From: Fomitopsis serialis
Lineage: Eukaryota > Basidiomycota > Agaricomycetes > Polyporales > Fomitopsidaceae
Assembly: GCF_022376445.1 (NCBI RefSeq)
Contig: NW_025955042.1
Location: 1 to 64,000, forward strand
Length of the DNA: 64,000 nt
Direction of reading: 5' to 3'
A program made the translations under genes and the position numbers. Of the stretch, positions 1 through 64,000 are shown one piece after another. Under the pieces are notes generated by a model. It worked only from the letters and a program-made list of their open reading frames with translations, made no database searches and had not been told where the DNA came from. The number at the start of each line of letters is the position of its first letter. Position 1 is the first letter of the stretch.

Positions 1-884
1 GGCGTTGCCTCTGTGTGGTTGTGGTCGCCATGCGCGTAGTGTTCCGTGTCGCGACGTCGGTGTGCTTGACAGAGCTGGTGTCAACCACTTGTAGTGGTCG
101 CTGTGTTGGCGCGATGGCTGGTACAGCGGCCCCTCATTGGTACGGCACTGATCACTCGGCCTCCCGAAGGGGCCAAAGCAACCGGCATATTCCATACGAG
201 GCTGTTCGTAGTGGGTGGATAGCGGACAGTATGGTGGAAAGTACGTCCACGGTTGCAACTGGTCGTTCAAAGGGCGTAAAGCCGAGACTTCGTACGAGAG
301 GTGGGTAACCAGTGAGTTGTATGTGAGACCATCTAGAATGAGAGAGGAATTTGCGCTGCTCGCGAATGTTCAAGTTGTAGCCGTCGCTCGAAGCCATGAA
401 CGTGAGGTAAGTAAACGAAGCTGCAAGACGCCCAGTCGTGCGGGCGCTTCCTGCTCGATCGTACGCCTCAGGCTCGCGGGCAAGAAACTCAGGCGGAGTC
501 GGAGCACTCTTGACATTCCCAAGAGTGTCCACGTAGCTCATAGTCATACAATATATGCGTCAAACTAGTGTACATCAATCCAACAACTCTAGGACAATCT
601 CCATCTTCGCAGAGCTCCCTGAAGCCCTGCGAGTTAGCACCACGACGGCTCGCGTCTCCGCCGGTAAGTACATTATCAGTCACCTCTCTTAATTCGGAAA
701 GCTTCTTCGCATTCTTCCTTGATCGTCGGAGACTGTCCAATCTGTGCCCCTGAATCAGTCAAGAGAAGTGAACCTGAGACGAGTGCGAGGCTGACCTGAT
801 ACTGACCGTCCTTCGCCGCGACATGCACCCACGACTCAAAGGCGGTCGTGGACCCCGATCGCAGGTAGTCTTCATACAACGCCA
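1..884. other. No supported gene; unrecognised open frames
   Basis: Open frames are present on both strands (for example minus 152-547, starting MTMSYVDTLGNVKSAPTPPE, and plus 215-568). None matches a family I recognise and none has a convincing exon-intron pattern. The segment lies directly downstream, in the minus direction, of the MED12 relic, so it may hold further decayed exons of that gene, but residue similarity fades near 885 and I could not follow it. Confidence 0.4.
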
Positions 885-2118
885 CCAGTGAAGTCACGCT
901 CCAAATTAAGAGGATGTCGAGCTTGCGCGCAAACCACGGGTGCGGGATCGAGGCGTCCTCGAGGAAGAAGACACTGATAATGTCCGAGTCAGTGCCCCCG
1001 GTCAATGAGTTCAGAAGCTGCAAATTCAATTCAGCTCTGCGCAATCTTCTGCACGAGTCCCGGCCTACCTTGATATCCGAAAGCGCTGAGGTGAGGCTTC
1101 CCACAAACGCGGGGAGGCAAGTGGCGGAATAGCATGGCCTCGCTTCGGCGCTTGACTCGTCTGCAAAGCCTTGAAGAGCTCTTGCAATTGGAGCGTTTGC
1201 TGGAGCGCCTGAGTGTTCTGTGGCGGAGTACCCTCGGCAGGCGCTATCGCGGTGGAGAGTATCTCGCCCAGTAGCTCCGAATGCAGCTGCCATACGCGGG
1301 GACCGACAAATGCGTCGGGAAGCGCGAGGAACGAATGCTAGCGATGCCGTCAGCTCACAAAATTAGAAGTCGGTCATACGGCGTCCAGAGGTCGGTCAGA
1401 TCTGGATTTCTTATGTCGGCATGCCCATTCCCTTGATTAGCAGCCATGACTCACCTCTTTGAGTCGGTTCAAGCCAGCGTCGATGAAATGATGCGTGAGA
1501 GCGCGGTTGATAAGCATACCGTCGATGTATTCGTCAGCCAGGCGCGCGACAAAGCCCAGCTGCGCGAGGTTGCACGTCCCCATCTGCTGCACGAGCCATG
1601 CCAGGAACGTGCGGTTAACAGCCAGGCCCTCCGCATAGAACGTGCGCAGGAGCTCCAAGCTGTCGTGTCCGTCGGAGGATCAGGGCCTGGAGTCCGACGT
1701 TTGAGCGGAGAGAACTGACCAGGAGCTGAGCGCTGAGCGCTGAAGCTGAAGCGCGAGATCCAACGCTCATGGGCTTGTGGATTAGCGAGCATGTTCCATC
1801 TTGATGTTCAGCCCGGGGCGGGGTGTAATTGGCATGGCGATGTCCGCGAGCAGATTCTTCATGTAGTTGGTGCCCACGTTAGCCCATTCGATGCTGTACT
1901 GGGACGGGTTGTACCCCATTTTGTTGCGCAGGCCTGCCTGGACGACGTATGATTTCCAATTGTGCTATCGCGGAGGAAGTGGTACTCACGGATTCGTTCC
2001 CTCCCTCCGAAGACACGGAGGAACCAGACTACCCGGAAAATGGCGACGTCGTAGGACTGCAGGAGATCGAGGAGGTCGTGGCCCTTCGCTCTGTGCGGCA
2101 CATTCTTACCGAGCTCAG
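885..2118 (-). pseudogene. MED12 (Mediator kinase-module subunit) fragment, broken
   Basis: Read on the minus strand, several frames give consecutive pieces of fungal MED12, the subunit that activates the CDK8 module of Mediator in the nucleus. In order: [20 protein letters not shown] (about 2090-2030), [20 protein letters not shown] then PRPGLNIK (about 1910-1810), LANPQAHERWISRFSF (about 1790), ELLRTFYAEGLAVNRTFLAW and LAQLGFVARLADEYIDGML (1655-1500), LPDAFVGPRVWQL (about 1310), and LLNSLTGGTDSDIISVFFLE (about 1010). Introns survive: a donor follows LNRLKE at about 1450, and there is a 51-nt intron before LLNSLTGG. The frame changes several times and stops intervene, so it cannot encode MED12. 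Only an internal part of a normally 1500+ residue protein is present. The 5' side joins directly to a 2-oxoglutarate dehydrogenase relic. Identification is from remembered motifs; broken state is direct. Confidence 0.75.
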
Positions 2119-2530
2119 GCTTGTATAATGCACTGCGCGTTGTTCGTAAAGTCGCCGAATTGCGCCTCCAGATGGTCAGCGCGTCGGGCAAGATGAGCGA
2201 GTGATTCAGCTCGAAGCCAAGCGTGCCAAACTTGGAGAGCGACGAGTTGCAGACAACGAAGTGTGCCTGGTCGGATCTGAGCGCGTTTTGTGGGGTGTAC
2301 TGTTACTCGTTCTGGAGACACGTACTACGTAGACTTCTCGAGGGCGAGAACGCTAAAGGGAAGTGCCTCAGCGGTTGCTCAGTTCACGGTCTTCCCCGAG
2401 TGTGCAGGATACGAGCGAGGTTGTAATGCGGCTTAAATCCTTCAGGGTGGAGATGGCCTTCCCGACGCACTCGTTCTTAGGAGCCGTGAAGATAAGGCCA
2501 GGCTGAGTTAGGATGTAGGAAACAGAAGAT
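2119..2530 (-). pseudogene. 2-oxoglutarate dehydrogenase E1 (OGDH) fragment, broken
   Basis: The minus strand reads as a C-terminal-half segment of the thiamine-diphosphate-dependent E1 subunit of the mitochondrial 2-oxoglutarate dehydrogenase complex (TCA cycle). Recognisable pieces in order are GFKPHYNLARILHTRG (about 2430), ATAEAL..LALEK (about 2370-2330), [45 protein letters not shown] (about 2180) and, one frame over, [15 protein letters not shown] (about 2160-2125). In functional E1 proteins the last two are continuous, so a single nucleotide has been lost after the TIW codons. In-frame stops also replace the tryptophan before ATAEAL and a residue after LALEK. The piece ends where MED12-like sequence begins (about 2119), in the same orientation, which makes a chimeric junction of two unrelated housekeeping genes. 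Confidence 0.8.
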
Positions 2531-2784
2531 GGGCATTCCGTACACTGCAGTGCGCTCGGCTATGTAGCTTCAAGTTTGGTCAGGATCGACCTGACGATTA
2601 GTACTATATACGAGTACATTGGTACTACGAGCAAATGCTCAAATAGGGTTGAGAGTCGTCGATTCCTCGCGTCGTCGGAGACAGGGTTCATTAAGTGTGT
2701 AGTGAGGTATCTGAGAGATCAAGAAAACGAAGGGAACGTGCGGGGCGCAGCCCGGACGGCTGCTCGGCTCAAAACCTCTGCCCA

Positions 2785-3020
2785 TATTGTAGGTTGAAGA
2801 CTTCGCACAGCGGGTGGAACGTAGACGAGAGGATATCATTACCAGGCTCGAGATGAGCCCTTTATATACCGTACAGTGGGTGGCTACCGAACAATAGCGA
2901 AACATATACAAAGCGCCGCTCGCAGTGGCAAGCGGTGCACATGCGAGGCTATGCATCGTGAAACAAAGCAAAGACGACTCACGGTGTAGGTTGCCTACGT
3001 GCTACGCACGTACTCCAACA
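2785..3020 (-). repeat. copia 3' LTR
   Basis: This is the left-hand copy of the 236-bp repeat; on the minus strand it begins TGTTGGAGTACG and ends CTACAATA. The extent is set by the flanking gccca duplication and by the primer site beginning exactly at the end of the other copy. The RNase H reading frame stops inside it at 2979. Confidence 0.9.
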
Positions 3021-3508
3021 CTCCCCCTCAACCAAGCCGCGAAGCAGCTCCCATACAGTCCGTAAGACGCCGAGCTGCGTCGTGAGTCCTTGATGACGAT
3101 CGCGAGCGAGTGCCTTCGTGAAGAGGTCGGCCGAGTTGATGTCCATAGGGCAGTACTGTAGCGAGACAGTGTCGGCCAGGATACACTCGCAGATGAAGTG
3201 ATGTCGAATGTCGATGTGCTTCGAGCGCGAGTGGTTGACATTGTCTTTGGACAATGCAATTGCCGACTGGTTGTCCGCGTTGATAGACGTCGGCCCGTCT
3301 TGCGTGAATGTAAGCTCGGCGAGCAGAGCGCGTAGCCAGATTGTATGCCGAGTTGCATACGAGATGGCCATGTACTCAGCTTCCATGGTCGAGGGAGCGA
3401 CTGTGGTCTGCTTCTTCGAGCTCCAGGCGACAATACCGTTGCCCACGAGAAAGGCGTAGCCCGAGATGGACCGCCTGTCGTCCGGGTTCGCGCCCCAGTC
3501 TGCAGTGG
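2979..3508 (-). pseudogene. copia RNase H domain (3' end of pol)
   Basis: The frame starts in copia sequence at ADWGANPDDRRSISGYAF and continues through the copia RNase H hallmarks GIVAWSSKKQTTVAPST, MEAEYMA, INADNQSAIAL and SKHIDIRHHFICE to a stop at 2979 inside the 3' LTR. It has lost its upstream RT: the codons before ADWG are MATE transporter sequence (see 3509-4504). In an uninterrupted element ADWG would follow the GYSD found at the end of the RT segment near 6690, so the two halves of pol fit together without visible loss at this junction. Confidence 0.85.
3021..3030 (-). promoter_or_regulatory. copia polypurine tract
   Basis: The minus strand reads TTGAGGGGGAG directly before the TGTTGG start of the 3' LTR, the expected position and composition for a plus-strand DNA primer. 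Confidence 0.7.
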
Positions 3509-4504
3509 CGACGTTTGTAGTGATCCAAGCTTCGTTCGCGCGATGAGCGGGCGAGAAGTATGTGAAGATTCCCAGGATGAGGAAGCAAAGAGAGAATGTC
3601 ACGGATATAGCAACCGGTGAACCCAGAAAGCCAAGGGACGTGTAGTGGACGAAGAAAACGTTGAGACCGATGTTTACAGGGGAAACCAGGATGAGGACGA
3701 CGGTCGAGGCACGCATAATTCCTGTAGCATCAATTGAGTCAGTGGTTGCCCAGTCACAGAGGCATCAGTACAGCAAGGCACCTTGGCATTGAAGATACTT
3801 TTTAAGGCTCTCGAAGCCGATGTATCCTGGTGCCCCAAGTATTAACACGGTCATAAATCGCTGCACGTCGCGACTCAGGTCCGGCTGTTGACCAAGTGAT
3901 AACAGGACGGGTTCTAGATTGGCCCACAAAAATCCGACGGGGATGAACAGAAGCCATAGAAGAACCAAGCAGCGCTGGAAATGAACAGACAGGGATTTCG
4001 GGTCTCCTCCGGCGAACGCTTGCGAACCAAGAGTGTCAAGAGCTGTGGTACCTCCTAGGGCGACGCACCATCCTGAAGTAACACATATTTTCATTTTTTA
4101 ACAGCGACCAATTGAGTATTCTCACCTATCGTGGCCAACATAAATGAGAACGCTGCCACGGAAAGCTCATGGGGCCCCAGACGTCCGACGATCAGGACCG
4201 ACACAGTTTGAATAGAATTCTGCAGCACGTATGATAAGGTCACTGAATTAAAAGGTTGCACTGAGTTCCCTTTGAAAACTGCAGAGGTGGAGTGCGCCTC
4301 ACCAGGTACCAAGTCGACCAACAATGACTTGAGAAGCGGTACGAGCCCTTCCCTTTCTACGGATAACGGCGGGCCGGCTTCCGGTTGCGTAAGCAGCGTC
4401 ACGGAGCTGTTCGAAACCGGTAGATCTGCGAAGGCATTCTGTAATCTCACTGGCAGGCCTACGCTGAGCAGAGGTTGCGTCTCGTCTGCGTTGGCGGAAG
4501 ACAT
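3509..4504 (-). pseudogene. 5' half of a MATE-family transporter gene (copy A), inside copia
   Basis: Reads as the N-terminal half of a fungal MATE (multidrug and toxin extrusion, ERC1-like) membrane antiporter. Exons: 4504-4126, 4072-3782 and 3721 to about 3509, with GT-AG introns of 53 and 60 nt. Motifs include [73 protein letters not shown] and LGFLGSPVAISV. Spliced, these run without a stop from an ATG at 4504 with an acidic N-terminus. The coding sequence is cut off after FSPAHRANEAW, where it passes into copia RNase H. The 5' flank (4505-5382) still separates it from the next MATE piece, as in a tandem array. Intact introns argue against capture of a spliced mRNA. As a half gene it cannot make a working transporter. 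Confidence 0.85.
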
Positions 4505-5382
4505 GAGCAGTATGGTATACAGCGCAAGACGAGATGGCTAGCGTCCATGCTCCGCCGTTTCCGGTGGTAACATAAATACCCTGGGGGCGCGCAGGAAACT
4601 CCGAGTAGACCGCTATCACAGCCTTGCATGGACTAGACCCAGCCCGCTGCCGCCGACATATCCGCACAGAACTGTGGATCACCGTCGCGTTGACAGGCAC
4701 GCTAAAAATTCTCAAAGGAACGCTCGCACGTCCTGAGAGCGATTGCTTGAGTCGACCAAGTTGGAGCACGCACTGGACGACTCGTATTCCCAAGAGTCCA
4801 TGCTGCTCTAGAAGCGCAATGTAGTGTAGTGTAGTGCTGATGATGGAAGGTCGAATTCGTGAGTTTAGTTCTAGAGGCGCACACCTTCCTTGTACGCGCC
4901 TAATCCGAGGCCAGCCATCTTCCGATCCGCGGGATTTGCGGAGTCTCTGCACCGCATGAGCTAAAAGTCGACGCAGACCGTACTTAGTAGCTCGGGGGTC
5001 TGCAGCTCAAGTCAGAACAGAGCGACGGGCGATTGAAGAGTCCAGACCGACTGAATAGCGGTACTCCGATACTCCTTTCAATTGTTGCACACCGAAAGTA
5101 GGAGACGCCCACATCCTCTGGGTCGAGTCATGACCAGAAACTTGAGAGCACTGATACTTTGGTTGATGAACTTGGCCACGTTTGCCGCTTTTCACCGGAC
5201 GCCAGCAACCTCGCGCTCGTGGATAGGCCGTCTTGACTGTAAGGCGTAAGATGAAAGGGATACATTTCGTGTTTATTATGTAGCTGCTACATCGGGGATC
5301 GTATCTGCGAAGCCAGGGACGCATAATTGTTAGCCAATAACATATGAGATGTTTGATATATGAGAAATTTCCGCCCGGGACG
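4505..5382. other. Spacer between the two MATE halves
   Basis: 878 bp between the stop of MATE copy B (5383) and the start of copy A (4504), both on the minus strand. No credible gene is seen. It presumably holds the terminator of B and the promoter of A from the original tandem arrangement. A short direct repeat (agtgtagtgtagtgtagtg) lies at about 4822-4840. Confidence 0.5.
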
Positions 5383-6686
5383 TTACAGCTCTTCGGCATC
5401 TTCGTGGAACTGGCGGCGCTTCGCTTCTTCTCGGTTGCGCTCGATGCTATACTGGATCTCTTTGTCCCAGTCGGTGCCTAACCAAACGACGGCGTACTCG
5501 CCGAGGCCGACGATAAACAACGCCACCACTTGGCCTAAAGGAGAAACGAGCCCATAAGCTCAATCAATTCAAATGAACGGAATTGGCATGTCATACCCAG
5601 CCAGAGTCCCTGCAAGCCCATGTGTGTCCGCTGGTGGAACGCCAGAGTGATTCCGAGGGGCAGGGCAAGGACGTAGTACGCCACGAGGTTGAACATGGCC
5701 CCAAGGTGCTGACGCCCTGGCAGACGAATAGCGTTAGGCTGGCGGCTTATTAATTGAGACGCGGACTGCTTATCTTGCCCCCGAAGGACGCCGCCACACG
5801 AACCCGCTAGACCATCCGCGATCTGCAGACGAAATCGTTTGAATAGGTCCCTGAAATCGGCGGATGACGTACCTGGAAGGAAGCCACGAAGGGCATAACC
5901 CTGCTCACGAGCGCCACCACGTCTGTATCGTCGCTGAACAGGAAACCGAAGACCTGCGGAACGGATGAGGCGGCAGATGACCGGGACATGGGAGAATGCG
6001 CTCACGTTCCGTGTCGCAATCATGACGGTCATGACGACACATCCCACGACGACGCTGAGGAACGCAGAGGCATGGCTCGCGCGTTTCGCACCCGCTGCGT
6101 CTCGTGCCCCGATCAGATTCCCGACTCGTGCGGAGGCAGCCACGCCTATTTCATCGTCAGCGCGATTGGACTAGAAGCGAGCGGGCGCAGATGCACGCGA
6201 CTGACCTATCCCGAACGGGATTGTGTTGAGGACTGGTCAGAGTGTCAATCGGGTGGGAGCAGCGCAGACGTAAAAGATAAACGGACTTTGGTCGGTGGTC
6301 ATGATCACAGACTGCGCGGCGAGCGATAGGGAACTGAGCCGCCCAGCCGCTAGTGCGACGATTTCAAACGCAGCCCTGCGGCAAGTCAATCGGACCAAGA
6401 TTCACGGCGAATCGCGATGCATCGATCGACTTGCCATTCTGTTCCTACCATAAAAATGCCGGGGATCGCGAGTTTGAGGAAGAAGGCACAGCTCTTGATG
6501 TCGAAGACGGTGGCGAGACGGATCCCGATCCAGGTCTGATTGCGGCGATGGGTGGGCGACAGGTATGTATAGAGACACAACAGGGAGAAACAGAGCCAGT
6601 AGGTGATGGATATAGCAACTGGTGATCCGAGCAAACCGAGCGGTGTGTAGTGGATGCAGTAGACGTTGAGCGCCAAGTCCGAGTAG
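5383..6686 (-). pseudogene. 3' half of a MATE-family transporter gene (copy B), inside copia
   Basis: C-terminal half of a MATE transporter, a paralogue of copy A. Inferred exons: about 6686-6435, 6375-6287, 6232-6206, 6145-6006, 5953-5873, 5822-5774, 5716-5597 and 5534-5383 (stop TAA). Spliced motifs include LGLLGSPVAISITYWL, LAIPGIFMVGTEW, AAFEIVALAAGRLSS, LAAQSVIMTTDQILNTIPFG, ASARVGNLIGA, YYVLALPLGITLAF and a charged tail ending EDAEEL. The first intron uses a GC-AG pair (donor gcaagt at 6434), a known minor class. The donor at 5773 reads ataagc where gtaagc is expected, so that splice is probably dead. The 5' end abuts copia RT (GYSD) and starts at about LALNV; copy A ends about 47 codons further along the same protein, so the two halves overlap. 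Confidence 0.85.
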
Positions 6687-8044
6687 CCCTCGAGGCGAAA
6701 GTTGCGGTAGAACACTTTGACGTTCAGATCGCTGCTCGATCCGCCGTACGTGATCGCAAAGTCTTGCGTACCCTTGAGGTACCGTAGGACATGTTTTGCG
6801 GCCTTCCAGTGGTCTTCGCTCGGTCGCGAGTTGTATTGCGAGAGCGTCTGGACGGCGTAGCTGATGTCCGGGCGTGTCCCGAGAGCCGCGTACATGAGAC
6901 TGCCGACGAGGGCCTGGTAAGGCTTGGTCTTCATGTCGGAAGTGTCCGCGTTGGCTGGCGTCTTCGCGAGCTTGACGTGCGTGTCGAGCGGGGTCGAAAC
7001 GGTCGAGCAGTCGGACATTGCGAATCGGTCGAGTACGGTCTGCACATACTGATGTTGTGATACCGTGAGGGTGCGTGCCGAGCGATCTCGAGTGATCTCG
7101 AGTGCTAAGAACTTGAAGTGCCGCATAGGCCCTTCGTCCTTGAGGTCGAACTTTGTGTCAAGTTCTTCCTTGAGTTCCTTCATATCTTCCTTTGAGTCTG
7201 CGAGAAATGCCATGTCGTCGACATGCACTCCTACGATGGCAAGGTGATCGTCCTTCGTGCGCCGGATGTAGACGCATGGGTCTGAGTGGAGTCGTGTAAA
7301 GCCAAGTGATAGGAGGGCGTCGTTCAACTTGATGTTCCAGACGCGCCCTGCCTGCTTCAGTCCGTAGTCGCGCCGAGCATGTACATACCTCGGCCGGTCC
7401 CGTCGTTGTATCCCTTCCATACCTGGGATCTGGCGGCCGGCCGGGATGTCGCGTAGCTCATAGACTTCGAGCTTCTTGAATTGGCCCATCTCGCGATCCA
7501 TTGCGGCCTTCCAGTAAGGCCAGTATTCGCTCTTCATGGCCTCTTCGACAGTGTGAGGTTCCGAGAGCATCTCGGTGCCAGAGAGCGTGAGTAAGCAGAG
7601 GTGGTGTGCGAGTTCAGCGTCGGCCTCAGTGTCGTCCTCGACAGTGGCCTTCGGAGGTCGCCTCGGAGCGCCGGTGTGCAGTTGCCGGTAGTCCGTCCGA
7701 GGTTTGTCAGCGAGTCTGGAGCTGGTCCTGGGTGATGCGATCTTGGCGTCGATCGGGGCGCTTGTTTTCGGCGTCTCCGGTCCCTCGGTCTTCTTCGCCA
7801 TCTCCCCCTGCTCCCCCTGCTCCGCAGCCGACTCGTCCTTACCACTCTCCCCCTCGAGTCGCGTAGGAGCTGACTCAATCATGTCCAATTCCTCGCCGTC
7901 ATCCGGCTCTCCCTCGACCTCGAAGATTAAGTTTCGCGACTTGCCCATTGCGCCGGTCCTCGGGTTGTAGAAACGCCAGGCCTTGCTGCCTTCGGCGACG
8001 CCGGTGAAGATCATTTCTTCCGATTTGGCGTCAAGCTTCGTGCA
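6687..8044 (-). pseudogene. copia reverse transcriptase segment with internal deletion
   Basis: The frame opens with the integrase-RT linker (KLDAKSEEMIFTGVAEGSKA, FYNPRTG) followed by an acidic, low-complexity stretch. The RT part keeps MDREMGQFKKLEVYEL, then jumps through an unrelated-looking stretch (about 7370-7440) to YGLKQAGRVWNIKLND. The intervening copia motifs (the VAQGF, FAPVAR and VKNAFL blocks, which hold one catalytic aspartate) are missing, roughly 100 codons. The remainder is good: VGVHVDDMAFLAD (catalytic DD), LGTRPDISYAVQTLSQY, HWKAAKHVLRYLKGTQDF. The frame leaves copia after GYSD and enters MATE copy B. Without the first half of the palm it cannot be an active RT. Confidence 0.85.
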
Positions 8045-8049
8045 CTTCT

Positions 8050-8282
8050 AGCCCTCCTCAATTAGAATTTATTGGGCCAATTTATTTGTTGCCACCACAG
8101 CTTGGCCGGCGACGGTCGTGAGGTTCGACGAGATCCGGATGATTGCGTTGCTCGGTGGCCGCGCGCGAGCTCGCGCGCATCTGGTAACCCTAGGATAGGA
8201 GTGAGTCGGACTTTGAAGTCAGAGCGCCCTCGCTCGCAGGAGGAGGACACGCACTTGCCTTACTAGTGCACTCACATCGTCC
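8050..8282 (+). other. 5' flank of the captured host gene
   Basis: Sequence between the copia junction (about 8050) and the first ATG of the captured gene. It is richer in A/T at the left (attagaatttattgggc) than the copia on either side and presumably includes promoter and leader of that gene. I cannot define a core promoter. Confidence 0.4.
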
Positions 8283-9660
8283 ATGCCGTTGTACGGTCAG
8301 GTGCCGTATGACGGTGGCCCTCAGCAGCCTCGCGCACAGCAAATCCCTGGGGGCCTTGCTCTACAGCGCAACCTGCCGGCTCCTCACCCATCTCGCAACT
8401 GGCTGCAGGCCCAGCCACCCGACCCTCACCGCGACGCGTTTCCATTCGCACCGAGGCCGACCTTCGAGCGCGTCCCAGACGTGCCGGATCTCAACGCGGG
8501 AAACGCGTTCGATTTCGGTGGCGCGAACGCGGGAAACGTCCCTGGCGCAAACGCGCTCAATTTCGACGGTGCGAACGCGTTCAACTTCGACGCTGCGGAC
8601 GCGCCCAACCTCGATGGTGCGAACGCGTTCCATCCCAATGGGGCCGCGAACGTGTTCAACTTCGATGCCGCGAACGTGCCCAACTTCGAGGCCGCGAACG
8701 TGTTCCATCCCAATGCCGCAAACATCCTCAACTTCGACCAGCGAGGTGTCTTCGACGCGCAGCCGCCAATGGACGCTGCTCGCTGGCCAGTCCCTGTGCC
8801 CGCAAACAACGCACGAGGCTCTGCAGGCGATCTTCGAGCCCCAAGTGTACGTCCCGAAAACGCGTTCGACTTCGCGCCGAAGCCGTCTCACAACGCTGTG
8901 CTACCCCCGGGCCATATCCGTCTACCCGCCCCGCCCATAGCAGCTCCCTACCGTCCAGGACCCATGCGAGATGTCCGAACGAACGGCTTCGCAGGACCAC
9001 GTCAGGATCCCGTACAGGCTGTTCAGCGAGAAGCAGGTATGTTCTTTCCCGTAGGACTTGTAATTCGCTGACATGGTGTGTAGGGCATCCTGCAAATCCT
9101 GTGCGTGAAGACCCTCCCGGGCCCCTTGTACCAGAGCGAGCACCAATGGTCCCGCCAGCAACTCCAGCAGCTGCGCGACGCGCTACACCGAAGAGCGCAT
9201 CGAGTTCGCGTGGATCTACTACCTCACAGCAAGCCCAGCCCAAGACGCCTGCGACACCGTCGAAAGCTACGGAGAGCACCAAGCGCGGTGGGAAGGCGAG
9301 CGGGAAACGTACGGCTAGTCAGACGCCAGCGTCTTCGAAGGCTAAGCAGCCCGCCAAGCGTGGCGGACTCGGAAGCAAGGGCGGGGAGGGGAACCGTCGT
9401 GAACACGGGACGTCAGATGAGGAGATCGCAGAGTTGTCGCAGGCTCAGCGCGAGGCAGCGGCGTTGAAGAAGGGTGACGCCGAGGCGGACGAGGATAGTA
9501 CTGACCTGGACGACGAGGACAGTGATGAGGAGGGTGCTGAGGGTGGAGGCGGCAAGAAGCGCGGGCTCTCGGAAGCGCAGAAGCACAAGGTGATCCAGTA
9601 CATCACAAGCCCTGAGGTCTGGCCAGAACATCGACCGCACATGAAGGCCAATGCGACACA
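8283..9660 (+). pseudogene. 5' part of an unidentified host gene inside copia, antisense to it
   Basis: Two exons, 8283-9036 and 9084-9660, are joined by a 47-nt GT-AG intron; a second donor (gtacgt at 9661) is followed within about 25 nt by copia integrase sequence, so the gene is cut in its second intron. Exon 1 encodes a low-complexity tract built on repeats such as NAFNFDAADAPN and NVFNFDAANVPN (about residues 75-160). Exon 2 encodes a Lys/Ala/Ser/Pro-rich basic segment, an acidic run (DADEDSTDLDDEDSDEEGAE) and then GLSEAQKHKVIQYITSPEVW, which looks like the start of a folded domain. I do not recognise the family. About 20 codons of integrase seem to be missing at the junction, so this is a replacement rather than a clean insertion. 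Low-complexity content and basic/acidic tracts suggest a nuclear protein, as inference only. Confidence 0.65.
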
Positions 9661-9689
9661 TGTACGTTCTCTCCTATTCTCGCTGCTTC

Positions 9690-11694
9690 TTCTTGCCCGT
9701 GGCAACCTCCTCCGGTGTCTTGTCCTTGAGTGCACGCGTAGGTGAGCGATTCTTTAGGTAACACGCGTACTGAACAGCATCTTTCCAGAGTTTCTTCGGC
9801 AGGTCGCGCGCGTGCAGCATCGCGCGCGCATGTTCCACCAGCGTCCGGTTGATCCGTTCGGCGATACCATTTTGGGCAGGCGAGTCCGGGGCGGTGGTCT
9901 CGAGAGTGATCCCGGTTTCGATCAGGTAGGCTTCGAATTCCTTTCCGATGTATTCACCGCTGTTGTCTGCCCGCAGGGTCTTCAACTCGACATTGAACAA
10001 TGTCTTCATCATTGCGCGGTACTCCTTAAACTTCGACAGCACCTCCGACTTCTGCCGCATCGGGTAAGTGACAGTTCGTCGTGCCTTGATGTCCGTGAAT
10101 GACACATAATACAGCTGACCTCCGATTGCTGCGGTCCGAGCCGGTCCCCACACGTCCGAGACAGTCAGATCGCCGATCTCTTTGACCTCGGTGAGTGATT
10201 TCTTCGGAAACGGCTCGACGTGCTGCTTTGCCTCCACGCAGGTCTTGCACTGCTCGTGCGTCGGTGCTGACTCGTCGATCTCTAGACCCGTCACCATCCC
10301 CTTGCGCTTAAGACCGCGCGGGCGTCCATGTGGCCGAAGATCCGGTGCCACTTGTCCAACGTCTTCCACTGCTTCGGGCGCACGTGTGCCGCGAGGTGAG
10401 TCTTCTCCTCGCGTTCTGGGCTGATGACCATGCGATACAGGTAGCGCGAGATCCGGCTGCCGCGCAGAAAGGTGCGTCCTTTCTCATCCTTCGCATCCAA
10501 CTGTCCACCACTGATCTCAATCCTGTGGCCAGCTGCCTCCAGTCGTCCGAGTGAGACAAGGTTGTGGGGGATCGCAGGTGCGTGGACAACGTCTTTGAGG
10601 GTGATCGACTTTTGCTGACCATCTACGTCCGCATGGACCTTGATCGTCCCTCGTCCAAGTACTGCAGTCGATCCAGAACCGTTCAGCGTCGCGCCCGGCG
10701 TGGTGCGGTAATCCGAGAAATACTCCCGACGACGCGCAACATGCACCGTCGTTCCCGTGTCCCCGAGCCAATCGTCGGCATCAAGAGCTGCGAGTGCGAG
10801 GTCGCCGTCCATGTGTGACGCGGTGTCCGTGGCTATGAACGCGTAGTCGCCACCTGCGTCTGACGTATCTGCCACCATTGCCTTCTCCTCGCTGCCCTTG
10901 CCTTTGTCCTCGCTGGACTTCTGCTCGGTGCGCTTCTTCTCCTTCTTTCTCCTCGCCGCTCCCTCGTGATCTGGGCAGTCTGCCTGGTATCCTGGCTTGT
11001 TGCACTTCCAGCAGTTGGGTAGGGGTCGCTTGCCCTTCCCTTTCGACTTCTGGAACTTCCCATGCAAGGCCGTCTCCTCGGCGCGAGACTTTACGCGCCG
11101 ATCCTCGTCCAAGATCCGAGCGATCAATTTCGCGGAGTCCTTCAAGCCCGTGCGATAGTCAAGGGCCGCCGTGAACGTATTCCACGACTCCGGGAGTGCG
11201 GTCAGTATGGAGATCGAAAATTCCTCCTCCGAGACTGTTTGCTGAAGCGTCAGCAGGTCATCTCGGTGACCTGTCATCTGTCGAATGAACTCTTCGACGT
11301 CCTGGTCCTCCGTGCATGCAGCACGGAACATCTTGCGGCGCGCCTGAACGATCGCGAGGACGCCCTGCGCCTCATACATTGTCTCGAGCTTCTTACAAGC
11401 ATCGTGACTCGTCTGCGCCGCCTTGACGTAGATAAGCACTTTATCGGCCACCCGCAGCCGAATCGCGGTAAGTGCCTTGCGATCCTTCGTCTTCCAGGTA
11501 CTGATCTCTTTCTCCCTCGCCTCCTTCTCCTCTGCCTTCACGCCTGCTTCCGATGGCGATGGACACTTGAGGTCGCCACTCACGTAGTCCCACATGTCAG
11601 CGTCAATCAAGATGTCCGAGAGGCGCACCTTCCAGGTCTGCCAGTTGTCGGCGCCGGTGAGTGACTCGATCTTGTATCGAAGAATGTCGGCCAT
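9690..11694 (-). pseudogene. copia gag-protease-integrase, frameshifted and truncated
   Basis: From ATG 11694: a Gag-like region (YKIESLTGADNWQTWKVRLS; MFRAACTEDQDVEEFIRQM; ILTALPESWNTF), a zinc-knuckle relic CWKCNKPGYQADC in which the usual histidine is tyrosine, then a protease-like DDWLGDTGTTVHVA and the integrase start WHRIFGHMDARAV. The frame then stops at 10291; integrase continues one frame over from about 10320 with LKRKGMVTG, CKTCVEAKQHVEPFP, the first catalytic Asp in TVSDVWGP, LRADNSGEYIGKEFEAYL (second Asp) and AQNGIAERINRTL (Glu). It ends at EEVATGKK, where the captured host gene begins. The shift, the altered knuckle and the truncation make it non-functional. Confidence 0.85.
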
Positions 11695-11780
11695 AGTGAC
11701 GAGTTAAGAGTAGAGGGCGAATAAGATAACAAGCAGAGATTAGTGCCAAAAGGTAAGTCTTGATAGTCTTCGGTTAGAGC

Positions 11781-11801
11781 TGTACAGCGGGGCTCATAAC
11801 C
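11781..11801 (-). promoter_or_regulatory. copia primer-binding site matching half of initiator tRNA-Met
   Basis: The minus strand immediately after the 5' LTR reads GGTTATGAGCCCCGCTGTAC. Its complement contains GCGGGGCTCATAACC, which is the anticodon stem-loop (CAU anticodon) of initiator tRNA-Met, not the tRNA 3' end. This is the half-tRNA arrangement known from Drosophila copia, where a tRNA cleaved in the anticodon loop primes. Confidence 0.75.
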
Positions 11802-12037
11802 TATTGTAGGTTGAAGACTTCGCACAGCGGGTGGAACGTAGACGAGAGGATATCATTACCAGGCTCGAGATGAGCCCTTTATATACCGTACAGTGGGTGG
11901 CTACCAAACAATAGCGAAACATATACAAAGCGCCGCTCGCAGTGGCAAGCGGTGCACATGCGAGGCTATGCATCGTGAAACAAAGCAAAGACGACTCACG
12001 GTGTAGGTTGCCTACGTGCTACGCACGTACTCCAACA
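11802..12037 (-). repeat. copia 5' LTR
   Basis: Right-hand copy of the 236-bp repeat. It is followed on the outside (12038-12042) by gccca, the same pentamer that precedes the left copy at 2780-2784. Confidence 0.9.
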
Positions 12038-12042
12038 GCCCA

Positions 12043-13272
12043 GACCTGTGGGGACCGGTGAGCTGCTAGGGCGGGCGGGCAATAGCAGGTTTCGCGCGGT
12101 GAATTAAGGTCGGGCAGTGAAACACGTCGAGCCACCGAAACCGAGTCGTCTGTGGCGGTGTGAAGAACGCGATGCTGAGGGAGTGGAGGGTGGGGAAAAG
12201 AATGGAAGAGGATTCCTAGAGCTGCGATTCTGTAAGCCTAGGGAATCCGGAGTGACGGCGCAGAGGCTAGAGAGGCCACGCGCGCCACTCCTTCCGCGTT
12301 CGCACATAGCCTTGCTTCTGCGCTCAGCTCGTGCCTCGCCTCTCTCAGAATACAAAGTCAGGATAACTGGCGACTCTCACTCGACGCCGTCGGAATCGCG
12401 GAGATGGCGGTGCATCAATCGCGTCGCCTGGAACACCACAACTTAGCGCTTGAACTGCGTGTCAGGTGTGCTCGAGTGCAAGACGTTCGCAAGGTGCTCC
12501 TGTCAGCGCGTAAGTAGACGGCGGGCGCAGCCTAACTCCTGATGAGTCATGCAGGCTGCCCGAACGATACGGACGTTCCCGTCGGCAGAGCACCATCGCG
12601 AGATCTATGGTCATGCCAGTATGACATACGTTGTCCGCAGCCATTCAACGACGTGAATGCATGGGAGCGCAGCGGGTTTTGCAAATAGAATTGTGCGGCC
12701 GGATACAGAGCTACGGACGTGAATCCCAGATGCGGCCTGAGTCTGAGCGTGGTACCTGGAAATGTCCGCGTGCATTGACAATACCGGGCAGTATATCCCA
12801 AGTATATCCTCCCTCTGATGGGGCAGGCCTGACTCTAAGAATAGCGCAAATGCTACGCTAGGCCCATAAGCTTAGGCTTCACAGGGCCCATACCATTCGA
12901 AAGCTCGCCCTTTTGTGAGTCAGGAGCGACATCCTATAGAGGCTGCAACGTGCAACGCCGTGGCCCTATACTACTTACACACTCACGGACAATTGCGGCG
13001 CACATGGCCGGCCCTTGCACCCGCACCGTGCCCGTACCGCTGTTGGGGTATCTAATACTATAGGTAAATATTTGGTCAAAGCCGGGAGAACCTCGAAAGA
13101 TTCGCACGTGTGAGCCTGTGCGACCGAGACGATCGTCACATTGAGACAGCCTCCTCAGGCTCCCCCGTACACAACGTCGTCGCTGCTGCGGCTGCCAGTG
13201 TGGGTGTCGACGCTAGCCTGCAGCGAGCGTGCGGCGCAGCGTCGAGCAGCCGAGGCGCGGGAGAGCGCAAGA
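12043..13272. other. No supported gene
   Basis: Only short overlapping frames are seen on both strands with no recognisable motif and no consistent splice pattern. Confidence 0.5.
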
Positions 13273-13361
13273 CAGTAGCTCCAAACGCAGCTGCCATACG
13301 CGGGGACCGACAAATGCGTCGGGAAGCGCGAGGAACGAACGCTAGCGATGCCGTCAGCTTC
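13273..13361 (-). repeat. MED12 scrap, second copy
   Basis: Matches 1268-1352 almost base for base (shared core ctgccatacgcggggaccg ... gatgccgtcagct), which on the minus strand encodes the LPDAFVGPRVWQL stretch of MED12. Similarity stops on both sides, so only this exon start is present here. Confidence 0.75.
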
Positions 13362-13706
13362 CTCCGAAAGATTCACGGTCCTGTCAACAGTCACGCTCTG
13401 GTCTCAGCGCTTGACGGTCTCACCTTCCATATCCGGATACCGGTAGCCACCGGCGTTCTCAGCTACCGTTCGCACCTCGCTCGGCCCCCTGTAACTCTCG
13501 TCTGCTGCTCGACTCGCCCGTTCTGTCGCACTCATAGAAACATCGCCGTCCGTGCGGCTGAGGCATTGTATTTACGCCACCGTAGGGTAGTATTACATGC
13601 AACCAGAATCAATTAGCTCGCGAGCAACGATACACGAGGACGGTCATAGGTAGGGACGTGAATATCGGCCACTTGCCAAGGATGCTACTAAAGCCCAGAA
13701 GGTTCA

Positions 13707-13955
13707 AAAACGCAGCTGCCATACGCGGGGACCGACAAATGCGTCGGGAAGCGCGAGGAACGAACGCTAGCGATGCCGCCAGCTCACAATATTAGAAGTC
13801 GGTCATACGGCCGTACAGCCCGGGACGCACCGCTACTAGGTTCTTCAACGTGCTCCTCGTTCAGAGGTCGGTCAGATCTGGATTTCTTATGTCGGCATGC
13901 CCATTCCCTTGACTAGCAGCCATGACTCACCTCCTCGAGTGTGTTCAAGTCTTGC
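13707..13955 (-). repeat. MED12 scrap, third copy (exon-intron-exon)
   Basis: Matches 1279-1470: the LPDAFVGPRVWQL exon start, then the upstream exon beginning KSRSDRPLNEEHVEEPS, the 45-nt intron (gtgagt...ataag) and the last codons of the preceding exon (LNTLEE here, LNRLKE in the first copy). It retains about 49 nt (about 13828-13876) that the first copy has lost. On the right it joins the RCC1-type relic at about 13956. Confidence 0.7.
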
Positions 13956-14700
13956 ATGCGGCGACGCCCAAGACTGCCTTGTTCTTCAGAGGACCTACCA
14001 CCTTGCGCGCGGTGACCTGAATCGGCTCCTCTACCCGTCCCCTAGCGCCGTGGGCGACCTCGACTGCATAGCCCGACTGCGAGAACCTGTTGAGGCCCCA
14101 ACTGTACATCTTGCCAGACTTGGTCACCAGAGGCGTGTGGTCCTGGCGGTGCGCCACCGAGGCGAACGTACCGCTGAAGTGCGGGAGAAGGACGAGGCTG
14201 GACTGCGTGTGCTGCCCAGGCCCCCAGCGTCCCCGCTCCCAAAGCCGCACACGCGCAGGCTCGCGTGGGGCTCGGACGTGACCACCACTGCGAAGCCATC
14301 AATCACCGCACACCGGAATCGGACGATCGCTGCGCACCTGTGTGAGGCCTCGACATGGTGACGACTTGCCCCACGCGGATGGGCGCGAATCGCGCGTCGA
14401 CGTTCTCCTTCTCCTTCGCCGCGGATCCCTCGGACGGGCGCACGACGACCTGTTCTGGGTAGACCCTGTCGTCGCCGTTGCCCAGACCGAGTGCCGCGTT
14501 GCGATTTGCGCCCCATGTCAGTAGATCCGCTGAGCTTGTGTCGTCGCTCGCGGGCTTCGTGCCCTCGAGCGTGGAGTTGTAGAGGTCGGAGGTGATGTAG
14601 CCCCCAGGTCGCGCAGGGTCACGTCTATGTCCGAGCGCTGGAGGAAGAGAATGGTGGTGGAGAGATTGCCGCGGTAGAGCGCACGGTGGACGGCGCTCAT
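13956..14700 (-). pseudogene. RCC1-repeat/ankyrin protein fragment (IBTK-like), broken
   Basis: Minus-strand pieces in order: SAVHRALYRGNLSTTILFLQ and RSDIDVTLRDL (ankyrin repeat, about 14700-14620), LLTWGANRNAALGLGNGDDR and VYPEQVVVRPSEGSAAKEKE (RCC1 repeat, about 14524-14405), TSEPHASLRVCGFGSG in another frame (about 14285-14235), and ASVAHRQDHTPLVTKSGKMY then SWGLNRFSQSGYAVEV (RCC1 repeat, about 14165-14050), ending VVGPLKNKAVLGVAACK. Ankyrin repeats followed by RCC1 repeats are typical of IBTK-like proteins, which also have BTB domains that are not seen here. At least two frame changes and a stop after SSDSGVR break it. Function is therefore lost; the assignment to the IBTK-like class is from domain order. 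Confidence 0.72.
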
Positions 14701-17700
14701 GGGACTCGGTCTGTTCCAGGACTTGCCGCCGCCGCTGCTGAATGCTGAGCCCGGAAGCCTGAAGTCGGCAGCCTCCGCCGCCGTCGAGTAGGCGCTGAAA
14801 GGCCTACTGGTTCCGTCGGTGGAAGTGAGCGTGGAGCACGGTCATACGATGGAGGGGCGGACGAGACGACCTAGAGGAGCCGGGCGACTCCCTGCCTAGA
14901 TCGAGTGGTCCTGACTGCTACACCCGAGGGGATGTAGCGGTGAGCTCGAGCGCAAAGGCGAGCTGCTCGGTGAGACGGAGGAGAGATAGCTACTCCCGGG
15001 GGATGCAGCGGCGAAGAGGGGCCTGCGGAGAGTGCGGGGTGGATGGCGCGATAAACGACCGGAGAGGCGAGTAAGCTAGGAAGACGCTAGAGGCCGAGTA
15101 GATCGCGGGCCTGTGGACACCGAAGGGGGCAGCGGTTGTTGCGGATAGCTGGTGCAGCGCGTGCGAGCGTGGCGTGAGGGTGGGGCAGGGATCGGTGCCC
15201 GGCGGGCGTGGGGAGCTTACGTGCGGGCGCAGGGATTGGCTGGAGCGTCCCGCCACGTCACGTACATCTCCGCCAACGACAAATGAGCTCCCCTCTCCGG
15301 TGCCCCTGCGCGCCGGCACGCGTCCTTCCCCGCGCTTTGGGGCGTACCTTAGACGCGCTACAGCCAAAGGAATTAGTGACCACAGACGAGTCTGTGACGC
15401 TCCCAAGTGGCAGCCGTCGGGTCACGAGCCCCTACTGACCATCCCAGTCAACGAGCAAGCCCACCATCCCAGTCAACGACGTGCAAGCACGCGACGTTCG
15501 GGAACGACTGCGATGAGTATCATGAGTCAACGGGGCAAGTGAGCCAACATCGCTCGGCCGGCTCGTCTACGAGGCGCTAGCAATCAGTGAACATGAAACA
15601 AAGATGAGAAAGAATGCTCACCTCTCAGTTGCCCGACCGCCGGACGGCGGTATCGATGTTCACAGTCAGCCCAATACATGAGACCACCTCAGCAGTCATC
15701 GACTCGACAAGAGGAGGGAGGGCTAGCTATGACGACTACGCGCGAGGGGACACATCACAAGCTTCTCCCTGTGCATACTGCGTCAGCGCTATGCCAGCAT
15801 GAGTGTTAGGCTGACAACGTACCTGACACAACGTCACTGGACGTCGTCTTCGCCCTGTCCACCGTTCGCGAGGTGTCGCTCGCTGGAGGGCGATACGTGT
15901 ACGTTACCGTTCCGCCACTGATGTCAGATTGATGATTCCCCACGAAGGCAGCTGTCGAGCAGGCGCTGCTGCAGGGGAACGCACGGGGAACACGTGCTCT
16001 TAGCTGTAAGTAGTGGGCTATTGTCGAGTATCTCGGCGCATAGCAGGGCGAACAGCGCGGACGAAAGTCTGTACGCCGAGCTTGTCCCCTTGTTCACGAC
16101 GAACACAGCGCGTAACGGCTCGTCTCGGGCTACTCAGGGAGGATGCGATTGGGCGGGGCGGGGGTTCTGGTGGAGAGTGCCAGAGGGAGGTGAGTGCCGT
16201 CCTGACGGTTCCTGATACTGACTTACTCGCTCGCCAGACTGAACATGGGGAGAAGCGCGGAGCAAGGAGCGGCGTGGGAAGGACGCGAGCAGCGAGCGTT
16301 GAGCTGCGGACCAGGACGGCGGGCGGGGGCAGGGGTCTGAGTAACGTGCGGCTTCGTCGTCTGGACCGTGGCGCGATCAGTGCAAGCGGGCAGCGTGTTG
16401 TGGACGAAGGAATAGCCACGTTGTGTTCTCTATCTGCCACTTTTGACATGACAAAGGGATGTGTGGGCGAGGAACCAACGCGATGGCTCCCAATTCGCGC
16501 AGCGAACTCCCGGCCTGCGATGTCCCTCAGACAAGCTATGTGGATATGGGTCGCTGGAGGCACACCCGAGACACGAAGATGACTTCGTTCGTGTCCAGAG
16601 GCAAGTCTAAGAATGAAATCTTGAGCCTAAAGGCAACGACGCACCTCATACCTGCCAACCATCAGCCCTGAGCACCCCTCGTCTAGCTACCGTCCCTGTT
16701 CATTCTGCGGTTGTCAGCGAGCGTTGTGTCTGCCTCGAGCAAATACGTCAAGTTCAACTGACGCAAACCACACTCCTGCGATCGCGATCCACAAGTCCCG
16801 CCGAGCTGGGCGACGTTCAGAATGTGAGAACACCTCCTCGGCGGTATCGACTCTTGACAGTCATGATACTTGCGGAACACTCACGAGGTTCGCATATCGA
16901 TGGGTGTTCATACGCCTCTGTGGCCCGAGCAACAGGCAACCCGGGATTGAGTGACAAACAGGTCCGGGTCGTATTCAGAGCAGCGACTCTCACTCAGCAC
17001 CGCGAAAAGGTTTCCGAGGCGAACAACGGACGTACGACCATGACGGGGTGACGATGCGTATCTGACTGATTGGCAGTGATTGCCCGTGTTACCAAGTTCT
17101 CCACTGCGCGAATCGGTGTGACGGAGGGATGCAGAGGGAAGGCGCTGAATCACAGAGAGGGTGGGTCTTGGGTGGCTCCGGTCCCGGCACGTCTGGATGA
17201 TGACAACGCTTCGCTCAGAAGTAAGCAGAGCGGGCAAGAGGGGGGGGGGGTCACTGTCTGGTCTGACAGCGACAGGTTCGTCGCCTGCCGTGAGCTGCTG
17301 AGTACTGAGGAGGGTCTTGTCTCAAAAGGGCGACGCGCGGAGTCCCGCGCGATTACATAATTAGGTGTGACCTACCAGTATAGCGGGTACCTGGGCGTAA
17401 GCACATACCGTCGGTAGAGAGGCGAGACGACGGTAGTACGTCTTCCAGTCATTGAGCTTCAAGGTGGGAGTGGACAGTCACGCCGCCAGGCAGAGGATGC
17501 TTGTGAGTAGTTACGTATGGACATCTACTAAGGTTACACACGCATGTACGTAGCACACACCTCACCAATTATATACCCTCTTCCTCTCTGGTTAGACGGA
17601 CAGACAATCAGTCCGGTGGTGCTGCATCAGCCATATAGACCCTATACGCCGTCCCTACGACCTGCCTGGCGTCTCAATCTCAGGCTACGCCTAACGCCTT

Positions 17701-17756
17701 CTCTACAATAAACAATAAAATCAGAGGGGTACGCCTGAGTGTTGAATCAGGGACAC
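14701..17756. other. No supported gene
   Basis: Many short GC-rich frames occur on both strands (for example minus 14990-15406, plus 16013-16582), with composition typical of spurious frames in GC-rich DNA. No domain motif or convincing splice pattern was found. A G homopolymer (10 G) lies at about 17240-17249. Confidence 0.5.
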
Positions 17757-18560
17757 TCACTTGACCTTTTGCTTCTCCGGCAAACATTGGGTAGATTTGC
17801 TGTGTTTTCGCGTATGGTTTGAGCGTTTGGCAGAAGACGAGGAAGGTGTAGAAGGTGTAGATAATGAGGAAGGCGTGGAAGTAGTAGACGAGGAAGTGGG
17901 CTGTTGGGCAAGAGAAGTATATTCAGGGCTCATTGAAGCATGAAATGTAGGACACTCACCTTTCCCGCCTCTTTCCCTGCCTCGTCTTCGCTGTCTGTGA
18001 CGAGGTCTATGACCACACGTTTTTTAAGTTCGACCTTTGGGGCAGGTGGCGGAGGGAAATGCGAATAATCCTTAGTGTTGAGGTATCCGCAATACACGAG
18101 ACCATCTTCCTCCAATTTGGCCTTGTGGATTGCACTCTTCCCTATGTCGGCACGGTAGAAACCAAGGTATTGGACCTCAGGCTGTGGCGCTGGGGCTGGC
18201 ATAGCTTCCAGAAGTTGCTGGGGAAGCACACAAGTCAACCTTAATCAGGGCTTAGCACCGGGCGTGAGCTCACCTCTGCGTGTCCTGGAGGTCTGTGGCA
18301 GTGGTGGCTCGAGGCGATTGCGAAGGCGATTGCAACCGGGGTTCACCGAATTGAGCGCTTCCGACTTGCAGATCAATATTGACCTCATTGACATCCCGGA
18401 CTTGTGGTTGCACTCCCCGTCGATTGTCGGTGCAGATCGCACGACCAAGGTCGAGGGCAAGCTCAAGGTATTGCCATTGGACCAACCGGAGCATGTCTTG
18501 CCAGCGAAGAAGGTCAACGTTCCTCTCGACGACTACGTGTAGGCAATCCATGAGCCACAT
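17757..18560 (-). CDS. Unidentified multi-exon gene or gene fragment
   Basis: Two exons are well supported: 18217-17960 (QLLEAMPAPAPQPEVQYLGF; RADIGKSAIHKAKLEEDGLV; DYSHFPPPPAPKVELKKRVV; IDLVTDSEDEAGKEAGK) and 17900-17757 (Ser/Thr/Pro-rich, SSSTTSTPSSLSTPSTPSSS), joined in phase by a 59-nt GT-AG intron. Upstream, between 18560 and 18265, coding-like sequence ends at a donor (gtgagc) in the frame reading IASSHHCHRPPGHAE, but that frame is interrupted further up by a stop, so a further intron or decay is likely. The last exon may also continue through a donor near 17759. The run VVIDLVTDSEDE resembles acidic SUMO-interaction-like motifs (hydrophobic core plus acidic tail), as inference. I do not recognise the family. 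Confidence 0.45.
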
Positions 18561-19039
18561 TTACGTCCTCGCACGTTCGTCCGCCAATTGAGGATGGGCG
18601 ATTTAAAGGCAAAGCCCCCGCACCACGTCAATCCCAGTGAAAAGTCCGAAATATAAGAGCGAGAATACAATCGAATGATTGTGTGTCGATCGCCGAGATT
18701 CGTACAAACCAGTTTTCAGACTATTGAGTGACACAAAGTTTGCCGAAATCGTATCAGAGAGATTGCCATTGAGCAATATGTGCAGCGCATCGCCTGCCAT
18801 CGAGTGCAGTCCCTTCCTATCAAATTAGATGGAGGTGACCATCGGGTGTCCTCGAATTCCATCGAGTAGTTCAGTTCAGTAGGAAGTGGTATGCATCGAA
18901 TATCATCGAGTGAGTACGATTACATGTGTACTGACGATAACTATTACTAGTAGTACTAGATAACCTGTAACTCTGACGGGGATTAATGAGTGCAAAGCGT
19001 CGGCTGGCCAAGGCGTCGACTCACTGGTACTGGGAATGC

Positions 19040-19260
19040 GTCGTCCTGCTCGCATGCCGTCTTGCTCGCATGCTGTCCTGCTCGTCACTGCCTTCTCGTC
19101 TGCAACCCGCCGTCCTGCTTGTGCGCGGTCTTCCCAGTGTCTGCCCGCCGTCCTGCTCCTGCGTGTTACCGTTCTGCTCGGATACTGTCTTGGCCGCACG
19201 TCGTCTTGATCGCGAGCTGTAGCCTGTTTTGCTCGCTGCCGCGATTGGTTTTGCTCGTCA
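19040..19260. repeat. Degenerate minisatellite, unit about (gccgtcctgctcgt)
   Basis: Imperfect repeats of cgtcctgctcgcatgc-like units (cgtcctgctcg, gtcttgctcg, gtcctgctcgt, gttctgctcgg) recur through the segment. No frame in it is convincing as coding. Confidence 0.6.
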
Positions 19261-19544
19261 TTGAGCAGCCGGCCAAATCGTATGAGTTGTAGGTGCCGAT
19301 GAACGATGGGCATGTGCGTTGGGCGCCGGCTGTGGATCTGATAGTACAGTTAGGCTGCTTAAGTTTGAAGAATGAGCTTACCATTATCGAAACACGTCTC
19401 GATACCAACTTCGCCGTACACTCTAGTAGTTGACTTCAACTTGTTGCATCTTGACTGCTCTGCCTGAGTCACGCCAACGAATCAGTCTTCGTATAGGCGA
19501 GTGGCTGCGAGTGAGTGCGAGGGTGTGTGATCATGAGCGAGCGG

Positions 19545-19755
19545 GAGGGCAGGCGCGGCGTCTTGCTCATGCGTCATCTTGCTCTGCGGCATCGGCGCGC
19601 GCTGTCCTGCTCGTGCGCCGTCTTGTCTGCCGGTCGACTTGCCCACCTGATGTCCTGCTCACTCACTGTTCTACCTGCATGCCGTGTTAGTCACACCCTG
19701 TCGTTGTTGCTCGCCGTCCTGTTTGCTCACCGTCTTTCTCGCCGGCAGCGCTAGT
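19545..19755. repeat. Second array of the same degenerate minisatellite
   Basis: Units such as gcgtcttgctcatgc, gtcctgctcgtgcgcc, gatgtcctgctca and gccgtcctgtttgctcacc recur, clearly the same motif as at 19040-19260. The two arrays lie about 300 bp apart. Confidence 0.55.
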
Positions 19756-22389
19756 GCCGAGAACAGGTCTACCCTGGGCGTCCAGAGGCATAGCGGGACC
19801 CTTATCTGCGCGCAGAGAGGTCCTCTTTATTCGACTGCATTGAAGTACACCGGTGAGACTACTTCTCGTATTCGATCTTATTCGCCCCGAAAAACGGGGC
19901 TTTTCACTGGGCGTCAATCCTCATTACCTCGAACACCTTGTGCACTCCACTCGGGCTTGCGACAGAGCGCAACTGGGCTCGTCGCGGCTTACAGGTTCCT
20001 GTCTGCGTGTGATTGCGACTGTGAGTGATACCTCATCTCCAACTATAATGCACACTGTAGGAAGAGAATTCATTTGTTTCACGTGTTCCTTCCATGTAAA
20101 TGTACTGCCGGAGTCCATCACACAAACATGACAGCCAGTAGGCCTCGTTCTCATCGTTGTCCCTCCATCCAGAATTGTTACTGTACGTTCGGAACACGTT
20201 GCCCACTCGCAACGGAAGTGTGGGAGCATCGTCGGCAGTGCAGCGCGCTGCGGACGTGAGTTCCAGGTGACGAAGACGAATGGCCAGGGCAGTGGATACC
20301 GAGAGACGAGGCCGACCACAGCGGGAAGCACCCCAGCATTGCGTGCTGCGATAATGCTGCGCTGCTACCAGGGAAGTCCGGGGACAGTGTACTGCTGTAA
20401 CGAGGGAATGTCGTTCGCGCCGTGCAAGACGTCTAGCTCACGCGCCCGCCTTGCGGAGGACGGGCATTATCTGGGAAGGACAGGGAGTGAAGATTACCTG
20501 CGAGTCTGCCGTAACGATGGGCAGCCATCCGGCGGGTACTCTGGACGGTCGCCGACGAAGCCTTGTGTCCTGTCACCCCAACGTACAAGCCCTTAAGGGG
20601 CCGAAGTTGAGAGGTCTGCCAGTAAGACGAGGTACCGCGAAGACGCCACGCCGCCCCTTCGAAGAACCAGGCACGTAAGTTCTGTCATGCTACGAGCGGG
20701 ATGCGGCGTTGACAGTGCGTCGAGATGTCCGGCCGTGCCTGGGACAAGAGGTGAGTCGCGACCACAAGGACTGCACAGATAACGGACCGGACAGTGGCCA
20801 GCACTCACATCACTCGCCGGTACGAGTGTATCCAGAGACTGGGTGTGGCACTTGCGCCTGCACGCTCTGCGTGTGCCCGGGGTGGGAGTTGCACCTCTGC
20901 GTCGCTGCGCTGGATGCGTGCGCGTACGATGTGTTTGGGGCGCGCACTGAATATTGAATGGGAAGGAGCGATCTGCGAATGCGGTCAGTATACGGTTCAA
21001 TTGCGACTCACCGGTGATCGATAGCTGGCACAAAGGACTGTGGCTGAGCACGTCGACGCTCACCGACTGGACGTCAATCAGTCGCCACGTTGATTGTCCG
21101 GGCGGTTGTCGTGTGCATACCTGCAGGCGGGGAGCGGACAATCTCCAAGGAGCATGCTCGAGGGTCGCTATTACAGAGAATCTGCGACAGAAGTCCTAAG
21201 CGCTTGGGTCGGGAAACTCCAACGCGGACCGTGCAGAGCACCGGTCGTAGGAACCCGCGCAAGTACTTACTGGGTACGGAGTCTGGGTCACGTTCTTATG
21301 ACCCGTGACCCGGACCGTACCGGCCAGCGGCCAGCTGCGCAACCGCCGGAACGGGTGTCGGGCTGTGTTCGGACAACCACGTGTTCGTGCCATCCCATCG
21401 CTCGAACACAACCTCCGAACACACGATATGGCAGTCAACGCATGGATGGCGGGCACACAAGCGAAGGCGTTCCAATCTACCTCCCTCTATCAGCAATCTA
21501 TCAGCAATGCTCAGCCCTATGCGCTCGCTTTTCACAGGTCGCTCGGTGGCTTGACGCTTCATGTCTTCGTTCGATGGTTTTCTGTTTTCTTTTTCCCACT
21601 GACTCTTCGTGACGCTCTCCGGATCTGGTACTGCCTCGTTCTTCGTGTACCCGCTCTGCTATCTCTTTAACCTCCTGCCTGACTCTTCAAGCGCGTTGAT
21701 GTTGACGTCAACCCCTCGTCCTTCAATGGCCCGGAGAAGGCAAAGAGTCGAGGTACGTCTGGTCGTGAATAATGTCTCCCAACTCGTACCGTGTCGTGCG
21801 GGTACGCTAACAGCGAGCACACAGTGCACCGACGTGCAGTAATAGGCTGTTGCACGACACATATGGCGACCGCGAGCCCGCGGGGCCAATGTCCTGCGCG
21901 CAGGCACGGCCGTCAAACGGGCGGCCAGGCGGACGAGCTAGCGGACCACTGGGTGGGAAAGCGGGCTGGCGAGTGGGCGTGCGAGTGGGCGGGTGGGTGA
22001 GCGGGCGGGCAAGCAGGGAGGTAGACAAGGAAAGGCCCATGCAGTCGCACACGCTGGTCGTGTGTCGCAGTGACACTGGCCCGCGGACGAGGCGCGTTAG
22101 CACGCGCAGTCACGCCGAGGGCGCGACGTGCGTACCGGGACCACGGCGGGAAGAGCAGGATGGCTCGAGATTTGGAGGGCGAGAACGTGGGCTAGGAGGT
22201 ACGTCAGGCAGTGCGGGTGTCCATCGACACAGACACGTATGCACCTCGCTGACGTGTGCTTGACCAGGACATACACGCAGAGATGTGTGTCTGCACTAAT
22301 GTTTGTGCAGCGATGTGCACCGAGCGACCTGTGAAAACATGTCAGCTCGAAGCCATACACGATTGGACGGAGGAAGGGCGTGTTCGACA

Positions 22390-22784
22390 CAGGAGGTTCG
22401 CTTTCGACCGCTGGTAACACCCTGCGCTACGTACTGCCCTCACTGGCGACAAGGACGATGGCAAGCGGCGCACTCAACGAGTCCTTCAGCAATAACAGCC
22501 AGCTCAACATATGGGCGCAGTGTGTCGCAAGTATGTCCTTCAAGGTGGTCAGGAGGGCTAGGTGGGGCCAAAGCGTCAGTCATGACCACATCACGGTACG
22601 TTTATCAGAACCGTTGCCATGACTTCTAATTTATGACGCGTAGTCTGTACACGGCGCCTAGACTCATTTGTTTACTAGTAGCATGGGGCTACGTCGACAT
22701 CGACCGCGGGGTGTACTTCGTTGCGAGCATGGAGAACGGAGAGCTAAACACGTGGGACCCTGCAAAGAACGTTGCAAATGCTGA
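22390..22784 (+). pseudogene. Sec31 (COPII coat) fragment, broken
   Basis: Plus-strand codons give RTMASGALNESFSNNSQLNIW (about 22452-22515) and, after a gap, AWGYVDIDRGVYFVASMENG and ELNTWDPAKNVANAE (about 22683-22784), followed by a donor-like gtgagt. In Sec31, the outer coat subunit of COPII vesicles at the endoplasmic reticulum, the N-terminal WD40 region carries closely similar blocks (a TMAGALDESFSN-type block, a LAWGYV block and an ENGELxxWDP block) in this order. The stretch between them (22516-22682) does not read through and contains stops, so this is a decayed piece of the WD40 region. Assignment is from remembered motifs. Confidence 0.65.
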
Positions 22785-23520
22785 GTGAGTAACATCAAAC
22801 CCTGCAATGTGTTCTGAGACCCGGCCGACGAGCGAGCCACAGGCGTAGGGATGACGAGGAGGAGGTGCGAGCTGGCGGGTGTGAGGGCGAGCGAGCAGGC
22901 TCACGAACAGGCGGGTGGGCGGCAGGGCGAGCGGTGAGTGGGTGAGTAAAGCCTCAGGTTAAGCAAGTGAATTGACAATCAAACAAGTGGATGAGGGGCA
23001 GGAGAGCGAGCGGGCGGGCGGACGACAAACACGGTGACCACAAGCTTGCTCAAGCGCGAATAGACCGTGGGCATCGGGGCGCGGTAACATAAATGCATGT
23101 TGCGCACAGCGTTGACGACACGAGGGTGCGAGATGTGTGGTACCGTACCTGCAGTTCACCGTTGGCGAGAGTCCGCCGGGGAAGTAGGCGAGTCACTGTG
23201 AGCGTACAGGACGGTACAACATTCAACATTTTCCATGTGACCTATGGGCCTGCCACGTAAAACGTACATACACTACAGAGATGAACTGAAATCTCCTGAG
23301 CTCACTGATGCCTATTAACGGCGTACGTTGGAGCATTCACTGACGACCTTCCTGTGCACCTGTCAGATTCTAGAGTACAAAGGTGGTGGTACAAAGATAA
23401 AACACAACAATTCGTGAGGATGGGCAGCCGGGACGTAGAACCACAACAACACGGAGATGGCAAGGGGCACAAAGCAAGACCAAAAGCACAGACAAAGAAG
23501 AACGTAGATGAGACAGCCTC
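22785..23520. other. No supported gene; G-rich degenerate tract
   Basis: 22855-23030 is rich in gagcgggcggg-like units resembling 21905-22020. No gene is seen. The left end of the Plavaka element must lie in or near the right part of this interval. Confidence 0.45.
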
Positions 23521-25795
23521 TCAAGGGGCATAGTCCTCGCTAGGGTCACCGTCCCCTGCTTTCTTCACTCGCTCCTCTTCCCATTTGGCAGTCTCTGCTT
23601 CATCCGCCTCCCTCTCCCTATGATCTGCGACGCTCAGAGTGCCCACCCAAGGTACAGCGGTCGGTATGTTCAGCACCAGCTGAGCAAGGCGCTTTCTCCT
23701 GTTCTCCTCTGCGCCCTCTGCTTCCTTGTCTAGTTCGTTGCCCTCCTGCCTCTCATCCTCCGAACGCCGGCGCTTTCTCTCGTTCCGTTTTGTCCGCCGC
23801 TCGTAGTCGCTGAGGGCGTCATCAGCTGCCCAGTCATGGAGAACAGAACCATCAATAGTAGTGCTGTCGCCAAACTGAACCCCAGGTTCAGCACGATAGT
23901 CCTGACTAGAGTTCTCGACGACCTGTTGAGCTGCCTGCCTGGCTGCTATGGCGACACTGCTAGCTATCCAAGCGAGCTTTGAAAGGACAGGTGCGTCCTC
24001 TGCTTTCTTCCTTGCTGCTTCCAGTAGCTTGTTGGCTACGTCAGCAGTAGAGGAAGTGACGGCAGACGTGGAGGAGGAGGTGGATGCACGAGGGAGAGGC
24101 GTCTTGCTGTCCTTCACTTGGAGCCTTTCTAGGAATGCAGCGGCAGCTGCTTCAGTGGCATTAGGGTCATGCCTGAACCAGAGGTATGCTCCCTGATTTA
24201 AGACTGTACGACGCATACCGACAACGGCTTTGCTGAAGCAGCCATTGTCAAAGCGCCTCCTGTCCTCTAGGTGCTTGGCGTTGTGCCAGCCAGTTAAGAT
24301 ATGCTGACCTGTAATCAATGCGGTGTTACTGCAGAGAAGTTCAATCCCAGCTCACCGCTGCGATGCCTTGCTCAATGTACCATTCCTCTGGCTTATTGAG
24401 TCGGAGGCCTTCCCTGAGGAGCTCCAAATCCGCGTGCCCGTAGAAGACGTAGAGAGTGCAAGTGATGCGACCCTGGACTACCTTCCCATCATAAACGTAC
24501 CCAGGGTCAAGGACGGTAGGGTCATCCTGTTCTGGACGAGGGATGGCCTGAAGAGCCCTGATATGTTCCATCTTCTCGACTTCAGGGTGTGACTTGATGT
24601 CACGTGGGGCCTCGTTCACGTCAAGGACCAGGTGTACCGTGGGGCCATACTTATACTGCCCGCCAACTTTGATGAGTGATGCATCATGGGTCTGCGAAGA
24701 GGGTTAGCTGTTAGCGTAGCTTAAGACATATCCCGAATACTTACTTTAGCAAACACGTCTTTGCGTGTTTGCTTGTCCGATACCTCAATGCTCCAGAGGG
24801 GTGCGATGTCGACTCTGGAATCTGCTGTTGGAGAGGCAGGGAAAGGTTGGCGCACTTGGCAACTACCGACATTGTCGGCTACTGTGAAGTTACAGCCAAT
24901 AGCGCTGGCCTTGGCTGAACCTTCGTGCTCAGAAATCTCCTGCATGGGCACCTGGTCTAACTCTTGATCGTACTCGTTGTGAGATGCAGAGATTCCACCG
25001 TCTGTCTTGGGCAGCTCTGGGAAATAATTGACGAATAGCTCCGTATTCATCTTGCATATTTTTCCCAGCCTTGAGCTTGCCTCCTGGTGGACTGCGCCTA
25101 TATTTCCGTGGACCTCCAGCGTCTCTGTCATGTCGTCCCAAATAAATCTAATATTTGGCTTCAGCACCACAAAATAGCATGAACACGTCTGTTACTCACT
25201 TGAAAAATTGCACAACCTTCGGTTGTTTCTCAACGATGAAATGAACAATTTGGCTCCACTCCTGGACAGAGACACACACGACCTCAAAGGTCACATAGGT
25301 TCGTTCAGACTGCCCAGGACAGCAGAAGAAAAGAGCTTACACGGTGTTCTTGTTTGCGTATCAAAGGAAACTGAGGTTCCTCTAGCCAGTCCCCAAATAG
25401 TTTGACAGAGTGTGGGAGGAGCAGCCACGACCTCTCAAGTTCCTTCAGCCTATCCTCCAGGCCGCAGCAGTTGGAACGTCCTTCAGTATGGCCTTCGTCA
25501 ACACTGAAGCTTGTATCTGGGTCCTCTGAATCTACGATATTTGTGACTGAGTACGTGACGTAGGTATCTGTCAATGGCGTATGCTCACCTAGCTTTCCTG
25601 CACTGGATTGTTCAGACTCTGCCTCTGACGTTGTAGAGGGGCTGCTTGGACGGAGACTGTCTATACATGGGTAAGTTGGCTATGAGATCTGAGAGCGACA
25701 TCTGAGAGCGCCATCTTTCATTGGCACTTACCTGGCACTGCAAGGGTAGAGTGTTCACGATGGAGGGAACAATACGGAGAGTGTCGAGAAGACAT
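23521..25795 (-). CDS. Unknown 636-aa protein, divergent partner of Plavaka transposase
   Basis: Seven exons can be spliced without a stop: 25795-25732, 25660-25589, 25531-25341, 25261-25200, 25147-24745, 24691-24356 and 24303-23521 (total 1911 nt). Every intron is GT-AG, 51-79 nt. The N-terminus is Ser/Glu-rich. The middle contains EWSQIVHFIVEKQPKVVQFF, FIWDDMTETLEVHG, GQYKYGPTVHLVLDVNEAPR, TVLDPGYVYDGKVVQGRITC and TLYVFYGHADLELLREGLRL. The last exon has HILTGWHNAKHLEDRRRFDN followed by a coiled, Ala/Ser-rich and then strongly basic tract (RRTKRNERKRRRSEDERQ), a likely nuclear localisation signal. It is transcribed away from the transposase across an 862-bp spacer and no decay is visible. 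I recognise no catalytic motif; in particular I see no HxD...H of the TET/JBP oxygenases reported with some fungal KDZ/Plavaka elements. A transposition accessory role is inference. Confidence 0.75.
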
Positions 25796-26657
25796 GACTG
25801 AAGGTATAGTGAGTGCGTTGGTACCTTGCCAAAGACGACGTGTTATCTTACTGAGGTAACTGGGGTCCTAGTGACATTAATATCTATCCTGTGACTGGGA
25901 GGCGTGTCCTAGCTTCTTCTCTAGCGACGTGTTACCTTCCTCTCTCAACGTGTTCCTTCCCACTTGCAGCTTCCTCATTTTGAACGTGAGGTAAGTGCCT
26001 AGCTTCTTCATCTGCTGCTGGCAAAACGCCGCCTCTTATCTTGCAGGGTCCTCACTAATGAATGAAACGAAGGCCCAGCATTGGAGTTACCTAATTAGGC
26101 TCTATGCGGGATGCCGCGTTGAGCCTAATTTAGTAACTTCAGCTAAGGACGCTCTACTCTAACGCAAGGAGGACAACTGACCAATATATCACTACATGAC
26201 GAAGGCACACAGCTCAAGATCTTTGTGCAGAGATGGCGTCCTACATGAACGTGTCATTGACATATGTTTCCTGGCTAGGAGAAGCTCACCCTTGAAGACT
26301 TAGCCAAGTGTATTGGTGTTGAGTGTACGTGGTGTTCGTTATCAGACGTACTAGAATCAGTAGAATGAGATACTTTCAGAGAACATCATCATGAAGAGCA
26401 ACCGGTGTCCTGTTAAGCGTGAGAGGAAGGAAGGCAAGAGTACCAAGGCGGGTCAGGCTGCCGTGGATCAGCTTGTCAAGGTTTGAGTCTAGACGCCTAG
26501 GGACCACTCGCACCCGATTTAGCTGTGTAACCAGCTGTCAAAGGACTTTCCTTTCGCAGCATTTTTACAGTGTTTGCCTACCACAGTACTCTGGACACGT
26601 ACGCATTCAAGTGTGGCACCAGCTGTTGGTCTTGCTGACTGGGACTGGTTTCAGATC
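25796..26657. promoter_or_regulatory. Divergent intergenic spacer of the Plavaka element
   Basis: This is the shared 5' region of the two element genes. It holds an imperfect 17-nt inverted repeat (26086-26102 and 26121-26137, 15 of 17 positions pairing, core attaggctc/gagcctaat). Several CTTCCTC/TCTCAACGTG-like words recur at 25900-25990. An in-frame upstream ATG at 26574 could extend the transposase by 28 codons. Confidence 0.45.
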
Positions 26658-29600
26658 ATGGGCAAACGCAAACACTTGCAACACTTTTGTCCCTTGGGGG
26701 GTGAATTCTGCCCTGCTTGCGACGAGTGGTTTGAAACCGTCCCAAGTCTTATGTCCCATTTATCCAGCAGCAAGAGGTGTGCCTGGTATAAGAAGGGAAA
26801 GCTCAAGGCAGTGTTCCAGCCGTTAGCTGCAGCAACATCCTCAGAAGAGGAGGATTACGCGCCTGAGCCGCTTACTAGGTCAGTGGGATTTAGACCTGTT
26901 GATATTTCAGTCTTAAGGATTTCCAGCAGCGCCCACTCTCCCAGTCGGCAAGGAAGCCCATTTCCTCAGGCATCTGGCAGTTCCTCTTCTTACGGTAAGG
27001 TCCACTCCTTGGCGTACACTTGGAGCAGTTCAATGCCAACTCATTGTGCAGGAAACAACGGCAACGAAGACGAAGGCGATGATAGAGAAGAAGAGGAAGA
27101 AGAGGAAGAAGAAGAACTTCTTGAGGACCTGGTCTTTGTCCCTGTAGCCGGGCCCAGTCAAGGGCACCAAGGCAATCCTGAAGGCGCTGAAAGCTCTACG
27201 TCAGGAGCCCTGAGACGACGTACTGCTCTAGCCCTGGACGATGATGATGACAGCCGTTTTGAGGTGGTTGATGAGAAGGCAGGGAAGGAGTATGGAGAAG
27301 GGCAGACGATGAAGGAGGCTTGGAGGAGACGTTTTGCAGAGAGGAACAGCAAGGACGGCGTAGGAGGCTCAGGTGATAGTACCGTCTTGTTCTCCACGAG
27401 CCCATACTGATGCATCAACAGATGAGACCCGCTCTTTATGGGAGCCATTTGAATCGGAGATGGACTGGCAGCTGGCGGCTTGGTGCGTCAAGTCGGGTGT
27501 GAGTCAAGGCTCAGTAGATGAATTGCTCAACATACCTGGGGTACGTATGGTATGTTCGGAGAAGGGTCCAATCACTGACAAGGGCACAGTTGCGAGACAG
27601 ATTAGGGTTGTCATATCACAACATGCGTGCCCTACTGCAAAAGGTCGACTCCATACCTGAAAGAGCAACCTGGACTGAGCAATGGCTCACCTTTAAGGAC
27701 CACCCAGGCGAACGACATCTTGTGCAGATTCGTGACATTATCATGGCTATCAAGGCCTTGCTTGGCAACCCTGCACACGCCGACAAGATAGTATACCGTC
27801 CACGCCGTATCTTTACGGACCGCTCAAAGAAAAACCGTATTTACTCTGAGATGTGGACTGGAAGGTGGTGGCACGCCGTCCAGGTGAGTGGCATAAGTGT
27901 ATATTTGCTGAGAGGTTGAGAGATCTGAACGTCTGCTCAGAGCCTGCTTCCTGACGGTGCTTCCCTAGCACCGGTCATTATCTCCACCGACAAAACTCAA
28001 TTTACCCAGTTCTCAGGCAACAAGGCCGCCTATCCAGTGTACATGACGCTGGGGAATATACCTAAGGCCCTTCGGCGTAAACCCTCAGAACATGCCTGCA
28101 TTCTCATAGGCTACCTCTCTGTCGACAAAGTCGACTCTACCGGCCTCTCTGAAGCAAAGCAGCGCGCCATGATGCAGCAGCTGTTCCACGCCTCCGTCAG
28201 GATGATCGTCGAGCCTCTCATTGAGGCAGGAAAGACAGGCCTTGACGTCACTGGGGGGGATGGAAAGGTTCGAAGGGTGTACCCAGTCCTAGCGGCGTAC
28301 GTTGCAGACTATCCAGAGCAGTGTCTGGTGACCTGCTCCAAGTACGGAACCTGTGCCGTATGCCAGTGCCCAGAGTCTCAGCTTGAAGACGCCTCTTCCA
28401 AGACACCTAGGCGCCAAATATGGACCCTTGACGTACTCGAGAAGGCCAAAACCAAGGGAAGAAAGGGAAGCACAACGTTCTATAAGGCCTGCAAAGAATT
28501 CAATGTCTCTGGTTACGTGGTCAAGCCGTTCTGGAAGGATCTTCCGTATACCGACATCCACCACGCAGTTACCCCCGACGTCTTGCACCAACTTTACCAA
28601 GGCGTCTTCAAGCACCTTGTGGAGTGGTGTGAGGATCTCTTGGATGAGGAGGAGCTGGACCTTAGGATCCGTTGTCTCCCGCCAGCGTTTGGAACACGCC
28701 ATTTCAAGAAGGGCATATCGGCCTTATCTCAGGTTTCTGGCAGTGAGCGTAAAGACATGGCCCGTATCCTCCTAGGCTGTCTGGTGGGCTGCATCCCTAA
28801 CGCCGTCATGCTCACATTCCGAGCTTTGCTAGACTTCATCTACCTGGCTCAGTATCCCACCCATGATGACACTACCCTATCCTACATGGAGGACGCCCTC
28901 AAGTTATTCCACAAGAACAAGGCTGTCCTTGTGACACTTGGGATACGTGAACATATGAACATACCAAAATTCCACTCTCTCCTCCACTACGTCGACTCTA
29001 TTCGCTCTCTTGGCACCACTGACAACTACAACACAGAAATGTTCGAACACCTGCATATCGACTGTGCCAAAAAGGCCTGGCGTGCGTCCAACCACCGTGA
29101 TGCCCGCCCCCAAATGGTGAAGTGGCTCCAACGCCAGGAAAAGATCGCAACATACGAGACTCTTCGTGAGAGGCTTGTGGAGGAGGAAGGAGATGCTCAT
29201 GTGGATGGGGCCTCTGAGAACGGTCAGCACTGTCCCAGGGCTGGGATTGTGCTGGCGAAGCATCCCTCAGTGACGCAGCAGTCCCTCAACTCTATTGGCG
29301 CAAAGCATCAAGCTCCCGGATTTTCCAAGGCCCTTCGCCAGTATATCTATCGCCTCAAACTTGGACGCCCGCTCACTAACAGAGAAGTAGAAGCCGCATC
29401 GTCGTACCTCCCATTTTCACGTCTAGATGTCTTCCATGGGTTCAAGTTTACCACAATCCCCCTCAGCGACAGCAAACCAGAGCGTGATGCAGTCAAGGCA
29501 CGCCCTGCCAGTGGTGAGCAGCCTGGCAGGTTTGATACCGTTGTTGTCCTGCAGGGCGAGGAGGCAGAGGCTACAGGTCTTCAAGGTACGTAATTCTGTA

Positions 29601-30050
29601 TGTTTACTGCTTCAATTATGCTCAGCTGGGTACTACGCTCACACAGGAACACGTATCGGACGCCTCAAAGTCGTATTTCGTTTGCCCAACAGGATAGAGC
29701 AGTTCAGAACAAACGAGTCCATGCCTGCACCTCAGGAATGGGCTGCAGCGGGCCCTCTGGCGTACGTGGAGTGGTACGCCAAGCTTCCTCCCTCTGCTGA
29801 TCCCATCCACATGATGTACGATGTGAGGAAAGCTCCTCTACGTACAGATGGTACACCACCTTGCGATATTGTACCTTTGAGCATGATACGCCAATCCTGC
29901 CAGTTAATCCCCCATTTTTCAAGACCCACTGCTTCTCAGCCTTCTGTACGTGTACCTGAGGATTGGAACACTCATACCATACTTGATAAAGCGTCGAGGT
30001 TTGTGCTGAACAATTGGGCCACTAAATATTCGTACCAGACCCTGTGGTAG
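26658..30050 (+). CDS. Plavaka-type (CACTA-related) transposase, intact
   Basis: Six exons: 26658-26994, 27052-27372, 27422-27540, 27590-27883, 27941-29585 and 29626-30050 give 3141 nt, 1046 residues. The introns are GT-AG, 40-57 nt. The N-terminus has a C2H2-like finger (FCPACDEWFETVPSLMSHLS then KRCAWY) and a Glu-rich acidic run encoded at about 27085-27125. The central part has the features I associate with Plavaka transposases of Agaricomycetes: VIISTDKTQFTQFSGNKAAY then PVYMTLGNIPKALRRKPS, ADYPEQCLVTCSKYGTCAVC, DIHHAVTPDVLHQLYQGVFK, HMNIPKFHSLLHYVDSIR and YNTEMFEHLHIDCAKKAWRA. Plavaka belongs to the CMC (CACTA) superfamily with a DDE nuclease fold that cuts at the terminal repeats. ATG 26658 was chosen because the finger follows it directly. 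No frameshift or stop is seen, so the gene may be functional. Confidence 0.85.
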
Positions 30051-30094
30051 ATACTGTATGGCGTAGTTTTTAACGATACAGTTCACAATGTCTA

Positions 30095-30336
30095 CTTGAG
30101 TACCTTGGGCATCTTGAAATAAAGAAGCACAAGGGTCCTTGGTAATCAGTGGCGATACCAACAGCACACAGAGTAACCTTGCCAAGGCATACTCGTCTCC
30201 TCAAGGGTACACCTTCAAAAAACGGGTGCTGAAGGTTCCCTTGTATGCCTTGCAGCACCGTCCAAGGGCAGGAAGACTCGATAAGACATTCCTGTCCTGG
30301 TCAAGCCTTGCCAAGATAAATGGGTTTTTCCTGATG
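30095..30336 (+). repeat. Subterminal CCTTG/CAAGG repeats at the transposon 3' end
   Basis: About a dozen copies of CCTTG or its complement CAAGG occur in 240 bp (caagggtccttgg, accttgccaaggc, caagggtac, cccttgtatgccttgc, ccaagggc, caagccttgccaag). CACTA-superfamily elements characteristically carry short subterminal repeats in both orientations that the transposase binds. The segment ends abruptly at the chromovirus LTR (30337). A possible terminus, cactgattacc on the minus strand ending at 30151, resembles cactgacgacc at 23338, but no target duplication confirms it. Confidence 0.5.
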
Positions 30337-30557
30337 TCGCCGAGAGCCAGGTACAGTCGATGAGTGACTCGAACAGGAACCAGGATACATGCCAAATCGG
30401 GAAAGCGGGAACACTGTGGCTACGTAGACCGTGGCACATCGTATCGCGCTGTACAAGAGTCCGTGGAGAGTCCGTGCGCATACTAACGCGCAGTACAAGA
30501 CCATGGCGCATTGTAACGCACCGGTAAGAGTCCATGTGTAACGGTGTGGCCGTTACA
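30337..30557 (-). repeat. Chromovirus 3' LTR, truncated
   Basis: Matches 42198-42418 over 221 bp. On the minus strand it begins with the palindrome TGTAACGG-N5-CCGTTACA (30537-30557). About 234 bp at its minus-strand 3' side are missing; the break abuts Plavaka subterminal repeats. Confidence 0.85.
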
Positions 30558-30572
30558 CCACCTCCTCCTCAA
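30558..30572 (-). promoter_or_regulatory. Chromovirus polypurine tract
   Basis: The minus strand reads TTGAGGAGGAGGTGG directly before the TGTAACGG start of the 3' LTR. Confidence 0.7.
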
Positions 30573-30593
30573 GGGGAAGCGGTGACGCGACCT

Positions 30594-32505
30594 TCAGAGG
30601 TCAAGCCGTTGCGGCGGTCTCGAGACACGACCGGAACGTGTCGTGGTCTGTGTGGGCGGCACATACCAACAACGAGGATCCTCGGAGCGCGTGGGCGGCG
30701 GACTCGGAGGACGCGGGGCAGCGGCAGGCACAGCAGGAGCAGCGGAGGGCACGGCAGGAGCAGCGGAGGGCACGGGAGCGGATGCGGACGACGGGCTTGA
30801 GGCGGGCACGGGAGCGGGTTCGAGAGCGGGCGCGGACGGGACCTGTGGGGCAGAAACAAAGGATGTATCAGTAGCAACAGGAATGGGAGCGGATTTGTCG
30901 AGTATAAGACGATGAGGGCGAATGGCGCGAGGATGACGGCGATGGAAACGTTCGAGGTGCTCGTTGGAAGTGGTGGGAATGTCGGTGAGTGGGATCCATG
31001 AATCTTCGTCGGGGGAGAGACCCTTCCAGCGCACGAGGTACTCGTAGCGCTGGCCGAGTTTGCGAGAGTCGAGGATGTCTGAGATGTCGGGGAAAGCGTC
31101 GAGACTTGAGCTGTCGAGAATGAGAGGATCGGGGTCGGCATGGGAATGAAATTCAGAAGGATCGGAGTAGGGTTCGAGAAGGGAAACGTGGAAGACTGGA
31201 TGAAGGCGAGAAAGATAGGAGGGAAGGCGAAGTTGGTATGCAGAATTAGAGATGGCGCGATCGACGGGGAAGGGGCCGAGACGGCGATGGTCAAGCTTGT
31301 CTGACGGTCGGGTGGACTTGATATGACGACGCAGCAACCAGACGAGCTGGTCCGGCTTGTACGTCGGGCTATCGAGGACATGCGCGTTGTATGCGCGAGC
31401 TTGGCGGTCTTGAGCCTCCTTCAACTCGGCGCGGAGCTCGTCATGGAGACGCTCCAAGCGCTGAGCAAGATCGGTGGCGGCGGGAACTGTGGTGCGTTCG
31501 GAGAGTTGGGGTTCAAAGGAAGGGTGAAAGCCATAGTTGGCAAAGAAGGGAGATTGGTTGGTGGACGCGTTCACGTTGTTGTTGAACGCAAACTCGGCAA
31601 GTGGCAGGTAGTCAACCCAGTCGTCCTGTTGATACGATGTGTACGCACGGAGGTACGTCTCGAGCGTCTGGTTGGTACGCTCGGTCAGTCCATCTGTTTG
31701 CGGGTGATAAGCCGTTGACGTCCTGTGATCAACCTTCAAAATAGTGGTAAGTTCTCTCCAAAAGTGTGAGACGAAAACGGAACCGCGGTCGGAGACAATT
31801 GTCTCGGGGAGACCGTGATAGCAGAAGATCCTGTCGAGAAACAACCATGCCAAACCCGGCGCGTCTAGCGTCTCGTTGCACGGGATGAAGTGTGCAGCGC
31901 GGGTAAGGCGGTCGCAAACGACCCAGATCGAGTCGTAGCCGTGAGAGCGTGGAAGCTTCACAATGAAATCCATAGATATGGACTTCCACGGCCTGTCAGG
32001 GATCTCCAAGGGGCGGAGCAAGCCGTATGGCTTGTGATGTGGCGTCTTGATGCGGCTACAGATATCGCACGCTTGAACATAGCGGCGAACATACGTCTGC
32101 ATGCCTGGCCACGAGAAATCACGCCGAACAAGCGCCAGCGTGCGCGCTCGCCCGGGGTGACCTGAAACGAGCGAGTCATGACGGGAATAGAGAATGTCAG
32201 CACGCATGGATGAGGGTATGAAGAGTGAACCTTTGTGGATAACGAGATTGCCTTCCAGCGCAAAGCCCGTGTCGCCACGAGAGATCGCTTCGCGCCACTC
32301 GGTATCATTGCGGATGGCAGCTTGGTACCGACTGAGCTGCTCTGAGTTGTCGAGAGCGAGCGTTGTCAGCGCTGAGACTTGCTGTGGACGTGGAGCGTCC
32401 GACGCTGATGCTTGATCCGGAAATATACGCTCTGTGTGCAAAGGTGTGAGTAGAATTTTTTCCTGGAGGCGGAGGACGTCATCCCCCTCTCTCGGGACGT
32501 CGCGA
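30594..32505 (-). pseudogene. Chromovirus integrase and chromodomain (3' part of pol)
   Basis: This is the continuation of pol one frame away from the RT part. Visible in order: the HHCC zinc-binding region (ending CDICSRIK), the DDE core with ISMDFIVKLPRSHGYDSIWV, SDRGSVFVSHFW and HPQTDGLTERTNQTLETYLR, the LDHRRLGPFPV and LPSYLSRLHPVFHVSLLEPY blocks, and a C-terminal chromodomain LGQRYEYLVRWKGLSPDEDS then WIPLTDIP (about 30985-31060), followed by a long Pro/Ala/Ser-rich tail and a stop at 30594. Chromodomains of this class bind histone marks and steer integration into heterochromatin. The frame joins the RT frame only if one nucleotide in the GAGAGAGGGGGATG run near 32500 is ignored, so this copy is either frameshifted or misread there. 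Confidence 0.88.
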
Positions 32506-35017
32506 AGGAGCATCCGCGGGGTTTTTAATCCCAGGCGCATAGTCCAGTCGGAAGTTAAATTCCGACAAGAACATTGACCAACGCGCCTGACGTCGATTTA
32601 GAATGCGAGAAGACATAAAATATACCAAGTTCTTGTGGTCGGAGACAACGGCAACGGGTTCAGCGGTGCCTATGAGCCACGCGCGCATGTCCCGGAACGA
32701 CTCGACAATGGCGAGAAGTTCTTTGTCGTGCACATCGTAATTGATCTCTGCCGGGGAGAGCTTGCGAGAGAAGTACACCACTGGGTGTAGGAACCCTTGA
32801 GCGTCCGGCTGGTGCAGGATACCTGACATAGCAAAATCGGAAGCGTCAGTAGCCAAGGTACACGGGAGAGACGGATCGTAGTGACGGAGAACGGGAGCCG
32901 AGGTGAAGACGCGCTTCAGCCGCTGAAAGGCGTCGGCGGCGTCGGGTGTGAGCACAAATGGCTCGCCTTTACGGTCCTTGCGCGTGAGCGCGTTGAGCGG
33001 GAGGACCGTCTCGGCGTAGTGGTCAATAAAACGTCGGTAGAAGTTTGTAAACCCGAGGAAGGACTGGATGTCCTTGACCGATTGCGGAGCAGGCCAGTCC
33101 GCGATTGTTGAGAGTTTGCTGGGGCTCATCTTGATGCCATCCGAGCCCAGCCGAAAGCCGAGGTATTCGACTTCAGACCGGTCGAACTCGCATTTCTTCG
33201 CGTTAGCGAAGAGCCCAGCGCCCTCGAGACGCTCGAGAACCATCCGGACGTGATGGTCGTGCTCTTCCTGGTTCTTGGAGAAGATCAGGATGTCGTCGAT
33301 GTACACAACACACACGACGTCGAGGAGGTCGCGGAGGGTGTCCTGGATGAAACCTTGAAAAATACCGGGTGCGTTAGTGAGACCAAATGGCATGACTGTG
33401 TACTCGAAGAGTCCGAGGTGCGTGCGGAAAGCGGTCTTCCACTCGTCACCCTCGTGAATGCGGATGAGGTTGAAAGCATTCTTCAGGTCCAAGACCGTGA
33501 AGACCTTGCATCCCTGGACTCGATCAAGCAGATCGTCCATGAGTGGGAGCGGATACCGGTTTTTCTTCGTAATGGAATTGAGACCGCGATAGTCTACGCA
33601 GAGACGTAGCTCGCCAGTCTTCTTCCGTACAAAGAGGATCGGCGATGCAGCCGAAGAAGTAGACCTGCGAATGAATCCTTTTTTGAGGTTAGTCTCGATG
33701 TAATCGAAGAGCACTTGGCGCTCATGTTGCGACAGGTGATACATCGGCCCAAAGGGCGGTGTTTTCCCCTCCTCTAGCTCGATAGATGCATCAAAGCCAG
33801 GGCGATGAGGTGGCAAGTTCTCCACCTCAACTGGTGAGAACACCTTCGCAAAATCGTGATATTTCTCGGGCACCGACTGCAGGAAGTCGTCAGGTGCTGC
33901 CGAGTCAGGCGGGGGCTCGGGAGGAACAGAATCCAGGGGCAGAGTAGCCGAAGACGGGTCGGGCTGAGCATCGAGCTGCATAGATGCGAGCTGATACCCT
34001 GGAGTACCCTTGGGGTGATACCAAAGCAAGGCTGTCTCGTTGTGTCGAGCATGCTTGCGGAAACGCATAGAGTTAATGAAGGAGATGTCAAGTGAAGGAG
34101 TGGGCGTAGAGTCAGGAGCTGAAGGCAAAGCAGAAACAGCATTCCAGACAGACGAGAGCACACTGGTTTGACCGGAGCCAATTCCAGATGCTGGAGACAA
34201 AATGGGGGAGCGAGACGGACTCGAAAGGGATGGAGCCAACGACGATGCAGTCGAGGCGTTCAGGTACGACACACCGTGCACAGACGGGTTGCACTGGGCT
34301 CTGTCTGAGCGGACAATGCTGTCGGTACAAGCAGGAACTACCATCCTGCCGTTAAGACCGAGGCCTAGACCGACAGTCGTAGTGGAGCACATATGAAGCG
34401 AAGACACAGAAGTGTCTACTCGGGCAAGACCGAAGCCTTTTCCGAGTGCAGAGACAGGGTATGATGGGTTGGCACCACAGCATGACAAAGCAAGTCGCTG
34501 CCGGGCCCAATCAATCGCTGGATTGTGGCGTTGCAGCCAGTCGAGACCAAGAATTACAGGAAACGGAACAGAAACAAGCCCAAGAGAAATTGCTTCAGAA
34601 TGTTTTTGAACAGACAACGACGTTACGACGTCGTGGGTGATCAGGCCAGACGCGATCGGTCGATCATCTACCGCCGTAATAGGTATCGGCACGTCTTTGA
34701 GACGACGCGGGAGAGCGTGACGGTTTGCGAAGTCGAGAGAAATGCATGAGCCAGTCGCACCGCTATCAACAAGCGCGTACGTGCGAACTGGCTTGCGATC
34801 AGGAAATGAGAGAGAAACCGAGACGAAGAAGTGGTCCGAGGACCGCGGGTTAGCATGAACATGTGATGAGAGTTGGAAAACGGGTGAACAAGCAGGCTTG
34901 GGTATCCACACGCCGTTCACCGAACGGACGTGCGTTGGGGCACCCGCGGCGACGGGAGCCTGAGTCCCTGAAGATGCCGGAGGCCCCGGGACGGGTGAAG
35001 GATCTCCGGCTAGGCTT
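32479..35017 (-). pseudogene. Chromovirus protease, reverse transcriptase and RNase H
   Basis: Open from the frameshift site at the gag end. Protease YALVDSGATGSCISL (about 34770), RT with LRLCVDYRGLNSITKKNRYP, FTVLDLKNAFNLIRI, TVMPFGLTNAPGIFQ and the catalytic YIDDILIFS (about 33290; the more usual form is YVDD), RNase H with TLATDASDFAMSGIL and NYDVHDKELLAIVESF, ending KNPADAPSRRP before the stop at 32479. A Ser/Pro-rich linker of about 150 residues separates protease and RT. All catalytic residues I can check are present, so only the downstream shift near 32500 breaks pol. An ATG at 34920 exists, but translation by -1 frameshifting from gag is more likely (see 34976-35024). Confidence 0.88.
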
Positions 35018-35024
35018 TTCCCGC
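34976..35024 (-). promoter_or_regulatory. Candidate -1 ribosomal frameshift signal between gag and pol
   Basis: The gag frame ends GCG GGA AAA GCC TAG. The heptamer G GGA AAA (35018-35024) fits the X XXY YYZ slippery rule in the gag frame. A -1 slip leads into AGC CTA GCC..., open into protease. Five nucleotides downstream a perfect 7-bp stem (GCCGGAG at 35010-35004 with CTCCGGC at 34982-34976) encloses a GC-rich loop that can itself pair (CCCG/CGGG). Slippery site, spacing and structure are all seen in the sequence; frameshifting itself is inference. Confidence 0.65.
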
Positions 35025-36137
35025 AGAGGGAGCAGCCTTAGCCTGCTTCTTGGCCTTCTCCGACATGTTAAGACACTCGGAGATGGTGTGCTTACCCTTG
35101 CCGCAGTAGAAGCAGAGGCCATTCTTGCGGCGATACTCCTTCTCGGCTGGGGTTAGCGGGCCGCGTCGAATGGCGTCGATTTCCATCGGAACAACATCAT
35201 TGTTCGACGGCGTGCTCGCAGGCGCAACGGGCGCCGGAGCGGACGACGATGCTGGTGCTGACGACGAGGAAGCATGCTGCCTCGGAAGTGGGTGCTTTCC
35301 GGCAGCTCTCTTGTTATACTCCCTGGTCTCGACATCAAGATCATGGATCTTGTTGTCAGCATCAATGACAATCTTAGTCCACGCCTCAAGACTATCAGGG
35401 CGGGACACAGTGACCAGGGCCTGCTTAACAGCGGGCTTAAGACCCTGGTCGAACATGGCGATCTGCATGTAGTCGGACACGTCGACATAGGCGAGGAGCT
35501 CCTTGAAGCGGGAAGCGAAATTCGCCGCGGAGCCAGTCTGCCGGAGCTTCTGCAGCTCGCGGTAGGCCTTATTGACCTGGTTAGCGTCCTCGAAGCGCTT
35601 CTTAAACGCGTCTTCGAAACGCGACCAGTCACGCAGCAACTCAGGTTGCGTGCGCTCGACGTCGTTGTACCAATAGAGGGGTGAACCATCCTCAAGGTAC
35701 ATGGACAGCATAAGCGCACACCTATAGCTGTCCACGACGTTCTGGAGCTCGAACGTCGCGCGGAGTTCGCGCAGAAACGGAAGGACATGGTCGGACTTAC
35801 CTGAGAACATGCGCGGCGCGCGCGTCTTGACGTTGGGACCAGAGCCTCCACCACCGCTGTTGCCTTGCGAGGACACGGTGACGTTGACGGGCTGAGGTGA
35901 CGTGGCCGCGACGGTGAGAGCCTCGACGCGCTGGGTCATCGTGAGGAACGCATTGCCCATTTGCGCTTGGTTGTTCGAGAGCTGTTCGGCGTGCCGCCCG
36001 AGAGCCTCAAGCGCTCGGTAGAACGCCTGGGCTGGGTCCTCGGGAGCCGGGGTAGGCTGCGGTGCTGGAGCTTGGGCGTCCTGCTGGCCGTCGTTGCCCC
36101 AGCCGTCGAAATCCTGACCTGGATTGAAGCTATCCAT
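35010..36137 (-). CDS. Chromovirus Gag, 375 aa, intact
   Basis: An ATG at 36137 opens a frame with a Gln/Pro/Ala-rich N-terminus, a coiled stretch (QAFYRALEALGRHAEQLSNN), the retrotransposon-gag core (KSDHVLPFLRELRATFELQN, LRDWSRFEDAFKKRFEDANQ, LRQTGSAANFASRFKELLAY) and a CCHC zinc knuckle CFYCGKGKHTISEC near residue 350. It is followed by a Lys/Ala-rich tail and TAG at 35010-35012. This protein would form the particle and bind RNA in the cytoplasm. Length and order are normal for fungal chromoviruses. The start is supported by the primer site lying 50-70 nt upstream. Confidence 0.88.
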   Translation of the reverse strand: MDSFNPGQDFDGWGNDGQQDAQAPAPQPTPAPEDPAQAFYRALEALGRHAEQLSNNQAQMGNAFLTMTQRVEALTVAATSPQPVNVTVSSQGNSGGGGSGPNVKTRAPRMFSGKSDHVLPFLRELRATFELQNVVDSYRCALMLSMYLEDGSPLYWYNDVERTQPELLRDWSRFEDAFKKRFEDANQVNKAYRELQKLRQTGSAANFASRFKELLAYVDVSDYMQIAMFDQGLKPAVKQALVTVSRPDSLEAWTKIVIDADNKIHDLDVETREYNKRAAGKHPLPRQHASSSSAPASSSAPAPVAPASTPSNNDVVPMEIDAIRRGPLTPAEKEYRRKNGLCFYCGKGKHTISECLNMSEKAKKQAKAAPSAGKA

Positions 36138-36185
36138 AATAGGTTAAGTAGTAGTATAGCCCTTACGAGCTCGGATAGACTAGAA

Positions 36186-36202
36186 GTAGCGGAGGGATAC
36201 CA
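36186..36202 (-). promoter_or_regulatory. Chromovirus primer-binding site (candidate)
   Basis: The minus strand reads TGGTATCCCTCCGCTAC, so the plus strand reads as a tRNA 3' end finishing in ...GGATACCA. It lies 7 nt from the inferred LTR edge at 36210. I cannot say which tRNA. Confidence 0.5.
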
Positions 36203-36209
36203 ATAAAAA

Positions 36210-36347
36210 TGATGAGCTGGCACTTGGACAGCCCAACGGAGACTACTAGCGTAGTTAGGGGTGGTCTTGCCAAACTGTGACGGGCGTGCCGGGGGCTGGC
36301 CGGGTTGAGTGTCGAGACGTAGGCGAGAGCGAGAGATCGTGCAAGTG
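36210..36347 (-). repeat. Chromovirus 5' LTR, inner part
   Basis: Minus-strand 3' part of the 5' LTR, separated from the rest (42102-42418) by the nested element; the pentamer aagtg (36343-36347) is the left copy of the nested element's target duplication. The exact inner edge (36210) is inferred from a TG dinucleotide next to the primer site. Confidence 0.6.
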
Positions 36348-36549
36348 TGTAACGGATATTCCCGTTACGGTATGTCTCGTCTTGTATGTTTGTCATTGTT
36401 TGCCTGAGGGCTCGTATGGCACGCCTGTGCACCTACGAGACCTCAGCCTTTTACCTCGTCACCGCCTTTGTATGCAATCTGTAGACAGTACCTCTTGAAT
36501 AGAGACTGGGTGCAGCGCATACGAGGCACGACGAGTAAGGCGCCTTACA
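36348..36549 (+). repeat. 5' LTR of the hairpin element
   Basis: 202 bp, starting TGTAACGGATATTCCCGTTAC (7-bp perfect inverted repeat, gtaacgg/ccgttac, at 36349-36368) and ending GGCGCCTTACA. Confidence 0.92.
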
Positions 36550-36688
36550 CTTTTTTGCGCTCCAGAAAAGCTTCTATCTCTCTGGGGACTATCTACTCTA
36601 GGCAACAAACTCTCGAACCTCGAAATTCGACATCAACAAACTCTATGCTACTTTGATCATCCTCTGGCCAACTCGACAACTCGACAAG

Positions 36689-39600
36689 ATGTCCGAGTCG
36701 ACCAACACCCCGTCCGCACCTTCGCGAGGCAGCCGCGGGTCCCACAGTGGAACCCGCAGCAAGCTGAAGGCGTTGCGTGCGGAAGTCCGAGCAAAGCTCG
36801 CCGCAAGTCAAGAGCGGATCAACAAAGCCCTCGAGGAATCCAAGCAACTCGAGGCCGAACTGCTGGCAACGGTCGACGCCGCTCTGTCCGAGGCCAGCAG
36901 CCGCAGTCGGTCTTCTCGCACGAAGACCACCCGGACTGAGTCTTATCACCGCGAGGACTCAGCCGGAGCCCTCACAGAGCAGGCGCCGTCCGACCGTGAG
37001 GTCGAACAGGCACCGCGCACTGAGCGGCTCGAGCCCAATGTCGAGCCCGCTCAAAACCGCCCGGAGACCGACTCTCCACCTGCTTCGACCCAGCCGATGA
37101 AGCTCGGCACCACTCTGAGGAGTGGTGAGCGCGCCGAGCTCGACAACGTAGCCGTAGTCGAGCTCGTGCCTGGATTGAACGAGCAGCGCCAGGAGCTGAC
37201 TCGTATCAGCACCCGGGAGGGCATAGGCACACAGTACTACAGTAGTACTGTGTGCAGTGGGAACGAGCCCACGCGTGTAGATACGCTCGTCGCGTGTTCA
37301 GAGATGAGCCGCGACACAAAATATATATATTCGTCGTCGAACGCCGTGCGCGCCACGACGAGCAGCCTGCTCGACGCGACGCGCGACGCGCTCAACGCTA
37401 CAGGCGTCGAGCGCCACGAGTCTGTGGTGAGCGCCCCGAGTTCTAGCGCCCACCGCACTACGCTCGACCGCCACCACCGACCCCTCGTCCTCGCCTCCTC
37501 CCACTCTCTGGGCAGCCACCTCGAGCGCCCGTCTGGCGAACCAGACGCGCGCGCCGCCCCGACGCGAGTGCGAACTCGCGTTCGCGAATGGCTGGCTGAC
37601 TTACCGCCAGTCCAGTCAGTGGCGACCGACGACCTGGTACCTCCCGGTACCAGATCGCCAATTCCTCCCTCACCGGCTCCTCAACTCTCCCTTCTGGTCC
37701 CGCGCCTCGACTTGGGAGGTCCCCTCTTCGAGTCCGATGACTCTGGCGACCGTCACAGCGGCTCTGGCGACACGCAACACAGCCGCATGACCCAGGACTT
37801 GAACGACGCGCGTTCAAGTCCAACGCCGAGCCGCAAGACTGAGCGGACCATGGACAACGCGGAGCAAGGAGAGTGGAAGGAGGACAGGGGGCAGAGGAGT
37901 AGCGAGGTTGAGGAAGGAACACAGGGACAGAGGGAGGAAGGGTGCGGGGCGAGCAGGATGCACGAGCACGAAGGCTCGACAACCACAGGCACGTACTCAC
38001 CGTACGTCCCTGCATCGCCGCCTCCGCTTCCAGTGCCCGCGCCAGCACGCGTAACGACGGACGAGAGGTTCGTCGTGCGTCCTATTGACCACGAAGACGG
38101 CACTTCCGCCTCCAGGTACGACTGCGAAGTCGTACCGGATGTTTCGCGGGATAGCACGTCTGTGCTACGGGACGACCTCGCGGTCGTACCCTCCAATCTC
38201 CGAGGCAGTACGCCCAGGATACGGGACGACCTCGTGGTCGTACCGTCCATCTCGCAAAGCGACACGGCGGACGCGCAGCAGTGCACGTCCGACGTGTCCC
38301 ATTCATCCATCACCGACCGATGGATAGCGAGTACGCCGAGATTGATGCTCGACGTACACGCTACCGACCAGCATAAAGGGTCGAGAACTGAAGGTACGCC
38401 CCTGATGGACGTACCCACCTCGATACCTCCTACCTTGCCCGCATCCGCACCAACAAGCGTAGCGACGAACGTTCAGTTCGTCGTACGCGTTGTTGGTCAT
38501 GAAGACGGTGCGTCTGCGCTACGGGACGACCCAACGGTCGTGCCTCCCATTCTGCAAGGCAGAGCGCATGCGGTAGGAGACGACCTTGCGGTTGTACCTC
38601 CTAATTCGCGAGGCAGCACGACGGACCTGCAGCGATGCATGTCCGAAGTGCTCTACTCAGCTTCGACCGTCCATTGTGCAGCGCGTACGCCCAGCCTACT
38701 GCTAGACGTACCCGGTGGCTATGACCACTGCGCGTCGACCGTCCCTGACCCTTCGTCTGGCAGGCCCATCGCTCGACCAACTGCGACGCCACACGGCCTG
38801 CACGTCCTCACGGAAGTGCAGGCCCCCAGTTGCTCCGATGTAGCTGAACCTCCTGAGGTTCAGCTGGCCAGGTCGTGGGACGACCTCGACGACATCTCCA
38901 GCAGCCCCCAATCGCGCGCAGCCGACCTCCGAGAAGACTTGCACTCCCAACCGGAAGTACAAGCCCCCGGTAGTTCCAAGACAGCTGAACATCTCGCGGT
39001 TCAGCTGACAGGTCCACGATACAACCCCGACCGACTCGACGAAGCGGCGGACCTCGGCCTCGACTTCGACCTCGACCTCTCCAGCAACAGCATCCACCGC
39101 TCTCTCCGCGATCTTGGTGCCCCGACGAGCGCGCTGCCCGACGATCGCGTATTCCCGAGCAACGCGCGAGCTCGAGATCGCGACCCGACTACTGCACTAC
39201 CAACAGTGCAGCGGCCGGCGCTTACGAAACCCGACACGCCAGACCGGTGTCCCGACCGTCAACCCGGCGAGAACTTTACAGTTCTCGCCGAGGGCTCGCG
39301 TCTAGGGAACCCCACCCAACGTTCCATCGACTTCTCCGTGGTCTCCGACACCCATGGCGACTACGACGGGCACCACGAGTCGGAGATCGCACGCGAACTC
39401 TGGGGAATGCGCGTAGGACCGAATGACGGTCAGGGCGGGGACGAGGGCGATATGAGCGAGGGCGAGGAAGTGCGAGAGGTAGATGAGGAGGGTCAGGCAG
39501 AAGGAGGAGAGGGGGAAGGGTGCAGGGCAAGAAGAGAAGTCGAGCGAGTCGAGCGGGATAGCTCGACGACAGGTACGTCTTCGATAGACGTATCTCTTCC

Positions 39601-41662
39601 TTCCCTACCACCATCTCCTATCCCACTACCATCGCCTGTGACGACCACGACAACCAGTGCGGTTGTCGTAGCAGTCACCGCACGCGACGATGGTACAGTC
39701 GGCCCAGGGGGCGACCTACAGGTTGCGCCCGGCACGGCCATACAATGCGGTATGATCGGCAAGCGAGTGTGCCCGACCGGCGTACCCAACGTCTCTGCGA
39801 TTCACGCGCAGACATCGAACTTTTCGTTCGACGCCGGATTCGAGGAACCTGGCGGCGACTCGAGAAGCGAGTACCTCACGGTACTCGCCCCGCCGTCACC
39901 AACCCCTGTCCTGATACCACCATCGGCGACAACCACGACCACCGATGAGGTCGTCGTGGCATCCACCACGATGGACAGGGGGAACGCCGACTCACCAGAC
40001 GTCCGACAGGCTGCACCCGAGCCTGGATGGCGACCTTTGGGACGCTACATGCCACCTGCACGACGCATCCACGTGCAGCAAGACCGATGTGAGCCAGCTA
40101 CGGTCGACGGCGATGTGAGCCAGGCCAAGTACCTCGCGGTACTTGACATCTCCAGCGAGCGAAGTCAGGACCCACCGCGGAGCATGTCCAAGATGGACAT
40201 GCTGCCGTCTTCCCCGGACCCAGCGCAGTCAAACGAAGGGACGGGGACTGATGAAGTCACGTCGGTACTTCCAGGGCAAGGGAAATTTGGCGAGGACGAA
40301 TCCTCGTCCTCGCGGGTACAATTACCTGGACCGTATGGTGTGGCAGGCACATCCAGCTTACCGGGTGATGCACCCGCATCGAATGACGCGACGACCAGGG
40401 CGTCGTCGCGCGCCCATAAAAGGGAACATCCACCGCGAGGGCTGGATTCATCGGACTCGGGTGAACGACGACGTTCAACGACTACCGATGGTATCGAGAC
40501 CGAGCCGGCGCGAGCGCAAGGAGGAGATACCTCCTCTACGAGGGGGGGTACTCTCTTGAGAGGGGAAGGGAGCGGGGCCTCGAACGGCCGCCGCTCATTC
40601 CACAACACAAGCAGTACATCACACGAAGATGTACTGGCCTCGAACCCAGCAGCGACACGGACGCCAAGCCGTGAGCTTGACGTACGGGCCACCCACGGGA
40701 ACTCGACGCGAATGCCAGCTACTCGCACATCGAGTAGTTGGCGCGATGTACAGGATACGGCGCGAGTGGCCAGTACATCATACAATGGTGTATTGGGACC
40801 AGATGTAGTGTCGGGCCGTACGTCCAGCGTAGTGCTCGACGTACGAGCTTCACGTCGGACATCGAGACACGTACCACCTGTACCACGCGCATCGAGTGAT
40901 CGACTCGAAGTGCAGGATACGGGTGACCGTCGCAGCCACGACATCACTCGGGAAGCCAGTACCTCGCGCCGCGAAGTACTGAGACTGAACCGAGTGTCGA
41001 CCGCACTGGATCGTCCAGTAACCGTCAATGTGAGTCGATGGCCGAGTGACAAGAGGTCGCGCGAGGAATGCTTCAGCCTCCTTGCAGACCAACTTGACCA
41101 CGACTTTGACGAGGCCGATGTCGCGGCAGGTGCTGGCGAGTGGGACATTTGGGCTCACTGCAAGAGGTCAGCACTTAGCTGTGGGCATGCCATCGAGGAG
41201 ATGTCCCCGCGACCGAGGACATATTCTCGTGCTGCTCAACGAGCATGGGACCACTTCCAGAGGGAATTGGAAGTGGTTCCTCTCGAGTTTGATCCTCTGC
41301 TCATTGCACCATTACCTATGGAGATGGTGCGATATTGGGCCTACAACAAGCTGGGATGGCTTGTTGTACCACCTCGCAGTCAACCTCGGGATGACTCCGA
41401 CTGGTATAACTCCTCTGATGAGGAGCCTCATACCACCACTCGTGAGGAGTACCCTGACCAGATTGAGTCGGAGTACTTCTCCGAGTCCGAGCACCATAGC
41501 TCGTGGTACTCACGAAGTTCAGGGTCTGAAGAGACAAACTCGGTAGTAGTCTCTGACTACTACGAGCAGTCCGAGATGGAGGATACCCAAAGTTCTTCTG
41601 CACTATCTGCCGAAGATGAGGGTAACTCGGAAGATGCAGACTACTACTCCGAGTCCGAGTAG
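36689..41662 (+). CDS. Giant disordered protein (1657-1669 aa) of the hairpin element
   Basis: One uninterrupted frame fills the element. Either ATG 36653 or ATG 36689 (context acaagATGtcc; N-terminus MSESTNTPSAPSRGSRGS) could start it; I prefer the second for context. Near the N-terminus there is a probable coiled coil (KALRAEVRAKLAASQERINK, ALEESKQLEAEL). Most of the rest is Ser/Thr/Pro/Asp/Arg-rich and likely disordered. A roughly 110-codon block is repeated (FVVRPIDHEDG... at about 38069 and FVVRVVGHEDG... at about 38477), as is an EVQAP...AVQL block (about 38815 and 38956). Only the C-terminal region has a globular look (REECFSLLADQLDHDFDEAD, RAWDHFQRELEVVPLEFDPL, MEMVRYWAYNKLGWLVVPP), followed by an acidic Ser/Tyr tail. 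No known retroelement domain is present. The DNA is full of short perfect inverted repeats, so coding and RNA-structure constraints may coexist. Confidence 0.8.
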   Translation: MSESTNTPSAPSRGSRGSHSGTRSKLKALRAEVRAKLAASQERINKALEESKQLEAELLATVDAALSEASSRSRSSRTKTTRTESYHREDSAGALTEQAPSDREVEQAPRTERLEPNVEPAQNRPETDSPPASTQPMKLGTTLRSGERAELDNVAVVELVPGLNEQRQELTRISTREGIGTQYYSSTVCSGNEPTRVDTLVACSEMSRDTKYIYSSSNAVRATTSSLLDATRDALNATGVERHESVVSAPSSSAHRTTLDRHHRPLVLASSHSLGSHLERPSGEPDARAAPTRVRTRVREWLADLPPVQSVATDDLVPPGTRSPIPPSPAPQLSLLVPRLDLGGPLFESDDSGDRHSGSGDTQHSRMTQDLNDARSSPTPSRKTERTMDNAEQGEWKEDRGQRSSEVEEGTQGQREEGCGASRMHEHEGSTTTGTYSPYVPASPPPLPVPAPARVTTDERFVVRPIDHEDGTSASRYDCEVVPDVSRDSTSVLRDDLAVVPSNLRGSTPRIRDDLVVVPSISQSDTADAQQCTSDVSHSSITDRWIASTPRLMLDVHATDQHKGSRTEGTPLMDVPTSIPPTLPASAPTSVATNVQFVVRVVGHEDGASALRDDPTVVPPILQGRAHAVGDDLAVVPPNSRGSTTDLQRCMSEVLYSASTVHCAARTPSLLLDVPGGYDHCASTVPDPSSGRPIARPTATPHGLHVLTEVQAPSCSDVAEPPEVQLARSWDDLDDISSSPQSRAADLREDLHSQPEVQAPGSSKTAEHLAVQLTGPRYNPDRLDEAADLGLDFDLDLSSNSIHRSLRDLGAPTSALPDDRVFPSNARARDRDPTTALPTVQRPALTKPDTPDRCPDRQPGENFTVLAEGSRLGNPTQRSIDFSVVSDTHGDYDGHHESEIARELWGMRVGPNDGQGGDEGDMSEGEEVREVDEEGQAEGGEGEGCRARREVERVERDSSTTGTSSIDVSLPSLPPSPIPLPSPVTTTTTSAVVVAVTARDDGTVGPGGDLQVAPGTAIQCGMIGKRVCPTGVPNVSAIHAQTSNFSFDAGFEEPGGDSRSEYLTVLAPPSPTPVLIPPSATTTTTDEVVVASTTMDRGNADSPDVRQAAPEPGWRPLGRYMPPARRIHVQQDRCEPATVDGDVSQAKYLAVLDISSERSQDPPRSMSKMDMLPSSPDPAQSNEGTGTDEVTSVLPGQGKFGEDESSSSRVQLPGPYGVAGTSSLPGDAPASNDATTRASSRAHKREHPPRGLDSSDSGERRRSTTTDGIETEPARAQGGDTSSTRGGTLLRGEGSGASNGRRSFHNTSSTSHEDVLASNPAATRTPSRELDVRATHGNSTRMPATRTSSSWRDVQDTARVASTSYNGVLGPDVVSGRTSSVVLDVRASRRTSRHVPPVPRASSDRLEVQDTGDRRSHDITREASTSRREVLRLNRVSTALDRPVTVNVSRWPSDKRSREECFSLLADQLDHDFDEADVAAGAGEWDIWAHCKRSALSCGHAIEEMSPRPRTYSRAAQRAWDHFQRELEVVPLEFDPLLIAPLPMEMVRYWAYNKLGWLVVPPRSQPRDDSDWYNSSDEEPHTTTREEYPDQIESEYFSESEHHSSWYSRSSGSEETNSVVVSDYYEQSEMEDTQSSSALSAEDEGNSEDADYYSESE

Positions 41663-41701
41663 TAGTCTACGTTCCTGGTTGCATAACTCCATCGAGTTAT
41701 G
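36700..41701. repeat. Array of short perfect inverted repeats within the giant ORF
   Basis: Hairpins with perfect arms of at least 8 nt and loops of about 2-13 nt, by position: 37108-37127, 37136-37165, 37227-37255 (13-nt arms, 3-nt loop), 37562-37581, 37634-37653, 37796-37820, 38116-38135, 38463-38483, 38796-38823, 38842-38865 (11-nt arms), 38982-39007, 39266-39289 (10), 39647-39669, 39867-39888, 40126-40145, 40182-40202, 40290-40313 (10), 40388-40409, 40612-40636, 40817-40845, 41250-41277 (10), 41343-41367, 41543-41563, 41638-41668 (11) and 41682-41701. Many more have 6-7-nt arms, for example 38870-38886 and 39186-39205. The arms differ in sequence from hairpin to hairpin. Rough arithmetic for random DNA gives about one such 8-nt hairpin in 5 kb. 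Confidence 0.85.
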
Positions 41702-41882
41702 TATGACAATGGTGAACGGTTGTGTCTGCTCACTGACACGATCTAGCATGTCGTTGTCTACAGTTCAACATCATCTTTGTTTTGCCACTTGCTACCACCG
41801 TTGGGTTGTTGCATATGTTTCCTTTCCTTTTCCTTTTTTCTATCTGTTTCTCTGGTTATCGCTGGGACCCGTGGTCGTGTCC
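41663..41882 (+). other. 3' untranslated region of the hairpin element
   Basis: About 220 bp, T-rich in the right part (tttcctttcctttttctttttt-like run at 41816-41850), with no further gene. Confidence 0.6.
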
Positions 41883-41894
41883 AGTGGGGGAGGG
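41883..41894 (+). promoter_or_regulatory. Polypurine tract of the hairpin element
   Basis: agtgggggaggg lies directly before the TGTAACGG start of the 3' LTR, which fixes the element's orientation. Confidence 0.75.
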
Positions 41895-42096
41895 TGTAAC
41901 GGATATTCCCGTTACGGTATGTCTCGTCTTGTATGTTTGTCATTGTTTGCCTGAGGGCTCGTATGGCACGCCTGTGCACCTACGAGACCTCAGCCTTTTA
42001 CCTCGTCACCGCCTTTGTATGCAATCTGTAGACAGTACCTCTTGAATAGAGACTGGGTGCAGCGCATACGAGGCACGACGAGTAAGGCGCCTTACA
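41895..42096 (+). repeat. 3' LTR of the hairpin element
   Basis: 202 bp, identical by eye to 36348-36549, followed by the target duplication aagtg (42097-42101). Confidence 0.92.
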
Positions 42097-42101
42097 AAGT
42101 G

Positions 42102-42418
42102 CGAGAGCAGAGGACAAGGGCGCAGGCCCGAACACTGGTGTTGGCAAGACGAGAGACGTACAAAGCGGAGCGCCAGCTATCTAGGGAATCGCGGGACTCG
42201 CCGAGAGCCAGGTACAGTCGATGAGTGACTCGAACAGGAACCAGGATACATGCCAAATCGGGAAAGCGGGAACACTGTGGCTACGTAGACCGTGGCGCAT
42301 CGTATCGCGCTGTACAAGAGTCCGTGGAGAGTCCGTGCGCATACTAACGCGCAGTACAAGACCATGGCGCATTGTAACGCACCGGTAAGAGTCCATGTGT
42401 AACGGTGTGGCCGTTACA
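42102..42418 (-). repeat. Chromovirus 5' LTR, outer part
   Basis: Continues the LTR interrupted at 36347. Its right end is the palindrome tgtaacggtgtggccgttaca (42398-42418), 8-nt arms around 5 nt, identical to the end of the left LTR. 42198-42418 matches 30337-30557. Confidence 0.85.
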
Positions 42419-42623
42419 GGTGTGGCCAAGTTGTGGCTACTCTAATGCAACAGCACGTGATCGTGTTTTGCGTCCGAATCTAGTACTTATCGTAGCGGCG
42501 CAAGCACCGATCCCCGACTCCTGCATGGCACACAGCTGCTCAGCGTGCCACAGCAGCATCATAGTGTATACTATGTATTGTGATATTGTACCATTGAAAT
42601 GGTATTGAGACTCAATGATAATT

Positions 42624-42671
42624 GGAAGCCCTCACGCCCGCGGCTTCGCCGCCCGGGCGTCTCGGGCTTCC
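42624..42671. repeat. GC-rich hairpin
   Basis: ggaagccc...gggcttcc with an inner cgcccg/cgggcg pair. It stands in an otherwise AT-rich stretch. It could be an end of a short inverted-repeat element or an RNA hairpin; no gene is attached. Confidence 0.5.
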
Positions 42672-42726
42672 ACGAGTCTGAGCTACACGGCGAACTTACT
42701 TAAGTACTGTAATACATAAGTACTAC

Positions 42727-43124
42727 TATATCGGGTCACGATCTCGTCCACCTTAGCATTCGACAAGCCCTCCTCACTCTGTATGGGCCATAATGACCTT
42801 AATTATTGTGAGAAGGTATGTTAAGAGACCTCAGAAATACGAGAAAAATATGAGAAAAAATATACAATCATTGAGTCGAGCTCAGTAGCTAAAGTTCTGG
42901 TCGAGAGTAGGGTGAGCCACACTGCTTACCAGAAATAGGTATCATTGCAAAGGGTGATTTTTCCTGCACACAGATCTCAGTGTATTGGCCTCAAATTTTG
43001 TACAGGCATTACAAGGATGCATTAAGACATGCTACAATTTATTTCATAGCTATAGAAGGGGTGATTGTTGAATGAGGCTCGAGTGACCGACTACCTAGAC
43101 TGTCCGAGATCGTGACCCGATATA
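42727..43124. mobile_element. MITE 1 (TIR element, about 0.4 kb)
   Basis: Perfect 20-bp terminal inverted repeats: tatatcgggtcacgatctcg at 42727-42746 and its complement at 43105-43124. The ends are TA-rich, so a TA target is likely. The interior is AT-rich (tataatga-like, poly-A runs) with no gene. Probably a non-autonomous DNA transposon. Confidence 0.7.
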
Positions 43125-43420
43125 CTGTAGAATTTAATTCAATCCGGCGCGGGTTGTGACGTGTGACGGCCGCGCCGCCTGAAGACGGCGCGGCGCGGGC
43201 GATGGTGACGTGTGACGCATGCGCGCAGACGGTGCGGCGGCGCGTCAATGCGCTCAAAACATCACCAAAATGTGTGCTGGAGACCGCCGCCGGAGGCGGC
43301 GAAAAATATATGCATTTGTCACGACCGGCGGGGCCCTCCGTGACCTGTGACAAGGGCCGTTTTCCGGTGCGGCGAGGGGCCTTGTGACGTGTGACCGCCG
43401 GATTGAATTAAATTCTACAG
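43125..43420. mobile_element. MITE 2 (TIR element, 296 bp, TA-flanked)
   Basis: Perfect 25-bp inverted repeats (ctgtagaatttaattcaatc + cggcg at 43125-43149; complement at 43396-43420), with ta on both outer sides, as expected for Tc1/mariner-like insertion. Its interior is GC-rich, with several gtgacgtgtgac words and an internal ggccgcgccgcc/ggcgcggcg palindrome, in contrast to MITE 1. Its left end abuts the right end of MITE 1. Confidence 0.75.
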
Positions 43421-44129
43421 TAGTACAGTGCATGCGAGGGCTCCCAACATAATAGAGGCCCTCTTGCCTTCGGGAGGAGTTATTTGGTGGTCAAAGATCC
43501 AGACGTCCAGACGCAGCCAGATGCGCGGTCGGATCCAACTGCCTCGAGCTGCCTCGTAAGACACTCGAGCATTGCTGCGATACCGCTTATGGGAATTATA
43601 AGTCACGTTTTTCTCACGGAGGGAGCGGCATCGCCGGCTGCGAACGACTTATGGTCGACAAAGCCCCCTCCGGTCGGAGTCGGGGACTAGGCACGCATTA
43701 AAGCCGTGTAGAAGCTTGTAAGTTAAGTACAAAGCTCCATTGTTCATCCAATCGAAATGATCATCCAAATGTCCTCCGTGAACCTCTGCACTCCTCGTCT
43801 GACGAATCCGCTGTCTGTTACTTTGGGTAAATGTGCCTGAAAGGTCATGCATGTGGTAAGCTGGGTTGACATCCCCTTTTACAGGCTGTCTGGATACTGG
43901 ATACTATTGCCCTAGCGAGGCATGATATTCTCGATGAAGCGCAACCTGGAGGGACTGACCATCTGAGCGGCGTGCACCCTGCTCGCCGCGAGCCTCCTCG
44001 GAAAACTGACCTACTTGCGATGGGCCGAGCGCATCCCATCCGGCGTAGAACCCGGTATCGCACGCAAAGGTACGCCTTGCCTGCCCCATCGCCGCGTAGA
44101 TCCGCCTGACAGCACCCCCAGAACTCACG
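43421..44129. other. No supported gene
   Basis: Only short frames are seen. The right part (about 43900-44129) may contain decayed 5' sequence of the UstYa-like relic that follows. Confidence 0.45.
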
Positions 44130-44582
44130 TCCGCGCTATGGGACGTCGAGCGAAAGCCCGTGCACTTCCAGTTCGACCACTACCAGCGGTACGGGCTGGA
44201 CGCGGAGCTCCAGTGGGCTGCACTCGTGCCCCATGACGGCCTCGTCCACGTCGCAAACTCAGACGGGCACGAACCGCAGCCGTACATGCTCTCGATGTTC
44301 CACCAGCTGCGCTGCCTCGACGTCCTCCGCGCGTAGTACCGCGTGCCGCTCGAGGAGCGCGACATGGAGCGTGCGCGGCACTGCATGAACTATATCCACC
44401 AGATGGTGCTGTGTCGCGGGGACATGCACCTCGAGACGTTCCTTGCGGACTTTTGGAGCCCCGAGAACGTCGACCGGAGGGGGACGTATCGGTGTCGCGA
44501 CTTCCGTGCGGTGTATGATGCGGTGGAAAGGAATCAGCAGGACCATAGGCAATGGTTGGATGGGAGGAACACGACCACATAG
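44130..44582 (+). pseudogene. UstYa-like (DUF3328) oxidase gene, broken
   Basis: From about 44130 the plus strand reads ELTSALWDVERKPVHFQFDH, then MLSMFHQLRCLDVLRA, a TAG at about 44334, YRVPLEERDMERARHCMNYI and HQMVLCRGDMHLE, ending at TAG 44580. UstYa-family proteins modify ribosomal peptide and other natural products in fungi and carry two HxxHC-type motifs. Here the first reads HQLRC (His replaced by Arg) and the second region reads RARHCMNYIHQMVLC. The in-frame stop stands where a Gln codon (CAG) would be one change away. The usual N-terminal membrane anchor is not readable upstream. It is a relic; no RiPP precursor gene is recognised beside it. Confidence 0.7.
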
Positions 44583-45227
44583 CTTGTATGAGGCATCGCT
44601 TCCTTTCAGTTCAAAATGAGGTGTACGATGGGGTCATAAGTATGTGTTGTTTGAGTGGCCGAGTACGCAGCACGGCATCTCGATGGAACTCGGTAGGCTC
44701 TAGCAGGATGTACCGGCCGTGCAGCGGCTGTAGACGAGCCAATGCTGCCCCGTCCTACCAGTCAACAGGTCTGACAAGCCAGTGCGGTGTCAATTCGGGC
44801 TTTTTGAAACACGGTTTACTCCGGGAAGGCCTGTCGTACCACCGATAACTGCGCCGAGATCCATAGCGGGAACTCGGCTGAGCCAGCGGCGCGCCAGTCT
44901 GGCAAACCGACTTCTGGCGAGCGATGCTGTCATGGTAAAGGGAAGCACGCATGCCGGAAGCCCTCCTTCCTTCACTAAAGTAGCACGGAAGACTGAAGTG
45001 CGGACTAGTGTGGGCGCATCGGGGTAACGTCGAGTCTGACAGGCGTCGGGCGCTGCGAAGCTGAAAGTCATGCTGCGAGGTTATCGGCAACACATGACTG
45101 CGCCGAAATGGTTGTGTGCCGCAGTGCGGCCGGAGGGAAATTGGAATAAGAAGCGTAAGCCTCGACGCGCGTGGACTCGTACGAACAGACGCACCCGCTG
45201 AGTTCGACATCGTACACTGCCGTCACC

Positions 45228-45498
45228 ATGCAGGCCCGCACCTCCCTCTTCGCGCTTGCTGTCCTCCTCCTCGTCGCGATGTCGCACGCCGCGGCCGTGG
45301 TCACCCCGGAGAAGCGAGTCGCAGGTTCGTCATTCTTATCGTATAGTTCTTGTCGTGTTTGCTGACTCGAGCTGATTGATAGACCCCATGAACATGGATG
45401 AAGACGGTACGCCTATATGACAGCGCTGGCTGCCCGTACGGATGTGCTGATATAATGGCATTGTCCCAGACCTCGTACGCGTCCGCGCGATGATCTGA
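45228..45498 (+). CDS. 49-aa secreted peptide precursor, copy 1
   Basis: Three exons, 45228-45324, 45383-45406 and 45470-45498 (150 nt), with GT-AG introns of 58 and 63 nt. The protein starts MQARTSLFALAVLLLVAMSH, a clear signal peptide probably cleaved after AAA or AAV, followed by VVTPEKRVA (a Lys-Arg that fits Kex2-type processing) and an acidic-to-basic tail ending VRVRAMI. The mature part would be under 20 residues. The same exon structure and length recur in copy 2, with a different stop codon (TGA here, TAA there), which supports a real gene. I do not recognise the family. The mature peptide is too short for a hydrophobin, and no CAAX box is present, so it is not a basidiomycete lipopeptide pheromone. 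A further intron changing the C-terminus cannot be excluded. Confidence 0.65.
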
Positions 45499-46020
45499 GA
45501 GGCTGCGACCTTGGTAATGGTAGACCTCCGAGAGGAGGAGGACGCAGGCTAATAACTCTTCACATTCAGCAGGTTGGCGGAAACAGGACCAAGACAATCG
45601 GACTTACGCAACAAGTCGCAGTCCAATGACTTCCCCGTCGTATGTCCAGAAGTATGGGCAGTTTGCTTTCGGATATACGTAGTCCGTAATCCGTACTAGT
45701 AGATGACATCATCAGAGAATGCCAACCGTTGCAATCCAGAGTTTAGCTGAACAAGGCGGAGAGATCGTTGTGAGTATCGATATCTTTGGTTCGATTGCAC
45801 CGAAATGATGAGGGGCTGGACAAGTGTCCGACACGCAAGCTGCTCAGTATACTGGCCGATGATAAAGGATCTACCCGACAGGTATGATGCGGTGTACGTC
45901 AAGTATGCTTTCGTAGGCGCAAACTTAAGTGCACATCTTGCTACCGAGTACTTGTCCCCTTAATGAAGTTCGTGGCCCTCTCGCGACCCGCGCACACCGG
46001 CCACCATGGCCAAACGGGCC

Positions 46021-47866
46021 CTACGCATGGTTCCGTCGCGCGAGTTGCAACCTCGTCATTTGCTTCAGGACCTCGGTGCCATCCTCCGAGCCTTCCCCGT
46101 CAAAGACAACGAACCGCGAAGAGCGCCCAAGGTCAAGGTGAGGGAATAGCGAGTCGAGAAAGCGAGCAACGATATTGATGTCGGACGTGAGCGAGATGCA
46201 GAGAGGCTCGTCGACGTGCAGCTCTCGAAGCGCACACTTTGTCGCCTCCGGATCCGGCGCATTGTCCGTGTCGGAGTAACTTGAAGTCTGCTGTTGGAAG
46301 GCCTGGGAGAGTAGGTCGAGGCCCGTCACGTCGTCTAGAGACCACAGTCGCAGACACTCGAGCTCAGGACATGTATGCGCGATGTCACGCAGATGGTCGA
46401 TGGTAAGAACAAGACCTGGCAAGTCGATCGATCGTACCGTGGGCCATGCCGCTACCAAGCCAGGGACACTGGTATATGTGGATGCATCGGGGTTGACCTC
46501 CTGGATCTCGACGTCCCGGAGACGTTGAAGCGCGAGCAGCGGACAAGCCACCGGGTGAAAAGGCGTACCAGCTGACGTTCCGCCGATGAATAGAGGTTGA
46601 GAGAAGCTAGGGTCGATTACACTAAGCCTCAGTAGAGACTCAGCATTCCGGCGACGCAGCACGTCGAAGGTCGCGTGGAGCGCGACCGCCACTGCCGCTG
46701 CATTGGGATCATCGTCGTCAGAACATCTAAAACACATCTCCATGTCCTCTAGTCCGGGCGCAGCTATCGCGTGAGCGAGCACCGCCATCCCCGTCGTGCT
46801 CCCTTTGAGCAGGAGACGCCTCAGGTTCTCAAAGGGACGAATGGGCGGAACGTCCACGTCGTTGTCCGCCTGAAAGTCGTGCGTACCGCCGCGTTCGACC
46901 ATATCGATCTCGAGCGCAGTGAGGCCATGGATGGTGGAGATTGCAGCTAGGGCGGCCCGGGTGAGGGCACGACGAGATTCGAAGATGCAGAGGGTCCGGA
47001 TTGTCTGACTAACGAAACAGCCGCTAGGTACCGACCGCCATAACGGGTACCAGAAGGCTTCGTGCGCCAATTTTCGGAGGTAGAGCTCTTCGAGGTTGGG
47101 GAGAGCCTGCAGCACAGCAGGAAGCATTTGCTTGAAAGCATGTCGCCGCATGCGGTACGCGTATTCGTACGTCTGACAACCGTTCTCCCTCATATCCTCG
47201 TCTTCGGGAAGGCTAAGGACACGAATTGACGGGGAAGTCATCGATATTATTTCGGGTGTGGCATGCTCCCATATGAGTTCGCGCAGATTTGGGAAGAGCG
47301 GCCGGCCATGTGCGTGCTGCTGAAGGAAAAGGAAGATGGAAGGTTCTATTGTATCCTCTGTTCCGTAGCGGAGGACGTGAATGAAAGGCGCATAGTGCTT
47401 GAATCGAGCCCATTCCTCCGGAGAAATGGGGCCTGGGACGTATTTCTGGTACACCCATCAGTGAAGAGTCTTAAGATCGTATAGCATTGCAGTCTGCTGG
47501 CACATCACTCACATAGTTGAATTCGTAGCTACACGGATCAATGCCTACAGCCATGTCCTCGTTGACCTCGTCATCTGATTCATGTCCTCCCATAGATTCT
47601 TCTTCATTCGTAGGCCACTTGACGGAGCCGAGACTGAAGCTCCGTAAGACAGCCTCGCATATGGTGCTCAGCTCCAGCCGTCTCCAAAGAACCCTCACAG
47701 CCGACGTGTGGAACGCACGACACACCCGTGCACACCTTGCCAGAGCAGTTCTCGCAGGGCGATTCCGTTCGTCATTGACGTAGAGATGGTAATTTGTTTG
47801 TGGTGCAAGTTGGCCGCATATCTCGTCCACTAGCTCGAGCGGAATCTTGCAGGTATAAAGAGACAT
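46021..47866 (-). CDS. F-box-like/LRR-like protein, copy A (592 aa)
   Basis: Exon 1 47866-47513 and exon 2 47445-46021 are joined by a 67-nt GT-AG intron; the splice is in phase and stop-free. The N-terminus (IPLELVDEICGQLAP ... ARTALARCARVCRAFH) looks like an F-box-type motif, followed by an acidic linker (ESDDEVNEDMAVGIDP). Exon 2 contains regularly spaced leucine-rich stretches (PNLRELIWEHATPEIISM, PNLEELYLRKLAHEAFW, LALQRLRDVEIQEV, CPELECLRLWSL) and ends LQLARRNHA. F-box/LRR proteins usually recruit substrates to SCF ubiquitin ligases; large expansions are common in Agaricomycetes. Family assignment is by pattern only. It is convergent with the peptide gene upstream (plus strand), 522 bp apart. 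Confidence 0.75.
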
Positions 47867-47890
47867 CCGGCGCTGGAACGGTGTATGCGC

Positions 47891-49565
47891 ATGCCCTTGT
47901 ACGCCTGGCAGGCAAAGGCTGCGCTAGCAGGACACTGGCACTGAGCAGTGCGCTGAGTCTGTTCAAGCTGAGGTCGCGGATATTGAAGAGTAATTGTGAG
48001 TGACAAGGAGAACAAGATGAAGGCCAACAATACGAGGACGAGGGATGAGACAACGTCGTAGTAGCGCCGTGAACATCACGGTCACTTGATTCGCGTCGCG
48101 CGGTCGGGACGCGGCATGGCGTTTGCTGTCAGGCCCGGGCCGTACATACCATTGACTTACTTACATGTCAACGTTTCAATGGTTGAACGTTGACGTTGAA
48201 CGTTCAGAACGGTGAACCTTCCTCAGCACGGAAGGTATGTAACACGTCCTATCCTTTTACCTTGAGTACTTGAGTGTCCGTCCTGTCAAGGCGAGCAGGC
48301 GACCGTCGTAAGGCGAATATGGGGTGATAAGTACCGGATACTATCGGGTTTTCGATGCACATAACGCAGCCAGAATCCTGACGGTCTGATACGACCATGC
48401 ATGTCACTGCATGTACGGCTGGATAGGTAAAATTCGATTTTCCGACCGACGACGACTCTAGCGCATACGTCATCGCTTCGTGAAGTCCTGCATCACCCAA
48501 TCGTAGCGTCCACGATAAGTACTGAACTGAGACACTGTCATATGTCACACTACATAGAGTGGGTATCCCACGTATATATCATATTACATGTTCTGGGATC
48601 GGGAAGGCTCGGAAGCCTGAGCAGGCGCAGGCGCGGGGGCGTCTTTGCGCGTGCGGTTTGGAGGTGCATACTCACTAATAGTCACCCAGTAGGTAAGCCA
48701 CAGATACTTACGACGGGGGAGGACAGTCGTATAACATACTAGGTTTGTCACCGTGCCATGGTACGCTCGTAGCGTCTCTGGCTACATGTAAGTGAACCGA
48801 CGTCCAGACCCCCGATTTTGCATTCTCATCACATCCTTGCGCAGGGTCGTCCTCCTAACTAGCATTCGAGATCGTCTGCAGCGCTCCTCCTGCGCACGGC
48901 ATCTGGGCCTGAGCGCTGAGACCCCCTGAACCTGCCCTGGGCCCGCGATTCCCGGCAGACGCGTCAACCTGTGCACGAGCTGTCGACCACCGTGTATGTA
49001 TCAGCCCCCTCCGTATCGCCGCCAGACCCTCGTAGGCCCAGAAGTGCACCGGTCTTGGTTACTCGTAGGCTGGTAGGCCTGAGCTGGACATCGAAGCGGA
49101 GTGTCGCGCAACGCATCCAGCGACTCAGGCGATGTGTACCTTGCTTATCGGATGCCGTGCGTGCCGGTGCGTCCAGTGTCCACTCTGCGTCCACTGGTAG
49201 GGGAGGGAAGCACGCCAGACAGTAGCGCGCGGTCGGCTTCAGGACGTACTTAAATTGAGCGTGCGCGTCCGTCCGTCCCTGGGCAATTGGCCCCCAGTCA
49301 GTTGTTCCCAGCCCATAGTGTGCAATCTAGCAAAGTGCGTACCTCGTCCCGAGCAACTCGTCGTACACATTCAAGTTGATTCTGATCGTCGTCATCGTTC
49401 GACTGCGACGACAGCCCGCCGTGCCACTTGTCGCAACGCAGTAACGGTGAAGCTCAGGCTGGAACTCCTCCTCCTCACGTGCGCATCTCGCCCACTCGCA
49501 CAGATTTCACTGCGAGCTCACTGTCGTAGTCCGTGCCGTCTTTGACCCGATAATCAACGCCACCG
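47891..49565. other. No supported gene
   Basis: Sequence between unit 1 and the small relic at 49566. There are only short frames. Near 48170-48220 there is a cluster of aacgttgaacgtt-like words. Confidence 0.45.
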
Positions 49566-49791
49566 ATGGCGCCCATCAAAAAGCCCGTCATAAGCCGACC
49601 TCCAAGGCCCAGCAATAAAAAAAAAGAAAAGCGCACCGACGAAAGAACCGGGCGGCACTGCGGAGAACGGTGCTGTCAATGGGAACAAACCCACCAGTAG
49701 CAGCTCGACGTCGCACGGCCAGCAGGATGGGCGGCAGCAGCGCGAGAACCAAGACGACCCGTACACCGGTTTTCCACAGCTGATAACTTAG
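49566..49791 (+). pseudogene. Unidentified small gene relic with poly-A frameshift
   Basis: An ATG at 49566 opens MAPIKKPVISRPPRPSNKKK; at a run of A (about 49616-49625) the frame that is open downstream is one nucleotide off and continues KSAPTKEPGGTAENGAVNG through a Ser-rich tract to a TAG at 49791. It is low complexity and basic. It is either a relic or a sequencing slip in the A run. No family is recognised. Confidence 0.35.
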
Positions 49792-50324
49792 CACTGTGGA
49801 TGTCCGACACGGCGATTTGTTCCCAGTACATACTACATATGCCTCTCCTCGTCGACGCTCGTCTTCATGGCCTTTCATTTTGTCCGCTCGCACCCCGCTT
49901 TTTTAAGCACGGTGGACTCCGAGAAGACCTGTCGTACCACCGATAACTGCGCCGAGATTCATAGCGGGAACTCGGCTGAGCCAGCGGCGCGCCAGTCTGG
50001 CAAACCGACTTCTGGTGAGCGATGCTGCCATGGTAAAGGGAAGCACGCATGCCGGAAGCCCTCTTCCTTCACTAAAGTAGCACGGAAGTGCGGACTAGTG
50101 TGGGCGCACCGGGGTAAGCATCGACACTGGCAGGCGTCGGGCGCTGCGAAGCTCAAAGTAGTCATGCTGCGAGGTTATCGGTGGTGCGACACATGACTGC
50201 GCCGAGATGGATGTGTGCCGCAGTACGGCCGGAGAGAATAAGAAGCGTACGTCTCGACGCGCGCCGTGGACCTGCACGAACAGACACACCCGCTGAGTTC
50301 GACTCATCGTACGCCGCCGTCACC

Positions 50325-50595
50325 ATGCAGGCCCGCACCTCGCTCTTTGCGCTCGCTGTCCTCCTCTTCGTCGCACTATCGCACGCCGCGGCCGTGGTCA
50401 CTCCGGAAAAGCGCGTCGCAGGTTCGTCATTCTTATCGTATAGTTCCTGGCGTGTTCGCTGACTCGAGCTGATTGATAGACCCCATGAACACGGATGAAG
50501 ACGGTACGCCTGTGTAACAGCGCTGGTTGCCTGTACGGATGTGCTGATATGATGGCATTGTCCCAGATCTCGTACGCGTCCGCGCGATGATCTAA
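50325..50595 (+). CDS. 49-aa secreted peptide precursor, copy 2
   Basis: Exons 50325-50421, 50480-50503 and 50567-50595, the same lengths as copy 1 (97, 24 and 29 nt), with introns of 58 and 63 nt. The signal peptide (MQARTSLFALAVLLFVALSH) differs from copy 1 at two residues and the mature part at one (Met to Thr in the PMN/PMNT region). The Lys-Arg site and the VRVRAMI end are kept, although the stop codon is TAA rather than TGA. Changes concentrated outside the coding sequence would indicate constraint; I could not measure this. Confidence 0.65.
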
Positions 50596-51083
50596 GAGAC
50601 TGCGACCTTAGTAATGGTAGACCTCCGAGAGGAGGACGCAGGCCGCTAACTCTTCACATTCAGCAGGTTGGCGGAAACAGGACCAAGACAACCGGACTTA
50701 CGCAACAAGCCATAATCCGTCGACCGTCAAGAAATATGGGCAGTTTGCGTTCGGATATACTAGTCCATACACCGTAGATATATGACATCATCAGAGAATG
50801 CCAACCATTGTAGTCCAGAGCATAAAAGTTAGTTAAACAAGGGGGAGAGGTCGTGGTGAGTATCTTTCGTCCGAGTGCGCTGAGATGAGGGAGGACCTGG
50901 ACAAGTGTCCGTCACGCATACTGCTCAGTACACTGGTTGACGAAGAATCTACCTAACGAATAGGTCGTCAAATCAGTCTCATAAGATGATTCGGCGCACG
51001 TTAGGCGTATGCCCTCGTGGACACAAATACATCTTGTGCTACACAGTGTCCCTCTGCACTCGTGCCCGTCTTGCGAACGCACA

Positions 51084-52924
51084 TCAGCCACCATGGCCAG
51101 ACGAACTCTGTGCGCGGTTCCGTCGTGCGAGCTGCAACTTCATCATTTGCTTCATGACTTCATCCCTTGAGCCGTCATAGACGACGAACCGCGAACAGCG
51201 CCCAATGTCAAGTTGAGGGAAAAGCGAGTCCAGAAAGCGAGCGATGAGATGGATGTCAGACCGGTGCTCGATGTAGAGCGGATCGCCGACGAGCAGCTCT
51301 CGAAGCGCGCACCCTGTCGCCTCCGAATCCGGGGCACTGTCCGCGTCAGAACTTGAAATGCGCTGTCGGGTGGCCTGGGAGAGTGTGTCACGCCCCTCCT
51401 CGCCCCCTAGTAGTTCCAACGCTGCTAGACACTCGAGCTGAGGACATGTACGCGCGATGTCACGCAGCGAGTCGAGGGTAAGAGAATGATTTGGCAAGTC
51501 GAGCGATCGTACCGTGGGCCATGCTGCTACCAAGTCAGGAACACTGATATGATCGCTGCAGTACTCCTCCCGGATCACGACGTGCTGGAGACGTTGGAGT
51601 GCGAGCAGCGGAGAAGCCACCGCGTGGAAAGGTGTAGCAGCTGCTGTCCCGCTGGCAAACAGAGGTGGAGAGGAACTGACGTCGATCAGAGCAAGCCTCC
51701 GTAGAGACCCAGCATACCGGCGACGCAGCGTGTCGAAGGTCGCGTGGAGCGCGATCGCCAGTACATCGTTACCCATTTCCTCCAGAGACTCCTTATACCA
51801 TATCTCCATGCCCTCCAGTCCGGGCGCAACTATCGCGTCGGTGAGCGCCGCCACCTCCGCCGTCGTTCCTTTGAGGAAGAGGCTCTTCAGACCCTCAAAG
51901 GGACGAATGGGCGGAACGTCCACGTCGTTGTCCGCCTGAGGGTTGTGCGTACCGCCAGACTCGACCAGATCAATCACGAGCGCAGTAAGGCCACGGATGG
52001 TCGATATCGCAGCCAGAGCGGCCCGGGTGAGAACACGATGAGACTCAGAGATGCAGAGGGTCCGAATTGTCTGGCTGATGAAACGGCCGCTAGGCACCGA
52101 CCGCCACAACGGATACCAGAATGCTTCGTGCGCCAATCTTCGGAGCTCGAGCTCTTCGAGGTTTGGGAGGGCCTGTAGCACGGCAGGAAGCATTTGCTTG
52201 AAAGCATGGCGCCGCATGCGATAACCGTATTCAGACGTCTGCCAGCCGTTCTCCCTCATATACTCATCTTCGGGAAGGCACAGGACACGAATTGACGGGG
52301 AAGTCATCGATATTATCTCGGGCGTGGCATGCTCCCATATGAGTTCGCGCAGATTTGGGAAGAGCGGCTGGCCATGGGCATGCTGCTGAAGGAAAAGGAA
52401 AATGGATGGTTCTATGGTAACCCCTGTTCCGTAGCGGAGGACGCGTACGAAAGGCGCATAGTGCTTGAATCGTGCCCATTCCTCCGCAGAAATGGGGCCT
52501 GGGACGTATTTCTGGGACACTGATCAGACCATGTGTCATCACAGTCTGCTTGCACATCACTCACGTAGTTATATGGGTAGGTATGTGGATCAATGCCTAC
52601 TGCCATATCCTCGTTAGCCTCGTCGTCCGCTCCATGTCCTTCCCTATATTCTTCTTCATTCGTGGGCCACTTGACAGAGCCGAGACTGAAGTTCCGTAAG
52701 ACAGCCTCGCACATAGTGCTCAGCTCCTGCTGTCTCCAAAGAACCCTCACAGCCGGCATGTGGAGTATGCGACACACCCGTGCACACCTTGCCAGAGCAG
52801 TCCTCGCAGGGCGATTCCGCTCGTAGTTCACGACGTCGAGCAGTTGGTCATCCATTTGTGGTGCAAGTTGTCCGCATATTTCGTCCACTAGCTCGAGCGG
52901 AATACTGCATAGAGAGGGGGACAT
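51084..52924 (-). CDS. F-box-like/LRR-like protein, copy B (595 aa)
   Basis: Exon 1 52924-52565 and exon 2 52511-51084, with a 53-nt GT-AG intron at the same position as in copy A. It starts MSPSLCSIPLELVDEICGQL; an upstream in-frame ATG at 53017 exists but has no counterpart in copy A. Domains and layout are as in copy A, with the same KYVPGPIS exon start and leucine-rich stretches (PNLEELELRRLAHEAFW, LLALQRLQHVVIREE). It is intact. A and B clearly arose by the local duplication. Confidence 0.75.
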
Positions 52925-52950
52925 GCGGTGCTGAAACGGCAGAGGCCGTG

Positions 52951-55900
52951 TGACGGCTTGAAGAGATACTAGTACTGTAGACGAGCAGGTGCCGAGAGCA
53001 GGCGAGCGAGAAAGCAAGTGTGAGGGTGAGAGCAGCTATGCAAGAACGGGCGGGCGGGTGCGAGCTAGTGAGAGCGAGAGCGCGAGCGGGCAAGCAAGGG
53101 CAGGCGGATGGGCAGGAGTAGACGAGTCCGCAGGTACCAATTGACTCGCGATGGCCTGCACGGCGAGGGCGAAGGAGGTCCAAGGTTGAGAAGACCACAG
53201 GGCCGGCTCTTTATGCTTATGGATGTCGCAATTGATTGGGGGAACAATTAGGTCGAAGCAGGTGTCACCGAGTCGGCTGACAGTACAGAGACAAAAGACA
53301 TGTTAGGGGCTGAGTTGATCATACAGCAGGACAATATGACGAGGAGACGGTCAGCGGGTGACTAGTGGGTGTCCGACGTGTCGCTCTCTCAGTGTCCCAC
53401 ACTTCCTCTCGTGATAAAATACTGAAATCTACTACTTCGTACGCCTTGTTGATGTATGAGCAGCACGTCGGGACAATGTTCAGCCAGAATGAAGGCCAGG
53501 GTATCCGTGCGATGCACACACATCGACTGGTGCCAACAGCCTGATAGTACTGCACCGCCGTCGACGATGAGCAAATAGGGACAGATCATCAACAGGCCGA
53601 TGGCGGCGCTGTCCCAGATGTCTGGCCAGGCTATGTAGCAACAATGAGTGGACATGGGATGGTGACGACTCAGTCGCAGCAGTGAAGGATGGTTCCGGTG
53701 CCTCCAAGCCACCCAAGTCCGACTCAGAGTGATGGTTAAGTTAACGTTATGGACTGACAGAGGCGAGAGAGTAAGCCAATCACAGCTCACAATATGCTCA
53801 GTACGCGAGAAGCATGTTTGTTACGAATACATAGCGTCGCAGCAACCACGGGTCGAGGATTCGAGCGAATGACAGAACACGTCGTACGGCAGAGTCGACG
53901 CCTTGTGTCGTCATACAGGGCAGTCATAGCCGATGTATTTCGCTTGTAAAGTTGTTATCCACTAAGCTCTCGTATGAAATGAATCTGATCACGACACACA
54001 CCTTTTTCACAGCATCGACAACCGCCACGAAACCGACGTGATGGCAGCTTACACTCATCGAGGCTTGATGGCGGGTCCCGTCGGCTTCTTAACGGACCCT
54101 CTTGTGTCGCTCTGCTTGATAGGGCCAGGGATGAACTCGCTCCACATCTTCAAACCTGGTAAGACTGCAAGTAAGTATCAACAGTATGAGACCCACCGTT
54201 TACAACGGTCTGAAATAACATGGGGATGTATGCTTACCAACGGAAAGGATATGGGGCGCGTCCTAAGTGGTGATACGACTTAGCTATGATGAATCTGCAG
54301 GCTGAGGCTGAGCAATGTCCACCGAGAATGCGCCAATCCCCGCACCTTATATACAAGTGCCCGCTCACACCGCCTCCTGAAGTTCTCAAACGTCAGCCAC
54401 GCGTCTTCTGGATCTCCGGCGACGCTCCATCGGAACGCTAGTCTCGTGTCCCAGAATTTGACAGCGGGGCCGGTCCGAACACGTTGCCCAGCACGAGCCG
54501 CATACAATTAAAGTCGGAGGCTGTGCGAAGGCAGGCGTGTTGGATGGGTCCGAGAATCGAACGGCAGTGCCTGTTGAGGAATGCGCTGACCCTTGGGTTC
54601 ACGACCAATCGTCGATTTGAACGTAAGATGACGGAGGACTTGCGTGAGTTTGTCAAGGGTCAGCGGACTGCGACATTGCCTGAGAGTGAAGGAATATCGC
54701 ACTGCCCGCCCGCTCGAAATTGAACCTAATACACATGCGTAGCTTGGCGCCTGTGTATTCGGTTTCAAGGTCGGGTTCTCAGTCATGGAACGTTCCACTC
54801 GTCAGCGTGAATGAGAACGAAGGAATATTGTAAGCTCACCATGTTTGCGGCCGCCAATCACAGACAGTTCATGCCTCACTATGAGAACAAATCCTCTGCG
54901 AAATCGGTAAGTAACTCATATCCGAGTACCAGTAGAGCTCACTCTCTAACGTGTACCTGTCATAGCCTAGGACCCGCGCAGCTGATTTGCCCAACAATAT
55001 CATCTACAAAAAATTCCCCTTACCCGTACACTGAACACTGATGCGGTGACAGCAGTCTGGAATGGCAGATCGACAATGCGTGGATAGGACAACCCGAGGC
55101 GCGCGATCTACGAACAAGTGCACAAGAAGGAGCTACGTCGCAAACCCGATACTCCAGGCCTATCGTGTTGCGCGAATCGCAATTCCGGACCAAGTGATCA
55201 AGGCACACGCGATTGCGAGTCAACCAAAGGGAAAGTTCAGTCACAGAATCTACTCCGACATGAGAGTCCACGACTCACCTGGAGGGGAAGCCAACGCTGT
55301 AGAATACGACATGCACCTAGCATTGGTACGTCTTGGGGCCGGTCGGCTTGTTAACTGGCTTCATAGGTCTCACGACCGTCGGCCTGTTCAAGGCCCCGAT
55401 AGGGATCACTTGCACCGGAGGCTGCGTCGACATGGACTGCGGCCGCGTGCTGGTCGTGCCATTCCTTGTACGATTGCGAGTCAGCGACCACGCTCCGAGC
55501 CCACACGATAGCAATCACGTATGCTACTCACTTGGAAGATGAATAGTACATCGCGTTGGCGAACATGTTGCGATCTCTGACTCTGGGGTGCGGGTCTGCT
55601 GGTCTAGCTTGAGCAGCCGGGCTTATATACCGGAACCCGAGAGCGGGCAATTGGCAGTGTACTGAAAGGCCGCGTCCACAAAGAGATAACTACACAGTGA
55701 CACGTTCATTTCCGCCTCGAGGTTTCCTGCTGGGGTCCGTGCGTACCTGTCTTCTACTGTCTTCTCCGCGCCCACATACAGTAGGCCGCGGTGCGGGCTA
55801 CCAGCTGTAGAAGCTTCGACAGGGTCCTCACTCGTTGTTCCGCAGGGTTCCTTCAAATAACGATCGAACGCAATCAGCGTCGCCTGCTTAGTGAATAGCG

Positions 55901-56571
55901 AGGTACATACATGCTTTCACGACAGATGGCAGGTATGTGTAAGTGGATTACTGCGACTGTCAGTCAGAAGTAGAGACATATTTACCGATAGCTTCGTACG
56001 CACTATACAGAGAGGAGCATGTATGACACGTTGTATCAAAGCTTCGATGCGTGAGACCTGTGTGGACTCTGAAGAAGTCAGGTTCATTCAAGCCGCGGCA
56101 ATGGGAATGAGCAGCGCACCAGTGAGCTTGGATATTGAACCTAGACACGGCTTCGGTCAAAGGCGATCTCGGAGACCAACTCACAGCTCAGAGAGCACAT
56201 CGTCTGACTCGTGGGTAGCGCAGGACGCAGGCAACGCTGCGTACACGTCTGCTGAGCGGGCAATGCCTACATATATCACCTGGCTAACTTTGCACGACTC
56301 GAACACACGTTCTTGTCCTGAATCAAACGCAGCGCAGTATCTCGGAGTGTGTGCAACGCGGCCGGGCAAGGCAGCTGCATCAGCGGAACGCAGACGCGGA
56401 TAAGGCAGAACGGACAAGTCGTAGCTTACACGACACGTGGTCCAACTACTTGTAGTAGTCCTGGCGTAACATCTACGGACGCGAAGGACCGTCCAACATT
56501 CGGTCAGCCGTCATGCTGGCTAAAAAGAGGCCCCTCAGCCTCAGCTCGACGAGAATATGAACCGAATCCTA
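52951..56571. other. No supported gene; possible relics
   Basis: A degenerate G-rich tract lies at 53030-53115 (gcgggcgggtgcgag-like). Frames at minus 53389-53790 and plus 54811-55511 contain coding-like stretches (for example SRFQYFITRGSVGH; AIPDQVIKAHAIASQ) and possible splice sites (gtaagt at 54905, ...tcatag at 54966), but the frames break and I recognise no family. I treat them as possible relics only. Confidence 0.4.
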
Positions 56572-58430
56572 TCACTCACCGTCCCGCCGTGCCCGCTGCA
56601 GCCTAGCCACTATATCCATGACGTCGTAAGTTTCCCGGACTTCCGGTTGGCGCCGTGAGGTCCATATCGCCACCACCGAGCATCGCTCAGGTATAAGCTG
56701 AGGAAACAGCGAGTCCAGGAGGCGCGCGACGTTGCTGGCGGTATCAGGCAAGATCGCCTTCAGGGGTTCCTCGAAGCGCAGCTCTCGAAGTGCAGACGCA
56801 ATCGTGTCGGACGCTGCAGTATCCAGGCGGAAGGAGCGGCCTTCCATCGCTCCGGGCACGTCGAACCAGGACCATGATAGGCACTTGGCCGTCAGACGTT
56901 CAAGTCGAGTGCATGTGCGCGAGATGACCTGGAGAGACTCCATGTTGACGGCGAGGCCTGGTAACGTGAGGAACCGTAACGTCGGCCAAGCCGCCACCAA
57001 GGCTGGGACATTGATACATAGGTACTCCCTGTCGCCGCTCAGTCTGTACTGGTGTATCATGACATCCTCAAGGCGACAAAGCCCGAGCAAGGGACCCGCC
57101 GATATGGGGAAACGTGTGCCGGGTGCTGTCCCTTTCGGAAACAACTCTCCGCTGTATTCACGGAGGCTGAGGTGAAACTTTCGCAGAGTCGTTCCAGTTC
57201 GGCGACGCAGGTGATTGAAGATCACGGTGAGTGCGTCCTCCACCAGGACGGTATCCCTCGTTTCCGGGTCCCAGTGCCAGTCCCCGCAGGCCAACTCCAC
57301 AGCCTCCAGTTTGGGCGCAACAATCACACTGATGACGGCGGCCACCGACGTCGTTCGCCCGTCGATCTGTAGGCGCTTCAGCTGCGCGAACGCACCGACG
57401 GGTGGCGTAGCCTGGCCATAGTCCATCTCTGGACTGTAAACACCGCCTCTTTCGTCGAGGAACACCTCGAGGTCGGTGAGTGTCCTGATAGTGGACAGGG
57501 CTGCGAGAGCCGCTCTCATGAGGGCGCGACGCGACTCGCATATGTGAAGACTGCGGATGTTCTGGATGACGAAGCGGCCGTGGGGCGTCGACGTGAATGG
57601 AATCCAGAAGGCCTCATGCCCAAGCGGTCGTAGCTTGAGCTCTTGCAGCTCCGGGAGACGCTCTAGGGCACTAGGGAGAAGTTGTTTGAACGCATGTCGG
57701 CGCATGCGGTACCCAAACTCGCGCAACTGAGAACCGTTCTCCTCTTCGGCATGGTCTTCAGGGAGGTGAAGAACACGGATGGTCGGTGTGATAACGGACA
57801 CTACCTCAGGCGTGGCATGTTCCCATACGAGCTCGCGCAGATTGGGGAAAAGCGGCTTGCCACGGGCATGCTGCTGGAGGTAAAAGAAGACAGAGGGGTC
57901 GATCGTCTCCTCGTTCAAGTAGCGGAGCACACGGACGAACTGGGCATAGTACTCGAAGCGCGACCATTCCTCCGTGGTGATGGGTCCTGACAAGTATTTC
58001 TTCGCACGTCGTTCGGTCAGAAGAGCAATAGCACTAAAAGACATGACACGGGACTCACATAGGTAAAAGGATAGTCATACGGATCGATCCCCACTGCCAT
58101 ATCATCGTTCGCCTCGTCATCGGACTCTGGTCCTCCTCCCCAGGTGTCTTCGTCCTGCTCAGGCCACTTGACAGAGCCGAAATCAAAGTTCGACAGGACA
58201 GCGTCGCAGGCGTGGCCCATCTGCTGTTCCCTCCAGAGAATCCTGATCGCTTGCTCGTGGAAGGTACGGGACGCCCGTGCACACCTAGCGAGAGCCGTAC
58301 GCGCAATGCGACTGTCTTCGAGACTGATGTCACCATCTTCCAGATCCTGAGCATGAGCGTGTGTCGCCAGCTGTTCAAGTATCACGCCCAAAAGCTCCAG
58401 CGGAAGCCGACTCGGAGCGGACGGTGGCAT
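56572..58430 (-). CDS. F-box-like/LRR-like protein, copy C (599 aa)
   Basis: Exon 1 58430-58059 and exon 2 57999-56572; the 59-nt intron is at the same site (after ..FTY). N-terminus PSRLPLELLGVILEQLATHA, the ARTALARCARASRTFHEQAI block and the acidic linker ESDDEANDDMAVGIDP are conserved. Exon 2 begins KYLSGPITTEEWSRFEYYAQ and keeps the leucine-rich pattern (PELQELKLRPLGHEAFW, LLGLCRLEDVMIHQY, FLTLPGLAVNMESLQVIS). It is more diverged from A and B than they are from each other. It is intact and has no peptide gene beside it that I can find. Confidence 0.75.
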
Positions 58431-58685
58431 CGCGCGGTGTTGACAAACAAGTTGTAGTCTGAGCAGCTCGTGGCCGAAGACAGTGAGCGACGAAGCTACT
58501 GCGCCGTGACAATGAACGGGACACGCGTTGCAGGGCTACCACTTGGTGAAGCCGCTTGGCGGTGTAGTATTGCCGTCCGTGCAGACAGCGAGGAGGACTC
58601 TGAGGAGGAGACACGGTCACGGTCAGTAGCGCCCGTGCTGTCCTCACCTGATCGTGTTTCGCGTGCGTTCAGCCGTCCCTGTCGC

Positions 58686-58775
58686 TCCTCCTCCTCCTCT
58701 TGTGCTCCTCCTCTTGTGCTCCTCCTCCTCTTGTGCTCCTCCTCCTCTTGTGCTCCTCCTCCTCCTTGCCTTTGC
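58686..58775. repeat. CT-rich minisatellite
   Basis: Repeats of (tcctcctcctcttgtgc), about 15-18 nt, four to five copies, in the 5' flank of copy C. A plus-strand frame passes through it but is low complexity (SSSCAPPLVLLLLLCSSS). Confidence 0.75.
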
Positions 58776-61144
58776 CTCTTCTCGTCCCTTCTCCCTCTCC
58801 CCGTCCATTCCGCCTGCATACTCCGCCCCCGCCGCCTGCACAGCCTTACGCGCGTCGCCGAGACGAGTCGTTCGACATCCCAAACACCATGTTGCGTGCG
58901 GTCTTCCGGCTCAGAGGTCAGTCTTTCCTTTCCTTGTCTGATTGCTCCTATTCGTCTCCTCACCCAACTCGCCTCCTCGCAGCCTCATTGCGCACGCATC
59001 GTTGAGACCGTGCCACAAACGTCCCATACTGCTGCCAGTCACTGTCTCGCGTGGAACGGAGCGCTGCTTCCCGTTCTGCGTGACACCGCCCTGGCGTGCT
59101 CCCCGCTCTCCTCGCTACCCGCAGCCGTCACGCGTCACGCAGGGCTATCCAACATCTGAGAAGACGTTGCTTACGACATCTCACACACATCGCGCTGGAC
59201 TTGGCGCACAGCCCTCGCTGGACGACGCCGCGCCCCAACCGCGCCCTGCCTCACTTGTGTTCACCCAAACACGGAGCGCGCCCGCAAATCGACGTGACCA
59301 CGTCTTCGGATAGTACGTGTCCTGCATTCGTACTGCCCCGTGTCTGCGCTGACGGCGCAGACCGGATGATGAACCGTCGTCTCGGCATCCCTACGTACGA
59401 CAATCCATCATGTCTGCACACTCCCCTAGCCGCCTGAGTTGGCACGCTGCCGCTTACGGTTCCTCCTCGCTCACAACAAACGGAAACAATCGGGGTACAT
59501 CGCGGGTCGCGCGCTCGGGGATGCTTTCCACGTTACTATCCATCTACGATGTATCACAACCGTATTTCGGCTCGGCCGCATATGTCCCTCGCAGCGTGCG
59601 CCATCGTACAGGCGCGACACACGGACGCAGCCTACTCCATACGCGCTCGCATCGCGCTCCCAGCTGAGTCTTCCCCGTGAAAAGAGGCGCATTCATTGGA
59701 CGGCTCTCGCAGTCGGCCAAGACCTACGGCGAGACACCCGTCGTCAGCGAGCTCAAGCACCGACATCAAGAGACCACTCACCACCGTTCGCCGTCCCGAC
59801 TCCACGACATGTACGACCACTCGGCGCACACTGCCCTGGCCGAACAGTAGGCCGAGAGGACGGCCTGCGTCTGTCGGCAAGACGGTTAGCACATTGTTGT
59901 CCGACGACGGCTCAGAGACGCGACTCACCGATGCCCTCTTGGCCTCTTCAGCCCACACATCTGTACCTCACCCGCCGAGGCACTCGTCAGCGCTCTCAAG
60001 TCGCCATCGCCTCTCCTCGATGTGGTGATCCACAGGTCGCGGACGGTTGTGCGTGCTGGGCGGGAGCCGCGGGCGGGCGGCCTTTGGTACGCCCGTTCGG
60101 CTCAGCATCTCCCGCGTGCTGCGACTCTTCGGAGCAGGGCTCGAGTCGACCGTCGCAGGGGCATGCCAGGACTCAGGCCTGCACGTCTTGCGACGGCCAC
60201 ACCGAGCGACCGACGCGGTACTTACGCCACGGCACGTCCCAGACGTCCTGCATTGCTCAGAAGGTGCGACGGGCTGCAGCATCGTACGAGGTGGCGCAGA
60301 CGTCCTTCCCCGACTCGTCGCATACAGCCCAGCCGTACTCGCCTCCAAGCCTGATGCGCAAGCGAACGCATTGTCGCTGGACGTCTTCCTTCCTCGCACG
60401 CAGACACTCTGCCATCAGCGTCGCCTCCAGCCCGCTCGTCGACAAGGTCTCTCCCGCGCGCCGTCCGCAGCCGTGAGTGATGTCGCGCTGTTCGGCGGTG
60501 CTACCTTTCTCTGGGCAGGTGCTGTCGCGAGATCATGGGGAACGGCGCGGGCAGGATGCGGACCGGGAGCTGCAATTTGGGACGATAGTAGGGCCATGTA
60601 CGCAGGAGCTGCACGCGTGACCTCATGGGCCCGCATCCTCGCCGTCTTTCGCCGCGTGAGGAGCTACGTCGAGCACGGTAGCATGGGCGGAAACACGGCA
60701 GTGTCGGCGGCGGTAACCTGCGTGCAGCAAACACGCAGAGATGCATGCCCGACGGCCCCGTGCGATGTAGGTACAGAGAGCATGTACATAGTCGCGATGG
60801 ATATATTTATTGGAGGTCTCTACTACACTCGGATATAGAACGCGAGAGACCATCTGAGCCGGTGAACGACGAGCAGCCTTCGGGATGCAGATAAGTAGAT
60901 CCCTGCCTGCGTCCGGGCGTGGTGCGTACGCGTCTGTCTAGTGATTTGAGCTATTCTCGACGCGGCGACACACCTCCGGCCGTTACCACTGAACTATCTC
61001 ATCCGTTGAGACAGTAAAGGAAAGTAATAACAATTCGAGCAGATATCACCACGACACCACGATCTATTGGAACATAACATAAGACGGAGTACTACTAGTT
61101 TGACCCGTGCAGAGCGGGAGAGGTAGCAGAAGACTCCGAATTGG
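58776..61144. other. No supported gene
   Basis: Long but Arg/Ser/Thr/His-rich frames (plus 59439-60476, plus 60047-60838) overlap frames on the other strand of similar length, as expected from GC-rich non-coding DNA. No motif was recognised. Confidence 0.45.
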
Positions 61145-62873
61145 TCAGTCTACAAAAAAGGATACTGAGTCAGTCTTCAGCCCGACGGCGAGACACTCGA
61201 GTCGTCGGCGAATATCACATACCATTTCGTCGTCGAGTTGCAATTCCTTCAATTTCTGCCTTACACCATGGAAGGGCGACGGTCCCCGCGGGCGGGGCCA
61301 GTGACACAGGCACGGGACCCAAAAGCGTTCAGCGTCGAGCTGGTGAAAAAGTGAATCGAAGAAGCAGGCGACCCTGCCGATTTCGATGGAGGAGGAGGGC
61401 ATGAAGTAATCGTGCACGCAAAACGCCCGAAGTGCAGGTCTTCCTCCACTAGGCTCCCCAATGGGGCCAAAAGCAGAGGAGGCCTCCAACCGGGAGAGGC
61501 TTTCGACAAATTTCGTTGACAACTTCCACACCGTGAGGCTTTCAACCTGGGGGCACGTGCGCGCGATGTACTGCAGCGTCTCAGGAAAGACCACTAGTGC
61601 AGACAAGGCGAGCGTTCGTAGCCTGGGCCATGCATTTACCCAGCCAAGGATGTTTGGTTCCGCGTAGTACTTGACATCCCTGAGGGCCTGTAATATCATG
61701 ACATCTTGCAGTGCACGAAGCTCGAGCAATGGGCTCCCTGGGCCAGTCGCTTGCGTAGCAGTTGCCGCTGGGTCTGGAAGGAGGGGCACGTCCGCGTCCG
61801 TGTGGGTAAAGTGGAACCTTCGTAGAGACAGCGCATTGCGGCGACTGAATAGGTTGAACATCACGTAGAGCACATCCGAGTTCCCTTCTGGTATGTCGAC
61901 ACCTAGGTCGATGTCGTCGTCTAGGTTGCCCTGACATACTAGCTCCACATCCTCGAGTTCGGGGGCAACGATCACGTTGACAAGGTTCCTCACCCCCATG
62001 AGCGGTCCATTAAGATGTAGGTGTCTCAGGTTTGCGAACGGGGGAACGGATGGCATTTCCCAGGCCAACTGAGGATCATTCGAATCGTCCTCGTCAACAC
62101 CAGAGACGAACACCTTGAACTCGAGCAGCCCCTCAATTGTCGAGATGGCCGCAAGGGCAGCTCTAGCGAGGGCGCGAGGCGTCTCTGTTATGTCAAGCGT
62201 GCGGATGCTTTGGCGTATGAAGCAACCGTTGGGTCCCGGTTTGAGTGCGTGCCAAAAGCCCTCGTGTCCCAGCGACCGAAGCTCGAGCTCCTCGAGGTCG
62301 GGGAGGGATTGTAGTATGGTGGGAAGGAGTTGCTTGAAAGCATGCCGCCGTGTGCGATACGCGTATTCATGCACCTCGTGGCCATTCTCTTCCTCATCGA
62401 CGTCTTCGGGTAGGCGCAGTATGCGAATTGAAGGTGACAGGACCGACACCAACTCGGGTGTTGCATGCTCCCATACGAGTTCGCGGACGTTCGGAAAGAA
62501 CGGCATGCCGCGTGCGTGTGGCTGAAGGAACAGGAAGACAGTGGGGTCGATTGACCGACTTCTCGAGTAATCGAGCACTCGAACAAATGGCGCATAGCGC
62601 TCGAAACGCGACCATCCTGAGCGGAGATGGGTCCCGGTACATATCGCTTTGCGGATACAGAGATGAGAATGACGTGTAGCATTGTAGTCAGTCAGAGGAG
62701 AACTTACATAGGTTGAACCCGGTGGCGTGCCGGCAAACCCGCGTGCATGCAGCAAGGGTACGCCGTTCCAATGCGCGGTGAGGATGGCGGTTTCGAGTCA
62801 GAATGTGCGAAGAGAAGTACTGGAATATCTCCTCCAATAGCTCTGGTGGAAGGCAAATACTGGAGGATGCCAT
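61145..62873 (-). pseudogene. F-box-like/LRR-like protein, copy D, broken
   Basis: The start MASSSICLPPELLEEIFQYF (62873) is followed by a shortened exon 1 that jumps from ACTRVCR almost directly to the intron donor after GFNL (about 62700), so roughly 70 codons including the acidic linker are missing. Exon 2 begins KRYVPGPISAQ (about 62650) and then loses one nucleotide (CAGGATGG where copies A-C have a Glu-Trp codon pair), shifting the frame before WSRFERYAPFVRVLD. The rest of exon 2 is open to the stop at 61145, with the family pattern (PDLEELELRSLGHEGFW, LLELRALQDVMILQAL, ACFFDSLFHQLDAERF). Two independent lesions make it a likely pseudogene. Confidence 0.75.
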
Positions 62874-63401
62874 GTTAAAGTGAACGTAGACAGTTGTCAA
62901 GGACAAGTGCAAGTGCGAAGCCCTCCGCAGTGACTCGCGAAGCTAGAGAGCGCGAGAATTTCTCCAGAAGCAAAGACTCGGGGCAAGGTTGTGTGACGTG
63001 TTGCAGTGAAGGTGAAAGGTGTACGACTACTAGTGACTAGCCGTAGCGCCCGGTGGTGAAAGCGTCGCGAGCGTCACCTGATCGCGTTATCATTCAAGCT
63101 GGCAAGGTCGCACCAAATGCCTGTAATCTGGGAGGTGTGGTAGCCCTGTCGCCGCCGTGTCTTCCTAGCAACAGTCAATGCGTGTAAAACATGCACTGAA
63201 TTCACTATCGAGTCCAGACTTGCTGTCGCGGTGACTCAAGTACTCAACGCCGACGTCAGATCTAGGACGTGCGACTGCGCACCTGTTATACAGTACAGCT
63301 GTATGTACACGCGTACGATGACGCAACCACCCTGCAAGGGACCTTCATCTATCGGACAACCAGGCTACCACGCGTAGTGCCGAAAAGTAGGAGCTCAAAC
63401 A

Positions 63402-64000
63402 CTATGACTTTGTTGCATTCGCTGCAAAATCAGCAAACTCAGTACGAAGGTAAGGCACACGTATCGTCAGTGAATGGTACGTACCACCGTGTCGTGCAAG
63501 CTGCAACTTCCTCACTTCTGCCAAAATGTCATCGCAAGATTCCGCTTCACCTTCATTCCCTGAGATGAGGGTGCACTGCACTGAACATCGCTCGATGTCA
63601 AGCTGAGGAAGGAGCGAATCCAAGATGCAGGCAATTTTGCTCGCGCCGTTAGGGTCCTCGAATATGAAAGGTGATTGGACGTGGAACTCTTGAAGCGCCG
63701 CAGGCTTCCCGGCCCCCGAATGAGTAGCCAGTACTACGTCTGGCAGGGGGAGACCACCGAGAAAGCTCTGGGTTAATGAGTGCACCGACAGACTGCGGAG
63801 CTCAGCGCAAGCACGCGTGACAAAATGGAGGTCTTCAAGAGAGAACGTTTGCCCTGGCAAGGTAAGCGTCCGCAATCTGGGCCACACCGTGCCTAAGGCG
63901 AGGACATTCACATTGAGGTGCATGTAGACGTTCCCCTCCGTGTCGAATTGGCACATATGGACATCCTCGAGATGGCGATCGAGCAGTGGACTTGCCGGAC
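63402..64000 (-). CDS. F-box-like/LRR-like protein, copy E, partial at window edge
   Basis: The C-terminal part of a fifth family member is open from the window edge (ASPLLDRHLEDVHMCQFDTE) to a stop at 63402. It shows the family blocks WPRLRTLTLPGQTFSLEDLH, CAELRSLSVHSL, KIACILDSLLPQLDIERCSV and LQLARHGGT, then a C-terminal extension of about 30 residues absent from A-C. The 5' part lies beyond 64000, so intactness is unknown. Confidence 0.7.
   Translation of the reverse strand, partial: PASPLLDRHLEDVHMCQFDTEGNVYMHLNVNVLALGTVWPRLRTLTLPGQTFSLEDLHFVTRACAELRSLSVHSLTQSFLGGLPLPDVVLATHSGAGKPAALQEFHVQSPFIFEDPNGASKIACILDSLLPQLDIERCSVQCTLISGNEGEAESCDDILAEVRKLQLARHGGTYHSLTIRVPYLRTEFADFAANATKS

Follow-up and report, generated by a model that had tools for sequence, protein, structure and literature searches.

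The window, the whole 64,000-nucleotide stretch of DNA that we analysed from the wood-decay fungus Fomitopsis serialis, contains an LTR element at positions 36348-42096 (Table 1). As in LTR retrotransposons, its direct LTRs (202 bp, identical throughout) have TG...CA ends, and the insertion is flanked by a target duplication for which a matching empty site, with the 5 bp present once, was found at C523 in the same assembly. The identical LTRs, the AAGTG duplication and the polypurine tract had been described in the earlier note; all three were confirmed, respectively by alignment of 36348-36549 with 41895-42096, by the flanks together with the single-copy empty site, and by the G-rich tract upstream of the 3' LTR.

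Table 1. Features of the element and of the surrounding Gypsy element (positions in the window)
Feature	Position	Strand	Remarks
Gypsy element hosting the insertion	30337..42418	-	Insertion point in its 5' LTR
Gypsy integrase-like and chromodomain-like frame	30594-32540	-	Both domains read by eye
Gypsy protease/RT/RNase H	32479-34920	-	Pfam
Gypsy Gag	35010-36137	-	Pfam
Target duplication AAGTG, left copy	36343..36347		Adjoins 5' LTR
5' LTR	36348..36549	+	202 bp, starts TGTAACGG, ends TTACA; identical to 41895-42096
LTR-tip hairpin GTAACGG-atattc-CCGTTAC	36349..36368	+	Near-same tip in surrounding Gypsy element
CTGG-N4-AGCGCA in LTR	36506..36519	+	Can pair with TGCGCTCCAG of presumed primer site
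Presumed primer binding site CTTTTTTGCGCTCCAG	36550..36565	+	14-base core conserved in assembly
Single frame	36689..41662	+	1657 codons from ATG
Array of 59 short perfect hairpins	36735..41662		Stems of 6-13 bp and loops of 3-12, with 4-8 hairpins in each 500 nt
Conserved C-terminal domain	41009..41659	+	217 aa; 16 of 19 full-length copies gave a match, the window copy among them
3' untranslated hairpin CATAACTC-catc-GAGTTATG	41682..41701		Two-sided changes among copies
Polypurine tract GGGGGAGGG	41886..41894	+	G-rich, adjoins 3' LTR
3' LTR	41895..42096	+	Identical to 5' LTR
Target duplication AAGTG, right copy	42097..42101		Adjoins 3' LTR

The positions of the primer site and the polypurine tract are both strongly conserved across the family. 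The 14-base core of the primer site occurs exactly at 36 places in the assembly, against 0 for the reversed control. The motif TGGGGGAGGGTGT was found at 29 places, 27 of which adjoin an exact LTR tip; the other two are at C301, where it lies at the expected distance from a primer site, and at C114, which could be linked to neither feature. A primer site matching a tRNA 3' end would begin with TGG. The presumed site does not, and no tRNA gene was found in the 64-kb window. Complementarity of CTGG-N4-AGCGCA to the primer site was present in all 30 LTRs examined, and this predicted pairing has a possible role in self-priming. Tf1-type LTR elements are self-primed, and the element resembles them in having a primer site that lacks TGG and in which 10 bases can pair with the LTR. 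It differs in that the pairing, predicted from sequence, falls into blocks of 4 and 6 with four unpaired bases between them.

The single frame (1669 codons if counted from an upstream TTG) consists of an N-terminal part that is coiled-coil-like in appearance by eye, a repetitive middle, a conserved C-terminal domain and an acidic tail. Searches with the window protein returned no Pfam family at E ≤ 1, no NCBIfam match and, among PDB sequences, a best match of only E 0.77. These results agree with the earlier description of a giant frame, open over 1657 codons, without a known domain. The refuting result named there, a Gag, RT or other known domain in a remote-homology search, did not appear at the sequence level. 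Structure prediction could not settle the point: the model of the C-terminal domain had a mean pLDDT of 47 and no usable fold, with helices predicted at low confidence at residues 14-86. Because this prediction gave no usable fold, the protein may conceal a Gag. The C-terminal domain had no tblastn match in three of the 19 full-length copies (L046, C77 and C623), including both B-subfamily copies.

The frame is under purifying selection at the protein level. Among six open copies, with the pair L032/L033 and poorly matching columns excluded, dN/dS outside the hairpins was 0.12 in the N-terminal part, 0.24 in the C-terminal part and 0.59 in the middle, where many length changes separate the copies. 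Of the 376 gaps in pairwise comparisons of open copies, 245 had a length divisible by three, as had 982 of 1888 between broken copies.

The element had been called a parasite of a parasite, and it does interrupt another element, a Gypsy element that runs on the opposite strand and has the insertion in its 5' LTR. The LTR tip TGTAACGG-N-CCGTTAC is common to the element and one Gypsy family (the window and C523). Members of this family code for Gag and Pol; their primer-site and polypurine regions differ from those of the element, and, unlike the element, they have no excess of hairpins. No reverse transcriptase was seen within any copy when the copies were compared by eye with the lists of 147 RVT_1 and 104 RVT_2 places in the assembly (150 of 159 RVT_1 and all 105 RVT_2 candidates scored). 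The nearest, an RVT_1 match, lies 113 bp outside copy L033 (C146). By Pfam and these places, the element lacks the reverse transcriptase, RNase H and integrase of an autonomous Gypsy element. A search of the assembly for a helper, by way of the primer site, the LTR tip and the polypurine tract, found none: neither the primer site nor the polypurine tract turned up there together with a polymerase.

The element belongs to a family of many diverged, apparently recent copies. All 30 of the primer-site places that were checked carry the same kind of frame, related LTRs gave at least 40 matches among 77 candidates, and exact LTR tips occur at 69 places. We read 17 full-length copies, with 5.3-6.3 kb between the LTRs. 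The LTR pairs are identical in 13 and a 5-bp duplication adjoins 14; the whole frame, from MSES to SESE, is open in six (1657-1832 codons). Divergence is mosaic: dS between L032 and L033 is 0.048 overall and 0.371 in the C-terminal part. Most differences between near-identical copies are single-base indels, possibly errors of assembly (four substitutions, nine single-base gaps and one gap of 3 between L043 and L044; six, 13 and three, respectively, between L040 and L041, which share a site), so shared frame breaks do not prove that broken copies move. Substitutions outnumber gaps in other pairs, such as L031/L033 (72 substitutions versus seven gaps). Three protein searches for relatives, one of which scored the 7979 candidates sharing most words, returned five, one and eight proteins, all from Fomitopsis serialis, and no viral contig matched. 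The check suggested in the earlier note, for several copies with the same frame, differing target duplications and dN/dS below 1, therefore succeeded on all three counts within the host assembly. The proposal of a new class of non-autonomous element is partly supported: most tests were favourable, but in these searches relatives were seen in Fomitopsis serialis only, and the C-terminal domain is unmatched in three of 19 copies.

Neither this diverse family nor the hairpin array inside the frame had appeared in the earlier note. The frame contains 59 hairpins with stems of at least 6 bp, compared with 15.7 ± 3.5 (maximum 25) in 200 synonymous shuffles, and 22 with stems of at least 8 bp, compared with 2.1 ± 1.4 (maximum 7). 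This excess indicates that codon choice, not amino acids alone, makes the hairpins, and we rejected the idea that they are a by-product of the amino acid sequence (59 versus about 16). An origin as in-frame inserts was also rejected, since hairpin starts are spread over all three codon phases (23/19/17). Between the LTRs of all 16 other copies there are 51-67 hairpins, of which 22-33 have stems of at least 8 bp; the corresponding ranges in the element-free tiles of the window (11 of 13, about 5 kb each) are 3-21 and 0-3. The Gypsy element shows no excess, with 12 in the 2.4-kb RT frame and five in the 1.1-kb Gag frame. In eight of eight copies tested, folding-energy z-scores ran from -3.2 to -4.7 on both strands; the Gypsy element gave -1.1 and -0.8, and two other stretches about 0. 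Loop lengths peak at 4, GNRA-like loops show only weak enrichment on either strand after the collapsing of related arms, and Rfam returned no RNA family at E ≤ 1.

We then compared hairpins between copies. Divergence, its pseudo-hairpin control, stem re-pairing and loop length were scored in 11 of the 17 copies, and column pairs and the 3' untranslated hairpin in 12, in each case with one or two copies per near-identical group. The first three measures left out hairpins with gaps in the compared copy and hairpins or flanks below 55-60% identity. For stems of at least 8 bp, chosen in a third copy, divergence was 0.075 in stems, 0.207 in loops and 0.166 in flanks (stem/loop 0.36), compared with 0.121, 0.138 and 0.156 for pseudo-hairpins. 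In the six open copies, stem codons had a dS of 0.070 and loop codons one of 0.228, against 0.219 and 0.309 for the middle and the C-terminal part outside hairpins, so that synonymous sites in stems evolve about three times more slowly than those in loops or the frame middle. Such slowness is not unique to stems, as dS is also low (0.046) in the N-terminal part outside hairpins.

Stems with two changes were fully re-paired in 34 of 150 cases against 3.6 expected, about nine times chance, and stems with four changes in seven of 59 against 0.1 expected. The 3' untranslated hairpin is likewise compensated among copies. Per column pair the effect is weak: 32 of 57 two-sided changes were Watson-Crick, versus about 43% estimated from substitution rates (383 of 1009 pairs kept, with the stem in at least four copies and letters in at least eight). 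A first pairwise count, on the set of 11 copies and with the same exclusions for gaps and low identity (565 two-sided Watson-Crick changes, 157 other), was discarded; it is unusable as proof because copy pairs were counted repeatedly and stems were picked in one of the compared copies, a fault that also biased its stem rate low (0.097 versus 0.22). Together, the hairpin excess, the slow stems and the re-pairing point to selection on structure as well as on protein. The earlier suggestion that the element depends on this protein or on its RNA thus gains support as regards the protein (dN/dS 0.24, C-terminal, outside hairpins) and also as regards a folded nucleic acid, through the slow and re-pairing stems, but not for RNA specifically.

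We give about an even chance to the reading of this family as non-autonomous LTR retroelements, active until recently and mobilised in trans, whose dual-coded internal region combines a selected frame with about 60 structurally selected hairpins. The LTR anatomy, the family, the lack of reverse transcriptase in the copies, the hairpin excess, the slow stems and their re-pairing were computed; the folded strand, the hairpin role and the helper are what we infer. Copies would be moved in trans by helper enzymes, perhaps those of a Gypsy-type helper sharing the LTR tip. The hairpins would form a cis-acting structural signal, spread along the genomic RNA or minus-strand cDNA, which could help the element's nucleic acid to enter helper particles and be copied. 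Its own hairpins, or other copies, may be what the protein binds. One stretch of sequence thus seems to carry a protein code and a folded structure at once. More tentatively, and with doubt on our part, the coding frame may itself be the cis-acting signal, with dozens of interchangeable hairpins in synonymous choices recruiting the replication machinery of another element and both codes selected in the same 5 kb.

Four counts of single stem mismatches bear on which strand folds. Ratios of A.C to G.T were 72:30 (17 copies), 89:33 (11 copies), 80:54 (12 copies) and 73:62 (11 copies), and no sense-strand G.U preference was seen in any of them. With A.C at least as common as G.U, the pattern is unlike the usual selection on a sense RNA. 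The first ratio departs from a neutral share of 52% (p 0.0002) or 58% (p 0.012). As an A.C excess on the coding strand (72:30) is a G.T excess on the other strand, where folding energy is equally extreme, the hairpins might act as antisense RNA or in single-stranded minus-strand cDNA, for example in protection or strand-transfer guidance. We consider this quite unlikely, given that two like counts were not significant (80:54, p 0.08; 73:62, p 0.67) and that antisense GNRA loops (28 of 99 per locus; 17 copies and two B copies) lost their strand preference after arms were collapsed (5 and 5 of 47; 17 copies), which left the loop motif weak and pointing to neither strand. The lack of G.U preference would also be predicted if template switching in reverse transcription or replication, copying arm onto arm, made and mended functionless hairpins in a frame kept for its protein. 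According to PMC8794818, perfect hairpins can arise by template switching, which can also fix existing stems through multibase compensatory changes, and the mosaic divergence (L032/L033, dS 0.048 versus 0.371 C-terminal) fits frequent switching. However, arm copying would be expected to leave stem divergence near neutral, and stems diverge by 0.075 against 0.207 in loops, with dS of 0.070 against 0.22-0.23 in loops and middle; nor does the Gypsy element in the same window show an excess (12 in the RT frame, five in the Gag frame). We consider this explanation unlikely.

A reading in which the protein comes first, as a Gag-like or other structural protein that has diverged strongly, and the hairpins are secondary would fit the dN/dS of 0.12 (N-terminal) and 0.24 (C-terminal) outside hairpins, the 245 of 376 gaps in multiples of three between open copies and the low-confidence C-terminal helices (residues 14-86). 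Nevertheless, we regard it as improbable: Pfam, NCBIfam and PDB sequence searches gave no match, the three of 19 copies unmatched in the C-terminal domain keep their hairpins, and the hairpins arise from codon choice, not amino acids alone. Alternatively, only openness might matter, with translation over 5 kb shielding the RNA from long-untranslated-tail decay. The middle part, with its dN/dS of 0.59 and many length changes, is what such an account would lead one to expect, but the sequence is not otherwise free, as the termini are conserved at the protein level and stems are slow at synonymous sites, and we think it very improbable.

The family can be set against known LTR elements. The account of LARDs (large retrotransposon derivatives) in PMC7215508 covers LTR elements with a long internal region without gag or pol and with well-conserved RNA secondary structures, said there to encode no protein products. 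Our element is similar in lacking gag and pol (Pfam on the window copy; no RVT_1 or RVT_2 inside copies) and in having conserved secondary structure in its internal region, but it keeps a selected frame of 1657-1832 codons, with a predicted protein, open in six of 17 copies, and what folds is that frame itself, densely set with small hairpins. TRIMs, which in PMC10886601 and PMC7215508 include Cassandra and the fungal Helenus (the latter in some Agaricomycetes), are likewise non-autonomous and thought to be moved by helpers. They are nearly without internal domains, whereas the element has 5.3-6.3 kb between its LTRs. The palindromic motifs of Sireviruses, as set out in PMC2829016, are also clustered within an LTR element; they lie in non-coding parts, have a CGG-CCG core in most cases and are compared there with transcription signals, whereas the arms here vary from hairpin to hairpin and sit in a frame.

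It is an open question how a helper comes to select the RNA of retroelement parasites with which it has no genes in common. This family offers a candidate answer that is visible computationally and can be tested by breaking the stems while keeping the protein, or the protein while keeping the stems. With tens of covarying hairpins in one frame, it also shows how far codes can overlap in nature, and it is well suited to telling structural selection apart from template-switch mutation.

The LTRs, which an earlier note on this DNA had described as identical, do not differ at any position, and the polypurine tract and the 5-bp target duplication AAGTG on both flanks that it had reported are likewise present. 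The insertion lies in a Gypsy element, inside its 5' LTR, and an empty site exists in the same assembly: in contig C523, a Gypsy LTR without the element carries AAGTG in single copy. In the C523 copy, the ends of the Gypsy LTR are 318 bp apart. No more than 221 bp of this LTR are shared by the 3' LTR present in the window, so truncation or rearrangement has affected the 3' end of this Gypsy copy. Elsewhere in the window, the two 3-kb stretches and their weaker relatives are probably a tandem gene family, and the 236-bp repeats with the Copia-type fragment are probably another LTR element. The 518-codon frame appears similar to the transposases that large DNA transposons carry in mushrooms.

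Coordinates of features in the window and of two further loci in the assembly
Feature	Position	Strand	Description
LTR element	36348-42096		two LTRs, identical over 202 bp
Presumed primer site	36550-36565		
Frame of the element	36689-41662	+	1657 codons
Example hairpin	37227-37255		13-bp stem, 3-base loop
Polypurine tract	41886-41894		last base at 41894
Gypsy element	30337-42418	-	Gag and Pol frames
3-kb stretches	44799-47881; 49897-52939		81% identical, direct order
Weaker relatives of the 3-kb stretches	57466-58311; 62136-62644		
Direct repeats	2785-3020; 11802-12037		236 bp, 99.6% identical, 9 kb apart
Copia-type RT fragment	6986-7369		between the 236-bp repeats
Further frame	28037-29593		518 codons
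Copies on two contigs	C476:3972-9898; C516:14873-20793		same flanks, same duplication, many single-base indels
Long interval	G000:C257:285604-299340		13.7 kb between two LTR tips, roughly double the usual length

The window belongs to contig C788 of a 66.2-Mb assembly of 806 contigs. Searching this assembly with the LTR yielded at least 40 matches among 77 candidates, and the 21-base LTR tip had 69 exact places. Fourteen bases of the presumed primer site matched exactly at 36 places (reversed control, 0). Of these 36, 30 had their 5' ends read, and every one encodes the N-terminal region of a frame of this type; nine belong to a second subfamily with 30-44% amino-acid identity and a protein starting MAGSTT. 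Our copy set comprised the window copy and 16 further full-length copies. The LTR pair is identical in 13 of the 17, and 14 have an adjacent 5-bp duplication, although two of these (L040 and L041) share one site. Internal identity between copies is 68-100% where aligned. Identical LTR pairs occur in diverged lineages, which suggests that insertions are recent. The copies on contigs C476 and C516 are probably one site on two short contigs, their indels hinting at assembly errors or haplotypes, and the long interval on contig C257 probably represents a copy into which another element has inserted.

To locate reverse transcriptases relative to the copies, we compared by eye the copy positions with 104 RVT_2 places and at least 147 RVT_1 places, the latter from 150 candidates scored among 159. 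Among the matches listed for either profile, none lay within a family copy, and the nearest was 113 bp outside one (L033). The family therefore appears to be non-autonomous as far as the assembly shows. No polymerase was seen in the assembly together with the family primer site or polypurine tract.

The frame reads as consecutive short inverted repeats. A scan that counted hairpins without overlap, requiring a perfectly paired stem of 6 bp or longer and a loop of 3-12, found 59 in the frame, compared with 15.7 ± 3.5 (maximum 25) in 200 synonymous codon shuffles; for stems of at least 8 bp, the same shuffles gave 2.1 ± 1.4 (maximum 7) against 22 observed. The array is evenly spread (4-8 hairpins per 500 nt), with none in the leader and one each in the LTR and the 3' untranslated part. 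The other 16 copies have 51-67 hairpins between their LTRs, and two second-subfamily copies have 64 and 52. Folding energy in 240-base tiles, relative to shuffles, had a mean z of -3.2 to -4.7 on both strands in all eight copies tested; the Gypsy element scored -1.1 and -0.8, and two further stretches were near 0. Loop length peaks at four bases, which is what folding of a single strand would predict.

We measured divergence between two copies at stems chosen in a third, so that the choice did not favor the result. Stems, loops, and flanks diverged by 0.075, 0.207, and 0.166 for stems of at least 8 bp and by 0.087, 0.194, and 0.163 for at least 7 bp, whereas control arms picked only for equality in two copies gave 0.121, 0.138, and 0.156. 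Similarly, dS was 0.070 in codons wholly within stems, whereas loop codons gave 0.228 and the middle of the frame away from hairpins gave 0.219. Among 150 cases of a stem with two differences, pairing was fully restored in 34 (3.6 expected), and with four differences in 7 of 59 (0.1 expected); at three (0/110), five (0/20), and six or more (0/12), almost none were expected. One hairpin occurs in three paired states, AGCATGTCCA, AGCACGTCCA, and AGCACATCCA, each with its complement, and compensated changes also occur beyond the frame, in the hairpin of the 3' untranslated part. Counted by column pair, 32 of 57 two-sided changes were Watson-Crick, a smaller excess than per stem. Stem conservation has exceptions, as many variants carry a one-sided break.

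Selection on sense RNA is expected to tolerate G.U pairs. Contrary to this, G.U pairs are not spared in stems: distinct single mismatches of A.C versus G.T numbered 72:30, 89:33, 80:54, or 73:62 in four counts. The first is significant against the neutral share (P = 0.0002 or 0.012, depending on the assumption); 80:54 and 73:62 are not. This leaves three possibilities: stems may require strict pairing, the complementary strand may be the one that folds, or pairing may be maintained in the DNA itself. The main rival explanation is that template switching, discussed in passages of PMC8794818, makes or mends the hairpins. This process would explain both the re-pairing of stems and the absent G.U preference, but by our reasoning it does not explain why stems diverge slowly.

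The frame is open from first to last residue in 6 of the 17 copies (1657 to 1832 codons), and most of the others shift frame a few times. Some near-identical copies differ chiefly by single-base indels, and errors in the assembly may therefore account for part of the breaks. Gaps divisible by three made up 245 of 376 in pairwise comparisons between open copies, versus 982 of 1,888 between ten broken ones. Among the six open copies, dN/dS was 0.34-0.68 for the whole frame, below 1 as the earlier note had proposed to test, and 0.19-0.37 in the C-terminal part. Without hairpin codons, it was 0.12 in the N-terminal region (where dS was only 0.046), 0.59 in the middle, and 0.24 in the C-terminal region. 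Divergence is mosaic, as if copies frequently recombined: dS is 0.371 in the C-terminal part versus 0.048 overall between L032 and L033, and 0 in the N-terminal part versus 0.143 overall between the window copy and L042. Sequence searches of Pfam, NCBIfam, and PDB identified no known domain, in agreement with the earlier description of a frame without retroelement domains. The protein searches made found no relatives beyond Fomitopsis serialis; two of them gave at least 13 matching proteins, all labeled with this species.

Among known elements, LARDs are presented in passages of PMC7215508 as long LTR elements that are non-autonomous, have a conserved secondary structure and lack a protein product. 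The palindromic motifs of Sireviruses, as described in part of PMC2829016, mostly share one common core and are located outside genes, and TRIMs, Helenus among them, have no extended internal region (passages of PMC10886601 and PMC7215508). The like of this family is absent from passages of a fungal LTR-element survey (PMC3248453) and of a Revolver element review (PMC2851119). Among the titles and abstracts listed from the open-licence literature, nothing similar appeared on retroelements with a frame full of hairpins or on non-autonomous elements of basidiomycetes, and the name Fomitopsis serialis was not met in the open-licence literature searched.

The best-supported reading is that the family is a passenger element. 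The LTR of the element itself would drive transcription of its RNA, which another element's proteins would take up and copy before insertion with a 5-bp target duplication. The presumed primer site does not start with TGG, but ten bases in it are complementary to the LTR motif CTGG-N4-AGCGCA, present in 30 of 30 LTRs. This complementarity is a lead toward possible self-priming of the Tf1 type. The helper's integrase may be that of the Gypsy family that shares the LTR tip and hosts the window copy. The hairpins would serve as a distributed cis signal of the element that acts in packaging or in copying. The protein is conserved at both ends and may bind these hairpins.
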